Below, in pieces: positions 1 through 64,000 of a stretch of 64,000 bases of DNA. The stretch comes from Candidatus Absconditabacterales bacterium (GTDB lineage: Bacteria; Patescibacteriota; Gracilibacteria; Absconditabacterales; Absconditicoccaceae): NCBI GenBank assembly GCA_937923605.1, contig CALDTY010000010.1, positions 1 through 64,000 on the forward strand. Reading direction: 5' to 3'. The notes below the pieces were generated by a model, which did not search any database, was not told the origin of the DNA, and was given only the letters and a program-made list of their open reading frames with translations. Within the stretch, counting starts at the first letter, position 1. Every line of letters begins with the position of its first letter. Position numbers and translations under genes: made by a program.

Positions 1-695
1 ATATATGAGAGCTGTGTTATAGAGAAGTCAGTTAGTCAGATTAGTTTCTGTAATTCATTCAAGGTAAACAGATGATAAAATCTGTGATACATGATATTAT
101 TCTGATGATATTTAGGATCTTTTCGTGGTATTGATAAATCGTTCCAAGCTTTGTTTCATACAGTAGCTATCGAGAGTGGGATTGCTTTTGCAAGTGAAGT
201 CCAATATTTCTTAAGAAACCAATCAGAAAATGACCAATTTACAAGGATGATAATACCTCAATAGGTTAAAGTTCTGTAAAGGTTATGTAATACTAGTAAT
301 CTATCTTCTAAGCTAGTAAGGTGATGAAATGATGCAAGACAAAGCACGCAATCCACTGATTGTTGCTTTTGTTGTTGGAGATAACTTATCATATCCTGAC
401 ATACAAACATAGCATCAGGATACTGCTCTTGAGCTGTCTCTATCATTCAACTTGATATATCTACTCATGTATATGTATATTTGCATCAAATATCTTCAAG
501 TCGTTTAGAGACTCTTCATGCACCACATCCTAGGTCTAGAAATTCTAAAGAATTTCATGTTTGTTGTGAACATTGCTCTAACAACAGGGGCTTGATGTAC
601 TCTAATTCTGGTCGTTTATGTATTCATCTTGTATGATGAAAGTGTAATGCTTGAGCATCATAACAAGTTGTTAATTCTTCTTGGAGTCTAGTCAT
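1..695 (-). CDS. TRM9/ALKBH8-like SAM-dependent methyltransferase (3' end cut by window)
   Basis: Class I methyltransferase read on the minus strand with UGA as Gly; 231 residues are visible and the C-terminus lies outside the window. Seen: motif I LDLGCGAGR at about residues 53-61, the acidic end of strand 2 in TGVDISSGM (about 76-84), and CLASFHHL at the motif IV/post-I region. The N-terminal HFHHTRGIHKRPEL and the C-terminal RFYHLFTLNELQKL resemble the TRM9/ALKBH8 family, which methylates wobble uridine modifications in tRNA. The family-level substrate is inference; it could be another small-molecule or tRNA methyltransferase. I chose the ATG at 695 because the homologous region begins there. 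It lies inside the last codons of the upstream exonuclease gene region (that gene stops at 704), so the two are probably co-transcribed. Confidence 0.8.
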
Positions 696-703
696 GAAGT
701 AAG

Positions 704-1711
704 TTATCTGAAAAAACCACTTTGAGACGTTTCTGTGTCTTCTGTGCTTTGTAATTGTTTGGATCATCATCGTTCAATCATTTGTTCAAGAGTGAATTCT
801 TTAGATTCTCATTCAATATGAATCTTTTTATGTTCCAGTAAGTATAAGAAAACTCCTAAGGTGATACGAACATCATTTTTACAATAGTTTTTAACTTTTC
901 TTAATAATTTCTCGTCTCATGTCTCTTTCCAATCCTGCAAAAGCTTAGATCATTCTGCTCAAGATTCCAATGTTTTTCACATGCTGACTAATGATTCAGC
1001 AACTTTAGTAAGTTTTAGTCTTCTTTTTAGGAGTTTATGTAACAGTAAAAAAGGATCAATAGATTTCATATTTAGTATATCTAACTCTGTTTGACCGTAT
1101 CAAATGTTTTGTATGATAACTGGATTATCAAATCAAATGTGATTATAGCCAATAATCCATCATGGATATTCTAACAGATAATCAACATAACGGTGCATAC
1201 TGACTCTATCTATATAATTATATTGTAATCATTTAGAAACATCTTGTGTAGAGACTGAGTATGCCATTTCAAAATGCTGAGAGGACAACGATTCTCAAGT
1301 ATATGTGGTTTCAATATCGTACGTAACAAATGGTTTATCCATGATGAATTGTAAGTCTCAGTTCATGCATTTCTGAAACAATCATTCTATAATAGTCTTA
1401 TTTTCATTTGCTGCCTTATTAACCAAGCGCATGTTCTTAAGTATATTATGTACTTGATTTATTCAATCAGCATCAGTAATTATTTCAATCTTGTCTACTT
1501 CGTCTACTAAACGAAATTCAGTATCATTTTGTTGAATTCTAAACAGGGGACGTCAACTATTGAAAAAGTAGTGTGATTGTGATTCATCTAACATCTTGTC
1601 CATAAATTCCTGAAAATGTGTATATCATTGTTTACTAAAAATATCATGAACGTTTTTGAAAAATCATGTATTTGTCTCCTGTAACTGATTAATAGTCATG
1701 CGTTTATACAT
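704..1711 (-). CDS. DEDD-type 3'-5' exonuclease-like protein
   Basis: About 335 residues when UGA is Gly. The C-terminal two-thirds shows the three motifs of the RNase H-like DEDD exonuclease fold: YDIETT (Exo I, about residue 131), GYNHIGFDNP (Exo II, about 189) and YCKNDVRIT (Exo III, about 276; YxxxD form). The roughly 130-residue N-terminal part is not recognised. Related stand-alone domains are annotated as predicted exonucleases or as domains next to helicases; no helicase part is present here. The ATG at 1711 is the first plausible start; a TTG at 1849 is also open but encodes unlikely hydrophobic sequence just after a TAG. The stop at 704 leaves only 8 bp before the methyltransferase ATG. 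The substrate is unknown. Confidence 0.7.
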
Positions 1712-1825
1712 ATTTGATAGATGGATAAATATGAAAAGAATATGTTTTGAAACTTGGATTTGATAATATGTTGTGTAGTATAAGGAACAAGAGCAAAGAA
1801 TCCAGAATTTAAATTTAATTCGTAC

Positions 1826-3595
1826 ATGAACAAGAGAACATTTTGACAACTATTAAAGAGGTTTTTCGAACCAGTATTCTCATATCCACTTATCTATGGG
1901 GGATCTATTTTTGTTTCTGCTACATTCTTTTTCTTCGATATCTATACTGTACTTACCCTACAAAGCTTAGCGACAAGTTTCCAAGATTGAAATGTAGGAC
2001 ACATTCCTAAAAGATTATCAATATATGCAATTGTAGTAGTGATTATGTATATTCGAAAACGAATTATAAGAAATCAGTGACGAGTGTTAAATAAGCGATT
2101 TTCTGCAAAGTATTTATTTGATTTATATTTTCAAAAATATATCAAACTCAATAATACTGATGTTGAGAAAGTATGAGTTTGAAGATTGATGTCCATTATA
2201 AAGGACTGAGTATTCTACCAATTAGACTCTATAAATTTATTGAGTTACTCAATTACGGACTTACTTATAAAAACATCATTTACAGTGTATTTATTGTCTA
2301 GCATGTGAACTGTATATGTACTGTGATTTTTAGCATTTATAGTCATAAGTTTCTGGCTAGTAACCTATATAGACTGATTTGCTAATACTTGAAGGAGAGC
2401 TCGCAAAAGTTTAGAAGAAAAGTTTTCAAGATTGTTTGTTCGTGTATTGCAAAGTAAGATGGAGATTGTTAGTTCTAATTCCATTGATATAGAACGTAAA
2501 AAGAACAATGATCTCCGAGATGAAATGCTCATATATAACAAAGACATAAATAAGTACATTCGATGAATGTTCAATATTCCACTACTGCTGGTCACCTGAT
2601 TGGTACTTGTTATAATGTACTATTCATATTATTCTTACCAAACCTGAACCTTTGATTTTGGTGAGTTCACTGGATTAGTAGCAATGACTTGATATCTGAA
2701 TCAACTCATGCTTAATTTATCGAAAAAGTTTCAAGATCTCACGAAAAATTACACGCATATAGAAAGATTGTGGAATTTCTTTGACACAACGCCTGAATTT
2801 TGATCATTACATGAGTGAGAAAAATTTATATATAAAACATGAGATATCGCTCTTGAGAATATATCTTTTTCTTATTCAGATGACGAAGAGAAAGTCTTTA
2901 ATTCGTTTTCATTGACAATATCGTGATGAAATAAGACTGCTTTTGTTTGAGTGTCAGGTTCTGGAAAATCAACATTAGCGAAACTTGTTGCCTGATATTT
3001 ATTGCCCGACTCATGATCCATCAATATTGATGGGCAAAATCTTGAGAAAATTGCTCTACAATCTTACTATGAACATATTTGATATCTAACCCAAGAACCA
3101 AGTATCTTTGATGGCACAGTATGGGAAAATCTTACCTATGCAGTTAGTAATGATGTATCAGAAGATTCAGATTCACAAGAAGTTTTATTGCAAAAAGTGA
3201 AAAAGGCTATTGAGAATGCGAAATGTGATTTTGTTTTTGATTTTAAGGATTGATTACAAACTGAAATTTGAGAAAGAGGTATAAGGCTGAGTGGATGACA
3301 ACGTCAACGTTTAGCAATAGCAAAAATTTTCCTCAAAGACCCAGAGATTATTATTTTAGATGAACCTACATCTGCTTTAGATAGCTTCTCTGAAGAATGA
3401 ATTACACAAGCAATGAACAATTTATTTACTTGAAGAACGGTAATCATAATTGCACACAGGCTCCAAACTGTAAAAAAAGCTGATGATATAATCTTATTTG
3501 AAGGGGGGAAGGTGATAGAAAGATGAACACATCATCAACTGTTAAAAAAATGAGGACAATATGCGAAAATGTTAGAATTACAATCTTGATTTTAG
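1826..3595 (+). CDS. ABC exporter subunit 1 (TM domain fused to ATPase)
   Basis: 589 residues, the usual length for an ABC half-transporter of the exporter (MsbA/LmrA) class. The N-terminal half has several hydrophobic membrane segments. The C-terminal half is an ATPase: Walker A VSGSGKST near residue 376, Q-loop [10 protein letters not shown], signature LSGGQRQR near 488 (second Gly encoded by UGA), Walker [13 protein letters not shown] near 507 and H-loop IIAHRL near 543. It is followed 154 bp later by a second half-transporter, so the pair probably forms a heterodimer in the inner membrane. The substrate cannot be read from sequence. The nearby spermidine-synthase-like gene hints at export of a peptide or small molecule, but this is weak inference. 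Transcribed divergently from the exonuclease gene. Confidence 0.9.
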
Positions 3596-3689
3596 TTTGA
3601 GAAATACACGCGCTAGAAAAAATAAGTATTGAGTCGATCAGATGTCTTTGCCATCTATTGATTGATGCTATATTACAGATCAAGACTAA

Positions 3690-3718
3690 TTGACAAGAGA
3701 TTTTTTTATAAGTATACT
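3690..3718 (+). promoter_or_regulatory. Sigma-70-type promoter before ABC subunit 2
   Basis: TTGACA at 3690-3695 and TATACT at 3713-3718 with a 17-bp spacer, a near-consensus vegetative promoter. Transcription would start about 25 bases before the ATG at 3750. It gives the second exporter gene its own promoter in the 154-bp gap after the first. Confidence 0.65.
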
Positions 3719-3749
3719 TAATAAGTAGTATTTTTTTGTATATAACGTG

Positions 3750-5501
3750 ATGAAACGAGCAAATAATCCTTATGTTTTTCTTTTTCGCAAAATGCGAACT
3801 TACGCACCTTCAAAGAAGATGCTTATTTTTATGTTAACCTTTAATATTATTTCAAAACTAATTTGGCTAATTGAGCCACGAATATTTTGAAAGATTGTTA
3901 ATGTCTTACAAGTGCAGGGAGTGTCATGACGACCTACTATCCGTTGGTATATCATCTGATTAGTGTGAGTCACTTTATTTTGATGGATGTTTCATTGAAT
4001 TTCTCGTGTATGGGAAGAAAGAATAAAATTCGATGTTTGAGAGGCTTATTCTTTAGATATGTTTCACAAAGTAACATCATTGCCTATGCAACGACAAAAT
4101 GATAATCATTCATGAGAGACGATTGATAAAATTAACAAATGAGTCTATGCGATTAAGACTTTTACTTGAGATAATCATATGTATTGGAACACAGTTGTGT
4201 TTTCCATCTGATCAATTATAGCATTATTTTCTCTTCGATGGAAGGCTTGAATGATAATGTTGATATTTTGAGTAATTATTTTTATGATTGTTTATAGATT
4301 TGATTTAATTTTGGTTCCATTGATAAAACTGGAAAACAAAAAGGAACATCGCGTGATGAGCACACTTTTTGATTTTCTTTCTAATATTAAAACGTTGATT
4401 ACTTTGAGATTTGAAGGGAAAGCTAAAGAAGTTCTCCATGAGAAGATACAAAATATTTTACCAACCTATATAAAGTATAGTGTATTAAATGAGTGGAAGC
4501 GATTTTCCATGGATATGCTGGTGTCACTAACAATTTGAATTATATTGTGATGGTATATCTTTGAGCAATCGATTATGGGATGAACAATCTTGATATGAAC
4601 ATTTACTATGTTGTTCCAGTATAGTAAAAAGATGAATTCAGCACTGAGTAACTTTACCTGGCAGTATTCTTGAATTGTAACAAAAAAAGCAGACATGGAA
4701 GCGATACAGGATATTGAAGATGAGTATGCTTTATTGCCTAAAACCTATCATGTGAATGTATGAAACAAACGAGATAAAATACATATACAAGACCTACACT
4801 TTACGTACAAAAAATGAAGTAATATTTCAACCTTGAGTGACATAGGGTTAACGTTAGCTAAATGAAAGAATATAGCTTTGGTTGGAGAAAGTGGAAGTGG
4901 AAAGAGTACACTTATGAGCTTGCTCAGATGATTGTATGATGTTGATAACGTGGTATTGCGTATTTGAGAGAATCAATTTGATGATTTACATCCATTGGCC
5001 CATATTACGTCTCTTATTCCACAAGAGCCAGAAATCTTTGAAAACACTATTAAATATAACATCTGTATGTGATTGGATGTTTCAGATGAAGAAATATTAC
5101 GCTTAGCGAAGATTGCTCATTTTGATTCAGTTATTGATGAGTTACCAAGTTGATTAGATACCGACATTAAAGAAAGATGAGTGAATCTTTCGTGATGACA
5201 GAAACAAAGATTAGCTTTATGTCGCTGATTACTAGTTTCTAGATGAAGTGATGTAGTGTTGCTAGACGAACCAACTAGCAGTGTAGATAGTGTAAATGAG
5301 AGAAGTATTTATGAATCTATTCTGAAAGAATTTAATAATAAATGCATTGTTTCTTCAATTCATAAATTACACTTATTAGAATTGTTTGATTATGTTTATA
5401 TTTTAGATTGATGAAAAATTGTTCAGCAATGAAGTTTTACAGAATTACTAGAAAGCGAGTGACTCTTTACTACAATGTGGGAAAAATACCAGATTCAGTA
5501 A
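3750..5501 (+). CDS. ABC exporter subunit 2 (TM domain fused to ATPase)
   Basis: 583 residues with an N-terminal membrane domain and a C-terminal ATPase. Seen: Walker A VGESGSGKST near residue 377, Q-loop PQEPEIFEN, signature LSGGQKQR near 480 (both Gly are UGA), Walker B VLLDEPTSSVDS near 503. The expected switch histidine is in SSIHKLHLL. This degenerate H-loop surrounding differs from subunit 1, as often in heterodimeric exporters where one site is less active. Likely partner of the preceding half-transporter. The adjacent membrane-bound spermidine-synthase-like gene starts 33 bp downstream and probably belongs to the same transcript. Confidence 0.9.
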
Positions 5502-5534
5502 TTTGACCTTATTATTTTTAGATCTATATTTGTA

Positions 5535-6980
5535 ATGCCAATTCGATTGCTTTATGTAGTAGCCTTGCTTGAATGATTTTCAACATTAGCAGTTGAAATT
5601 ATAGCAATGAGAATGGCTATACCTGTAGTAGGTAGTAGTATTATATTAACATCAATATTCCTATGAGTAATTCTATTGGCTTTAAGTTTCGGATATTGGA
5701 GTTGATGAATCTTATCAAGTAAATTAGAACCTAATAGATTGCCATACGCCCTATGATCATCACTTTTGTTTGCATGAGTTTGGTATGTTATTATCTCATT
5801 CACGTTGCAACGTTGATTTCTAGAATTTATGATGAACTCTAGTGGTTCATATATCTTGACTTTGTTTTTGGTGTCTGCTGTTTTGTTTTTTCCTCCGGTA
5901 TTTATTGCCTCTCATACAATACCACTACTAACAGAGATGTTGAATGAACCATCAAAATGAAAAGCAGCATGAACAATGTTGTTTGCTAGTACTGTATGAT
6001 CATTTTTGGGTAGTGTATTGACGAGTATTTTATTTTTTGCTCGACGATGAGTATCATTGACTTGAGTTATTGTTTGAGTTATGTTGATCTTTTTAGCAGC
6101 GATAGTTTTTTCTAATCTAAATAGAATATATTCACTGATCTGTTTGGTAGTATGATTGCTAATATTCATTTTCTTTTGATGATTTGGTGCACAAAATGAA
6201 TCTGTCTTTTCTTATGATAATGCATATCAAAATATTAAAGTATATGATGCGTTGTATAAATCTGAAGATATTCGTGTTTTTTCACTTGATGGCTCATTGT
6301 CATCAGCAATTTATAAAGATGACAAAAAACCATGAACTCCATTTAAGTATGTAAATGAAGCGTTAAGAGTTACTGATATCCTACAACCCAAAAGAATTTT
6401 AGTAATCTGAGCTGCTTGATTTACTTACCCAGAAAAGATTGCAACTAGAAAATATGTAGACAAGGTAGACACTATTGATATAGATCCTGATGTTAAGAAT
6501 ATTTCTGAAAAGTATTTTTTTGAAAGAGAATTAAATAAAAAAATAGAATTTTATCCATATTCGGCTAGGTGAGTACTCACAAATATGATTAATGATTCTC
6601 GTAAGTATGACTTAGTTTTTTTAGACGCTTATACTGATAAATCTATTCCAGTTGAACTAGTTACTAAAGAATTTTTTGAGTCAATAAATCTAATATTGGA
6701 GGATTGATGAACACTGATTGCAAATTTGATTTTAGATAAGCAATTGGAGTCTAAGTTTTCTCATAGGACTCTCGCAACCATGTCATCTATTTTTGATCAG
6801 ATGTATTATACTAACATTACAGACAATGAGGGATATAATTTTGACAATTTTATTGTATCTTCAACATCAATAGATTCATTTTGATCTTGGAACGAGACGT
6901 GAAGTGAAAAAATTTATACAGACAACAAATCTTCAGCTTCTCTTGATAGTGTAAGAATGCTTTATTCAAAGCCAGAATAG
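5535..6980 (+). CDS. Membrane-anchored spermidine-synthase-like protein
   Basis: 481 residues. About the first 215 residues are strongly hydrophobic with six or seven predicted membrane segments. The rest resembles the spermidine synthase Rossmann fold: ILVIGAAGFTYPEK (motif I, near residue 285), an acidic DTIDIDPDV (near 312) and VFLDAYTD (near 361). Fusions of a membrane domain to a SpeE-like domain are a known family; most have no proven aminopropyltransferase activity, so I do not assign a reaction. The classic G-G-G-D-G loop is altered to GAAGF, which argues against ordinary polyamine synthesis. It directly follows the ABC exporter pair and probably acts with it at the inner membrane. 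Confidence 0.75.
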
Positions 6981-7047
6981 ATCTCATTAAATAATTGACT
7001 TAATATATATATTATATATACATAATTCTGTATATTTACTTATTTTT

Positions 7048-7647
7048 ATGTATAGAATGCAAAAGTACTTACATATTACTTCAAAGTGAAGTCTAGATAA
7101 AATTATAGATCAATGATATATTGATAATTCTGAACTTCCATTACTAAATAAGTATTACAACGGTGATGAAGAAGTGTATTGAAAAAGAGGCCAAACTATA
7201 TTGCCTATCAAGTGATACTTGTATAATATTTTAAAAATAAAAGAAAGCTGATATAGAGATACAGCTCCTTGGGAACATCCAAGACACACAAAGTCTATGC
7301 GAATTAAGAATGGAATCTTGCCAAAGAGATTTAAAGTATATGATATCGAAAATTTTAGAGCTTTATTGCTTGATGTTCATTCTGAAAAATGGTTGCTTGA
7401 GAATTATGTTATAGATAAGAGAAAATCAAAAAAATTGTATGCTGAAACAGCAAGCATGAAAAGAATAAATATTAGAAATCCAGAAGAAATAGATATTAAT
7501 GAAGCGTGTGGTGAGATATTAGATATGTCTAAGCCATATATTATAAGAACTCAAGATTCGTGATATAAGTATTTTGATTATCAGCAATCAGACTTTGATC
7601 CTGAGTTTCAAACTAGGTTGTTACCTAAGTTAATGATATGAACATAG
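7048..7647 (+). CDS. Hypothetical protein
   Basis: 199 residues, not recognised. It is basic and rich in Lys, Tyr and Arg, without signal peptide or membrane segment, so probably cytoplasmic. UGA is used for several Gly codons, as in neighbouring genes, which supports it as a resident gene. The ATG at 7048 is the first in frame; a second ATG lies three codons later. A possible promoter (TTGACT with an AT-rich spacer) lies in the 67-bp gap after the spermidine-synthase-like gene. Confidence 0.7.
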
Positions 7648-7664
7648 TGATTAAAAAATAGATT

Positions 7665-7693
7665 TTGATATATTTAACAGTAGATTATATAAT
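7665..7693 (+). promoter_or_regulatory. Sigma-70-type promoter before DUF1801 gene
   Basis: TTGATA at 7665-7670 and TATAAT at 7688-7693, 17-bp spacer. The start codon is at 7719, so the leader would be only about 19 bases. Confidence 0.6.
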
Positions 7694-7718
7694 ATGATCT
7701 TTATTTATATAATACGTC

Positions 7719-8174
7719 ATGTCTAAACAAACATTCACCTCAATTGAAGACTATATTTCATCTCTAATTCCACAAAGACAAGAAGCAATACAAAACATGA
7801 GAAATATTATTAATAAAAATATACCAACATGATTTCAGGAATGCATAAATTATGGTATGATTGGATGGGTAGTGCCTCATTCAAAATACCCTGATTGATA
7901 TCACTGTAATCCATCTCTTCCATTGCCATTTATGAATCTAGCAAGTCAAAAAAATCATATATGATTATACACTATGTGATTATATTCTGATAAAACACTA
8001 ATGGAGTGGTTTGTAAACTCATACCAAGAACAAGTTTCCACTAAGCTTGATATGGGTAAGAGTTGTATAAGATTCAAAAAATTAGAGACTATTCCTTATA
8101 AACTTATATGAGAACTTGCTTCAAAAATGACAGTCAACCAATGGATTGAGATATACGAAAAGAGTAGAGAATAA
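7719..8174 (+). CDS. DUF1801 (YdhG-like) domain protein
   Basis: 151 residues, the typical size of the DUF1801 family. Seen: an N-terminal helical start (SIEDYISSLIPQRQEAI), the central INYGMIGWVVP and the segment MNLASQKNHIGLYTM, and a C-terminal SCIRFKKLETIPYKLIGEL that matches the family's 'K.ciRF.k.e.ip..li' pattern. The biochemical function of the family is unknown; some members are described as iron-chaperone-like. Five of its eight Gly codons are UGA. It converges with the next gene, the two stops being 1 bp apart (8174 and 8176). Confidence 0.75.
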
Positions 8175-8175
8175 A

Positions 8176-8844
8176 TTATTGCTGAATCATTTCTTCAATT
8201 TCTAGGCCAGAGACTTTTGAAAGATTCATAAGAAAAATAACCATTGCAACAGTAAGAATTAGGGTCGCTGGCAGAGCAATCGCAGGGAAGCTTATTCCCG
8301 TTAATCTTCAGATTTCTTCATTGAATGCTTGCGTTCAGGCTGGACTTGTAACTATCCAACTTGCCAAGATATAATTCAAGACTGTTGATAAAGCAAATGA
8401 AGCAATCATCCATCGAGTTAATTTTCTCATTCATGTATGTCGATGATGCATTTTGTTTTCTAAGGCTGCAAATATTTTTTGCGTATCAAGTATTCCACTA
8501 AACATTTTTTCAACCAAGTTATGTCAGGTATATAAAGATCATAAGAGGACGAGTCAGATAATTCACGGCACCATAGCTTCTTTGATTGCTACTCGTTCAG
8601 TTGGTAGTTTCAATAGACCTATTCATCAAGTCATCAATACAGAGAATAATCCTAGTCAAGATATAAAGCTCCGACTTCATTCTTTTTTTCGTTCTCGAAT
8701 ACCATAAAGTAAAGGAAATGCTAAAGCAACTATTAGTCACCAAGTTGTTCATAAGTAAGTCTCCCCAGATAATTTTGTGAGAACAATCATTGGAATTATG
8801 ATATTCAGCATGAGCGAGAGTCGTTGGTTGTTCTTTTTTTTCAT
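8176..8844 (-). CDS. VC0807-type integral membrane protein
   Basis: 222 residues with five or six hydrophobic segments: one near residues 10-25, a pair at about 30-75, one near 95-115, and two near 150-170 and 190-212. The order of segments, the motif LLYGIRERKK between membrane spans and the C-terminal FPAIALPATLILTVAM resemble the VC0807/intracellular septation A-like family of membrane proteins of unknown role. The assignment rests on pattern memory, not on a search. Start at the ATG before the basic MKKKNNQR stretch, which fits the inside-positive rule. Confidence 0.6.
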
Positions 8845-8865
8845 AAACAATGTGATTAACTAAAT

Positions 8866-8894
8866 TTGTCTTAATTAACTAAGCTATGTATACT
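8866..8894 (+). promoter_or_regulatory. Promoter giving a probably leaderless transcript
   Basis: TTGTCT at 8866-8871 and TATACT at 8889-8894 with a 17-bp spacer. The ATG of the next gene is at 8900, only 5 bp past the -10 box, so the mRNA would begin at or near its start codon. This is inference from spacing. Confidence 0.5.
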
Positions 8895-8899
8895 TAAGT

Positions 8900-9931
8900 A
8901 TGGATAAGATGCATAGTCATTTTGATGATATCGATAATTATAGTACGAATGAATTAGGTAATTTGTATCAAGAATATAAAGATGGAATTTCTAATAGAGA
9001 AAAAAATACTACTGAACCAAAGATTGATTTTTCTTTTTTGAAATCTAAAGAGTATCAAGATAAATTTAAAAACATATGGAACTCGTTAGAAAATATTGCT
9101 TTTGATTCGCCTTTACCTAAAGCTCAGCATCCTGAAGGAGTAGACTTACTACCTTGATTTGATTATGATTGGAAAGGACATGAGTTAACAGATATTTTTA
9201 AAGAACAAGTATGATTAGTTTGATATGACAAGGTTAGAATTATTGTTATTGATGAGAGTAATCTGACGCGATCGTGACATAAATATTTTTCAAATTTTGA
9301 CAAAGAAGAATCAGTTATTTTACTGAATTATTCAAAAATAAGACAAAACAAAGAAGATTTGTTTTGAGACACTATAACAGATGAACTATTTTTTACTGCA
9401 ATTGTAGCTTCAGAATTAGTGCATACACCAGAATGATGATGAGCATCTGAGGCTGAATCTGAAGTTGCAACCTTACAAGTTCTGTGAACTAAATGGATGG
9501 AGGCGAGATTTTTTGATCTAATATCTGATGATATACGTGATAGGATGAACACACCAAAGAATAAGACAAAAGCTTATCTTGAAATGTTTGCTTTATTTAG
9601 GTCTGTAATGCCAGTGGAAATTGATGTACAACTTTTTTCCATCTATTTTGAATTTTTGCAAGTACATAGAAAAAACAATGAGTATTCATCACTGCCTTGA
9701 CTCTCACAAAAACAGAAAATTACTATGATACAAGAGTATATTGATCAGCAATGAATTCAATACTTGAAATTTAAAAGAAGAAATGGAGGAATATTTTTAA
9801 CTCTTCAGTGAGATGATCTATCAAAGTACATGAGAAAAGAAATCTGAGAATCGTATGATCTTCTTTTACAGAAGTATATGGATGATTATGTAGACACAGT
9901 CTATCCTTGATATAAAATTCCTAGTAAATAG
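8900..9931 (+). CDS. Hypothetical protein
   Basis: 343 residues, not recognised. Soluble, acidic, no signal peptide. The N-terminal 85 residues look helical and charged. A central block (about 160-200) reads DELFFTAIVASELVHTPEGG, then a Glu-rich helix (SEAESEVATLQVLG). The A-x-x-E-L-x-H pattern faintly recalls the helix of zinc peptidases but the HExxH motif is absent, so I do not call it a protease. The arrangement of UGA Gly codons is typical for the window. It is monocistronic by position, between the membrane protein and the exonuclease gene. Confidence 0.7.
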
Positions 9932-9976
9932 AGGTCAAACGACTATTATATACTTAATTTATAAATAGTTATTTCT

Positions 9977-10885
9977 ATGAAAAAAATATTTACCATCTTA
10001 GATGGCTCATGATTTGTTTTTCGTGCCTATTATGGAATGCCACCTTTAGAGGACGATCAAGGTCGTCCTGTCCAAGCGATTTTTGGTTTTTTTCGTATGT
10101 TGTTTAAGTTGTTGCAACAAAAGCCAGAATATTTTGCCATAGCACGAGATAGTCCAAAGCAAACAATCAGAAAAGAACAGTTTTCCGAATATAAAGCCAA
10201 TAGAACAAAATTACCTGATGAATTTAAGTATCAGATGTGAAGTATAAAAACATTAGTAGATCAATGTAATATACCCCATTTCGAGGCGCCGGGATATGAG
10301 GCTGATGATATTATTGGGACACTTGTGCGTCCAAATTCAATGTTAACAGGAATGAAATGAGATCTTACTTATAAAATAGTTTCTTCAGACAAGGATCTAA
10401 AGCAACTCCTTAATGAAAATACAATAGTGTATGATTGAATGAAGGATGAGGAAACTAACGTAGAAAGATTTATATTGGAACATGATTTTGAGCCATTGTT
10501 AATTGTAGACTATCTATCTTTAGTGGGAGATTCATCGGACAACATAAAAGGTGTTACGGGGATTGGAGCAAAAGGTGCAGCTAAATTAGTAATTGAGTAT
10601 TGAGGGTTAGATAATATTTATGCAAATATAGATAAGATTGCTTGAGCTACGCAAACAAAACTTATTGAGTGAAAAGAGAGTGCGTATCACTCAAAGCAGT
10701 TAATCCAACTAATGGAGGTTCCTGATTTGGTTTGATACGATCTTGAGTATGCAAACATGAATTTAGATTTTAATCATATACAAAAAGTATTAGTTGATGA
10801 GCGAAAATTTTCTAGATTAGAAAAATCGATTAAAGAGCTTAAGAAAGAGGTGGATTGAGGCACGCAGTTAGGATTATTTGGTTAA
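9977..10885 (+). CDS. Stand-alone 5'-3' exonuclease (DNA polymerase I N-terminal type)
   Basis: 302 residues, the size of the 5'-nuclease part of DNA polymerase I alone. Metal-binding acidic residues lie in the expected places: ILDGSG near residue 7, GYEADDIIG near 104, SSDKDLKQLL near 138, and SLVGDSSDNIKGV near 184 followed by a helix-hairpin-helix (GIGAKGAAKL). It would remove RNA primers or flaps during lagging-strand replication. No polymerase domain follows; the ORF stops 4 bp inside the convergent regulator gene. A separate gene elsewhere would have to supply polymerase activity. Confidence 0.9.
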
Positions 10886-11631
10886 GTTAAAAAGGACCGT
10901 AACATTTCAAAAATCTCTCTATGGGAATTTAGAATTATCTCATGATCTATTTCGATCGCTTGTAAATTTTTTCAGTAGACAAGAAAAAATAATTTCTCAT
11001 CAAGAATAATAAAATCAGTATATAATTGATGTCAGCTTGGAAGTATTCTCACATCAAATCATTGTTTTTCAAATTTCTTTTTCTCAGTTGTAGCTATGGG
11101 TTCATCAACTAGTAATATTTTTTTTTGAATTCTATTAAATTCATGCGCATTATGGACATCAGTAATGATCTGTTCACTCAAGAAGTCAGCAGATGCTTGC
11201 GCAGAAAATATCGTTCTTACTGTTTGAGTATTCTTGATTTGTCAGAAAATTAATGAGAGAGCATCTTTTCATTCATATACTTTAATCGATGGAATGATGT
11301 GTGATCATTTAATCATTTGTTGGAATTGAGGAATGTTGTTTTTTAATAACGCCTTTCTTTTTTCATATAAAATTATTTTATCTTCCATTAATACCATTAT
11401 TTCCTGAATACTGACGGCGTAAAATATAAGAGTATTATTTTTTTTATTTTTCGTGATATATGAAGAGAATTCTAATTTTTGAAGTGTATCATAGATAGTA
11501 GTTCTAGGGAATTGTGTTCTTCTTTGTAGTGCTGTAACTGTCATTCACCCATATTCAAGACAAAGTAAATATAGTACTCTTTCTTTTTTTGATAGTCATA
11601 ATTTCTCTAAAATTTGTTCTGGAGTATACAT
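10882..11631 (-). CDS. TrmB-family transcriptional regulator
   Basis: 249 residues. The N-terminal 80 residues form a winged helix-turn-helix: LGLSKKERVLYLLCLEYG, then MTVTALQRRTQFPRTTIYDT as recognition helix and TLIFYAVSIQEI as wing and linker. The remainder (IKVYEGKDALSLIFGQIKNT onwards, to about 245) matches the sensor half of TrmB-like proteins, which in archaea and some bacteria bind sugars. The ligand here is unknown. The C-terminal end overlaps the exonuclease gene by 4 bp on the other strand. The 128-bp divergent gap to the next gene is the likely site of its own operator. Confidence 0.75.
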
Positions 11632-11759
11632 GTTGTCGTTATTTGACGATAGTTAAAAATGTAGTTCTTACCTATGTTCTAATAGTATTATATGTATTTA
11701 TCCGACAAGTTGCAAATTTTTATTTATACATGTCAATGTTTATTTACTAATTTTGTACT

Positions 11760-12515
11760 ATGTGATTTAATTTATGATCTCATTTGGCAGACACTATTAA
11801 TATAATCAAAGATAAAAAAGAAAAGAATCCATTGACTGAAGTAAAAATTATAGCTGGACATTTGCCAGTATGAATAGATATGAGGACATCTCAGATGAGA
11901 GTAGATCCATATTGATTTTGAAGATTTTCATTGGACACTTGGATTATGGGATGCAAATTATTAGCAGAATTGAAAACTCAAGATATATCATCAAAGTTGG
12001 TCATAATTTTAGATGATCAGAAGAAGATATGATTCTCGGCTAAGTTTTGGAAAGCATCTAGAAAAAACTTTAAGAAAATGATGTATGATAATGCTTGAAT
12101 TAAATTGATGCCTGAGTCTTATATGAATTCAATGGATACATACTGATTAGAGATTAATGATATTCTTACAAGTAAAGATTGAATAAAGGAAAGTGTCTTT
12201 TTTAGTGAAATGACTTTATCTAGTATTTGAGAAAAATTGAATATACATTGATCTTTTGAACCTAGATGCACCAAAGCTTATTCTGCTTTTTTAAGGACTA
12301 ATTTAAATCCAGAAAATGATTACTTAATTTGATTTATTCCTGAGATTTGCACATGATATATTTGTACAAATTTACTCTTAGAATTAGATTGACTGATTAA
12401 GTGAGATATAGACGCATCACATTTTTTTCTTTCATCAGCGAGAAAAAGCATGAATAGAGAAACTTGGGAAACTTTGTCTTCAAACAAATTTCATCAAAAT
12501 ATAAGAAGTAAATAA
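11760..12515 (+). CDS. Hypothetical protein
   Basis: 251 residues, not recognised. Soluble, mixed alpha/beta in appearance, with possible buried strands at KIIAGHLPVG, KLVIILDDQKK and YLIGFIPEICTG. Many Gly codons are UGA, including the second codon. No signal peptide. It begins 128 bp from the divergent TrmB-type regulator, so regulation by that protein is conceivable but not shown. A terminator hairpin follows immediately after the stop codon. Confidence 0.7.
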
Positions 12516-12516
12516 A

Positions 12517-12540
12517 AAAAATCTCGGTTAAGAGATTTTT
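12517..12540 (+). terminator. Intrinsic terminator after hypothetical gene
   Basis: Stem AAAAATCTC / GAGATTTTT around a short GGTTAA loop, placed directly after the TAA at 12513-12515. The A and T runs on the two sides make it usable from both strands, so it can also end the convergent lipoprotein transcript, which stops at 12564. Confidence 0.75.
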
Positions 12541-12563
12541 CATTATGATTGCTGGTTGAACGT

Positions 12564-12938
12564 TTAGTTTATCTCTTCGTTTCTCAAGTATATAATTCCA
12601 TCAATTGTAATTTCGTTATCACCTTGAATAACTAATTCTAGCTGAGATTCTCCAAGTAAAATTTTTCATTCACTTACGATCCAAGGACCTCGAGCTTCTT
12701 TCTCATTTGCTGTTACAGCAAACGTGTTGTCTCATTTAAAGGTAAACAATGACGTTTTTCCTGCTGCTTCAGAATACCAACTTCAACCTACTATTGTATT
12801 AAAATCTTGCACATCTCACGTTGTTACTGTAGGATTATCTAGAGCTTCAATTGGATCTTTTGGAGTATCCTTACTGCCACATCAACTTAGAACTAGAATA
12901 GTTAAAAGAAATGATGCTCATAATAATGTCTTTTTCAT
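12564..12938 (-). CDS. Small predicted lipoprotein
   Basis: 124 residues. The N-terminus MKKTLLGASFLLTILVLSGC is a lipoprotein signal with lipobox LSGC; the acylated Cys would be residue 20, followed by GSKD. The mature part (about 104 residues) is a small beta-rich domain, with SWYSEAAGKTSLFTF and DNEITIDGIIYLRNEE recalling lipocalin-like or DUF4923/DUF5004-type domains found in small lipoproteins, but this is not firm. It would be anchored on the outer face of the membrane. The gene is divergent from the alpha/beta hydrolase gene, with 106 bp between their starts. Confidence 0.8.
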
Positions 12939-13044
12939 ATCAATGGTAAAAAATAAACTGAGCAACAATATAGGTATATTATTATGAAAAGCAAGAAACG
13001 ATATTCAATTATGCTTGTAAAAAATATTGACATATGTAAAATAA

Positions 13045-14040
13045 ATGCATTTACAATATATCATCTGTATGAATTGAAGTGAAATACTATTCTTGACCGA
13101 AGGATACAAAGATATAGATCTTGACCTACTAAAGGTTTCAAGAGAAGATCTGGCATTGGCGATAAAGTCATTTCCTAACAAGAAACAGTTTATTTCACCA
13201 CAATGACACAAAATCTGATATGTATCGCATTGAAATGAAGAAAGCGATGATAAAATTCTGTATTTTCATGGTGCGATATGAAATGCGCATATTTTCGATT
13301 TCCAAATGACTGATGATCAATTTTCTGATTATCATCATATTTGAATTGATTTTATCAGTTCAAATTTAGAAAATAATGTACTCCTAAAGGAGCTTTCATT
13401 TGAAGAGAAGGAACTACATCTGGTTGAGTCGGTGATGCAAGAATTAAATCTTCTTGATACTTGATTTCATATTGTAGCTGGCTCTTATTGAGTTAATGTG
13501 GCTTCAATGCTTGCTGCAAAATATCCTGATGCAGTAAAAGGTAACTTATGGTGATGACCTGCATTTATGACAAATGAGAAAACAACAGATGAATCTGTGA
13601 GTTGAATGAAGTTTGTTAGACAGTTGATTTGAAATACACTGAAACAGAAAAATTTTTTTGATTCACAGTTTTGAACAAATGATACATTGCCTAAGCATCT
13701 ATATTTACGTTGATTTTATCAGTATGCTAATGAAACAAGAAAATTTTTACATTTAGTCGCTCATGTCAAAAATACTGGAAAGATAATATTTAATGCTAGT
13801 AAGAGAGAGGAGTTTATAAAGCGCTTACATCTAATGAATAAAAATAATGTTCCAGCAACAGTTATACTGGGATGAAATGATGTGATAACTCCTGTTGTTT
13901 GACAGCAAGCTAAGCGAGAAAGAGAGTTATGATCGAGTTTACAAGATGTGAAAGTATACGATAGGTCTGGACATGCTCCCTATATAGATAACTCTAAACA
14001 ATTTAATGAAGACATGAGAACATTGCTACTGGGGAGATAA
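13045..14040 (+). CDS. Alpha/beta hydrolase
   Basis: 331 residues. Fold markers: oxyanion-hole segment ILYFHGAIGN (near residue 77), nucleophile elbow VAGSYGVNVA (Ser near 155), an acid loop ATVILGGNDVITPV (near 280) and catalytic His in SGHAPYIDNSKQF (near 313). This is an intact Ser-Asp-His triad arrangement of the alpha/beta hydrolase superfamily. The substrate is unknown. No signal peptide. The stop codon at 14038-14040 touches the first of two 70-bp direct repeats derived from the convergent gene's 3' end. Confidence 0.85.
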
Positions 14041-14214
14041 AATAAATTATCCTCAAGAATAATTAGAATTTTCTTCTCATTTTTTAGGAATTGTCCGTCC
14101 ACATCCACATTCTCACTTTGTTCGACTGTGTGGATGTTGTTATTAAATAAATTATCCTCAAGAATAATTAGAATTTTCTTCTCATTTTTTAGGAATTGTC
14201 CGTCCACATCCACA
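14040..14214. repeat. Two perfect 70-bp direct repeats (14040-14109 and 14145-14214)
   Basis: The two 70-bp units are identical and separated by 35 bp (period 105 bp). The right-hand copy contains the last codons and stop of the QueH reading frame; the left-hand copy repeats this 3' end downstream of the stop. The spacer forms an inverted repeat with the left copy: ACATCCACA at 14101-14109 pairs with TGTGGATGT at 14129-14137, a 9-bp stem. Perfect identity suggests a recent event or an assembly artefact. Confidence 0.95.
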
Positions 14215-15654
14215 GTAATTTTGTCTGAATAGTTTATGTTTTTTGGTAAGTTTGGTAGCCATTTCATATCATTTATTTTTTGCGAAGTTGAATCGAAGAA
14301 ATTTTGTTGAAGGATGTCTGCGTTCTCATTCTATTCATCGTTGGAATAATTTATCCATTTTCTTTTTTGGTGAAATCAGAAGTGTTGAAGTAAAGTATGG
14401 AATATCGTGTTTGGCAGCATTTTTTGCGGCTTCAGCTAATCTCATGCTATAACAAGGATTACATCTACTTGATCGTTCTTCCATTTCTCAGGCTACTTTT
14501 AGTGTCTCTTTTGCAGATGCATCTTTAAGTTTTGGATCAATATCTTCTCTTTCTGAAACCATTGCATCAAAAAATTCTTTTGGGTCATATCGATCTTCAA
14601 TGATTTCGTAATCTCCTTTTTCTAATCAAATTAGCTTAATAAAAGAATCATAGCGTTTAGTATGTTCTTTGCGTGGATGAATATTTGGGTTATACCAGAA
14701 TAAATATAACTTAAAATGATTTTTAAGCCAATGCAGTGGCCATGCGAGATCAGGAGCACAACAAATATGGAGCAATAGCTTAGGCTTTTCTTTAGAGATA
14801 GATATTTTGTCTGACTTTGAAAAAGATGTTATAGATGGAATTAATGTCTTTTTTTTATTTTTCACTTGCTTGAATGTTTTTTTAACTGATATGTTTTGAC
14901 AGAATGATCTTCTGTGAATATCACTTATTCAAAACTCACTTATTAGCTCTCTATGTTTTTTAGTTCAATATCATTTATGTTTGTCTAGATTATACTCCGG
15001 AAACTTCTTCGAGCAAGTATGCATATATGAATCTCTCTCAACTTTAGCAACAATGCTTGCCATGCTGATAAGAGAATTTTTTCTATCTCACTTGATGATG
15101 GTAACTACATTGATATCTAAAGTCACATCAAGTCAGAATGTATGATTACCATCTATGATTAAAGTTTCAATACGTGCCACTGTGTTTGGTATGTGTAAAA
15201 TCATTTCGAGTATAGGTCACGTTGCCTTTCTCTTTGAAAATAATTTTTGTAATTGAAATAGAGCAATCTGATCTTCTCAGTAGACAGATTTAGACAATCT
15301 TGGTCCCCATTCTTTGAAGAAGTATTTCTTTATGCATATAAAGACAGCTTGAATGCTTGCTTTTTGAAGAGACTGAATGATTCAGTAAGTATCTATATCT
15401 TGATTCGAACTTCGACCAGATCAATACGTAATTTTATTTTTGTTTTCTAAATCTATTATTTTAGTATACAGTGACTCTCTTTTTTTTGCAGTGAGTGTTT
15501 TTGAGTCTTGAAAATTAGAAGTATCGATTCATGCTAACGCTAATATACATCAAACACTAACAGGACCTGCTAGAGGACCGCGTCATGCCTCATCTATGTG
15601 AAGACGAAGACGTACTGGCATTTGAGGTTCATGAGAAAGTTTTGTCTTATCCAT
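14152..15654 (-). CDS. RNase HII fused to QueH epoxyqueuosine reductase, with a C-terminal frameshift
   Basis: One reading frame from 15654 encodes two enzymes. Residues about 1-245 are RNase HII: HIDEAGRGPLAGPV (first Asp-Glu pair), LIIDGNHTFG (third acid), SIVAKVERD (fourth acid) and HKGYGTKKHRE near the end; it cuts RNA in RNA/DNA hybrids. From about residue 280 follows QueH, the iron-sulphur reductase that completes queuosine in tRNA: LLLHICCAPD, YNPNIHP and RCNPCYSMRL. The usual third Cys after CCAP is Asp here. The typical QueH end, FRQNYCGCG, is present but in the -1 frame; one extra A in the A-run near 14276-14280 would restore it. Without a shift the ORF continues to 13980 with repeat-derived sequence. 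The end at 14152 assumes the restored frame. The start overlaps the upstream gene's stop. Confidence 0.8.
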
Positions 15655-15982
15655 TATTCTTTCCAAGTAAATTTAATTGTCATTCGATGTCTTTTAGTGT
15701 TGAATATGCTTGTTCAACATAAGAGTCGAACTTTGGGTCTAGTTTTGATGTAATATAGTCTTTCGGAAAAACTGTACGAATTGGATCTAGAATAAGATTT
15801 ACTGAATCATGTAGTACTGGGTGATTGATTTGTTTTATATTCTTTTCAATCCTACTTAATGCTATGATAAGATTCTCTGTGATTGTGGTGCTTGGTCATT
15901 CCACTCTACGTTGAGGCATCTGACGTGTCGTATAGGGAAGTTTACGTTTAGGAACAAATATAGGTCTGTTTTCTTGTTTCAT
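15647..15982 (-). CDS. Hypothetical protein
   Basis: 111 residues, not recognised. Basic, Pro- and Arg-rich N-terminus (PIFVPKRKLPYTTRQMPQRR), then a helical remainder with no membrane segment. Its TAA overlaps the ATG of the RNase HII-QueH gene (8-bp overlap), which suggests translational coupling. It might therefore act in RNA or replication processes, but nothing in the sequence shows a function. Confidence 0.65.
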
Positions 15983-16003
15983 AGGTATGTTATTAATAAT
16001 AAA

Positions 16004-16288
16004 TTAAGAGAGAAATTCTTCTAATAGAGTTGGGTCTTGTGTGTATAAAACTATTATCACTATCCATCAAAATATTAGCCCATATAGTTTTAATAAGAAC
16101 GATCCTTTAATTGTTTTGTGTTTAAAAAATGACATTCAGGCAAATGCTCATAATACTCATCATAGAGCGACTAGAGTAAGTAGTTGTTTTTCAGAAATGC
16201 GCCACCATCATTTCATGGCTTTGAATTTGTCTATTCATCGTACAACGAAAGTAAATACATTAATTCATATAAAGTATCGATATATCAT
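16004..16288 (-). CDS. DUF1294 small membrane protein
   Basis: 94 residues, the usual size for DUF1294. Seen: first membrane segment in FIGINVFTFVV, a DKFKAM motif right after it, then RISEKQLLTLVALGGVLGAF, the FFKHKTIK motif that is diagnostic of the family, and a last membrane segment LKLYGLIFGWIVIIVLY. The function of DUF1294 is unknown. It starts 22 bp upstream of the next gene's start on the same strand and probably leads this minus-strand operon (DUF1294, hypothetical, RNase HII-QueH). Confidence 0.85.
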
Positions 16289-16337
16289 ATTTATTATAGA
16301 ATTAGAATTTAGAAGATAGAGAAGTTTTGCAATAAAA

Positions 16338-16367
16338 AAAGCCGAGAATTAAATAATTCTCAGCTTT
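16338..16367 (-). terminator. Intrinsic terminator-like hairpin in a divergent gap
   Basis: Stem AAAGCYGAGAATT / AATTCTCRGCTTT (13 bp, one mismatch) followed on the minus strand by a T-run. It lies upstream of both divergent genes (16288 minus and 16538 plus), so it ends no annotated gene. It could end a short RNA, or act as an attenuator in the leader of the DUF1294 operon. Confidence 0.6.
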
Positions 16368-16537
16368 GTTGATAATATCATTCTATACGCATCTTGCCTT
16401 TATGGCAATAAGTCAATATATTACATAATTTTATGAAGTTTATGTGTGCTCATGTAGAGTTATAGTAAGTATTTTTGCATCTTTTAGCCAATATTGCTAT
16501 ACTTATAGTAGTAAAATTTATTTGTATGTGAAAAGCT

Positions 16538-18940
16538 ATGGTAGCAAAAGATCCATTTGATTTACTAGATAACACTCAAGAACCTTCACAACCTAAAAAA
16601 ATTGTGAAAAATACTTCTAAGAGTGCTAGTGTAGCAAAAAAGCCAAGTACAAGAAAAAAAACTACAACTGTAAAGAAAAAAAGAAGAAGGAGATCCACGA
16701 ATAGAAAACAAGTGAAAAAGGGATCTCAGCTTACAGCAAAACGGTTTTTTATCTGATGTTGAATATTTTTCTTATTCTTTTTGCTTTTGATGACTTGATG
16801 AGTGTATCGAATTCTCAAGAGCAATGAGATGCTTAAATCCTTGGGTCTTGATGCGGCTTCTGTAAAGACTTTACTTTATCTTTTCTCTTGATTATTCTTC
16901 GGAATCTTAACTTTAGGAATGCTATTATGGCTCTTTTTGAGTATTTATAGATTGGCAACCAAAAAGTGAAGTAAATTGAAATACATCTTATGACTGATCG
17001 CTAGTATAGTATTGTTGATTTGAATTGTGATATGACGAGTTTATGCAATTAATGAAATCAAGAAAATACAAACCTGACCGACATTATCTACTAATTTAAT
17101 TGTCTCGTATATTGAAACAAAAGATGGTCGTATACCTGCTGAAAAATGAATTCCTCTTATAGCGCCTATGATGATGAGTTTCACTGTTAATGATTCATCG
17201 AATGCTTCTATTGCTAGAGAAATCGCAACAAGCATTAGAAATAAAAGACCATATGCCGTAGAACTTGATTGCTGAAATGGCCAATCTTTACCTATGCAAG
17301 CAAATGGACAATTTGTATGAAGTTGTTTATTTATGGAAAAGAAGCAATACAACTTTACTCTAAATGTAGATAAGTGAGATTGAGAATGAATGAAAGAGTA
17401 TCCAGCGCGTTGATTTATTCCACAAGCTGCAATTGAAATTGATGCTATTGACGATACCTCATTCTTTAATGATGATAAGGATGAATTCATTATCTGAGTA
17501 GCTCCAGTAGATGTTAGGTTCAAATCAGAATTGCTCTTTAGTGATTTAAATTTGGCAAATGATGATATCCTTTGGGATTTTTGATCGAACGGGGAGATTG
17601 ATTATACAAATCAAGCAAGTTTCCAACATACATTTGACGATTCAAAATTGCAGAATATAGCATTTAGACTTCCTGCGTTAAAGTGATCAACACCAATCAC
17701 TTGATCAAAATCAATAGATCATAATGATGTACGATATACATTTGACGTGAGAGTGATTGAGTCTGAACTAGCAAAATGTATATTAAGTAAAGAGAATGTA
17801 AGAGATAATAGGTGGAAATTCACTCCTTCATTTGATGAAGATATACAAGTTTGAGAATGGAGATACACAATTTATGATCTGGTGAATGAAGAGGTGCTAG
17901 CTACTCCAAAATCAGATGCAAAAGGAATTTTATCATATAATTTACCTGAAGGAGCTAAGTATGAAATTAGTATGACTTATTACACAAAGGATAAACAAAA
18001 AGGTTCATGTAAACCAATTGAAGTAAATGAAGGATATCAATGAAATATGGCTGTTTATGATTTGTTTTGGAAGCATGAGAAGGAACAATGATTTAAGAAA
18101 GTAGATATAAAAACCAGAGAGGTAACAATGTCAGAGGATGAATGAATTTCTTCTATATTGGTACCAACTTCGTTTCAAATTGAAGTGCTTCGTACTGAAC
18201 CAGATCCAGATGCTACTATTCAATTATATTTTAACGAAAGAGAGATTTATCCAGAAGGATCTAATGTATTTGAATTTGATGTTAATCAAGAATGATCTTA
18301 TGAAATGGAATTTGTAATTACCACTAAAGAAGGAGCTATAAGTAGTCAAATAGTTCCAGTTGAAGTCGCAAGAAATTCTGTGCAAGCATTGATTCAGGTA
18401 AATGGTGAGTATGTTGGAGATGATCCTTTTAATGTAGAATTAGACGCATCAGTATCACCGTTATATGATGAAGATGATGAGATAGTTTTCTTCGATTGGG
18501 ATTTTGGAGATGGTGAAATAAAAAGAAAGGTAAGTCAATGAAAAGTAGTACACGAGTATACGTTTGATTCAGAAAATGATAAAGGAGAATTTTACCCTAC
18601 CGTAACTGTATATACCAGGAAGAATGTGCAAGATAGTTATAGATTGCCAGAGCCAATAGTAGTTAAAAGAAAACAAAGAGAGATTGAGATCTATATGGAA
18701 AGTCATCCTCAACAACAGGCTAAAGTCTGAGAAACAGTAAGAATGAGTCTTCGTACTGATTGATTGATTGACACAATTAAGCGAGATTTTGGTAACCACA
18801 AAGCATTGTCTTGTGATTCTAGAGAGTGCAGTGAAACATCAATTATTTATGATGAACCAGGGATTTATGATATTAGAGTAGAAGTATGATATGAAGATAA
18901 TATTCCAAGTGTGAAAACTTTAAAGATACAGGTGTATTAA
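16538..18940 (+). CDS. Membrane-anchored PKD-domain protein
   Basis: 800 residues. A Lys/Arg-rich cytoplasmic N-terminus (about 1-70, with runs of basic residues) is followed by three membrane segments at about residues 70-90, 110-135 and 150-170. The remaining ~620 residues are outside and beta-rich. A PKD domain is visible near residue 640-700, with the hallmark FFDWDFGDGEIK and later VHEYTF; a second PKD-like stretch ends near SIIYDEPGIYDIRVEV close to the C-terminus. PKD domains mediate protein or carbohydrate contacts on surfaces. An ATG 12 bp earlier (16526) is an alternative start. No enzyme motif seen. Confidence 0.8.
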
Positions 18941-18962
18941 GTTTTATATGTAAAAAATAAAT

Positions 18963-19619
18963 ATGACACTTTGACCAGTTAATAATTCGGGGAATAAGCT
19001 CCCTAAGTCTCAAAAAAAAATCAACAATGAAAATGTAAATTCTATTGAAGATATCTTTTCATGAGAATTGAAGAATCTTAAGGATGAAGGAAAAGAACTA
19101 AAAAATAGTCTTGAGAATGATCCGACTATTTGGGCTAAGAATTTTATGCATAAACGTATTCAAAGTGATGAAATCCAACAAGAACTACAAGATAATATTT
19201 CACTTACATGAAGTGACATAGTTTTTGATTGATTGCTTATACATAAATTTTGGAATTCTACTTGGAGTGACATGATGGTTTGACTCAAATCAAGATCTGA
19301 TTTGGATAATGATCTAGATACACAACAAAAGGATGAAATTAAACAGTACTTTGAAAGTGAAGTATGAAATATTGTCTCCCAGTTATTTGAAAATGAGTTA
19401 TTAGATTTTTTTTCATGAAATAACACTAATTCATTACAAAAACTAAAGATAACTCAGTGAAGTGATGAGTATGAACTATGATACTCTAAGATTATAATTG
19501 ATCAAAATACTAAAGAAACCTTTAGTATACTAGATCTAATCAATAAGTGAGTAATGAAATCTATACTTAAAGATGATTTAAAAAACTACCTATCTCGATA
19601 TCCACTTTCAAACAAGTAG
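18963..19619 (+). CDS. Hypothetical protein
   Basis: 218 residues, not recognised. Acidic, mostly helical, rich in Asp, Asn and Lys; no signal peptide or membrane segment. A repeat-free body with motifs such as DLDNDLDTQQKDEIKQYFES suggests coiled or helical structure. It lies 22 bp after the PKD protein and 50 bp before the clamp-loader-like gene, in the same direction, so it may be co-transcribed. Confidence 0.7.
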
Positions 19620-19669
19620 GCACTTAATTTGTTCCTTGTTCTATTATAAAAGATCTGTAAAGTTATATT

Positions 19670-20569
19670 ATGTTAGGAAACGAATCTGCTAAACAGACTA
19701 TGTCAGCATTTTTTGATGCAATAGAATCTACCTGAGAAGTGAGATTCCCTTTTCTTATTATTCAAGGATTAGATGGGAACGGTATTCTTGAATATGTAAT
19801 GAATCATGTTGAATGAGTGGTTTGATGATATGCCCAGGATGTTATGTTCTTAAGAGATATGTCATGAATTATAGATAAGAAACGTCATACATTACCAGTT
19901 ACAGTACCAACTAAAGAACAAATTATTAATTCAGAACAATATTGACCAGTAGCAAATTTATGAGCAAGAGAAATAGCGCAACGATTATCTATAGCGCCAA
20001 CCAATAAGATCAAAGTTGTCGTAATTGAGCATATAGAAAGAATGAATATTAATTCTGCGAATGCTTTGCTTAAGAGTTTTGAAGAACCTCTTCCTTGAAG
20101 AGTTATCATATGAACCACAGAAAATGCACGTTGATTGTTGGATACTATTATATCTAGAGCACTTATCGTGGGAACTGTTTCGCCAAAAATTGAGACTTTT
20201 ATTGAATCATCATATAAACATCAAGACACAAAAACAATGCAACGTATTTGTGCTTTAGTATGATATGATAATGATAAGGTAGATCATTTATTGGAGCAAA
20301 AAGAATTAGTTTCACTGTTTGCAGATTTAGAATCATGATTGTTTGAAAAATGATCTTCATTGAAAATCACTCAAATAGTCAAAGTATTAAAAAAGCACTG
20401 GACTGATCAACAAATTTTAGATGCTTTAATTATTCGCGCCGACCAAGAAAATATATATCCACTCACTAAGTCCCTTTGACGTCTCAAATCTATGCTTTTA
20501 GCAAATATTAATGCAGACAATGTTTGGTTTAGTGCTTGATTATTAATCAATAAAACTATTGACAAATAA
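19670..20569 (+). CDS. DNA polymerase III delta'-like clamp-loader ATPase
   Basis: 299 residues, close to the usual delta' (HolB) size. Seen: KIKVVVIEHIERMNINSANA with a Walker B-like position, LLKSFEEPLPGRVIIGTTEN (the canonical 'LLKtLEEPp...filtt' sensor region) and the arginine motif DTIISRALI (IxSRc). The N-terminal P-loop is not evident, as in catalytically silent delta' subunits. It would help load the sliding clamp in replication. The zinc-binding Cys cluster of DnaX-type subunits is absent. The N-terminal 100 residues are divergent. Confidence 0.8.
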
Positions 20570-20613
20570 TATTTTTATAGTATAACTAAATTACTTTATA
20601 TTGTATAAAATAT

Positions 20614-21324
20614 ATGGTTGAAACTGTAAAAGCATATCATTGACAAGCAGCTTCAGAATTGCGTAGAGTTACAGCAATTTGAGATGCTACTGATAAAGAA
20701 AAACTGTTTGTAAGTAATTATGCCTGAAATAAATTATGATATATTCAGGATGTGATAAGTGAATCTTCGACTCATATTGAGTATGAAAGAAGTGCTGTTG
20801 AGGAAAAGGAAGAAGAGTTATGAATCGATAGTAACACATCGCATGAAATACACAGACATCCGGATTTAACTGTATATCGTAGCCAGACTGATGTAAATAA
20901 TCGAACACAACAATATATAGATAGCAATTGAAAGAAAAATGATTTTCGTATCGTTGTTAGAGATCCAAAATTATGAGTAACTATAGTGGTAGCTTATGAT
21001 CATGCCTGAAATGTTAGAATGCAAAATGCATGAGGAATTGATTGCTGAATAACAATGATTTGAAGAGACAATGTTTCTCGTCCAATGTTATTAGAGCCAA
21101 GTATCGACGAACTTAAAAATGTGAGATTAGCAATTGATAGATATAAAATAACTCAAGCTTTGTTTGCAAATTTAACAGATGAAGCTCCACTGCCTCAGAA
21201 TATAAGAAAAGATGTAGCGTTGTGAAAATCGAAACCAGTCATCAATGAATATGCTCAAGATATTGAACATTTAGAGAAAGAACTATTTAAAGATAAATCA
21301 ATAGACACACTTTCTCAAGGTTAA
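20614..21324 (+). CDS. Hypothetical protein
   Basis: 236 residues, not recognised. Soluble, acidic, with several Gly-bracketed beta segments (KNDFRIVVRDPKLGVTIVVA) that could be a small beta domain, and a helical C-terminus. No signal peptide. It follows the delta' gene by 44 bp and is followed by an intrinsic terminator, so it likely closes the plus-strand run that starts with the PKD protein gene. Confidence 0.65.
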
Positions 21325-21366
21325 CTTTGAATATACATCATTAAATCTTCAACATGAAAGAAAGAT

Positions 21367-21398
21367 TCCTACTATACAAAATAGTAAGGATTTTTTTT
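21367..21398 (+). terminator. Intrinsic terminator
   Basis: TTCCTACTAT / ATAGTAAGGA stem (one bulge) with an ACAAA loop, followed by a run of eight T. It lies 43 bp after the stop at 21324. Confidence 0.8.
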
Positions 21399-21444
21399 AG
21401 AAATTTAAAAAGATGTTTTTTTCTCTTTATTGAAAGGAGAAATA

Positions 21445-22110
21445 CTAAATAAATAGTAGAGAAAAGAGTAAGAATATTATAAATGCGATAAAAATAACTT
21501 CCCAGCTATGATGTGTAAATATATATGCTATAGTAATATTGTTTGGTAATTGCTGAGCACTTTCATGAGTCTTATCTAAGATTGTTTTTTCAGTTTCATC
21601 AAGCATGTTTATATTTTCTTGCTCAAGCACTACTTCATTGATAATTACTTCCTCAATAATTGCCTCATTAATAACTTCTTCAATAACTTCTTCAATAACA
21701 ACAACATCAGCTTCGTCTTGCTTGTCAGTTATAATCACTGTGTCAACTTTCTTTTCCATGATTTTCTTTTCAAAAGGAATATCTTTTTTAACTGGATGAT
21801 TGTACGTTTTTTCGATTACAATTTCTTCGATTACAACATTCTTTTCCTCGATATTTAGAGGTATCTCAACATCAATTGGATCATCAAATACTACTTCTTC
21901 CATAGGAACTATTTCCTCAGTAGCCTTATATTCTATATCTTGAAAAAATGGATCAGAACATCATGGTTCTTCGATAACTTCTACTATTTCTTCAACTACT
22001 TCACATCAAGCTCCAGAATCAATTGCTATATCTCAATACGCCAATGCGTATGAAAAAATAGATATTCCACTAAGTAGTGCTATTAAAATTTTTATTTTTG
22101 TTTGATACAT
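21445..22110 (-). CDS. Exported Glu/Ile/Val-rich protein with C-terminal membrane anchor
   Basis: 221 residues. The N-terminus MYQTKIKILIALLSGISIFS is a signal peptide, with likely cleavage after a YALA site. The mature part is low-complexity and highly acidic, with many EEV and IEE units (IVIEKT, VVVIEEVIEEVI). A hydrophobic C-terminal helix (VIFIAFIIFLLFSLLFI) at the very end should anchor it in the membrane with almost no cytoplasmic tail. No known domain. It could be a surface spacer or stalk protein, which is inference. Divergent from the MFS transporter gene. Confidence 0.75.
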
Positions 22111-22212
22111 GATATTATGTTATATGAAAAAAGGTAAGTATATTATACTTAGTTTTTGTGATTTTGTCAAAATTTATCTTGCTTAGAAAATGAGAAATGT
22201 TATGTTTAGGGT

Positions 22213-23394
22213 ATGGTATTAGATAATGTGTTTAAATTATATTTACATAAAGCCGGAAGGTGAAGTATGTTGCTTCTACCAGTTATTGTCTTGTTCTTTC
22301 AAGATAAAGGTTTAGATATGACACAAATTTTTCTTCTTCAAAGTTTTTTTGCAGCGTCAGTTGTTATACTTGAGGTGCCTACATGATATATATGAGATAT
22401 GCTAAGAAGAAAAGATGGATTAATGATATGAAGTCTTTTTGGCCTAGTAGGACGAATATTGTATCACTTTGCATCTTGATTTTGGACATTTGCAATTGCA
22501 GAGCTTGCTTTGGCTTTTGCTTACACATTTTACTCTTGAAGTGATACTGCGTTATTATATGACACATTATTATGTGAATGAAAAGAAGATGAATTTAAAA
22601 AGACAAAATGAAAATTTCTTGCGATTGGTAATTTTTCCGAAGCATTATGAGCTGTCCTTTGATGATTTTTAGCTACATATTGATTTCGGTTTCTTACTAG
22701 TCTTCAAATTCTTTTTGCCATCTTTGTGCTACTTGTTTCATTTACTTTCCATGAGCCACATAGAGAGAGATATGAAATTCATGAAGCGTGAATAGGTCAT
22801 CTCAAAAGAATGATATGGGAAACTTTATCGAAAAAGAATTGATTAAGCAGTCTTATTTTCTACTCAGCCTGTACCTGAGTTTCCACAATGTTTTGGGTAT
22901 GGATTGCGCAACCATATTTTGAGTTTTTGCAAATACCTTTAGTTTGGTTTTGAATATTACGATGAGTTTGAAATGCAAGTGTATGATTTTTTTCACTATA
23001 CGCACATAAATTTGAAACGTTTGTTTCTGAAAAAACTTTATTATTTTCCTTTCCATTAATTAGTGTCTTGTGATATGTTTTGATGTGATCTTTCCCAGCT
23101 ATATTTTTGATTTCATGTATGTTTTTTTTCTACGGAGTAAGGTGAGTGTCATGAGTTATTTATGCGGACATTGTCAATAGAAATGTTAGTTCGAAGGAAA
23201 GGGCAACTATAATGTCACTTCAAAGTTTAGCTTTTAGATTTTGATTTATGTTGACCTGACCAATGGTTTGACGAGTAATTGATGGATATTGAATTTTACA
23301 TTGATTTTATGCTGCTTGATTAATATCTCTATTTTTATGAATCATATGATGGTTTTTTTTGTACAGATCAAATTTTATATATACATCTACTTAA
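22213..23394 (+). CDS. MFS-type transporter
   Basis: 393 residues with about 12 hydrophobic segments, the normal topology of the major facilitator superfamily. Seen: an amphipathic start, a segment GDMLRRKDGLMIGSLFGLVG between segments 2 and 3, which fits the MFS motif A position (G-x-x-x-D-R-x-G-R/K-R type), and a long charged central loop around FHEPHRERYEIHEAG. Substrate unknown. UGA encodes most of its Gly residues. The stop overlaps the start of the next gene (TAATG), which points to coupled translation. Confidence 0.8.
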
Positions 23395-24053
23395 TGTTTC
23401 TATTTCTATTGCCACCTTCAGAATGAAAAAAGGAATGATGAATCGTAGCAGATAGCTTGAGAGAGTTTAGATTTCCATTGCCAGTAGATATTGCATCACT
23501 TGCCACACAAAAAGATTTGAAGTGTGTAGGGAAAAGATATCAAGAGTGAATCTCGTTGAACTCAAACATAAATTACTCATTACTACTTCCAGCAATACAA
23601 AGGTATTCTGGAGTTATGTTCAAATCAATAGCGTATGATTCAATGTCTCATGCCTCTCAAGAATTTTTCGACAATCATACTCTAATTTTGTCAGGTATGT
23701 ATTGACTAGTGAAGCCAAAAGAACTTATTTGAAATTATAAGCTACCTATAGATACAAAGTGACTCAGACAACGGTGGTGAGATATATTAACTGATTCATT
23801 GATTCAAAAGTATGAATGAGAGACAGTTGTTTTTATTGATCTTCTCTCATGAGCATATCAAAAATTACTTAATGAAAAGAAACTACGTGCAGCTTGATTT
23901 AAATATTTAACAATTTCTTTTTATAAAAAGGAAGGAAATAAGTACACGCATTGAGTCAAAAAAGTTAAAGGAGAGCGGCTGAGACAGATATGTGATCAAA
24001 GAAATATGAAATTTAATCCAGATCATTCTTCTTTTGTAAAAATTGTTGTTTAG
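23394..24053 (+). CDS. yaaA: YaaA-family (DUF328) protein
   Basis: 219 residues. The beginning FLFLLPPSEGKK is the family signature (usually 'iLLSPaKt' or 'lLPPSegK'). SIAYDSMSH and the block LILSGMYGLVKPKELIGNYK match the conserved 'sGlYGlLrPlD.i..Yrlem' region, and FIDLLSGAYQKLL and VKGERLRQI follow in order. YaaA proteins protect against peroxide, reportedly by lowering free iron and binding DNA. Starts in the stop codon of the MFS gene. Its 3' end overlaps the next convergent gene by 41 bp. The gene symbol is by family only. Confidence 0.8.
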
Positions 24054-24441
24054 TTTGATCAATAATTTTATTTTTGACTCTTTTTCGTTCTCATTTGATA
24101 TATATATCTCCTCATATTTGTTCAGCATAAATTCACTTTTCGTGTTCATCAAGATGTAAATGTCACACTGTTTCCAATCATGCTAGAAAGAAATCTTTAA
24201 AAAAGATATAATTTTTTTCTATCATTCTATTTGTGAATTCTAAGTTTTCTTCTACTTTGTATTTAGTGACATAGGCATCATTTTTCCATCTTCAGCAGAC
24301 ATCTCTAATATGTCAAAATCATTTAGTTAAGGTTTCACAGGTTTGTTTTGAAATTTTCTTTGTGCATTCGCAATTATTCTCTCATACTGAACAAGGAGAT
24401 CATATTTTAGAAATCATAATATCATTAACATCAAACTCCAT
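24013..24441 (-). CDS. Hypothetical protein with Cys/His-rich start
   Basis: 142 residues, not recognised. The first half carries seven Cys (CSVGENNCECTK, QTCETLTK and DVCGRWK among them), suggestive of a metal site but not matching a family I know. The second half is basic and helical, ending DQTKQQFLQKKNDLD. A His-rich piece (GHLHLDEHEKG) lies near residue 92. No signal peptide. It lies 59 bp downstream of the pseudouridine synthase gene, on the same strand, and its 3' end overlaps yaaA on the opposite strand by 41 bp, unusual for this window. Confidence 0.65.
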
Positions 24442-24500
24442 ACTGTTTATATAAGTAGAACTTTATGATAAGTATATATGAGAAGATATTATTTGCAAAT

Positions 24501-25169
24501 TTAGAGTTCTATGTATTTTCGCTTTCCTTTTTTTAGTCATTTCAGTTGCCATACTCAGATACGATCTCTACGAAGATAGCTAACCTCATTTCATACAGCG
24601 ACGAGCATGCGCTTTACTTGGTGAAATTTTCATTCAGTAATAGTTAATAGTAAGGATGTCTCTGATATTTTTTTTACTGTGGCTGGTCTTGTCTTTTTTC
24701 AATCAAGATCAATTCACTGTTCAAGTTTTTTGATCATTGATTGAGTGATTGGAATATGCGTCTGTACAAAATACTCTTTATCAACTTTTTTGTGAGGATG
24801 TATGATGTTATGTATAACTTTTCAGTCTGAACTACAAAAAAGTAATCATTCGGTATCAACATCTAATCTTCAAGCAATTTCTACGAGTTCTGCATATGGA
24901 CAATCTTCAAGTAAATCCTTGTAGCTCGGATATGGTCATTCATCTATATTAGAGCTTATGTATCAAGCTGGTTTATGAATAAGAATATGAACTTGAAATT
25001 TTACAGGTATAGTATCTTGATGCACTTTGATTATATCTCATTCTTTAATTTTTATTTGAGGTGAATCTACTTTATCATCATTCAAAAGAACCTCTCAGGT
25101 TTTGAGAAGTTTTTTGATTTGTCTTCTTGGGACAATTCATAGGTGTGCTAGATATTTATCAATACGCAT
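24501..25169 (-). CDS. RsuA/RluB-type rRNA pseudouridine synthase
   Basis: 222 residues. N-terminal S4 RNA-binding domain (RIDKYLAHLGIVPRRQIKKL), then the synthase: HKPAGYISS, the catalytic-Asp motif AGRLDVDTEGLLFCSSDG (Asp near residue 103), KEYFVQTH, and the C-terminal TITEGKFHQVKRMLVAVG with YLRRDRIG. It isomerises a uridine in ribosomal RNA, either the 16S (RsuA) or the 23S (RluB/E/F); this cannot be decided here. On the minus strand 21 bp downstream of the RlmL-type gene, hence probably one transcript for rRNA modification. Confidence 0.9.
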
Positions 25170-25190
25170 ATAATTTTAGAAATTTTAAAT

Positions 25191-26297
25191 TTACTTACTG
25201 ACATATATATTAACTTCTTCAGAACCATTTTTTGTCTTTTTTGTAGACCAAGTATTATAATTGAATATTTTTTTTGATCATGAATATCATGTCATCACCA
25301 CAGTTTTTTTGTTTATACTAGTTGCGAACGTTGAATGTATTTCCTCTAAATCTTCTTGATCTAAACGTAGTCAGTATGGTGGATTGCTTACTACAGTTAC
25401 CGAAGATCATGAAAGAGAAAGATCTCGTTTTGCATGATCATGAATATCTCCATATTTGAATATAATGTCATCCGCGACTCATGCATTCTTTGCATTCTTC
25501 TTAGCTGTTTCAATCATTGCTTCATCTATGTCTGATCAAATTATAGTATATTTCTTTGAATAGATATTACTTTCAGCGTCAGATCTCATTTTTTCAAATA
25601 TCGCTTTATCATATACTGGAAAGTCTTCAAACGCAAAATATCTATCTAGTCATGGAGCAATATTCTTTGCTATCATAGCTGCTTCAATGCAAATGGTTCA
25701 TGAACCACAACATGGATCTATTAAAGGATCTTTAAAATTCCAATTTGCAATTTGAACTAATGCTGCAGCGAGATTTTCTTTTACAGGAGCTTCTCACGCT
25801 TCATGCCTATATCATCTTTCGTGTAAGCTTGATCAAGATGTATTAATATAAATGCTGCAAATATTCTTATTTATTATTACGTAAATCTGTTGTGATGGTT
25901 TTGTTTCATCTATATTCCAATGATCATCTTTTGATCAAGTTAACTTTGAGATAATGGCTTTATGAATAATAGATTGAGATGATTTCGTTGAATCTATTTG
26001 CGATTGTCTTAAATGAACTTTTACAGATACTCATTGTCAAATACCTATGTATGAAGATCGATCAATTTCAGAAGTTGTATCAAATAGGTCATCAAAATTT
26101 GTACAAATTGATGGTGTATTTAAACGTAAATATATCTTATTTGCAATCCTAGAGTGCAAATTTAAATAATATGCATCCTGCAGCTGTTTCTCAACATATG
26201 TTCAAGTGTCAAAAGTCTCTAATGAAGAAAAGTTCATTTTTTTAAGTTCATTATTGAGTATTCCGCTTAAACCATATGGACAAGTAATTAGTAGCAT
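25191..26297 (-). CDS. RlmL-type (THUMP) 23S rRNA guanine methyltransferase
   Basis: 368 residues. The N-terminal part (about 1-165) is the THUMP/ferredoxin-like RNA-binding region. The catalytic part has [16 protein letters not shown] (motif I, near residue 187), a [13 protein letters not shown] acidic motif (near 248), and the catalytic SNPPYGLRL tetrapeptide NPPY (near 308). This is the m2G-methyltransferase family of RlmL/RlmN-terminal-type and Trm14/TrmG enzymes; tRNA cannot be excluded as substrate. Start ATG at 26297 encodes [14 protein letters not shown], typical of the family start. Confidence 0.85.
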
Positions 26298-26368
26298 GAA
26301 GTAAGGTGTAGTTATATTGTAAATGAAATTAATATTGATAAGATAGGTGAATAATTCTTTGTCAAGTT

Positions 26369-28960
26369 ATGAAAAAACTCACTCCAGCTCAACAGCAGTA
26401 TACGGAACTTAAACAGCAACACAATGATTGCCTGCTTTTTTTTCGTTTATGAGATTTTTATGAATTATTTCATGATGATGCAAGAACTGCACACAAGGTG
26501 TTATGAATTACATTGACCGCGAGAAATAAGAATGCACCAAACCCAATACCTATGGCCTGAATCCCTCATCATGCATTAGAGAAATATCTTCCATTGCTCA
26601 TCGCTGCATGATATAAGGTAGCACTAGCAGAGCAGGTTTGACTTCCTCAGCCCTGAAAAGTTGTTGAAAGAAAAGTGGTTCAAGTGATTACTCCTGGTAC
26701 ATATATATGAACTCAAACAGATGAGCAATTTATTTTAGCTATTACTCACAACAGCGAATGATATCATATTGCTTGGTGAGACTTTACATTAGGTTCTTAT
26801 TTTACAAAGACATACATGTCTTTCGATGATCTACTGAATAATATTGAAAACAATCAAATTGTCGAAGTAGTTATTTCATCTGAGTGTAACTGAAAACAGG
26901 ACATTATTGATTACTTTGATGAAAAATCTATACCTATTTCGATGCTTGATGTGCCATATGACACAGATGAGTTTATACAGCAACAACTTCAAGTTAAAAC
27001 ATTGGCTTGATACTGAGCAGCTTTAACTTGATGAAGAAGCTCAGCTATTGCAATGTTGTTTTCATACTTACATGACACCCAAAAGACATCGATCTGAGCA
27101 GTTTACAGTATTATGTACTCTTGAAATAAAGATACGATGCACTTGGATTCTATAACTATTAAAAATTTAGAGTTATTTCAATCTAGTTACGAATGAACAA
27201 AAGAGCAGTCGTTATTTAATGTTATTGATACATGTAACACTGCAATGTGATCTAGAATGTTGGCAAGTTGGATGAGAGAGCCTCTAAAAGATACTCATAA
27301 AATAAAAGAAAGAAGCTCAAGTATATTATATTACATCGATGAAGAAAATCAAAGATTATTGCTTAGTAAATGGTTAAAACAATTGCCAGATCTCCCAAGA
27401 TTATTAACATCTATTATTTACAAGAAACCTTCCCCATTAAAAATACAGGCCTTGCAGCATATTTTGTGACCACTATTTGAACAAGAGGTATTGTTAGAGG
27501 CATTACGTGCTAAGTGATGATTAGACGGATGAACAATTAGTCAGTTGAACGAATTATTTGATTATTTAAAAAACACTTTAAAGGAGTGAACAATATATGA
27601 TACTAAAGATTTTATCGCTCAATGATTTGATAATGAAGTAGACAGACTTCGCCAAATTGCTTATGAGTCAGATGATTTATTAATAAATTATCAGCAGTAT
27701 TTGGTCTCTGCTTCATGAGTATCTAATGTAAAGGTTACGTATATAAAAAATCAAGGTTATTCGTTAGAAGTAACTCCCAAGGATATTGATCAATTTGAAA
27801 CTATTATTACATTATGAGATGAAAAACTGGATCTAGTGCGTACCCAATCACTTAAATGAGGACAACGTTATGTTAGTTCTTATTTATCAGAATTGCAGAA
27901 CAGTATCTTGCAAGCATCAGATAAGCTGATAGAAAGAGAATGACTTCTTTTGCAAGAAATTATTCTTGTGATAAGGCAACAGTACGAACAATTGCTCTCA
28001 TTATCTCACTCAATCTGACTTATAGATGTATTCACATCTCATGCGCAATTTGCACAAAGTCATAATCGAACAAGCCCAGACGTCACAGAGCATAAAAAAT
28101 TGAATATCATTTGATGAAAACATCCAGTAGTAGAAAAATATCTATCACATACAGATCAGTTTATACCAAATGATTTATCTTTCAGTAAGAATGATTTTTT
28201 CCACCTTGTTACATGACCTAACATGTGATGAAAATCTACATATTTGAGACAGAATGCAATTATTGTTTTACTTTCACACATGTGATGTATGGTGCCAGCG
28301 CAATCTGCTAGTATACCATTGATTGATTGAATCTTTGCTCGTGTGTGATCATGAGATGCTTTAGCTAAAAATCAATCTACGTTTATGACTGAGATGACTG
28401 AAATGGCAAATATTTTACATCATGCTACTTCGAAATCATTTGTCATTTTAGATGAACTTTGACGTTGAACTTCAACTTATGATGGACTTGCTTTAGCTAA
28501 AGCAATAACTGTCTACATGTGTCAAGATATATGATCATATGTCCTATTTGCAACACATTATCATGAGTTAACAAAATTAGAATGAGCATCTAGATGACTT
28601 TCTAACTGGCGTGTTGATGTTTCAGAAAACAATGATACTGTTTTATTTTTAAAGAAAATAGTACAATGAGGAGCTTCAAAGAGTTATTGAATTGATGTTG
28701 CTAAATTTGCATGATTGCCTCAAAAAGTCACAGCTGCTGCACAAGTGTATTTAGAGGAATTAGAAAAGAATAAAGTTGAATTTTCACAGAAACCTAATCA
28801 AATAACTCTTTTTGAGGAGTCTTTGAATAATGAAAATGATAACCAACTATCTATAGATATTCTCAAAAAAATAGCTGACATCCAATTGAATGAAACATCT
28901 CCAATCGACTTAATGAAGATTATCCAAGAAATGCAGCAAGAAATTAGTGATAATCAATAA
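26369..28960 (+). CDS. mutS: DNA mismatch repair protein MutS
   Basis: 863 residues, a full-length MutS. The mismatch-binding domain has the FYELF motif in FFRLGDFYELF near residue 35 (Phe that stacks on the mismatch). The ATPase part has Walker A GPNMGGKST near residue 617 (all three Gly are UGA), Walker B FVILDELGRGTST near 695 and the ATHYHEL motif near 730. The C-terminus has the helix-turn-helix and a coil before the dimer end. It recognises mismatches after replication with MutL. The stop is 152 bp ahead of the giant surface-protein gene. Confidence 0.95.
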
Positions 28961-29082
28961 GCTTATAAGCTATTTCATTGTAAAGCTATACCAATTTTCT
29001 TACATAAAATTACAACATACCATATTGATTTGTAAAGCAAAAGTGATAACCATTAGTTTGCATTTTTTTATTGTTTTCTTAG

Positions 29083-29100
29083 TGTTTACCTATTGTTTAC
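29083..29100 (+). promoter_or_regulatory. TGTTTAC direct repeat before the giant gene
   Basis: TGTTTAC occurs at 29083-29089 and again at 29094-29100, 11 bp apart, about one helical turn, in the 152-bp gap before the ATG at 29113. It could be an operator or extended promoter element. It is too close to the start codon to be a -35 element of a transcript with a leader. Confidence 0.35.
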
Positions 29101-29112
29101 GATAAAAAAAAT

Positions 29113-32100
29113 ATGCAAAAACTCAAAAAATATTTCGTGAGTAGCATTATATTTTTATACCTTATCTCGACCTTTACTCAGACAAGTATATTTTGGCTTG
29201 CGCCAAAAGAAGTCTATGCGCAATCTTGATGATCTCATAGTAATATTGCAGCAGTATTAGTGGATACAACTATTTATGATTCTATAAGTTGAGATTTATC
29301 TTGGTATGCAAACACTTATCTTCCAAAACAACAACCTTGAACTGAATTAGTAGTGTTGCCGCTAGACCCATCAGGATTTAACGCAGATGATGTTTATCGT
29401 ATTCTTGAAAATTTATATTTTGACTGAAAGAAAGACTGAGGAAGCACTCTTGTTTGAGTTATAATCTTTTGAGAAATTCCTTTGCCTAGTATTGAAGTTG
29501 ATTGAAAACCATTTTTATCATTGCATCCCTATACAGATTTTGAAGGACCACCTATGTTTACTTTCAATGAATGACGCTGATTACGATTACCTAATTGATC
29601 TTCACATTCACAACCTGAAATTCGACATTCAATAATTCCAACAAACAACGTAGCAGTATTTACAAAGTTTTTTCAAAAGCTCAAAAAATATCACAACGAT
29701 CCAACAGAATATGCAACCTGACAAATTTGGTACGATGACTATGAGTTGATGCAAAAATCTTTCTCTAATGAGCAGCTGGACGAATATATAAACACTTTAT
29801 TGTTTGCAGAAGATGTAAGTTATAGAAGAATAAATAGTTCACTTACCGATGTACTTAATTCAGAATATGCAGAAGATCTTCTGTGAACTCTAGAGGTAAT
29901 GGAAGAGAAGTATGCTGAATCTGTTGCTCAATGAGTTCCTGATGAACTTACTCACCCTAAAGTAGATGGTGTACGTACAAGAATTGATACATGAGTATCA
30001 ACAATCAAAAACTTACTTTTCCCAAAAGATTGAGAAGTGAAAGAAATCTTGAGTAATTCGGAAGACAGTCCAATTGCTGCATCTAAGAATCCAGTTCCAA
30101 CATTGATAAATGCAAAACAAAATGAAAACAATTTCCGTGAACTTTTTTCAGTTTATTGAGACGAATATTTCTCAACCTTAGAAGATAATCTTTCTGCTGC
30201 ATGAAGATATGGAATGAAAACAGTAGACAACACATTGGAATTTATTCAATTGAAAGATCTTGTAGCAATGTCTTATTTGAAAGACATTAATACAATATTA
30301 GAGCACGCACTTGATGACAAAATACAGCAAGAACAGTATATGCTCAAAGAAGCCCTTCCTACCTGGTATGAAAAACGAAAGAGTGATGATATTTTAACTT
30401 GTTCACCAGATTGATGATCTGAGATTGATTTAGATCTTCCTTGATTTTGAGTTAACCCTGTCTGATCTAAGTTTCTCAATGAAAGATATGAAAATTTCTA
30501 TTTTTGAAAATATGCTTGAGATGTGCAACAATATGATGATTTACATGTATATAGAGGTGACTGGAGTAATCTTGATGCGACAACATTAATTAATTCACCA
30601 ATTGCAGTGCGTTCACTTGAAGATATACCGTTTGAATGGAATAAAACTACAATTTGAGCATCTTTTTGATGATTTGCTCAACAAACAAGATCAATGAGAT
30701 GAACTAATTTTGATAAATGATGAAAGGAACTCGAGTTATATAACACATTTGAATGTGAAGATGATCCAAGAGAGTGGTCAAAGTATTTCCGATGATGATC
30801 TTCTCAATTCAATATAGATCCAGAAAAATTAGAAGCAAACGCAAAAGATATAAATTTTGATCCAGAATTTTATGATAGAACCTATATGCGGCATCCTACC
30901 GTAAATAGAGCGATATGATGACCCCAATATGATCCTGCAGGAGCAACTCTTATGATGGAAAATGAATTTTGAGAGCCAACAATATCTGCTTGAAATAATT
31001 TCTTTGATTGATTTTCAGTTCAATCAATTTGAGAAAATTTAGAAGTGAATAACGCAACAATTCCAGATTGTGTACCCTTAGAACAAGATGATGACATAGA
31101 CAACGATGGCTTAGCAAATGATGCAGAGGAAGAGTTAGATATTGATGGAGATTGAATATTAGATACAAATGATGGCGATATTGATGGTGACTGTATTCCA
31201 AATACTCAAGATGATGATATCGATGGAGACTGAGAAAAAAATTGAAGAGATAGTGACTGTAATGGAGGTGGCTGAAATTGTGGGCAAGATAATGATGACG
31301 ATAGTGATGGAATTCCAGACGACCTAGATACAGATGATGATAATGACTGAACACCAGATGATCAAGAACCAGATCAAGATGGTGATGGAATCATAGATTC
31401 TGAAGATCCAGATGATGACAATGATTGACTCGAAGATGAAGTAGATCCAGATGATGACAATGATGGAATTTTAGATGAGGATGAGCTAGATAGTGATGGA
31501 GATTGAATTCCAGATGATGATGATCCAGATGATGACAATGATGGAATTCCAGACAATCTAGATACTGAAAATAACGTTGTCGTGCCAATGATTACGGCTG
31601 ATACCTTGCATCTAACTGCAGCTAAAGATTTTTCTGAAGTAGTTAAAGTAGATTGATTAAGTCGCTTTGACTATACAAGAGTATTAAAGCCGTTACTCCC
31701 ACAATTCGTAAGAGCAAAAAGAGAAAAAATGTATTGTGAAAATAGAAAAGAAAAAGACGACTATCCATGACTTTCACCATATGAAGAAATAGATTTCTTC
31801 CAGGTCTGGGAAAATGAACTAGTGGAACAAGATACTAAAAAAGTGATTTCTGTATCACAGAATCCCATAGAGGGTTGAGGTTGAGTTGATCGTTTTAGAA
31901 AATCTGATGTCGCAACAATTGAAATAGACGATGCATGAATGATGAAAGAAAATTGGAGACCACGATTTTATGAACAGAACATTCCAAGTTGAACTGAATT
32001 TTTAAAAGATTCAGATGTAGATAGAATTCCAGATATTTTCGATTATGATTTAGATGGTGATTCTATAGAGAATGAAGAGGATATAGATATTGATAATGAT

Positions 32101-35100
32101 TCAATTTTAAATGTAAATGATCCAGATATTGATGGAGACTGATTTTTGAACTGGTTGGATAAAGATGTTGATGGAGATCTAGTAGATGATGAATTTGATT
32201 GAGATGCTGATGGAGATTGAGTGATTAGTGATGATCGAAATGATGAGTTTTCAGATAGTGATGAAAATGACACAGAACAAGGAGATGAAGATAAAGAATG
32301 ATCAAAATGCGGTGGATGATGAAGTTGTGGAAGATGATCGAAACAAGAATCTTCTGACGAAGAAGTAGACCCAATTTCAGATGAAGAAGAATCAATACCA
32401 GAATTAGAAGATCCATTTGACTATGAAGTACAAAATCTAGCTAAACAGATAGAAACCTTAGAAGAGAATTTCACAAAAGAATATTTAGTTATTGAGCTTT
32501 CAGATAGTGACTGTCAGTACTGTATTGATCAGGCTGACAAAATTAATAATGATCTTGGTCTTCAAAGTCAATTAACAAACACTTGTGACTTTTTGGTCCT
32601 TACTCCAAATTGAAACTTACGTGATTGGGTGACTGAGGTATGAGCTCAGACAACATTTGTATGATGAAAATCTAGAGAAATTACTGAGTGAAATATTCGA
32701 GACTTAGAGACGATTTTTGAAGACTGAAGAAGTGCAGCTGGAATGCCGCATACATTTATAGTTGATCAAGAATGAAAAGTGGTAAGTCGCGCGATGGGTT
32801 CATTGCCACCGGACTTAGATTCATACTGTCCAGTTGATAAGAAAAGTGCTCAAACTAACTCTTCGATACTGTGATTACTTTCCAATCCAGTATATGCTCA
32901 AGATGAAGATCCAGATGAAGAAGAATGTGTTCCATTGGAACAAGATGATGATATTGATGATGATGGAATTCCAAATCAAGAGGATTATGATGATATAGAT
33001 GGAGATGGAATCCCAAATGATCAAGATGGAGATATAGATGGAGATTGTATTCCAAATACATCTGATGAAGACATAGATGGAGACGGAAAAGAAAATGGAA
33101 AAGATAGTGATTGTAATGGCAATGGAAAATGATGTTGATCAGATAATGATGATGATAGTGATGGAATTCCAGATGATCAGGACAGTGATGATGATAACGA
33201 TGGAACACCTGATAATGAAGAAGGTGATAATGATAATGATTGAAAGATTGACTCAGATGATGAAGATGATGATAATGATAATATTCCAGATCAAGAAGAC
33301 GATACCCCATTTGGTGAAAACTGATGAGATGATAGCTGAAATGAAAGCTGAAATGATGATTCAACTTGATGAGGTGGTGAATCATGAGAAAATTCAGGCA
33401 GTGAGAACGGAAAAGATGATCAACAAGAAAGTGGTGACGAACAAGGAAATACGTCAAGCAATAATGAAACATTTATACCAGGACTTCCTTATAATGTAGA
33501 AGTCAGAGAAAATACATGTGATGCATTAGCTTGATGATTATGAACATATAGAGAATGGAAATACCGAGACTATCATATTATTGATACAGTTGTTCAACAT
33601 AAAGCTCCAACAAACACTATGCTGCACCAATCCAATGTGTTAACTATGGCTAGACCAATAGATGATCCAAGGTATACTACATTTCATGGAGTGGGTTGAG
33701 ATTTAGTAAAACTGGTATATGCTGATTTGTATAATATTCCAGTATACGATGATTGATGAATGTTGCTTGAAGAAAAAGCAATTGAAAAAAATGTTCGTAC
33801 ATACTTCACTCAGAAAACACAGCAATTTAATAAACAGTTGCAGGACCAACTACAAAAAGCTCCATGACATTATGCAAAACATGCGAGTGCATATGATTTT
33901 CTAGCTACAGTTCATAGTTCAGCAACACCAAATCGTTCATATTCTTTATTGCCGTCATGATTTCTTGAGGATCTTGTGTGAGAAGAACAAATCCAACGTA
34001 TAGCTCATTCTTTATATTATCTTGCATATCCGTGGGAACAGAGACCTTGAGGTTCAACAGTTGACGAGTTTTTGAAAAATGCGAGAAAAGAATTTAATTT
34101 AGATCGCAAGATTGAATACGTATCTGAATTGTATTTACTTTTAAAGCCGTGATTACCAGAGAAAGAAGCAGATGATCCAGTAATTCTTCCTAGATATATA
34201 GATCCTAATTTAAATCGAAAAGAAAGAAAAGCATACGAAATTTGATATATAAATTCCGATGGAAAAGATGGGATGCCAATTTCTAATGATACATATACAA
34301 CATATACTATACCAGATGCGTGATGAAGTCAGGCTCCAATTTCTTCTTTGATTCCAGATGTTTGATCATTCAATGAAGCTCGCACCAATGCAGAAAGTAT
34401 TGCCTCTGCTGAAGATGAAGAGTGTAATGTCCCAGATTCATGAACAGTTCCATTACTGAAACGACCTAAAGCCTTTAAGTGTCGATTAAAGCAAACTTGA
34501 GAGAAACCAATTGAGTTTGATATAAATGTTGGAGTAGAAGTGCAAAATAATTTCCTAGAAAGAATGATTATTGATTGGTTATGATCAGAACCCTCTGACA
34601 CCACATCATGAATGTTAGGAAAGGAATATTTGTATTCTTTTGAGAAACCTCAACCTTTATTTTGAGAAGTTTTTGCTCAGGAGGTAGAAGATGTAATGGA
34701 AGCGCTTAACTTTTGAAGTTTTGTACGTCTTGAACCAAGCGATGTTTTTTCACAGAACAATGATGTTGAAAATTTCCTTGTAATATGAAGCGATCGTGAT
34801 TTATGAGAGCTGTCAGTATCAGTCTCTTCTACTTGAGAAAATCAAATTATAATTAATTGATCAGATATAAGCACTACATCACTTGACTTAGATTTACTGT
34901 TAGATTGAACTCGTGAAAAATTACCAATTCGTATACAATGATCTAATTCTTCACCACAAAATATTCTTGTAAAAATTTGTAAATCATCATCTTGTGTCGA
35001 GAAATCAGTAACTTCATTTATGAGTCCATGATCGCTTGATCAGATATCTATAATCACTCCTTCATCTCAAGTGCCTAAATGATGAGCTATCCCTATTACT

Positions 35101-38100
35101 TTGCTCTGAGGTGATGAAAATTGAAATCCATTACCATTTGCTCCAAGTGGGACCACCTTAGTTATTCAATGAGGAACACTAGAAAACTGATTATCTTCAA
35201 GAGAAATTTCTAACATCACCAATGATGTACATATGATATTTGCAGACAAAGATGCCTCATCTCTCAATATGCGTCTTGAAAATGATTGAGCGATTTTATG
35301 ACAAAAGACACTTCCAATACTTGATATACAAGCAAATTTTCAGAATCAAATTGTGTATACATTGCCACAAAAAGAAATTTGATTTAAAAACAGAGATTGA
35401 ACTTATACAGAAGATCGTCTTCCTAAAATTTTCATATCATTTGATTGAGCTGATAAGAATTTTATCTTACCAATCAAAGTTGAAGGAGCAGAACATTTGG
35501 TTCGTCATTGATCAATTAAAGAAGATTGATCTTTTGACCAAAGTGCTGAGGCTATAGTTCAATGAAACGAAGTATTTCTACCATTATTGCCTACGTGAAA
35601 AACCTGAACTTCTGAATTAATTATTACTTTAGCTGGTTTAGGTAAACAAATTATTCCAATCACTATTAAACCAAGTTGACCAGACGAACTTATTTTCGAT
35701 ATACCTTCTGATTGAGTGGATCCATGAGACATCATTGAAGCAAATGTTAGTATTTTTGACAGTCGATGAAATCCATATACTGACCCAATTGAAGTTGATC
35801 TTGAGGCAGAAGGTGCTCGAGAAATTGCACGTGATGTAGTAGTTGCAACATGATGAACTGCTGCATTTACATGAGTTGCAAAACCATGAGGTTGATCATG
35901 TTGAGCTTCCTGAAGTTGTTGAGGATGATGAGGTGGTAATAGTTGATCTGATTGATCTACAAGCTGAGATTCATGAGGAGAATCGTGAGATGGTGATTGA
36001 TCTGATGGTGATGGATCTGATGGTGATGGAAATAATGAATGAGATGATTCGAATAATGAGGGTGAAGAGGGCGAAGAGGGAGAAAACGAAGATAATAAAG
36101 ATGATAGCGAAGATAAAGATGAAAATGATAACGAAGATGAAGATCAACAAGATGATGGAGAAGATTGAGACGGTTCATGATGAGCATGATGATCTTGACG
36201 CACTCAATGAAGTGCTAGTTTTTCTACCAACAAAGTTTTGTGGCCAGATCAACGAGAACCCCAAGAACTAAATGTTATGTATTTGAATCTATATTGATCT
36301 AGTCGATGAAATGAGGCGCGTATAATTGATATGCTTAGAAATGAAAAGACTCTAGCAATTACAACGACTCGCAAACTACCATGAGCCTCTATTTACGCAG
36401 ACAAAAAAACAGTATTTGATATTGATGGCACTAGAAATGATGAAATGGAACTTATTAAGAATATGACTCTCGAAGGAGAGCATGTTTGGGTGAATTTAGG
36501 ATATAACTGATGAGTATGACGTTATTACATGTGAACAACTGATCAATTGTGATTATCAGTAAAAAGTAAAAAAGAATGACAGAAAGAAAGAGACGATCCA
36601 GATGTTAAAATAAAGAAAGTAAGTTCAAGTTGTTCACAATCTAAGAATCAAATCTTAATCAATAAAAATCTTATTTGAGTAGATTTTGAATTCTGATTTA
36701 TACATGATGATGTAGATATTGTTCCTGCAGAAAAAACATGAAAGACATGGAATATAATGTATCAAAATGAATTAATTGCAACATTTGAGTTGTTGCCTAA
36801 ATCATGAGCATCACTTGATATTGATTTGTCAGACGAAGTTGTTGAAGTGACAGCTAGAACATCTTGATCTGTGACAGTTGAATTCAAAGACATTGGAGCA
36901 GTTGACGGAGATGTGCCTTTTTATGAATGAATAAGTAGTTCATTTAATGCAAATGACAATCTATGATTTAGACACGATTTTAACTGAATCACAAATTTTT
37001 CACAATGATTAGCTGTTGGTCCAGCAAATCAACGATTTGCAGATCCATTTTTAGTAAATATATGAGATCCATTTCTAAAAAGAATAGAAGCTAGTGAAGC
37101 AGTGCCTCAAACAAAATTTGATGCAGGTATTTGACAGCAAATATATGCGTCGAGTGAAACTATGTTTAAAGTTGAAACAATGGATGTTGATTGAGATGGA
37201 AAATTAGATCTCGTGCTATGATATAATGATTGATCTCTAAGAATACTCAAGAATTATGGATGATGAGAACCTTATTCAGATTTATGATCTCTTACCGTAA
37301 TTGCTGATTGACTAAAAGATTTCTGGCCAGGAGATGTAGATTGAGATGGTGATGACGACATTTTAGTTCTAACCAACGCAGAGAAACTGAGAGCGTATAA
37401 AAATGATGATTGAGTTCTTGAAGTGGATTGACGACCAGTATGTTTAGATATACCAAACTGAGAATACAGCAGTGTTAGTCAGACTAATCAATTATTTGTA
37501 ACTGATGTAGATGGAAACGATATACAAGATATTGTCACTTATGCTGTAGATTGAGAAATTGAAGTTTTTTATGGGTGAGGTGATAGTTATATCTCTACGG
37601 ATTCATTTGAATGTGACCCTTGAGCAATCTCTAGAAATAATAAAACACTACTAAAATCTATGAAACTTACAGTATGAGCTGACTTTAGCGATAATAGTCT
37701 TATTCATTGGTCTTGACTTGAAACTCCTAGTGAAGAGCCCGCACCACCTGAGTGATATGATCAAGCGTGAGAATCATTATCATCTGACTTGCCTGATGCA
37801 ACTACAGAAGATGAATTTAATCAAATAATTGAAGATATTAAGCAAGAAAAAATTGATCAAGTGCAAAGTATTGATATAGATTGATTGATTGACGATGGTA
37901 AGGATAAAATGATTGATTACATTATGGCAGCACCAGTGTCATTAAGACCCCATGCGGAAAAAGATAACGAAGAATATGCATTTATGCGTGCTCAAGACAC
38001 CTTAGAAACTTCTCTAGCAAAAGCTAAAGTAACCAAATCATTAAGCGATAATAATTGATGATATGTTGAAAAATGAGATATTCTTACTGTCACGGTAACT

Positions 38101-41100
38101 ATTGCAGGATGAGGAAATATAGATTACTTGGAAAGATTAGATATTCCTGTAGTCATATATAAGGATGAGTACAATAGAATTATTTCAATGCAAAATTGAT
38201 TATGATGAACTATTGATTGGAATATAGGTCAATGATATGAGTTTATGATTCAATGATGATCCCCTGGGTCGTTTACATACGAAGTAATGTATAACTGAAA
38301 TGGTCATGCTAGAGTAGAGGTCGAGACTGAAATGGAAGAAGTATTTGAGCATTGAGTTAGTCGTACATCTCGATTAGGTTCTCCGGTATATGCATGATCT
38401 GCAAAAGCAATTAGAGTATATCCTGATGACTCATGCTATAAATGATATCGAGAATTCGACCCATGAGAAGAATTTGTTAATTTACAAGATACCTATGAAC
38501 AAAAGAGAGACGTTTTTGTGAATTATTTTGAAGCTCAACGTACTGAATTAGAAGACAAAACTACAGATTCAAATCTAGATAGAATCAAAGAACTTATGTG
38601 AATACATGAGGTAGATTTCGATGAGCCACTCATGGAAGTGATTAATGATGTGTTAAAAAATGTTCCTGCTATATGAACAGATGTAAATGTTAGATTTGAT
38701 GTGTGAGAAGTTGAATTATGGTGAGTGAGTCTAAATGAAATGAACGATGTAATGCAGAGTGTATGAAACACTTTATGTAAATGAATTAAATTTGGTGAAA
38801 CTAATTGTTGAGGACTTCCGATTCCATTTAACATGTCATTCTTGTCACCAGGAACGATGAATGTATTTGGATGTAAATTATTTGACGATCCAGGGCTGCC
38901 ACTAGTAGCATTTCCTACAACAATTCCTACCTGAAGAATTAGTAATCCTGCTCCAATTCCATTTTTCCGGCCTTCTATTTTCCCAAAATGAGCTTGATGA
39001 TATTTTGATTATAGTATCTGAAGAAAGAAATGAGAATTTGATGTTAAACAGAAAGTTGATCCAGAGCGTACGTATGAATCTTATTTTAGACTTTATGTAT
39101 CACCAACTTTAACAAATTGAGTTGGTATCGCTATGTGTTTTGGAAAATATGATTCGATAAATCTTCCTGACCCATTATGAGATGTAGTATGAAATTGTAT
39201 TGTTATGTGAGCACCTATACCTGGGATGTGTGATGATGATGGAGATGCATATGCTAATAATAAACATGATTGGTCCACAACAATTGATGATAAAACAAGA
39301 GATTTACAGCAAGTAGGAGTTTGTGATCCAAGTCTTCAGGCAAGATCTCCATTCTATTCTACTGCAACACAGAATCCAGTTGCTATGGAGTGAAAACCGA
39401 ACACTGTCATAGCATCAGCACATTGATCAAGTGAAAATTACAAAGAAAGTAAGAGATCTTGATGATGATGGTGATGAGCTACAACGACACAAGATTTACT
39501 AACTTTAGATTCTGAATATACCCTTAAGTGATGAACAGCCTTTGATTTGGAAGTTCAGTGATGAAATGTGAAATGAGTCACTGAATGCATTATCAGAAAG
39601 CGAAAAGACAAACAAATAAGATATGTCGCTAACAATATGTTAAACATGCAAGTTACACTTATATTGCCTGATCTGAAGGCTGTTGGTGAATGATTTTCGG
39701 AAATAGGTCAGATGTCGAAAGAATTTGATCTAAAAAAATGATGGAAAAAATTAAGTTTTTATCAATGAGATTCTGAATCAGTTTGAACGCAGGAGACGCA
39801 TAAAGATTCTGAGACAACTGTTGAAAAATTATTTATGCCAAGATGAATCTTGAGAGATTTAGAAGATAATTTTTCAAATCCTTTTGATCAAATCGCAAAT
39901 TTATTTGAAAACACTCCATTTATAAATGTGAAACAAAGACGTGTACGTATGCAGATACCTCGATTATTTGAAGAGGATATTGCTAGATTTGAATTGGAAC
40001 GAAAATCATGGGTAAGTAGGAACCAAGAAATATTAGATGCATGGAAGAGATGAGATTTTGAATGAAGCCAAGATATAGAAGATGAGATGGCGAGAGCTCT
40101 TGGAGATGTAAAAAGAAATCTAAATACGATCAATGAATATAAAAAATTACCAAGTGTTTTATATGACTATATACATTCACGAGATAAGTATGTGCTAGAA
40201 GTATATGATTTTTCCGAAGATATTGTCAAACAATTAACTTGATGGTTACAAGTAAATGCTAATAGATACTCTGCATATGTGGATGCAATTATTCTTATGA
40301 TCTGAATTATTGAAACATGGCAACCAGTGATAGATTTCTCAATCAACTGGAAAACTAAATGTGGGAAATGTAGAGTAGATAACTATGATTATTATTCATG
40401 CAAGCTTAGTCTTCTTTGTGTTGATTTACCTGTCTTTCCAATTCCGCCATTCAAAATTCCAGATATATATATTGATTTATCACAGATACGTTTAGGAATA
40501 GATATATTGCTTCCAAAGTTTGTCTTTTTGCCTGAGAAGATTTATTTCCCTGTACTGCCAGATCTGCCAGATCCGCGTAATTTTGAATTAGAAATTGATG
40601 TTGAAATACCAGATATACCACAACTTTCATTGCCACCTCCTTTACCACAACTACCAGACATAACACTTGAAGCAAATATTGAATTACCTAATCTACCTCC
40701 AGCTCCTGAGATTCCAGATTTGATTCCTTCTGTTAAGAAAGTTATAGATATCGCTGATATTATTGGTACTTTCTTTTGTATCTTCAAGTGATGAATCTGA
40801 TTAGTGACTGAGCAATGAGTTAAATCAAGAATTGAACAACTCACACAAAGAACATGGTCAGTGTCTCCATTTGATTCAATATCAATTACATTGCCAGATG
40901 CACCAGTGGAGTGATACGACTATCATATTGATGCATTTGTTGATCTTAAAGTTAGTTTTGACGAATTATATAATGTTTTTGATGAGATTGCAGATACTGT
41001 GAATGAGTGAGTATCAAAGAAGGTAGATAAACTTAAAGAATTGAATAGGAAAGCTACGAATACACTTATTAATCCATGAGGAATATGAGAATTTTTGAAC

Positions 41101-44100
41101 TGATGAAAAGTAGAGTTAGATCTTGATCTTTGAGATTTAGATAAGTGAGATCTATGATTGAACTCAGGACCTTCTCTTCCTATCTTTTCTCGATCATCAC
41201 TTACACAGCAACAGAAAGACTATCATAACGTTGAACACAAATGATGATCACTACAAGACTCAAAAGAAAAATTGATAGAACAATTTAGTTATATTCTTTC
41301 AAATGAAGAGTTTGAACTATATCATGATGATATATTATCATTGCATTCATTTATTGACTCAGATGCTCAGGTTTCACCTAACTATACATCACTTAATGCA
41401 GCACATCAAGGGTTCAAAGATATGCTTAGTAAAACAAGAGGATCAATCAATGAGATGAAGAATCTTATAACACAAGATTATGATCAATTTGTGAAAACGT
41501 ATGTCCAAGATCATATCTTATTAAATGCTGATGAACAAGATGTATTTGTAGATCAATTTGATGTGCAATTATTTACTTGAAATCAAAAAGTAATTTCAAC
41601 TATTACTCAACAAATACATCCAACCGAATCTTATATCAATTTGCATAAACCACTAATAGAGGGATACCAAAATGCTTTAGAAGAAAATTCTGCTGTAGAT
41701 TTACAAATGACAGAATTGGTTTACGACTCATCTAAAAGATATATTGATTGACTAGCAGATAGGTTTATATGAGATGAGAAGTGAATGATTCTTGCTCAAA
41801 CATCTTGAAATAGAAATGATGAGTTAGTCGATGAAGAAGAATGTGTTCCACTTCTACAAGATGATGACATAGATAACGATTGAATACCAAACCAACAAGA
41901 TATTGTAGATATAGATGGTGATTGAATTCCAAATGATCAAGATGGTGATATAGATTGAGATTGTATTCCGAATACAACGGATGAAGATATTGACTGAGAT
42001 GGAAAAGAGAACTGAAAAGATAGTGACTGTAACTGAAATGGAAAATGATGTGGATCTGATAATGATGATGATAGTGATTGAATTCCAGATGATCAAGATA
42101 ATGATAACGACAATGATGGTACTCCAGATGATCAAGAATGAGATAATGATAATGATTGAATCGATGATTCAGAAGATGAAGATGATGATAATGATTGAAT
42201 CCCAGATCAAGAAGATGATACTCCATTTGGTGAAGATGATGTTGGAGATGAGTGAGATGAGAGTTGAGATGAATTATGATGATGAGCATGAGCGTGAGCT
42301 ATAGAAAATTTTGCAGAAAAGACAGGATTTGAACAAATTGATTTTTCTCAATATATCGATTGATTTTTCATTAAATGAACAGATGATAAATATCATAATG
42401 TTGTATGACGATGAGAAAAAATCAAAAAAATACAAGATGCTTGAACATATACATTTGTTGATCTCAATGGTGATTGATGAGTAGATATTCTTTCGCGAGA
42501 TGGAACCAATATTTATGTTAAATATGATAGTCAAAAGGATGCATATCCATGAGCAAGTGCATGATGAATGACAGTTATATGACCTTGGTCTAGTGTAGAA
42601 GAGTTAGAAGAGGCTGCAAAAAAAGATAATGGATACATAAGTGGTTTTAAAGTCCGAGATTATTACCGCACTCATATTAGTTTTTCAAGAGAGTGAAATA
42701 ATTTTGAATCATTATGATTTGCTCGAGACAATGATCACAAAGATTCTTATCTTGTGCGCCTTTCAAGAAACATTTCTGTGCAAAAACAGAAGAGTTGAAG
42801 CGTATGATCTACTTGATCTGAAGAAATTAAATACTTACTGATGGTTCCTGAATGAATTGAATATGAATGAGTTTATTTGGAAGTACCAGATGAATTATCA
42901 AAAAAGAAGATTAAAGACCACGTGGATTCTGAGGATATTATTCAAGTTTCTTTCTATGATTGATCTACCGAAACTTTGAGTGCGATATTAGAAAACTTAG
43001 ACCCAGCAGGATGGAGATATGCTAAGGTTTCGTCATTACGTCTTGAAAAGAATTCAACACTATTTTGAGGATCAAGTCGATTATTTACTCCTGCATCAGC
43101 ACGATCAAGACAAGTGGTAGCGTGAAATCAAAAATGGGGTGATGATGCTCAACCTTACTTAGGTTTAGAGCTTATTAGAAATAAGACATGAGAAAAGTTC
43201 CCATGATCATCTGAGTTAGGCGGATATGTTCTTACTGATTACACTCTATCATGACAATGGTTAGATAATTGAAAAGTGCTAGAAAATCGAATTGAGTATG
43301 ATAATGAAATTATATATTTTGACGAATCAGATAAGTTGTTGTTAGAGAATCTTTATTATAAAGAACCAACTAAAGAACATTTTGTATTTTGATCAATTGA
43401 TCAAGCATGAAATAAAACGACAATGGAAGTTGAATTAAATATCATTGCTCCTGAAGTAAATATCACAAACATTAAGGACAAAGGATCTTGATATGACATA
43501 GAGACAGAAATGTCTGCTACTATAGATGATTGAAAAATAGCTTTTTTGAGAGATAGATATTGATGGCGAGAGGAAATGAATCCTTTTACCTTTCCAGTGA
43601 AGCCAACAGATCCTAAAGTGACAGGGTGAATATACATCACCGATGACGAAATTGCACTAAAAGATTCAGATTGAAATACTAAATGTAACTGTAATGCTAA
43701 AAATTGAAAAATAAGTATTCCAGCTACTACTTGACCAAATGAGAACGGAGGTTGAGGAGTTTCTACATTAAATTCTTGAGATTGATGATCTCAAAAATGA
43801 GTAGCTAATAATGTCGAGGTTTTAGTTGACTTCTTACAGCAGTCACCTGAAGTTGCTGTCATAGATAATGATACTGAGCAAACTATTTTTAGAATCTGAT
43901 TTACTTCTCAAGAACTTGTTTCTTTAGGTATATTGGACTGAAATTATGAATCTCGTGTGTTGGAAGACAATAGCTTATGATTGTCATATATTTGATGAAC
44001 GTGTATTGGACCAATAGATTGAGAATGTCACATGTATGTATCACCTGACGGAAATCTTATTATACCAGAACCTTATAATAGTGAATATATGGCTGAGTAT

Positions 44101-44199
44101 TGATACGATGATGAGGAAGAAGCTGTGATATATTATATAAAAGATGCACTTTGAAAGCCAATTGTAGAACTTCGTTTTATTATTGTACCTCTAATTTAA
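29113..44199 (+). CDS. Giant secreted multidomain surface protein (5,028 aa)
   Basis: I read every codon line: there is no in-frame TAA or TAG over 15,087 bp, provided UGA is Gly. N-terminal signal peptide (hydrophobic stretch FVSSIIFLYLISTF, cleavage after a VYAQ-like site near residue 37). In order: an unrecognised region to about 650; acidic Asp/Gly-rich repeats of the thrombospondin type-3 or EF-hand-like calcium-binding kind at about 650-820, 968-1060, 1263-1400 and 4242-4376; a thioredoxin-like domain at about 1117-1240 with a CQYC pair (Cys 1134/1137) and a MPHTFIVD cis-Pro site; a Gly/Asp/Ser linker at about 2257-2370; FG-GAP-like repeats near 2691-2836 and 4443; and a Pro-rich segment near 3771-3876. 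The C-terminus looks beta-rich, without LPXTG. Likely an adhesin or surface scaffold; the exact role is unknown. The first gene of a co-directional set that includes VirB6-like proteins. Confidence 0.9.
31060..31575 (+). repeat. Acidic Ca-binding-type repeat array 1 in the giant gene
   Basis: Repeats of the form DxDxDGxPD with D at metal-ligand positions. It starts with CVPLEQDDDID, contains DGDCIPN and DSDCNG, and continues with many DDDNDG units. The same Cys-containing order recurs in arrays 3 and 4. Confidence 0.85.
32923..33306 (+). repeat. Acidic Ca-binding-type repeat array 3 in the giant gene
   Basis: Begins CVPLEQDDDIDDDGIPN, then DGDCIPN, DGKENGKDSDCNGNGKGCGS, and DNDGTPD units, ending near DQEDDTPFGE. 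Corresponds almost residue for residue to the array at 41842-42231, about 2,970 residues further on. Confidence 0.9.
41842..42231 (+). repeat. Acidic Ca-binding-type repeat array 4 in the giant gene
   Basis: Begins CVPLLQDDDIDNDGIPN and follows the same order as array 3, down to DQEDDTPFGE. At DNA level it uses many UGA Gly codons where array 3 uses GGA, so the two copies are old enough to have diverged in codon choice while the protein stayed similar. Confidence 0.9.
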
Positions 44200-44202
44200 A
44201 TA

Positions 44203-45186
44203 ATGAGATTTACAAGAAAGGAAAGTTTGCTGACAGTTATAATCTTCATATCATGTATGTGGACATGAATTTCATTTGCTCAAGATTGATGAGACTGTGG
44301 TTTATCTTTTTGACCTGAAGAATTTAAAGATGCAGTAAATGAAACGTTCACTTCATTAAAGATGCCTCAATTATTCTTTACTGATAATCAATTAGAAGCA
44401 GTGCAAATGTCGTTAGATACGTATTGTTGTAGGACGGACAAAATTTCTAAAGCACTTTGTGAAAAGAAGACATTGTATCCAGACGGTAAGAATGTTATTC
44501 ACTCACCATTTTATTTGGATCACTTTCTGTCTATTTATAGACTGTACCTTAGAGGTGATGACGTAGTTTGCAATACATATGATTTTGATTGTTTTGCACG
44601 TATTGATGACGAGAAAGGGTATCCATGAAAATCACTTTGCTTTAGATTCGGAGAGGATGGTGATGCTAGATGTAAATCTTTATATGATGTTTGATCTGGT
44701 GTAGATATACTATGAGCATCAACTGATATTAGTTCTCCTTCAAATTATCGAGCATTATATGAAAAATTTTGGGTAAATGCAGATAATGCATTGATTCCTT
44801 CTGCACAAGAAGCTAAGAATATGGACCCAAATGATCTTACAATTCTACATATGTGACATTATATGTGCAATGAGGTAAATATGATTTATAATCAAGTGCT
44901 GAGGACTAATACAAGTAATGATAAATCTATGAATCCTATACCTTGAAGTACTCTGCAAAAATGTCGTACATCAGCAATGCAGTATTATAAATCAAATTGA
45001 TTTGATTACGTTAACGCATTGAGTCTAGCGAAATGAGTTGATCAGATGAGACAAATAAACGAACAAAGTAGAAACCATGTACTTGATGTCATGTGAGATG
45101 TAAAAAAAACCATGGTATGAATAAGAACAAAAATGACGAATATGTTAAAAAAATTCCCTTCCTTTACTAATACTTGTAGTGCATAA
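44203..45186 (+). CDS. Exported Cys-rich protein, unknown
   Basis: 327 residues, not recognised. N-terminal signal peptide (basic MRFTRKE, hydrophobic LLTVIIFISCMW, then a SFAQ cleavage-type site). The mature part has about a dozen Cys, several in pairs or close spacing (TYCCRTDK, CNTYDFDC, CRTSAM and a terminal TCSA), which fits disulfide bonds outside the cell. No membrane segment besides the signal. The gene starts 4 bp after the giant gene's stop and its own stop overlaps the next start (TAATG), so these genes are very likely one operon. The thioredoxin-like domain of the giant protein could serve such Cys-rich partners; that is speculation. Confidence 0.8.
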
Positions 45187-46922
45187 TGAAATTATTTTTG
45201 AGATTTATCTTAGTACTTATTCTCCTTACATCAACTAATTGATGGACTTTTTCTCAAAGTGAATCACAAGATTCTAATCAAGATAAGCAGTACAATTTAG
45301 AATGTGGAGATAAAACTCCAGCTTGTAATGACACTCCAGAACAGATCAAGTTGTATCTTAGTACTATGGACGCTATCCTAAAAATTATAGATGAAGTGCC
45401 ATCTGAAAGAGATGAAAATGATACTAAAGAGAAAGATTTTAAACGAGTCACTGATTCGGCATTTTCAAAAAGATTAAATTTGAGTTCTTTTATTAGTGAT
45501 GCATCTGATACATTGTTTAACTGGTGATGAGTGTTTGATGATTACAGAGCTATGGAAAAATGGTCATCAACATTTAAAAGAGATGCTCAAAAATTACAAG
45601 ACATGAATTTTAAAATCCTTGATATTACAGTTTTAGAACAGAAACAACTATTAAAGAAAAATATACCTAAAGATATCTACGAAAAAATAAACAAGGAACT
45701 TAAAAAAATAAAGTATATTACTTTTTGAGAAACTGGTGGTTCATATAATATGGAAGTGGCATGAGAGAAATATGAGACTCTTATTATTCTTCTTTCCCAG
45801 ATAAATAAAATGTACTCTGAATTGTATCAATTACAATTTCAATCGAATATATTTAAAAATTTGTCTTCGTCATGATTTCTATCTTATGTATATCCATGAG
45901 ATACTACAAAAGATAAAATTGATTTAGAGTCATTATGATTATTAGCAAATTGGATGAGAGATTTTTTGAGTAAAGTATTCGTGAGACCATTTGAAGATAT
46001 ACGTAATAATGTAAAACAAGAAAGCGAATATGTAACTATTGACCATAAAGAATTTTTACTATTAGTTCGGGAACTAGAAAATGCCTATAGATGCACTCAC
46101 TGAAAACAGAATGTGTGTGATGATTGAACTAAGAAAACTAGAGATAAATTTAAAGAATTATTTACTGAAACATTGCAAAATGATTCAGAAAAATCTTGGC
46201 ATAGAATACAGGATGCAACATCTCGTTTGAAATGAGCTTTATTTTGATGATCTGTAGAAGACAAGAAGGCGGCAGAGGAAAGAAAGCAATCACTTCTAGA
46301 GTGAAGATATTGAGCCTGATGAAAACCTAGTGAACGCTGACCAATACAGTCATTAAAAGCTTTTGGTGCACAACTATTAGAAGGCGCAAGAAATAGCGTT
46401 GATCCAGCAAAGAAGTACTTTAACAAAGAAGAATCATATTCAGAACAAACAAACTGAAGTCAACAAGTGTCGACTGCAACACAATGAGATGCAAGTATTT
46501 ATCATGAAAATGAAGATAAGTATAGTGGTAGCTCAAAAAAGAAAGATGCTCTTGATTGAGTTTTAGCTGGAACTGAAAATAAAATATATGATAGCTGAAA
46601 AATTATTCAAACTGAGAACCAACTTCAACAAAATCAGCTTCGTGTGTTAGAAAATAAAGTAAAGACTATTGTGGGATCTTTTGATAAGTATGCTTGAATT
46701 AAACAACGTCAATATGAAAGAGATCTTCTCTATTTGGACACTAAAACTATGACTAAGCAAGCTGTATGATTAAGTATATATGTCCATGCGGCAGCGAATC
46801 GTTTTTGAGACTACGATAAAGATCCTGAGTCAAAGTATGTTTCATCAAATGATTCGTTATCAAAAATGTGTGAAGCACAGTGTACTAATTTATGATCGAA
46901 AAAATGTAGAGAAGATTTATAA
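45186..46922 (+). CDS. Exported helical protein, unknown
   Basis: 578 residues, not recognised. Signal peptide MKLFLRFILVLILLTSTNG, with cleavage probably in the following WTFSQSE. The mature protein is largely helical and charged, with a Cys pair near the start (LECGDKTPACND), one in the middle (CTHGKQNVC) and a C-terminal cluster (MCEAQCTNLGSKKC). A low-complexity Ser/Asn/Gln/Gly stretch lies around residue 410-450. Translationally coupled to the preceding gene by a 1-bp overlap. No enzyme motif. Probably an envelope or extracellular component of the same apparatus as its neighbours. Confidence 0.75.
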
Positions 46923-46925
46923 AGA

Positions 46926-48398
46926 ATGGTTACGAGACTGCTACTTATATCTTTACCACTTATGATGATGAAAACTTTATTTCTTAGGTTACAAATAAGT
47001 ATATGAACGTTGCTGTTCATGCTTTTTGTTCCATACGTAAGTTTTGCTCAAGATGCGTGTTTAACATCTCAAGCTGACATTACAGAACAATTTCTATGAT
47101 CTTTGTTACATGAAGATCAAGAGAATACAATCGTATGAATTCTTGTGGGAAATAAGGATACATCGATCCTAAAGAATAGATTAGTTGAATATTATTGTGA
47201 TACTTGGTTACAAAGTCATGGCACAGCTAAAGATTGAATAAAAGATATGGTCAATTGGTGTGTAGACACAAATAATATGAGATTCGACCCAAGACAATCT
47301 TTGTTTATGTATGGCTTATGTGTATGATACGATGAGGCACACAAATGAAAACCTACATTAGTATCACAAAAACAAGAGAATTATATCCATAGAGATTGGA
47401 AAAATGAAGCATTTGCAAAGATTCAGTATACATATAAGACAACGAGTAAGGGTGAAAAATGAAAAACAATTAAATGAGATATAACAGATTTTATACCAGA
47501 TGACAGTCAAGATGCAAAATTGTTGCAGAAATGGCGAAAATTAGATAAAGAAAATGATCCTTGTCAGCCTGAGTCTGGAATGTCTGAGTGTCTTATGTGA
47601 TATCCGACGAGCAATATTTTGAAAACAGTTTTTTCTGGACTTTTTGATTTAAAAAAAGCAGCAATTGACTGATTTAATCATTGAACTGATGAAGAAAGTA
47701 TAGTTTTATCAATCAAAGATTTATCAATTTCATTATATGATCAACTTTGACCAGAGAATAGTGTTTGTAATAACCCAGATAAGCAATACTTAATGAATCA
47801 AGATTTTTGATCAACAGATAAACAATCCCATTGTGGTCATCTAAAAACCCGAGGGGAAGTCAAATGAATTATTAAGGCAGCCATTAAAGATGTCGAGTGA
47901 ATAAAGGAATTGAATGGAGTAAAAATTGCTGAAGCAGAATGTACATGAATTAGAGATTCTTTGATTCCATGTGCCATGAGTAATATGGAAGAAGGTACTG
48001 AAGGAAAAGAAGATATTATTTTTGCTAGTGAAGAGTGGTCATGGAGAAATCTTATTTTAAATGAATTATTCTTCGCTGACATGCGAATTGAGTTTTATAC
48101 TATGATTATTCAATCTGAACCAACACGTCAATCTCAGCAAGCATGAAGCGTTCTGGATAAGAACGTTAGAATTGATTTTGAAATACAGTCTATGAAAAAA
48201 GATTTTGAGCTAATTGAAAAAAGTGCAGATAGATTACTAAATATGTTATGACAGTATCGTACTATGTATCATCAATGTATTACGCTCAAGGCCTATCAAG
48301 AAGACCTCCATTACTATTGGTCAAGAATTAATAAAACATATACCCCGTTACATCAACTACAATATACTACTGAGGATGCTCAAGAACAAGGAGGTTAA
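46926..48398 (+). CDS. Exported Cys-containing protein, unknown
   Basis: 490 residues from the first ATG; starting at the ATG at 46968 instead gives a cleaner signal peptide (MKTLFLRLQISIGTLLFMLF, cleavage near SFAQD), and this start may be the real one. Mature part soluble, with scattered Cys pairs (WCVDTNN, DPCQPESGMSEC, NSVCNN, TECT-like EAECTGIRDSLIPC) compatible with extracytoplasmic disulfides, and a long helical C-terminus. No known domain. It starts 3 bp after the previous stop. Same layout (signal peptide, Cys pairs, helical end) as its two upstream neighbours, though the sequences are not obviously alike. Confidence 0.75.
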
Positions 48399-48427
48399 AT
48401 ATATATATTTTAACTTATACATAAGAC

Positions 48428-50734
48428 ATGAATAGCAGCAGAGTTTCACTTATTTCAATCTGAATATTCCATATATGATGTATCATATTGCTTTTTTTCT
48501 GATATTCTATTGCTGCTACAAATCCAGAAATTGATACACGTCTTTTATTGCAAGATAGGGTATTAGAAAACAAAGATGCCTGAGATAGAACTACATTAGT
48601 TGATAAAATTGTAGATGGTCGTTGACTATTTGAAGCGAGTTATTCTTTTGAAATATATAGCCAAGCTCTTACGCATTCAAATACTATTGATAGTATTTTT
48701 GATCATCTAACAAATTACATGGAGTATTGTCCATGATGAGTTTTATATACGAAACAGGACGCAGAACAGAATATGCAAAAGGAAGTTTATCTTCATCCGG
48801 ATCCCAGAACAAAAAAACCTGTCCCAATCACTCTTACAAAAAAGGATGTTGTAAATGTATATACTTTGTCAAAAGCATGATTATGAATATTGTGAACTCT
48901 TAATAACGAAAGAGTTTTTGATTTTGCTCAAGTAAGTGAAACTGATAAAGCTTTCCTTGAATCATGTAAGTGGATAGTTTCATGTCAAGAATGAATTTCG
49001 AAATTAAATTACGATTGAACAACTATTAAAGAAAATGAAATTCCACCAACAACTGCTGTGGAGAGAGATCAGTGTGAATCAATTGTGACAGATCTTTTTG
49101 ATATTTATAGTGCACAAATTGGTTTGGGACTTGAATACGATACTAACAGAGATTGGGAAATCTATTATAACAATATTTTAGAAGAAGATCGCTGACAGAT
49201 CTGTGACGTTAATCAAGAATTAGAAAAGGTCGGTAAACTATTATGAAGTACAGTTGAAGATTTACCTAAATATTCATTTTACGATCCTCAAAAAGTGAGT
49301 AAAAATTCCAGTTGATCATATTCATGAGCATGAGATGATGACGAAGTAAGACTGCCATCAGAATATGAATCAGAAGAGGAGGAAGTTCCTGATGAGTCAT
49401 CATTTGAGAATAGTATTGAAGATATTCCTTATAATAGTGTTCCAGATGAAACTATAACTAGGGAAGTAACTTGAGACTATTTGTGATCTGCCAACAATTG
49501 AAAAAAAGTCGTTGGGCCTTCGTGAGCATGATGATGAAACTCGGATCGTCTTGTCGCTAAACCAAAAGAATGATGACTTTCATCTTTAATAAAAACACCT
49601 AAACAAGCAAATAGTGATAAAATATGATGAGTATGAGTGATTCAAAACCCACAGTGTGAAGTAGATGAATTGTGACCTGAAGATAAAGATATTGATCTAC
49701 TCAAGGAGTCTTGAGATTTAACCGATACATTACAAAAATATTGAAACGACCTTGATAAAGATGAGCGCTTGTCTCAAGCTCTTGCAAACGAGAAACTTCT
49801 TACAAAGAAAGAACAAGAAACACATAATATACAAGACGAACCAGTTATTACTGAAGATGAGTTGCAAGAAGACTTAGATAACTATTTAAATTGAATGGCA
49901 AAAATCGATGAAGAAGATACGTTATCTACTTTAGAACAAATGGAAGGTGATATTAAGTCATGTATAACAGAATTCACAGATGAAGATGAATGATCACGAA
50001 GAAGTCAGTTGGCAAGAATGATAATGTGAAGCTCAGAGTTAAGAGAATGTTTAAGGAAAGTGTTCTGTAAGGAAATTGTTGATCCCTCTTGATTATGAAT
50101 TTATCGTATCAGATTTTGTAGTAGAATGAATAAAACAGTAAGCACCCCTACAACAAAGAAAGTAAAATCAATATTGGATACACTAGAAACTGTGTATACA
50201 GTTTTACATTGAATGACAAGCAGTTGACGTATGGTAAAACATAAGCAGGCTACTGAGGCTTTAGAGTGACAAATTGCCGACATAAAGTTTAAAGATATGT
50301 TTTCATTTACAATCAATGTAATTAAGAACACCCCACGTACAACATCTGATCCTAAAGTTGAGAAAGAGTTGATTCTTCAAGAATTGCAAGACATTAAAAA
50401 AGTAACGATGAATGAATATGAAGATTTAAGTGTTTTGTTTCCGTTTATAAACGATGCTACTATGTATAATGAGTCTAGAGTAAAAGCAATAGAGCAAGAT
50501 TTACAAATTTCTACTGATTTTAAATGATCACTACAAGAAGCAAATGATATTATTTGAGAACTAAATAGATCAGGTGATTACTTGTACGACCATTACCGCC
50601 GCATGACAACGTTTGAACAAATTCAACATGGAAACATTATTATGGCAGATCATATTGAGTTTTGGCGTGATATGTTAAGCTTAGCTGAAGAACTTAGATC
50701 AGAATTAGAAAAACATTACAATAAGATGAAATAA
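48428..50734 (+). CDS. Large exported or membrane-tethered helical protein, unknown
   Basis: 768 residues, not recognised. A hydrophobic N-terminal segment (SLISIGIFHIGCIILLFFGY) could be a signal peptide or an anchor. Next come a soluble helical part with Cys pairs (SCKWIVSCQEG, QCESIV), a disordered Gly/Ser/Glu-rich middle (about 290-400), an acidic helical stretch, a second hydrophobic-free domain with CLRKVFCKEI and a long helical C-terminus. No catalytic motif seen. Fourth in the row of exported proteins after the giant gene, 29 bp after the previous stop, and so probably part of the same unit. Confidence 0.75.
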
Positions 50735-50780
50735 TAGTAAAAATGTTACTCGTAAACTTTGGTTTTACCTTCCCATACAT

Positions 50781-51992
50781 ATGTTATTAATTTGAGATAT
50801 ACATATTACTTGATGAAAGAAAGACAAAATAATTGATGTGATCAGCGAATATATACTCTGATCTTCTGACACATCAGTTTTGTTTTTATGAGATTATGTC
50901 TATCATTTTAACTATGATAGGAAGGCACTTATGGCCTTATTTGACTTATTTGTAAGTTGTTTCGAGCAAGGCAAGGATGTATATATTCTAGCATGAAATC
51001 ATGATCGAATATGATGACACTTTGTATACCAGGAAGCACAAAAAGCTTTTTCATACGTTTCTTCTTGAGATTGACGTTTGTTATTCATTACAGAGCCTGT
51101 CTTGTTACCAATTCAATGACAAGATTGTCTATTTTTTCCTTATCATATTCCAGCTAAAGACATAGTTATATCAGATAGATATAACGAACTCTCAGAATCC
51201 TCACATCAAAAGGAACAACGATCAGCACGTGCAAATTCTTTGCTATGAACAATGATAGATAACCGAAAAGCTAAGAATAATTGAAATTTATGGGTGTTTC
51301 ATCATCGATATATGATTTGAACTGCATTTCCAGGACAATTTTCAAAATTCAGTTTCAAAAATCCTTGATTATCAGATCATTTTTTTGATGAAGAGAATAT
51401 TATGCTATGTTCATGACATTTACATCAAGCTTTTTCATATAAAAATTATATTTGCTTATGAAGTGTTTGGCATACTTCTCCTTTGGAAATAAATCAAACA
51501 AAATATCTTTTTTCTTTAGACACAAAAACTCAACTGGTCAGTGCGACTCCAGTCTTTATTAACCCATATTATCACATCGAAGCAACCGATGGTTCAGTAT
51601 TATGAGTACAAGAAATTGAGCAACATATACAAGCCATTACTGCACAAAGTCATGAACATCTCTTTTCTTGAATGCTTTCAGTTGAAATAGTGGATTGAAC
51701 AACGACACCAACTCTAGAGATGAGTACAGTGACTTTATTGGCAGAAATAAAATACGATCAAGTAGATGATTATGTTCATGAAGATGTACTGAGACGTTTA
51801 TCGGATTTTCGTATCAAACAATCAAAACGTCAGCTACCAGAAATACTAGATTTTTTAGACACAGAATCTAAAGAATTGTGATTTCGTATCTCAGATCGAA
51901 AGTCATTACTCGTTTCATATATTAGTCAGAAATATTGAGAAGAAAGTGATAGGTATATAAAACAGTTAGAAGATGTATGAATTTCTCTCTAA
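50781..51992 (+). CDS. Calcineurin-like metallophosphoesterase (SbcD/Mre11-like)
   Basis: 403 residues. Metal-binding motifs in order: GDIHITGG (D-x-H, near residue 6), FLGDYVYH (GD, near 38; Tyr replaces the usual Phe/Thr), LAGNHDR (near 73), VFHHRYMIG (near 175) and CSGHLHQAFSY (GHxH, near 216), the full set of the calcineurin phosphoesterase superfamily. The C-terminal ~170 residues form a capping region as in SbcD/Mre11 nucleases, so DNA is a possible substrate. No SbcC-like ATPase gene is adjacent. It sits among exported and VirB6-like genes, which is unexpected for a DNA repair nuclease. Confidence 0.85.
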
Positions 51993-52106
51993 AAGACATG
52001 CCATAAAGATTATTATATATTTGTAAATATCCTATAGAGTTAGATTTACCTTTTTTTGCCTCAAACATAGCTTCAAGTATACTTAGACAACTAAGTAACT
52101 TTAGCT

Positions 52107-52114
52107 AAAGGTGA
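52107..52114 (+). promoter_or_regulatory. Shine-Dalgarno-like site before the first VirB6-like gene
   Basis: AAAGGTGA at 52107-52114 with the ATG at 52118. Most genes in this window lack any such purine-rich site, so this one stands out and supports the chosen start. Confidence 0.5.
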
Positions 52115-52117
52115 TTG

Positions 52118-54814
52118 ATGCAACGTTATATTAGAAAATTAATATTTGTACTTATTATACTCAGTGTCTGCATTATTGTATGAGACTATTTTTGAGTTAT
52201 AGAAGTTTTTGCACAAACATGAACTAGTGAAACCACAATTTCTGAAAAGGAAATTGCTTTTGCTGCAAATCTTCAACTCGTAATAAGAATGGTGTACCTG
52301 CTTATGTGGCCGTTAGTAGCTATAGTCTGAGCGACTTTAGATAATTCAATGGTTTTGTGAGAAGTATTCTATCTAAATGTATCAATATATAGAATGCGAC
52401 AGATAATGAGAAATTTTGCAAACTTTGCTTTGTGATGAATATTTCTTTTTGCAATACTTCGTAATGTCTTTGTTGCAATGTCTTGAAATGATGATTCTTA
52501 TATCAACGGTGAACGATGAATTAAAAAGTTATTACCTAAGATGTTATTATGAGCTGTACTTATACAGTCAAGTTTTTTTATGATGAGTACATTGATAGAT
52601 CTCTCTACAGTTGCTATCTATTCTGTTGGAACCTTACCGTTTAATGTAACCATGTCAGATCAACTCAATGGTAAGGTAAAATGATGACTTGAGAACGTTA
52701 GATTCCTAAAGCCAAATATAAAATATAATTTAGATAATTCAAAAGCACCAGATGGAACAGATGCCACTTTTAGTATATTTTATAGTTGCCCATGAAACGA
52801 AGATAGAACCTATTATATCGCATGTAAATTTCAAAATAACAGTACAATTCCAAGAGGAACAAATTGAGATGATCCGGGAACATGGTTGGCTCATAAAGAT
52901 GCAAGAGCTGAAGAACGAGCGAACTTGACGGGAATGCCAACTGCAGATGTTCTTGCAAAGATTGATGATGACTTTTGTGTGTATGAGAATTCACTTATAG
53001 AAAATCCAAAAGAAGTAGAAAAAGTAGATGTATGTAAAATTGCTAAACGAAGACAAGATGCAGAAAAAGCCGAGGGTGAAGGAGTGATGGCAGCACAATG
53101 ATGTCCAACATTGGCAAGCTTCATGACTAATGCTGCTGGTATGACTTGACCTATGTATGGTCTTTATGCTTCTATTTTACGCATGGATCAAATAGCGCTT
53201 ACCCCGAACCATAAGGATGTTATTGAGATATCTCTTGAATTTTTAATTAAATTATTCACTTCAGTTGCATTGATAATTCCTTTGCTAGCATTAGCAGTTG
53301 CTATGATGGTGAGATTGGTTGCCTTATGGTGATTTATAATATTTAGTCCATTATTGATTTTAGGGTGGATATTCTTTAAGTGACAAACTGACTGAATTAA
53401 AGACGGAAAAGCATCATTTAGCTCGTTGATGTGACTTATTTTTATGCCTGTTTTAGTGGTTTTTGCGATTTCTATATCTCTTGTATTTATAACATTGCTA
53501 GCTAGATCAAATGAAATCAATGTAGCTAATATCGAAGGTAACTCATATAGCGTTCCAGATGCATCAATTTGATCTAAACTATGAGTACAGTATGAACCAT
53601 GAGCGACTTGTGATCCAGTTACATGATTAATGAAATGTCCAGATGAGAAAAATAACCCAAATTGTGGTAATATAAATAATCACTGTTATGACTTGGCATG
53701 AATTACAACTTTATGTTTTTCAGATTCTCAAACCTCTATAGGAAATACTATATTAAATATTATGTCATATCTATTAGTAAATTTCTTTTGAATTGCATTG
53801 ATGTGGATGGTAGTATTTGCTGCATTAAAATCCTCAAAAATAACGTGATGAATTACAGATCAAATTAAAAATCTAGGACAAGATTTTGCTAAATCTATAC
53901 CTTTAGTCCCAATAGCTTGAGGATTATCATATAATGATATAAAGAATACAAAAGATGAAATTTTAAGTACTCCAAGTAGAATGGCAAATACTCAAAATAG
54001 AAATTTCTGAGAATATCTTGATAGACTAAATGCGAAAAGATGAGTAAAGAAGGAGGGAGCTGATATAGAAATCGACAAAGCATTAGGTTCAGATAATGCG
54101 CAACAGCAGGCAAAAACATTCTTTTCTAATAAAGACTGATGAATAGCAGATAATACAAGTATTAAGGATTATAATAAAGGGATGAAATTATTAGGAGCAG
54201 GTGCTGGTATTAATAATGCTAATTCACTGACTGATATTGTGAAGACTGATGCATGATATGAACTTCTACGTAATATGTGAGATTGAGATGTCTCGAAATC
54301 TTTACAAAAATTAAATAAAATTAATGGTGCTCAAGAACAGGCAGAAATTAACGCTGACTTGCAAAGAGATATAAAAACTTGACTTGCTGAGGCTGCTGCG
54401 CAATGAGGCTCTAAAATAAGAGCAATAACTAAAGATAAATTTTATCACATGGATCATAAAGAAGTTGTCACTATCACCGATGATGGAAAAATGAATACAT
54501 TCAAGGTTTGAACAATAAAAGATGCATTAAATAATTGAACAATAGATACAACAAAGATTAACTCATTGTACACAGAACTTGACGCAAGCCCAAATAGTAC
54601 AGAGGTTCTTTGAAGTTCAAAACTATTACAAGATTTACAAGGTCTTCGTACAGCCACATGAACACATTATATAGTGTCTCAAAGTTGAGCCCCAACAGAG
54701 TTTACGTGAGATATAGATCTTTGAAGAGTTAGTACTACGGATGTATTAGTAACATTTGACGCAGCTCATAACCAAATCACTAGCATTAAACAGGGAACTA
54801 AGGGGTCTACATAA
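52118..54814 (+). CDS. VirB6/TrbL-like polytopic membrane protein 1
   Basis: 898 residues. N-terminal signal-like segment (LIFVLIILSVCIIVGDYFG, then an FAQT site). About six or more membrane segments follow: near residues 45-70, 95-120, 145-170, then after a soluble Cys-containing loop (FYSCPGNEDR, DDFCVYEN, QGCPTL) a pair at about 385-425 and 435-470, and one near 550-575. The segment GASVALIIPLLALAVAMMVRL-like region and the motif LGWIFF recall the VirB6/TrbL family of inner-membrane channel proteins of type IV secretion and conjugation. The C-terminal ~300 residues are soluble, Ala- and Gln-rich, and not recognised. The family call is pattern-based, without a search. It would form part of an inner-membrane channel. 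Confidence 0.7.
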
Positions 54815-54828
54815 TTATTTAATTACTC

Positions 54829-56688
54829 ATGATAATGAACAGATGGATGCAAAGTAGCACATGTTGATTGATTATAGCAAGCATGCTTGTCATAGTTTTG
54901 TTTGTGCCAGAATTTGCATATGCATCTGAAGATTCTACTATGAAAAATACATTTGATATATTTAATATAGTTTTACAGTTCTTGTCTTGGGTTTGGATTG
55001 TTCCCGCGATATTAGCATGAGAGCTTTTAAGTAATGATTTAGTGTTTTGAAGTTCTTTTAACTTTGAAATATATCTTTGGAGAATTTGGACAATAATGAG
55101 AAGTTTTGCAAATTTCTTTATTTGATGATTGTTCTTATATTATTTACTAATGCATATTGTCAAATCTGTCCAAGGAGCAACTCTTTGAGATTTTTTCAAT
55201 AAAATACTAAGACTTTTCTTGGCTACTATTCTTGTGAATGCAAGTTTCTTTCTTATTCGTGCAGTTGTAGATATATCTATTGTCGCAACGACAGCAATTT
55301 CTTCCTTACCGCACGCTATCATTGAATCTAGATGGCTAGAATTGAAACCAAAAATGACCGTTAATAAGATGTTTTGTATTGAAGATTATGCACCAAGCTT
55401 TAAGAATTGTGATAGAGAAGAAAATAAAGAAGTATGATTAACATCAATATTGCCTCAAGCTGACAATATGTGATGACCAATATTATTTATGGGGGTGGCA
55501 ATGTTAGATTTATTGAACGCAAACGTAGTTCCAATTGACATTAAGAATCGAGAAAATCTAGCTCTAGCAACTGTAATGAAAGTATTAATGATCTTGTTCT
55601 TTACTGCACCAATATTGGCATTGATGATTGTAAATATGTTTAGAATATTTTATATTCGACTTCGAACTATCTTCTCCCCTTTTATCGTGCTAGATCTTGT
55701 GATGTGACAGGAGAACTCACCTCTAAAATGAATTAGGGGAGAGTGAGGAAAATGATGATTAGCTTACAATGGCTTGTGAGATATTCTTTGACTTATTTTT
55801 GTTCCAGTAGCTGTGGTATGAACATTGGCAATTTGATTTATTCTATTGCTATGATTAATGAGTGTGATTAAGTGATGAGCTGCATATGAGAGTCGAGCAG
55901 TTAATAGCATACAAATTACAAACAATCCTCCTACTATTTCAGTTCCGCACGTAATGAATATTTGAGTAGAGTGATCACTTTTTCAAAGAACAGCTTTTAG
56001 GACATTAGGTTTTTTTGGAGAAGCGCTTATGTTATTTTTTAGTATGGCTATTTTATGGTGAATAGTGAAGGTTTGATTTTCTACAAGCTCAATCGCAAAA
56101 AGATATTCTGATCAAATGTTTGATGCGGCAGCTGGTTTTGCAAAATCTATTCCATTAGCTCCAATAGCTTGAGGAATGTCATGGTCTAGCATTCAAAACG
56201 CATGATGAGTTGGATGAGTGTTGAAAGGAGTTTCATGACTTCAACAAAGAGAAGATATATCTAGAGCTACAGCTCAAGAAAGGACTAATAAGTTACTAGA
56301 GTGACTTTGAATTAGCTGATGATGATATGAGAACGACATCGATCCAAGTGTTCTTGCTAAAATTAATTGATCTGCATGAATTCAAAGCAATGTAAACTCT
56401 ATTAGAAAGGCACTTGTTGATAAAGATGGCAATAAGAAGACAAATATTAGATATGCATGAAATGTGAAAGCAGCTTTTGAGAAGATGAATGCATCAGTGC
56501 TTCTTCAAGATTATTTTCCAAATTTAGATCCAAACATGAATGCAGAAACACTACATCAGACTGAAGCCTGGAGAGATTTTGTGAAAGATGTTATAGAATG
56601 AGATGGGAATATACCAATTAGATCAAGTAGGTATAGAAATTCAAATTCTTCTACTCTTCTCAAGACAGATATATTTAATGCTGAATAG
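54829..56688 (+). CDS. VirB6/TrbL-like polytopic membrane protein 2
   Basis: 619 residues. Signal-like first segment (LIIASMLVIVLFVPEFAYA). Further hydrophobic spans follow near residues 45-70, 90-115, 125-150, 245-275, 310-345 and 395-425. Soluble Cys-bearing loop between spans 4 and 5 (KMFCIEDYA, FKNCDRE). A shared feature with protein 1 is FAKSIP-L-APIAGG after the last span (SIPLVPIAGG there, SIPLAPIAGG here), so the two are probably distant paralogues. The C-terminal ~190 residues are soluble, helical. Starts 14 bp after protein 1; likely co-translated partners in one channel. Ends 13 bp inside the convergent tatD gene. Confidence 0.7.
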
Positions 56689-57511
56689 TCTCAGATTTTC
56701 CAGATATATTGTAGAAACTGTTTATATTATCTATGATATTCTCTGATGAAATATTGTACTTTTGTGTAACCCAATCATATAAATGTAAAATATATGCAGG
56801 ATGATTTTCTTTTCATCTAACAGTTTGTGGAGCTAGGTAAGGAGCATCAGTTTCTAGCATGATATTCATGTCTAACTCAAGAGCTTTTTCAAATGAAGAC
56901 CTTAATTCGTGAGCTTTTGGATATGTTAAATTTCCACAAAATCAGATCCAAATATTTGAGAAACTGCTTTGTATTTTTTCTATTTCATCACTTTTGTATC
57001 ATCGACAATGGAAATATATTTTTAGATCTTTGAAGTCTTTTAGAATATCGAGAGTAAGTGAAAAATTGTCTCTAGAATGGATAACTATAGGTAAGTTATG
57101 ACTGCGAGCTAGTTGGCATTGTTGGTTAAATAGAAAAGTTTGTATCTGTTGAATAGATTCGTTCCATTCGAAGTGGCTATCAATTCCACATTCTCCGATA
57201 GCTACTATTGAAGATTTGTTTGTCTGGATAAGTTCTTTTAATTGTTGTATTTTTTTTTGTGCTATATCTATTGAAATAATATCTCAGAATGTTGTTTCTC
57301 AGGGATGTAGTCATAGTGTGGTGCTAATCGTGAAATTAGAAAGTGGTTTCTTGTTGAATTCTTTTTGTATCTCAAGAGCTCTTTCATTTCGAATGTTATT
57401 CACTCAAATATTAACTAGTCCACTTCATCAAACATTATGAAATTCTTTGACTAATTTTTCTCGTTGTGGATATAGCTGGTCAGAGTTTAGGTGAGTGTGT
57501 GCGTCAATCAT
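56675..57511 (-). CDS. TatD-family metal-dependent hydrolase
   Basis: 278 residues. Start MIDAHTHLNSD gives the H-x-H metal site. Then TTLGLHPGET, the conserved IGECGID (near residue 99), PIVIHSRD (near 135), IYFHCRGYK (near 163) and a final ETDAPYLAP (near 215) in the expected order. TatD enzymes are deoxyribonucleases or have other phosphodiesterase roles in DNA repair and quality control. The gene overlaps the second VirB6-like gene by 14 bp on opposite strands. Confidence 0.9.
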
Positions 57512-57640
57512 TAATTCCTATCGAATATAAATTATATATTTATGATATACTTATAGTTATCTCTTTTATAGTTGAAAGCCTTGTATTGGAGAATCACTTA
57601 TCTACCATTCTTTATGTGTTTTTAAAAACTTATCTTGAGA

Positions 57641-58846
57641 ATGATTTGATGAATAATTGTAGGGATCATAATGTTTATGTTTTTGGTATTTATACATGAA
57701 TTAGGCCATTTCTGGGCAGCAAAAAAAGCCTGAGTAAAGGTTCACGAATTTTGAATCTGAATTCCACCAAAAGCAATGACGTTATTTACTGATAAAAGTG
57801 GAACAGATTATACTCTTAACTGGATTCCTTTATGATGATTTGTTCGTTTAAAGTGAGAAAATCCTCAGTGATGAGATTTTTTGGATGTAGATAGTTTCGT
57901 TTCATCTAGTTTGCCTTGGAAATTGTTAATTTTGGCAGCATGAGTGATAATGAATTTATTATTTGCTTGGATATTGTTTACAGTTTTGTTTATGAGTTGA
58001 GTTAAGCCAGTCACTTTGATTTCCGAGAATATGATTAAGCAAGATGTCAAAAGTTATCTGATATCGACTCGTAGTTTTTTAGAATCAGAATGATATTTAA
58101 CTTGAACTCTTCAAGAAATACCTATACAAGTAGCGGAGGTTTTTTCTTGATCATTAGCAGGTTTAGCATGAATTGTTGCTTGAGATGAACTCTTATCGAT
58201 AAATAACAATCCAGTGACTAATTTAAGTTTCTGAGTAGCCCTTAAAGATCAAATTGATAAAGAATTTTCTTTGAAATATAGACGTGATTGAAATATACTG
58301 ACAAAACAAATATCGTGTCCAGATGATCAGTGTTTCTTTTGAATTAGGTTTGAATGATGATGAACACAGGAGATATTACCTATTAAAATGTGATTATGAA
58401 GAGCGATGAAAGCAGCAGTCCATGAAATTCGTGAACAAGCAAAAATCACGTTTTGATTGATGGGATATCTATGACGTAATTTAGTCTCAGGTGATTCAGA
58501 AAAAGTAGAAAAATCTGTAAACAAATTATCTTGACCTGTTTGAATAGTGAAATTTTGAGAACAAATACTTAGCACATGAGGTTGGTTACAGTATTTAGCA
58601 TTTGGGGGAATGGTTTCTTTGGCATTGGCTTTTTTTAATATGCTTCCTATACCAGCACTAGATTGATGAAGAGCTGTATGAGTCTTGATACAACATCTGT
58701 TTTGATTTAAACCAGAATCATATTATCAAATAGAATGATACTTTAATTTTGTGGTTTTTGTGTTAATGATGTTGCTTGGAGTTTATATAATTTTACTTGA
58801 TTTAGTGAGGTTTTGGTGAGTTAATATACCATTTATTTGATCTTAG
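57641..58846 (+). CDS. Site-2 (RseP/RasP-type) intramembrane zinc metalloprotease
   Basis: 401 residues. First membrane span has the zinc motif FIHELGHFWAAKKAG (HExxH near residue 22). A PDZ-like region lies between spans (GSLAGLAGIVAGDELLSINN). The last membrane part has NMLPIPALDGGRA, the second metal-ligand motif (N-x-x-P-x-P-x-LDG). It cuts membrane proteins within the lipid bilayer, for example anti-sigma factors or remnant signal peptides. Start at the ATG at 57641, preceded by an in-frame TAA, gives the typical start of the first span. No anti-sigma gene is near. The SH3 hydrolase gene follows 6 bp later. Confidence 0.9.
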
Positions 58847-58852
58847 ATATAT

Positions 58853-60196
58853 ATGAAATTTAATTTGTGGATTGTATTACTATGTTGTATTTGTATATGA
58901 TGGGTATATTGATACTCAGCAAGTAATTTTGATTTGAGAATTCAACAATATATACAATGAGACGTAATAGATAGCAACTGGGAAAATTGGACTATCAGTG
59001 ATAAAGATGACTTTAGGTTTAAACTTTGAAAAGAAGTGAAAAATCATCAAGATTGAATGATTAAACGACACTTAGATCAGACAATTAGCTATCGAGACAA
59101 GAAACTTATAAATGATGATAAACCAATTAACGTAGATGCTTTTTGGGTAAAAGTGACAATCGATGGAAAATGAGATCTTAATAGAAGGTCTGGACCATCA
59201 ACTAATTTTGAGAAACTTGGAAAATTGCCAGAATGATCTGTAGTTGAAGTAACACAAGAAATGAATAACTGGTATAAGATTGTTGATGAAGCAGGTTATA
59301 ATTTAGGGCGAATTGATGGACAATATGTACAGAAAACCCTTAAGAGTGAGACTATGCCAATACAGAAAGTTATAAGTAATGATGTTGAAGAAAGCATAGA
59401 TGTAGCTATTAAAAAAGTCGAAGTTTCACCAAACGATATTTGATTTTTAAGTATAAGAAATGGTCCTGGAAAGGAATTTAAGATTGTATGAAGTGTATCT
59501 GTTGGTCAACAAATTGATGTATATGAAGAAAAGAATGCATATTTTCGTGTCATTCGAGAATGAGAAGAGGCACGATTAGCTGTTAACTATGTACATCTTG
59601 CATGAACTGAAGCACCAACTCATCATCTTACAAAATTGACTCAAAACATTACTGATGCTTGAACATTAAAGAATAAACAAAATTTTCTAGACACCTATCG
59701 ACATTTAGTGGATTCAAAAGATAAGCCTTTGTTAGATCTATGTAAAAAATACTATGATAAAATTGATCTTGTTGCTAAACAATATGACTTTCCAGTTGAA
59801 TTAATTATTGCTACTTGGTTTAGAGAACATACATGTAAATTTAAGAATCCAGGTAATGGACGATGAAATTTCCAAATTATAACAGAATATTATCCACCTG
59901 GTGATATATCGCGAGCTCAATTTGAGGCACAAATAATTGATTTTATAAAATTTTCAGAAGGTAAGTGGAAATACTATGATTTAACACAAAAATTTGGCCC
60001 AGATCCCATAGAGCTTTCCTATAATGATTTTGATCTTGCAAGTATTAGAAAACAAGCAATATACTATAATTGAATTGTATGAACAATGGAAAAAAATGTA
60101 TATGCAAATCAGAATTTTAATGGTATTTCTGTAGGATGAGCAGATTGAATTGTTGCGGCATTTCTTAAGACGTTGAAATATGGATTAGAAAAATAA
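58853..60196 (+). CDS. SH3b-containing putative peptidoglycan hydrolase
   Basis: 447 residues. Hydrophobic N-terminus (LWIVLLCCICIGWVYGYS) as signal or anchor. Two SH3-type beta domains are likely near residues 95-165 (GPSTNFEKLGKLPEGS, EVTQEMNNWYKI, LGRIDGQYVQ) and 205-250 (IRNGPGKEFKIV, VGQQIDVYEEKNA), the usual wall-binding modules. The C-terminal ~170 residues resemble a lysozyme-like fold: PVELIIATWFREHTCKF contains a plausible catalytic Glu and GNGRGNFQI the G-x-FQ loop of transglycosylase-like enzymes. It may open the cell wall for surface structures or attack a host wall. Not confirmed by search. Confidence 0.65.
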
Positions 60197-60200
60197 TCTA

Positions 60201-60228
60201 TTGACATTATATAAAAAATATATACAAT
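60201..60228 (+). promoter_or_regulatory. Promoter before the UGA-free secreted protein gene
   Basis: TTGACA at 60201-60206 and TACAAT at 60223-60228 with a 16-bp spacer, in the 77-bp gap ahead of the ATG at 60274. The consensus -35 is among the best in the window. Confidence 0.6.
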
Positions 60229-60273
60229 AATTTCGAAGTTTTTATTGTTAATACATAAATTAATCCATTTTTT

Positions 60274-60834
60274 ATGAAAAATCTAACAAGATTTTTTTGT
60301 TCATTATCAATCTTATTTACTTTCCAAGGAGGAAGTGCACAAGTTCAAAATAGTACGTTTAGTATTGATACGATTTATTCTTTCGTCTCAACAAACTCTA
60401 TTTCTGAACCTTATGCACTAAATATTGTTCCTACTTCATGGCATAACGATCTCCAATCTGGAGAAAGGTTAAAAGTCATGTTCGCGGTCAATCCTCAAAC
60501 AATCTATGATTCGGTACATATTGAGTTAACACTCGATGTAGTAGATATTTCTATCTACAGTTACCCAATCAGTATAGATTGTTCTTGTGAATGTGAAAAA
60601 GATGATGACGAGTTTGATGTGGATCAGATTAATGTCAGTTATTCCCTAGAGGGATCTATTTTACTTCGTATACCTATTGAAGCATTTGGTAAAAGAATTT
60701 ACTTATCAATGGTTTCAAATAATGAGCTAATTTATCCAAGAATGGCTCAAGCAAAGGTTACAATGTATGCAGATCAAGATGAGCAATCATCAATTACTGA
60801 TAGAATCTATGTTCCTAGCATTAAATTATAAATG
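60274..60834 (+). CDS. Secreted protein of unknown function, no UGA codons
   Basis: 185 residues ending in TAA at 60832-60834. Signal peptide NLTRFFCSLSILFTFQG, cleavage probably after a SAQ site near residue 23. The mature part is beta-rich with one Cys cluster followed by acidic residues (SCECEKDDDEFD, near residue 108), perhaps a metal site. No known domain. All five Gly codons are GGN; no UGA is used, in contrast to most genes here, although five codons are too few for certainty. Followed by a bidirectional terminator. Confidence 0.75.
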
Positions 60835-60888
60835 GATTTTCAATGTATAACTTCAACTTACACAACCCAACCCATCCTACCGAAACGG

Positions 60889-60927
60889 TAAAAAAAAGAG
60901 ACCTACATTGTAGGGCTCTTTCTTTTT
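60889..60927. terminator. Bidirectional intrinsic terminator
   Basis: AAAGAGACCTAC / GTAGGGCTCTTT stem around ATT, flanked by an A-run and a T-run, between the convergent genes ending at 60834 and 60954. Works for both. Confidence 0.85.
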
Positions 60928-60953
60928 AGAATCATAATATGTATGACGTAAGT

Positions 60954-61577
60954 TTATAGACTTTCAGATCAAAATATATCATCTAATATATTCATAAGTC
61001 CTTCAGCTCAATCTAGGTTTATTACATCTTTGTTTGTTATTTGTTGTGATGCTATATAGAACCAAGTTCACATTTTTTGTCTTGTTATATTGGTTGTATT
61101 TACTCATTGTAGTGATTCACCTTGAATAATTCCTAATTCTTGACCAGCTTCATAGTAATATTGTCGCCAGTAAGGACCAGTTTCATCTAAGAATCCATAG
61201 AGAGATCTAACAATGATAGTAATTGCTTGAGCTTCTGTAATAAGGTTGTTTGGCATATATCTACCTTGTGATCATTTTATGAGACCATAAGCACATGCTT
61301 CAGCAATATGTGGAATAAGTGTATAATCATATCATTCAATATCTGAGAATTGACATTGAGTATAAGATTTACTAAGCCCTTCTAGTTGTGCATACTGATT
61401 AACAAATTTTGCAGCTTCACCTCTTGTAATAAGATCATTTGGTCTAAAGTCTCAGACAGTATCATATTTTGTAAGACCTTCTCCGTACATCCAATTTAGG
61501 ACTGTAGTGAATGATTGTCCAAATACAGTAGAACTGATAAGGATACCGCTACATAATAGAGCAACTAATTTTTTCAT
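60954..61577 (-). CDS. Small SLH-domain surface protein
   Basis: 207 residues. Signal peptide KKLVALLCSGILISSTVFG. The remainder is built of about three SLH-like units, visible as DFRPNDLITRGEAAKFVNQY, then CQFSDIEGYDYTLIPHI and ACAYGLIKGSQGRYMPNNL, and a third less exact unit near RQKMGTWFYIASQQ. SLH modules attach proteins to wall polymers. No other domain, so it may itself be a minimal S-layer anchoring or wall-binding protein. Seven of about 21 Gly codons are UGA. Confidence 0.8.
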
Positions 61578-61647
61578 TAACGTAAAGAATAAGTAAAAGA
61601 CAATGTATACTTTTTATTACTTTTTTGTTTTCTTGCAAGTAATTATT

Positions 61648-63030
61648 CTATTTTTTACTTGCTAAAGATGCATTTGCATGCTCAAAATAATACTCGTATA
61701 GAATTATACCAAATAACAACATAAATGGATATACTACCATTCTATCCACAAAACTATGTAATATCATTCAACATGCAGCTAATCAAATAAGTCAAAGTGA
61801 GCAAGAGAAGAGTAGGATTTCTCAGGAAATTTCTCATGAAGTATTAGACTTATATTGTATAGTACGATTGTTTAGCAAAAATGGGACAGATCAAATTAGG
61901 CAAAGTGATATAAAGAAAATAACCCATGGAATAAATCATACGGCACCATATTCAATATATATTTGTAAAAATTGATTTTCTGGATTAAATCATTGACTAT
62001 TGCTGTCCCAATGAGATCATGGTCATGCAGTTGCAGGTCACCATCATGTTAGAGGTTTTTCAATGCTCATTTGTATTCATTTTTGCAGCATTGCTATATG
62101 TCAGGTGTTTGAATATTCTCTTGCGAAGATTTGTTTTCGCCCGAAAAATCAAACTACTCATATAATAAACAGTAATGGCAATAATCATTTTATGAATAAG
62201 GATTTTAATTTTTTAATATTTTTTCCAGCTAAAAGTATACCAAGAATAATTAGTTCTATAACTCGAGCTCATCGTGCAGCTCTAGAGAAGGTAAGTAAAA
62301 TATTGACTCCATAGATTCATCGCCAAGCTCGAGTGTGTCTCACTCTTTTTTGATGTAAAAAGAGAAAATAGAATAGTGGAAAGAATGCTATAAGATAGAA
62401 TCCCCAAGTGGTAGGTCTCTCGAATAAGAATGAACTGCGAGGCAATCACTGATTAATATGAGTATAATACACAGCGGGAGCTTGTCCTCAGGCGCTTCAT
62501 TCAAAAAGAAAATTATTATATCCAAATAGTTTGAGAGTTCATGGCTTTATAAATACAACTACATATCGAATTAGAGCTCCAAGTAGACTCCATTTAAGCA
62601 CTTTTCAATATCGATGTACTAGATTAGTTCTAGATTGTTGGTCAATAAAATGACTACTATGAAATCAAATAAATAGAATAATAAATCATAAAAAATCATA
62701 TTTAAACGCGAGTGCATACACTCACCATGAAGATTGATGAATACTAAGATTTAAGTATATGGTTATTCAAATAGTCAGGGCCAATAGAAGTTTCATGAAG
62801 GTGATGAATGAATTTGGAAAAATAATTTTCCGCTGCTTATGAGTGAATATCAAAAGTAAGGTAAGTCCAAACAATCCAACTAGAAGCAACTCTTTCCAAA
62901 GCCACACAAATTTCATAAGTTCTCCGTCTAATCAAAAGGAGAAAGTAATGATATTAAACAGAAAAAATTGAAGAAGTAGTCATATGAAAAATATTTTGTA
63001 AATAACAGATATTGATTTATTGAAGTTCAT
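61648..63030 (-). CDS. O-antigen ligase-like polytopic membrane protein
   Basis: 460 residues with about 10-12 hydrophobic segments. The large outer loop between late segments shows the WaaL/Wzy signature region: GIQMSIEKPLTGWGPAT, then NPENQFLQIYIEYGAVGFI, which matches the 'P..G.G.g....H.....N..l......G..G' core. An Arg-rich piece (SRAARGARVIELI) before it fits the conserved Arg of ligases. Such proteins join or polymerise surface polysaccharide in the outer face of the inner membrane. No Wzx or glycosyltransferase gene is nearby. Confidence 0.8.
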
Positions 63031-63114
63031 GTGTAATGGTCATCAATTATAAATGTATGGTATATATAGTGAAGTATGTTCTCAGGTTAAGGGAATATAA
63101 ACAATGTATGTATA

Positions 63115-63150
63115 AAAAAAAGCTGCAGCGTTATGCTACAGCTTTATAAA
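63115..63150. terminator. Bidirectional intrinsic terminator
   Basis: AAAGCTGCAGC / GCTACAGCTTT stem (one mismatch) with a GTTAT loop and A/T runs on both sides. It ends the minus-strand gene that stops at 63157. Confidence 0.85.
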
Positions 63151-63156
63151 AAAATA

Positions 63157-63879
63157 TTAATAACGTCCACGTCGAACATGTTCGACCTTACAGTAACCAT
63201 CTCTTGTTGGTCTTATCTGTTTAATATAATCAATTCGTAGGTATTCAATGTTTCCATTACCAAATTTTATAACAATACATCTATTTCCATTTTTAATACC
63301 ATAACCCAGTACGGTCACATCACTAAATGCAACATCATATGATGGATGAGAAAAAGAACATGAGAATGTATATTTTTCTTTTTCTCTAGTAACTTGATTT
63401 TCTTCCACCTTTTTGATTAGTGAATCAAAGTTATTTATTTGACTAGAGTCACAAGTGAATTGATTATATTCATTTCTTGATGAATTAAATCCAAGTGTGA
63501 TGTTTAGTCTATCTCTAGTTAAATAATTTCCATATGCTTTTGCTTGAATAGTAACCCACTTATTTTTCATATTTTTTATATACTTCTTTGTAATGGGTTT
63601 TTGAAGAATTTTGTAATCAATGAGAAATCTTATTGCTTCATCATTCCAAAATTCGTTATTTTTAAATAGTTTTAAAATCCATTTGCCTTTAGGATAAATT
63701 GTATTTAACAGAGTTTCTTGCGATCCATCTTTTTCTTGAACTTTATTTTCGTCCAGTATGAGAGATGATGAAACTTTTACTCCTACTTTTTCTTTGCCAT
63801 CAATGATTCTAAGAAAGTACTTTTTCTTGTTCATTTTATCGCTGACAACGATTTCTTTTGCAATTTTTTCTTGTACCAT
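63157..63879 (-). CDS. Hypothetical protein, no UGA codons
   Basis: 240 residues, not recognised. Basic, with many Lys, likely beta-rich in its C-terminal half, where a segment reads SYDVAFSDVTVLGYGIKNGN followed by CIVIKFGNGN. The short C-terminal run ends in VRRGRY. No signal peptide or membrane span. None of its 13 Gly codons is UGA, whereas neighbours use UGA for about a third or more of Gly codons. It opens under the standard code as well. A recent arrival from a standard-code donor, or a mobile-element passenger, is possible. Confidence 0.7.
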   Translation of the reverse strand: MVQEKIAKEIVVSDKMNKKKYFLRIIDGKEKVGVKVSSSLILDENKVQEKDGSQETLLNTIYPKGKWILKLFKNNEFWNDEAIRFLIDYKILQKPITKKYIKNMKNKWVTIQAKAYGNYLTRDRLNITLGFNSSRNEYNQFTCDSSQINNFDSLIKKVEENQVTREKEKYTFSCSFSHPSYDVAFSDVTVLGYGIKNGNRCIVIKFGNGNIEYLRIDYIKQIRPTRDGYCKVEHVRRGRY

Positions 63880-63898
63880 GTGTTGATCATTTTTTTTG

Positions 63899-64000
63899 TT
63901 AAGTAAGATTTTCTATCCAGCTTGTTAGATATTCAACTGGATTCTCAAATGCGTTATATAATTCATCTCTTTTCACAAGATTTTTATGATAAGCAATTTG
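63899..64000 (-). CDS. Partial gene at window end (C-terminal 33 residues)
   Basis: Minus-strand reading frame open to the window edge, ending with TAA at 63899-63901. The visible C-terminus (HKNLVKRDELYNAFENPVEY followed by LTSWIENLT) is acidic and helical. No family recognised from so little. 20 bp before the start of the next minus-strand gene. Confidence 0.5.
   Translation of the reverse strand, partial: QIAYHKNLVKRDELYNAFENPVEYLTSWIENLT

What the first reader, a model, noticed from the sequence alone, without database searches (positions are those of the whole stretch)
29113..44199. A single 15.1-kb gene for a 5,028-residue secreted protein
The frame was read line by line and holds no TAA or TAG. 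Giant proteins of this size in a small Patescibacteria-type genome are a heavy investment. The domain mix (Ca-type acidic arrays, thioredoxin-like fold, FG-GAP-like repeats, Pro-rich part) is unlike a simple adhesin. It may be a main surface structure for attachment to another cell.
Basis: partly seen in the sequence, partly recalled or inferred. Interest (0 to 1): 0.85.

Follow-up and report, generated by a model that had tools for sequence, protein, structure and literature searches.

The report
Class-wide giant surface protein, Gracilibacteria
The 15-kb reading frame is real: it encodes this species' version of a giant secreted surface protein (roughly 3,600-5,900 residues) found across most of one class of ultra-small, probably parasitic bacteria, and in many relatives it sits beside the genes for type IV pili, which suggests that it helps the cells contact other cells.

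Summary
Observation confirmed. Frame 29113-44199 (+) is open only if TGA=Gly (table 25), gives 5,028 aa (554 kDa, pI 4.2), and changes between relatives by codon position (0.33/0.18/0.50) as one coding frame should. It is not an oddity of this genome. Orthologues occur in 248 of 353 genomes of its GTDB class: nearly all of Absconditabacterales and most other families, but none of 80 genomes in two families, and none of ~343 sampled genomes elsewhere in the phylum. Standard-code relatives carry it as one uninterrupted ORF of about 3,700-5,850 aa, so it seems older than the code change. Backbone: signal peptide; gingipain/caspase-like fold without a conserved catalytic Cys; helical domain; Ig-like region; FG-GAP propeller; Cys/Pro-rich core; C-terminal region. 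The acidic Ca-type arrays and the thioredoxin-like domain are young insertions (37 DxDxDG motifs here; 0-3 in other Absconditabacterales). At least two of four downstream secreted genes are conserved partners. In 14 of 19 standard-code loci (10 families) a type IV pilin gene lies 1-4 genes upstream, and SLH domains anchor some relatives to the surface. Best reading: a surface-exposed, pilus-linked contact scaffold or adhesin. Function is inferred; this lineage shows neither pilin linkage nor a known anchor.

The parts
29113..44199 (+). giant gene, 5,028 aa (table 25)
29113..29226 (+). Sec-type signal peptide, res 1-38 (hydrophobic stretch then VYA-Q)
   Evidence: hydropathy; by inspection, no dedicated predictor run
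29233..30912 (+). conserved N-terminal domain, res 41-600; first ~200 residues predicted gingipain/caspase-like alpha-beta fold; class-wide motif GxVxxGDxPLP...PYxDF...EIWHGxI
31060..31602 (+). acidic Ca-type (TSP3-like) array 1, res 650-830; genus-level insertion, absent from one same-genus relative
31990..32232 (+). acidic array 2, res 960-1040
32440..32862 (+). thioredoxin-like insertion, res 1110-1250 (CQYC, GMPHT); weak profile matches only; also in same-genus G020
32920..33312 (+). acidic array 3, res 1270-1400
33550..34392 (+). conserved D2 domain, res 1480-1760, mostly helical; may complete the gingipain-like fold
34750..35892 (+). conserved beta-rich region, res 1880-2260; Ig-like by position (Invasin_D3/Big_1 hits in orthologues)
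   Evidence: inference by position
35950..36192 (+). acidic Gly/Asp/Glu linker, res 2280-2360, lineage-specific
36910..37662 (+). FG-GAP beta-propeller region, res 2600-2850
   Evidence: PF13517 E 3e-12
37990..38382 (+). beta domain, res 2960-3090; DUF11-like by position
   Evidence: inference by position
38710..39192 (+). conserved Cys/Pro-rich segment, res 3200-3360
39910..41052 (+). core, res 3600-3980: helical stretch, four Cys, Pro-rich extended region; best conserved part, basis of HMM A1
41845..42312 (+). acidic array 4, res 4245-4400, lineage-specific
42310..44196 (+). conserved C-terminal region, res 4400-5028; no anchor motif found
44203..45186 (+). d1, secreted, 327 aa; starts 3 nt after the giant's stop
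45186..46922 (+). d2, secreted, 578 aa; overlaps d1 stop
46926..48398 (+). d3, secreted, 490 aa; probably the +2 gene of standard-code relatives (E 3.6e-5)
48428..50734 (+). d4, secreted, 768 aa; homologue of the +3 gene of standard-code relatives (prob 98.4, E 4.8e-14)

Best explanation
A lineage-defining, secreted, surface-exposed giant scaffold/adhesin of the class Gracilibacteria (GTDB sense), encoded with small secreted partners and ancestrally linked to the type IV pilus locus. SHOWN by sequence: one intact coding frame, class-wide orthology in both genetic codes, a conserved backbone with young Ca-type and thioredoxin-like insertions, conserved partner d4 (and probably d3), pilin linkage in ten standard-code families, SLH domains in some orthologues. 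PREDICTED: an N-terminal gingipain/caspase-like fold with no conserved catalytic Cys. INFERRED mechanism: exported through Sec by its signal peptide, held at the envelope (SLH in some relatives; in this lineage by an unknown anchor or through d1-d4), projecting a string of beta domains, an FG-GAP propeller and a Pro-rich rod outward so that, together with retractable pili, the cell can dock on a neighbouring cell. The acidic arrays would stiffen or retune the rod in a Ca-dependent way.
For: Signal peptide and no strong internal TM, only marginal hydrophobic stretches in the core. SLH, Invasin_D3/Big_1, FG-GAP, TSP3_bac and DUF11 in standard-code orthologues. Class distribution: N-domain 240/353, core 227/353, either 248/353; phylum sample outside the class 0 of ~343. 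d4 homology and co-occurrence with the giant: both 208, giant only 40, d4 only 12, neither 93; outside the two families lacking both, Fisher p 1e-4, uncorrected for relatedness. Pilin 1-4 genes upstream in 14 of 19 standard-code loci, with T2SSE (5e-127), T2SSF (4e-56) and N_methyl (7e-11) confirmed in G279. PilB/PilT-type ATPases matched in all 49 genomes of the order, though only weakly (1.5e-4) in the window's own. Type IV pili are reported to be needed for host adhesion in Patescibacteria (PMC12102498). Vampirococcus has a fibrous surface and giant membrane proteins up to 4,163 aa (PMC8080830).
Against: No function has been measured. In table-25 lineages no pilin gene was seen next to the giant (window, G002, G006, G065, G124 and six shorter loci), and the own genome gave no N_methyl pilin hit, though it is 83.5% complete and TGA codons weaken such searches. 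No SLH or other anchor in the window's protein. Pilin neighbourhood could reflect co-expression only. d1 and d2 match their positional counterparts only weakly.
Confidence: 0.55

Rival explanations
1. Envelope structural protein: a main S-layer or wall scaffold that shapes and protects the cell, with no specific role in binding other cells.
For: SLH domains in orthologues; near-universal in the order; a separate SLH protein in the window; secreted partners.
Against: Genus-to-genus turnover of inserted modules and pilin linkage fit contact better; complete absence from two families of the class (80 genomes) means it is not a required wall part there.
Confidence: 0.25
2. Pilus-tip protein working like PilY1/PilC: carried on the tip of type IV pili and presented by pseudopilins.
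For: Position directly after pilin genes in ten families; a large secreted protein with a propeller in a pilus locus is the PilY1 pattern (PilY1 from general knowledge).
Against: No Neisseria_PilC (PF05567) match; the four following genes have signal peptides but no FTLIE pilin motif; SLH domains point to the wall; linkage missing in table-25 lineages.
Confidence: 0.12
3. Active surface peptidase or sortase of the gingipain/PorU type that processes or attaches other proteins.
For: Predicted fold: best structural match RgpB, Z 11.4, rmsd 2.4 A over 128 residues; PorU 8.2; Kgp 7.9.
Against: No Cys is invariant or nearly invariant in the N-domain or D2 in 26 order-level rows or in 20 class-wide N-domain rows; the only near-invariant His follows EIW.
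Confidence: 0.03
4. A predation weapon delivered to or acting on the host cell rather than an adhesin.
For: Two cultivated members of Absconditabacteria kill their hosts (PMC8080830, PMC11452946).
Against: No toxin or enzyme domain found in the window's protein; SLH in orthologues ties it to the producer's own surface.
Confidence: 0.05

Closest known systems
Giant membrane proteins of Candidatus Vampirococcus lugosii (1,392-4,163 aa; PMC8080830)
   Same: Same wider group of bacteria, large, surface, integrin-type and other interaction domains reported
   Different: Described as a set of large proteins in one genome; no class-wide orthology, partner genes or pilus linkage reported in the passages read. 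Whether one of them is the orthologue was not tested.
Huge proteins (>5,000 aa) enriched in Cand. Peregrinibacteria (PMC11573180)
   Same: This family yields ORFs above 5,000 aa in standard-code members of the class and may account for part of that enrichment (inference)
   Different: That survey gave no function: none of those proteins was assigned a COG
PilY1 / Neisseria PilC type IV pilus-associated proteins
   Same: Large secreted protein with a propeller, encoded with pilin genes in ten families
   Different: No PF05567; far larger; SLH in some orthologues; partners are not pilins
Gingipain / PorU family C25
   Same: Predicted alpha-beta fold of the N-domain
   Different: No conserved Cys; no class-wide sequence match to PF01364
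Giant adhesins of other bacteria (for example SiiE, LapA)
   Same: Size, secretion, acidic Ca-type modules
   Different: Not built of one repeated Ig module; Sec signal peptide; no type I secretion genes seen next to it

Membership tests
Peptidase family C25 (gingipain/PorU) | caspase-like alpha-beta fold | tested here: met
   AF2 model of the L072 orthologue (pLDDT 70): RgpB Z 11.4, rmsd 2.4 over 128 residues, range 6..846; then PorU 8.2 and Kgp 7.9, with other folds at 6-7. Foldseek E 0.03, prob 1.00. Predicted, not solved; the D2 part of the range is low confidence.
Peptidase family C25 (gingipain/PorU) | catalytic Cys-His dyad | tested here: not met
   no conserved Cys in N-domain or D2 nor in 20 class-wide N-domains
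Peptidase family C25 (gingipain/PorU) | sequence match to PF01364 | tested here: inconclusive
   1 of 26 order-level members at E 0.0028; none of 20 class-wide N-domains at E 0.1
PilY1/PilC | Neisseria_PilC domain PF05567 | tested here: not met
   not listed for the window protein at E<=1 nor for standard-code orthologues at E<=0.05
PilY1/PilC | encoded with type IV pilin genes | tested here: inconclusive
   met in 14 of 19 standard-code loci in 10 families; not met in the window or other table-25 loci examined
SLH-anchored surface proteins | SLH domain PF00395 | tested here: not met
   no hit in the window protein; hits in orthologues G288 3e-16, G303 2e-5 and G279 1e-13 / 3e-11
FG-GAP/integrin-type propeller proteins | FG-GAP repeats | tested here: met
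   PF13517 3e-12, PF01839 1e-6, best stretch res 2691-2752
Bacterial TSP3 repeat PF18884 | profile match | tested here: inconclusive
   window arrays give no hit at E 0.05-0.1 despite DxDxDG at 13-residue spacing; orthologues hit at 2e-30
Type I-secreted giant adhesins (RTX/SiiE type) | ABC/MFP secretion genes adjacent | tested here: not met
   neighbouring genes scanned in Pfam show none

The most novel reading that the evidence does not exclude
The giant, its secreted partners and the type IV pilus form a previously unrecognised contact apparatus that defines this class of host-dependent bacteria and is needed for docking on the host; the gingipain-like domain has been turned from an enzyme into a structural or recognition part.
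Probability: 0.3. Interest if true: 0.8.

Novelty: new variant of a known kind. Interest (0 to 1): 0.62.

Why it matters
How these ultra-small bacteria attach to their hosts is largely unknown. A single orthologous giant in most of a class, with a conserved gene neighbourhood and partners, gives one concrete target to test in cultivated members, and may explain part of why Peregrinibacteria rank among the bacterial phyla richest in proteins above 5,000 residues. It also gives a very long natural test of table 25: the same protein is written with and without TGA.

Tried and rejected
Assembly or frame artefact: rejected. PDB sequence searches with the N-domain and core alignments gave only chance matches. 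The core model was poor (pLDDT 48) and its fold search meaningless. NCBIfam found nothing useful. Split C25 domain with D2 completing the fold: suggested by the aligned range 6..846, but the last part is low confidence, so kept as a hypothesis only. Pilin in the own genome: none found; the weak ATPase place on contig C1 showed no pilus genes around it. The organisms behind the unnamed G handles, including the two families that lack the gene, could not be named. Consensus promoter and terminator scans were uninformative.

Full report
WHAT WAS CHECKED. The frame 29113-44199 (+) is exactly as described: 5,028 residues, open only under table 25 with 327 TGA codons. The other frames of the same stretch hold at most 461 codons without TAA/TAG. 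Same-genus relatives differ from it by 0.33/0.18/0.50 at codon positions 1/2/3, in every 500-residue bin covered, as expected of one protein-coding frame under selection. TGA codons fall where relatives have Gly nearly as often as GGN codons do. The window is contig C10 of a 1.31-Mb, 83.5% complete genome, of the Absconditabacterales judging by its named relatives.

HOW WIDE IT IS. The N-terminal 640 residues match 45 of 49 genomes of the order, 26 of 26 good ones, and the middle part 44 of 49. Profiles of the core (A1) and N-domain (A2) match 227 and 240 of 353 class genomes; either one 248. None of 80 genomes of two families (f15, 74; f10, 6) has either. In even samples of the phylum no genome outside the class matches (about 343 genomes). 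The lists behind these counts were typed from the tool tables and reproduce the printed totals 240, 227 and 220. In standard-code families the same gene is one ORF without TGA, for example 5,849 aa in G303, 5,617 in G304, 5,496 in G237, 4,066 in G288. The gene therefore probably predates the TGA reassignment (inference).

ANATOMY. A 26-sequence alignment separates a conserved backbone from lineage-specific insertions. Backbone: signal peptide, res 41-600, 1480-1760, 1880-2260, 2361-2440, 2600-2850 (FG-GAP), 2960-3090, 3200-3360, 3600-3980 (core, mostly 38-50% identity over the order), 4080-4240, 4400-5028. Insertions: acidic arrays at 650-830, 960-1040, 1270-1400 and 4245-4400, an acidic linker at 2280-2360 and the thioredoxin-like domain at 1110-1250. 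The window protein has 37 DxDxDG motifs; 28 other Absconditabacterales giants (L072-L105) have 0-3, six standard-code ones 5-22. Same-genus G020 lacks the first array but has the thioredoxin-like part. Standard-code orthologues also carry DG-rich Ca-type runs between the N-domain and D2, so this site takes such insertions repeatedly.

N-DOMAIN. The AF2 model of the compact orthologue L072 (pLDDT 70) is closest to gingipain RgpB (Z 11.4), then PorU and Kgp (Foldseek E 0.03, prob 1.00). No conserved Cys exists in the N-domain or D2, so a working C25 protease is unlikely. The fold is a prediction.

NEIGHBOURS. d1-d4 follow with gaps of -1 to 29 nt, all with signal-peptide-like starts. By profile comparison d4 is the +3 gene of standard-code relatives (prob 98.4, E 4.8e-14, 539 columns) and d3 probably the +2 gene (E 3.6e-5); d1 and d2 are weak. 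d4 co-occurs with the giant (208 both, 40 giant only, 12 d4 only, 93 neither); the two families lacking the giant lack d4 too. Relatedness was not corrected for. In 14 of 19 standard-code loci with readable upstream sequence, in 10 families, a pilin gene lies 1-4 genes upstream on the same strand; in G279 Pfam confirms T2SSE, T2SSF and N_methyl. Five standard-code loci (f6, f7, f33 twice, f34) and the table-25 loci examined lack this linkage.

SURFACE. SLH domains are found in G288, G303 and G279, beside Invasin_D3/Big_1, DUF11 and TSP3_bac. The window's protein itself has no SLH or other recognised anchor.

LITERATURE. Six searches found no paper describing this family, its partners or its pilus linkage. 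Known: giant membrane proteins and a fibrous surface in Vampirococcus (PMC8080830), large proteins up to 3,861 aa, several predicted extracellular, in Peribacter (PMC4736985), and enrichment of Peregrinibacteria for proteins above 5,000 aa (PMC11573180). The library is open-access only, so absence there is weak evidence of novelty.

CONCLUSION. An ordinary kind of thing (a giant surface protein) with an unusual degree of conservation, a conserved gene neighbourhood and an ancestral-looking link to type IV pili. Surface exposure is well supported by relatives; the role in host contact is inference.

Noticed in passing
window 60954-61577 (-): A small secreted protein with two SLH stretches (PF00395 3.3e-10), suggesting this organism has an SLH-type surface layer although its giant has no SLH.
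   Followed up: partly
window 52115-54814 and 54829-56688 (+): Two polytopic membrane proteins, similar in layout to each other, looking like VirB6/TrbL-type proteins by eye; no Pfam support. A 2025 survey reports VirB6 homologues scarce or absent in Gracilibacteria (PMC12102498).
   Followed up: partly
class families f15 (G150-G223) and f10 (G138-G143): 80 genomes of the class lack both the giant and d4; whether something replaces them is unknown.
   Followed up: no
N-terminal regions of giants in L122, L125, L128, L141, L142, L144, L148: Recurrent DG-rich Ca-type insertions after the gingipain-like part of the N-domain in several standard-code families.
   Followed up: partly
L152 and L153 (family f33): A ~1,790-aa protein lies directly upstream of the giant in both; not identified.
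   Followed up: no
window 50781-51992 (+): A calcineurin-like phosphoesterase gene (PF00149) follows d4 here and in G002, and lies downstream of the giant in L072 and L088; role unknown.
   Followed up: no

Follow-up and report, generated by a model that had tools for sequence, protein, structure and literature searches.

A predicted TlpA/ResA-type thioredoxin domain inserted between acidic arrays of a giant exported protein in Absconditabacterales

We analysed a window of 64,000 nucleotides (the whole stretch of DNA considered here) from contig C10 of a draft assembly, G000 (1.31 Mb in 34 contigs, 83.5% complete), of an uncultured Candidatus Absconditabacterales bacterium that is probably epibiotic. 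TGA was read as glycine throughout (code 25, Absconditabacterales/SR1). The genes of the window are open only under this reading, in which the giant gene of the locus forms a single open reading frame (Table 1). In the segment that encodes the thioredoxin-like domain, seven glycines are specified by TGA; two of these are glycine in every one of the five relatives, and a third in each of the four that align at that point. Placement of the giant at the cell surface is predicted from its signal peptide and repeats. Its N-terminal core was found in all 26 good genomes of the family, and full giants are collinear over 3.6 to 5 kaa. The closest named relatives came from Candidatus Absconditabacterales and SR1 genomes (ten relatives in a contig search with the core), while searching genome contigs with the single protein gave no relative. 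Weak Peptidase_C25 matches were obtained for two of eight members (best E 0.0025), and residues 37 to 650 are perhaps a degenerate Peptidase_C25-like or gingipain-like fold. This core has no cysteine before residue 430. Behind the giant lies a cluster (44203-56688) of exported and large multi-transmembrane proteins without Pfam or NCBIfam names, the order of which is the same in the related genomes G002 and G003 and kept in part in other genera. Comparison of the downstream membrane proteins with PDB and NCBIfam returned nothing useful.

Table 1. Features of the giant gene and of the gene that follows it, in window positions
Feature	Position	Strand	Remarks
Giant exported protein, 5,028 aa	29113..44199	+	Open only with TGA = Gly; 3' of mutS
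N-terminal signal peptide of the giant, ~residues 1-36 (..KEVYAQ)	29113..29220	+	Hydrophobic stretch at residue 11; same pattern in G003 homologue
Conserved N-terminal core, residues 37-650	29221..31062	+	Kept in 45/49 family genomes
Acidic DxDxDG array 1	31069..31572	+	Absent at the corresponding place in G003
Acidic array upstream of the thioredoxin (Trx) domain, residues 985-1065	32065..32307	+	70% identical in G003; also precedes Trx in G012
Predicted TlpA/ResA-type thioredoxin-fold domain, residues ~1104-1245	32422..32847	+	Profiles, alignment, AF2 model
Active-site pair CQYC, residues 1134-1137	32512..32523	+	Five-member alignment
Third conserved Cys, residue 1158	32584..32586	+	Invariant in 5/5 members
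Pro 1212 at the cis-Pro position (MPHTFIVD)	32746..32748	+	Invariant in 5/5; matches CcmG and 2lrn at their cis-Pro region
Fourth conserved Cys, residue 1239	32827..32829	+	Invariant alignment column
Short hydrophobic linker SSILGLLSNPVYAQ, residues 1250-1263	32860..32901	+	Of 18 positions aligned with G003, 33% identical
Acidic array 2, four conserved Cys, residues 1272-1400	32926..33312	+	72% identical to G003
Core resumes, segment "C25b", residues 1455-1740	33475..34332	+	Seen in every full-length giant of the family that was scanned
Acidic array 3, paralogue of array 2	41842..42228	+	Same place in G002, G003
Downstream Cys-rich exported protein	44203..45186	+	12 Cys in 327 aa (3.7%); orthologues follow the giant in G002, G003

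An earlier note, made from the letters of the window, had placed a thioredoxin-like domain with an active-site-type CxxC pair and a cis-Pro position at 32461-32832. This segment is in frame and corresponds to residues 1117-1240 of the giant, and its sequences are as described there: LVIELSDSDCQYC carries CQYC, MPHTFIVDQEGKVV carries Pro 1212, and the hydrophobic stretch SSILGLLSNPVYAQDE begins at nucleotide 32860. The entire reading frame contains only two CxxC pairs. In the alignment, C1134, C1158, P1212 and C1239 are invariant, and C1137 is lost solely in a stand-alone copy from genome G012. The central insert typical of TlpA/ResA proteins is present, with 78 residues from C1134 to P1212 and extra helices and a strand in the AF2 model, and the domain aligns with redoxins along its entire length. 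The giants have neither a Trp before the CxxC nor a CPxC/CGPC motif.

We then considered the evidence for the fold. The window's own domain gave sub-threshold Pfam matches, all of thioredoxin type: Thioredoxin_2 (E 0.0059, 17.4 bits against a curated cut-off of 27), AhpC-TSA (E 0.014, 15.8 against 26) and Redoxin (E 0.017, 15.4 against 26.6). Since the single domain scores under the curated cut-offs, we regard it as a divergent member of the thioredoxin superfamily. NCBIfam matches, likewise sub-threshold (dsbE 0.1, TrbB 0.13, HepT 0.12), were set aside. A five-member profile matched 24 PDB chains, mostly Trx, TlpA, ResA and CcmG proteins, with 1kng (E 0.0044) and 2lrn (E 0.0049, residues 10-125) at the top; matches to HepT were confined to the N-terminal half and were discarded. 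In the same search the CQYC pair, which opens the active-site helix, fell on the active site of CcmG. Comparison by hhalign with sets from related genomes gave P 3e-4 over 107 columns for redoxins and P 5e-4 for both Trx and DsbA-like proteins; for seven control alignments, which were taken from the giant, P was 0.13-0.48. The PDB and hhalign results thus amount to significant similarity to thioredoxin families.

Structure prediction from the five close relatives alone reached a pLDDT of 41 and was not taken as evidence of the fold; Foldseek with this model returned no match at E <= 1e-3, and its list was set aside. An alignment of 28 sequences yielded a model of pLDDT 90.5 and pTM 0.86. Because this alignment includes redoxins of other families, it leans the model towards the thioredoxin fold, and the model is not independent of the assignment; the sequence confidently modelled in this second run is nevertheless the window's own domain. 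Foldseek found 213 matches to it at E <= 1e-3, of which the 50 that were listed all have the thioredoxin fold. Foldseek and VIA-align grouped the model with ResA/TlpA/DsbE proteins, with TM values of 0.5-0.66 and Z reaching 12.2, the superposition on ResA having an rmsd of 2.9 over 125 residues. Structure prediction thus recovered a thioredoxin core and not some other fold, and residues ~1104 to 1245 are modelled as a real, divergent TlpA/ResA-type thioredoxin fold.

In a further step, the distribution of the domain was investigated. Among 59 relatives, homologues were found in G003 and G012, with weaker matches in G011 and G033. G003, of the same genus as G000, has a mutS-adjacent giant with CVYC, and G012, of another genus, has a mutS-adjacent giant with CDSC in which the domain is ~35% identical. 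The CxxC is accordingly retained in both Trx-bearing giant homologues, and on this count too the earlier reading held. Separate homologues in related genomes were also found, and they are exported. One, on G012 contig C16 (L017 9465-10220), is a signal-peptide-led Trx protein with CSHN that runs off its contig; the other, on G011 contig C6 (L019 2149-3993), is a lipoprotein with a CAPC Trx domain, followed by Cys-rich repeats that are presumably of Myxococcus type. Both belong to the same Trx subfamily, with ~30% identity to the window domain, and differ from it in not being part of a giant. The stand-alone G012 protein adjoins (L017 8992-10220) a small membrane protein that by eye resembles pilin-type subunits. 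The match in G033 is a DsbA-like protein and was not counted as a member; a profile search of 49 family genomes gave nothing further except this weak match. Among 288 genomes of the class, the domain was found in none besides G000, G003, G011 and G012. Giants of genera g1 and g9 were the only ones in which it was seen, and a scan of the remaining full-length giants gave no Trx match. G002 was discarded as a Trx-less congener: the assembly breaks in the array, where 140 bases are identical between contigs C46 and C70, and the intervening stretch is missing. G001 and G004, in which the relevant stretch of the giant was not assembled or not found, lie outside this comparison.

The surroundings of the domain indicate how it may have arrived. 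The arrays are putatively of a Ca-binding type, resembling thrombospondin type 3 (TSP3) repeats in their DxDxDG pattern only; the segments that contain them matched no curated TSP3 family of Pfam up to E 1. Their copies are paralogous modules with four conserved Cys each; arrays 2 and 3 share 82% DNA identity over 447 nt, the homology beginning just past AQ. A 2,861-aa subtilase-type protein of G000 (contig C19, L026 2926-11511, minus strand) also has a copy at 54% identity, so that the array is shared between surface proteins. At the insertion site, the family core passes from "..IDFF.." to "YKTIDS.." over a short stretch in several genera, and helical inserts occur elsewhere. G000 and G003 have ~490 residues at this site, consisting of array, Trx domain, linker and array, and the G012 giant shows the same array-Trx order up to the end of its contig. 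As far as the sequences indicate, the Trx domain is thus a lineage-specific insertion in a core loop between DxDxDG arrays, and a single insertion in the common ancestor of the two Trx-bearing genera would be the simplest reading.

The earlier note had instead suggested that formerly separate exported proteins were fused, with the hydrophobic stretch before array 2 as a remnant signal peptide. The existence of exported stand-alone Trx relatives agrees with the first part of this proposal, and G003 has a similar hydrophobic stretch ending in AQ at the same place (FIGDIFGFFSSKVSAQ). However, the giants show a loop insertion, with the family core continuing on both sides, and not an end-to-end fusion. 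The hydrophobic core of the linker is real but short (~ILGLL) and lies under the ~7 residues of a signal peptide core. The linker as a whole is poorly conserved, with 33% identity between G000 and G003, compared with 51-72% in the neighbouring modules. VxAQ was observed 23 times in giants versus 26.3 +/- 5.3 in shuffled sequences and is not enriched; internal signal peptides as processing sites were rejected on the same ground. Moreover, no array was found directly behind an N-terminal signal peptide, every copy found being internal, and array homology starts only past AQ. The array positions and the VxAQ counts therefore do not support a remnant signal peptide, and we consider an end-to-end fusion of two exported proteins, in which the VYAQ stretch would be the old signal peptide of the second, very improbable. 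A separate observation concerns array 3, which is preceded by [IFA]LAQ (ILAQ, FLAQ, ALAQ) in three genomes of genus g1, G000 (41788-41799), G003 and G002 (L166, L164), in surroundings that diverge.

We consider it fairly probable that the domain is a surface-displayed thiol-disulfide oxidoreductase of TlpA/ResA type, inserted between the arrays of a core surface protein. The alternative of a redox-inactive thioredoxin fold, serving as a structural or binding spacer with the Cys pair as a permanent disulfide and C1158-C1239 perhaps as a second one, appears doubtful to us, although several observations speak for it and against an active role. SDSDC replaces the usual WC, so that the active-site surroundings are divergent and lack the Trp; the stand-alone G012 paralogue has CSHN; and the domain evolves faster than the flanking modules, with a lower identity between G000 and G003 than any other folded module (51%, against 67-72%). 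G012, with its CDSC giant, also gave no DsbD_TM match. On the other hand, C1134, C1137, C1158, P1212 and C1239 are all retained in the three giants that have the domain, even though the G012 domain has diverged so far. Because four Cys and the Pro are conserved in a fast-evolving domain, we infer that an active oxidoreductase is favoured over a mere spacer.

Genome G000 provides a possible redox context. It encodes on contig C2 a DsbD-like membrane protein (L160 186-2873) that combines an exported CYRC Trx-like part with a DsbD transmembrane part, and G003 has the orthologue (L161 200-2734, contig C25). The middle part of these proteins we take to be YyaL/SSP411-like. Contigs C9, C12 and C27 of G000 (L001-L008) encode many further Trx-like proteins, several of them exported, including a lipoprotein with two CGSC domains, a CPGC lipoprotein, and CPRC and CPIC proteins. 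Since G000 encodes the DsbD-like protein and other exported Trx-like proteins, electrons could reach the outside of the cell. No VKOR-type oxidant was found in the family genomes searched.

In the favoured reading of an active oxidoreductase, Cys 1134 would attack disulfides of nearby surface proteins, Cys 1137 would resolve the mixed disulfide, and the enzyme would be reset by electrons moved outward via the DsbD/CcdA-like protein. The domain would then be a tethered extracytoplasmic thiol-disulfide oxidoreductase, be it a reductase, an isomerase or an oxidase. Its nearest candidate substrates would be the Cys-bearing array modules and the Cys-rich product of the next gene (44203-45186). The earlier note had pointed to several Cys-rich exported proteins downstream; this applies to that gene and to 46926-48398 (11 Cys in 490 aa, 2.2%), but not to the other exported ones, which contain 0.5-1.4% Cys.

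A role confined to the giant itself was also considered, in which the domain would act as a folding factor in cis and isomerise the giant's own disulfides (array Cys and SKCGGGGSCG) during export. The four conserved Cys of each array copy, the position of arrays on both sides of the domain and the array-Trx order retained in G012 are consistent with this notion. We nonetheless judge it unlikely, as the array is also present in the subtilase-type giant of contig C19, where no Trx domain was noticed, and most giants of the family are without the domain.

We next compared the domain with known systems. With TlpA, ResA, CcmG and StoA (ResA, PDB 1st9 and 2f9s) it shares the fold with central insert, CxxC and cis-Pro position (Z 11.6 to 1st9) and an extracytoplasmic location, which is predicted for the window domain. 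In contrast, it is ~14% identical to these proteins, lacks their WC before the CxxC, and lies between acidic repeats within a protein of 5,000 aa, whereas a TlpA/ResA-type protein is small and anchored. The pneumococcal proteins Etrx1 and Etrx2 have surface-exposed TlpA-type Trx domains fed by CcdA1/CcdA2 (PMC3914529), and both are matched by the AF2 model of the window domain. These are lipoproteins with the partner MsrAB2 (PMC3914529), while the window domain is a module of a giant protein. By analogy, Etrx1/2 with CcdA would be its closest working counterpart. The window domain would be a divergent, lineage-specific version of the TlpA/ResA-type oxidoreductase, inserted in a family-wide giant surface protein.

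Giant membrane or surface proteins of up to 4163 aa were described in Ca. Vampirococcus lugosii (Absconditabacteria), with a proposed role in host recognition and fixation (PMC8080830). The passages of that description on these proteins name WD40, PKD, saposin, integrin and fibronectin domains and no Trx domain. The two cases share the phylum-level group and the presence of giant proteins. It is conceivable, and in our view highly unlikely, that the giant reaches a partner cell and that the Trx domain, on Ca-dependent stalks, exchanges disulfides with the surface proteins of that cell; attachment or prey opening by epibiotic or predatory bacteria would then have a redox step.

Functions have been assigned to few parts of the giant surface proteins in Absconditabacteria. 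A lineage-specific, enzyme-type insertion in a collinear giant would offer one testable activity, and giants with and without it form a natural comparison. The DsbD-like conduit and the exported Trx-like proteins are an added sign of an extracytoplasmic thiol system in these reduced bacteria. The presence of a thioredoxin-type domain in a giant suggests that the surface proteins of such tiny bacteria are a site of redox chemistry.
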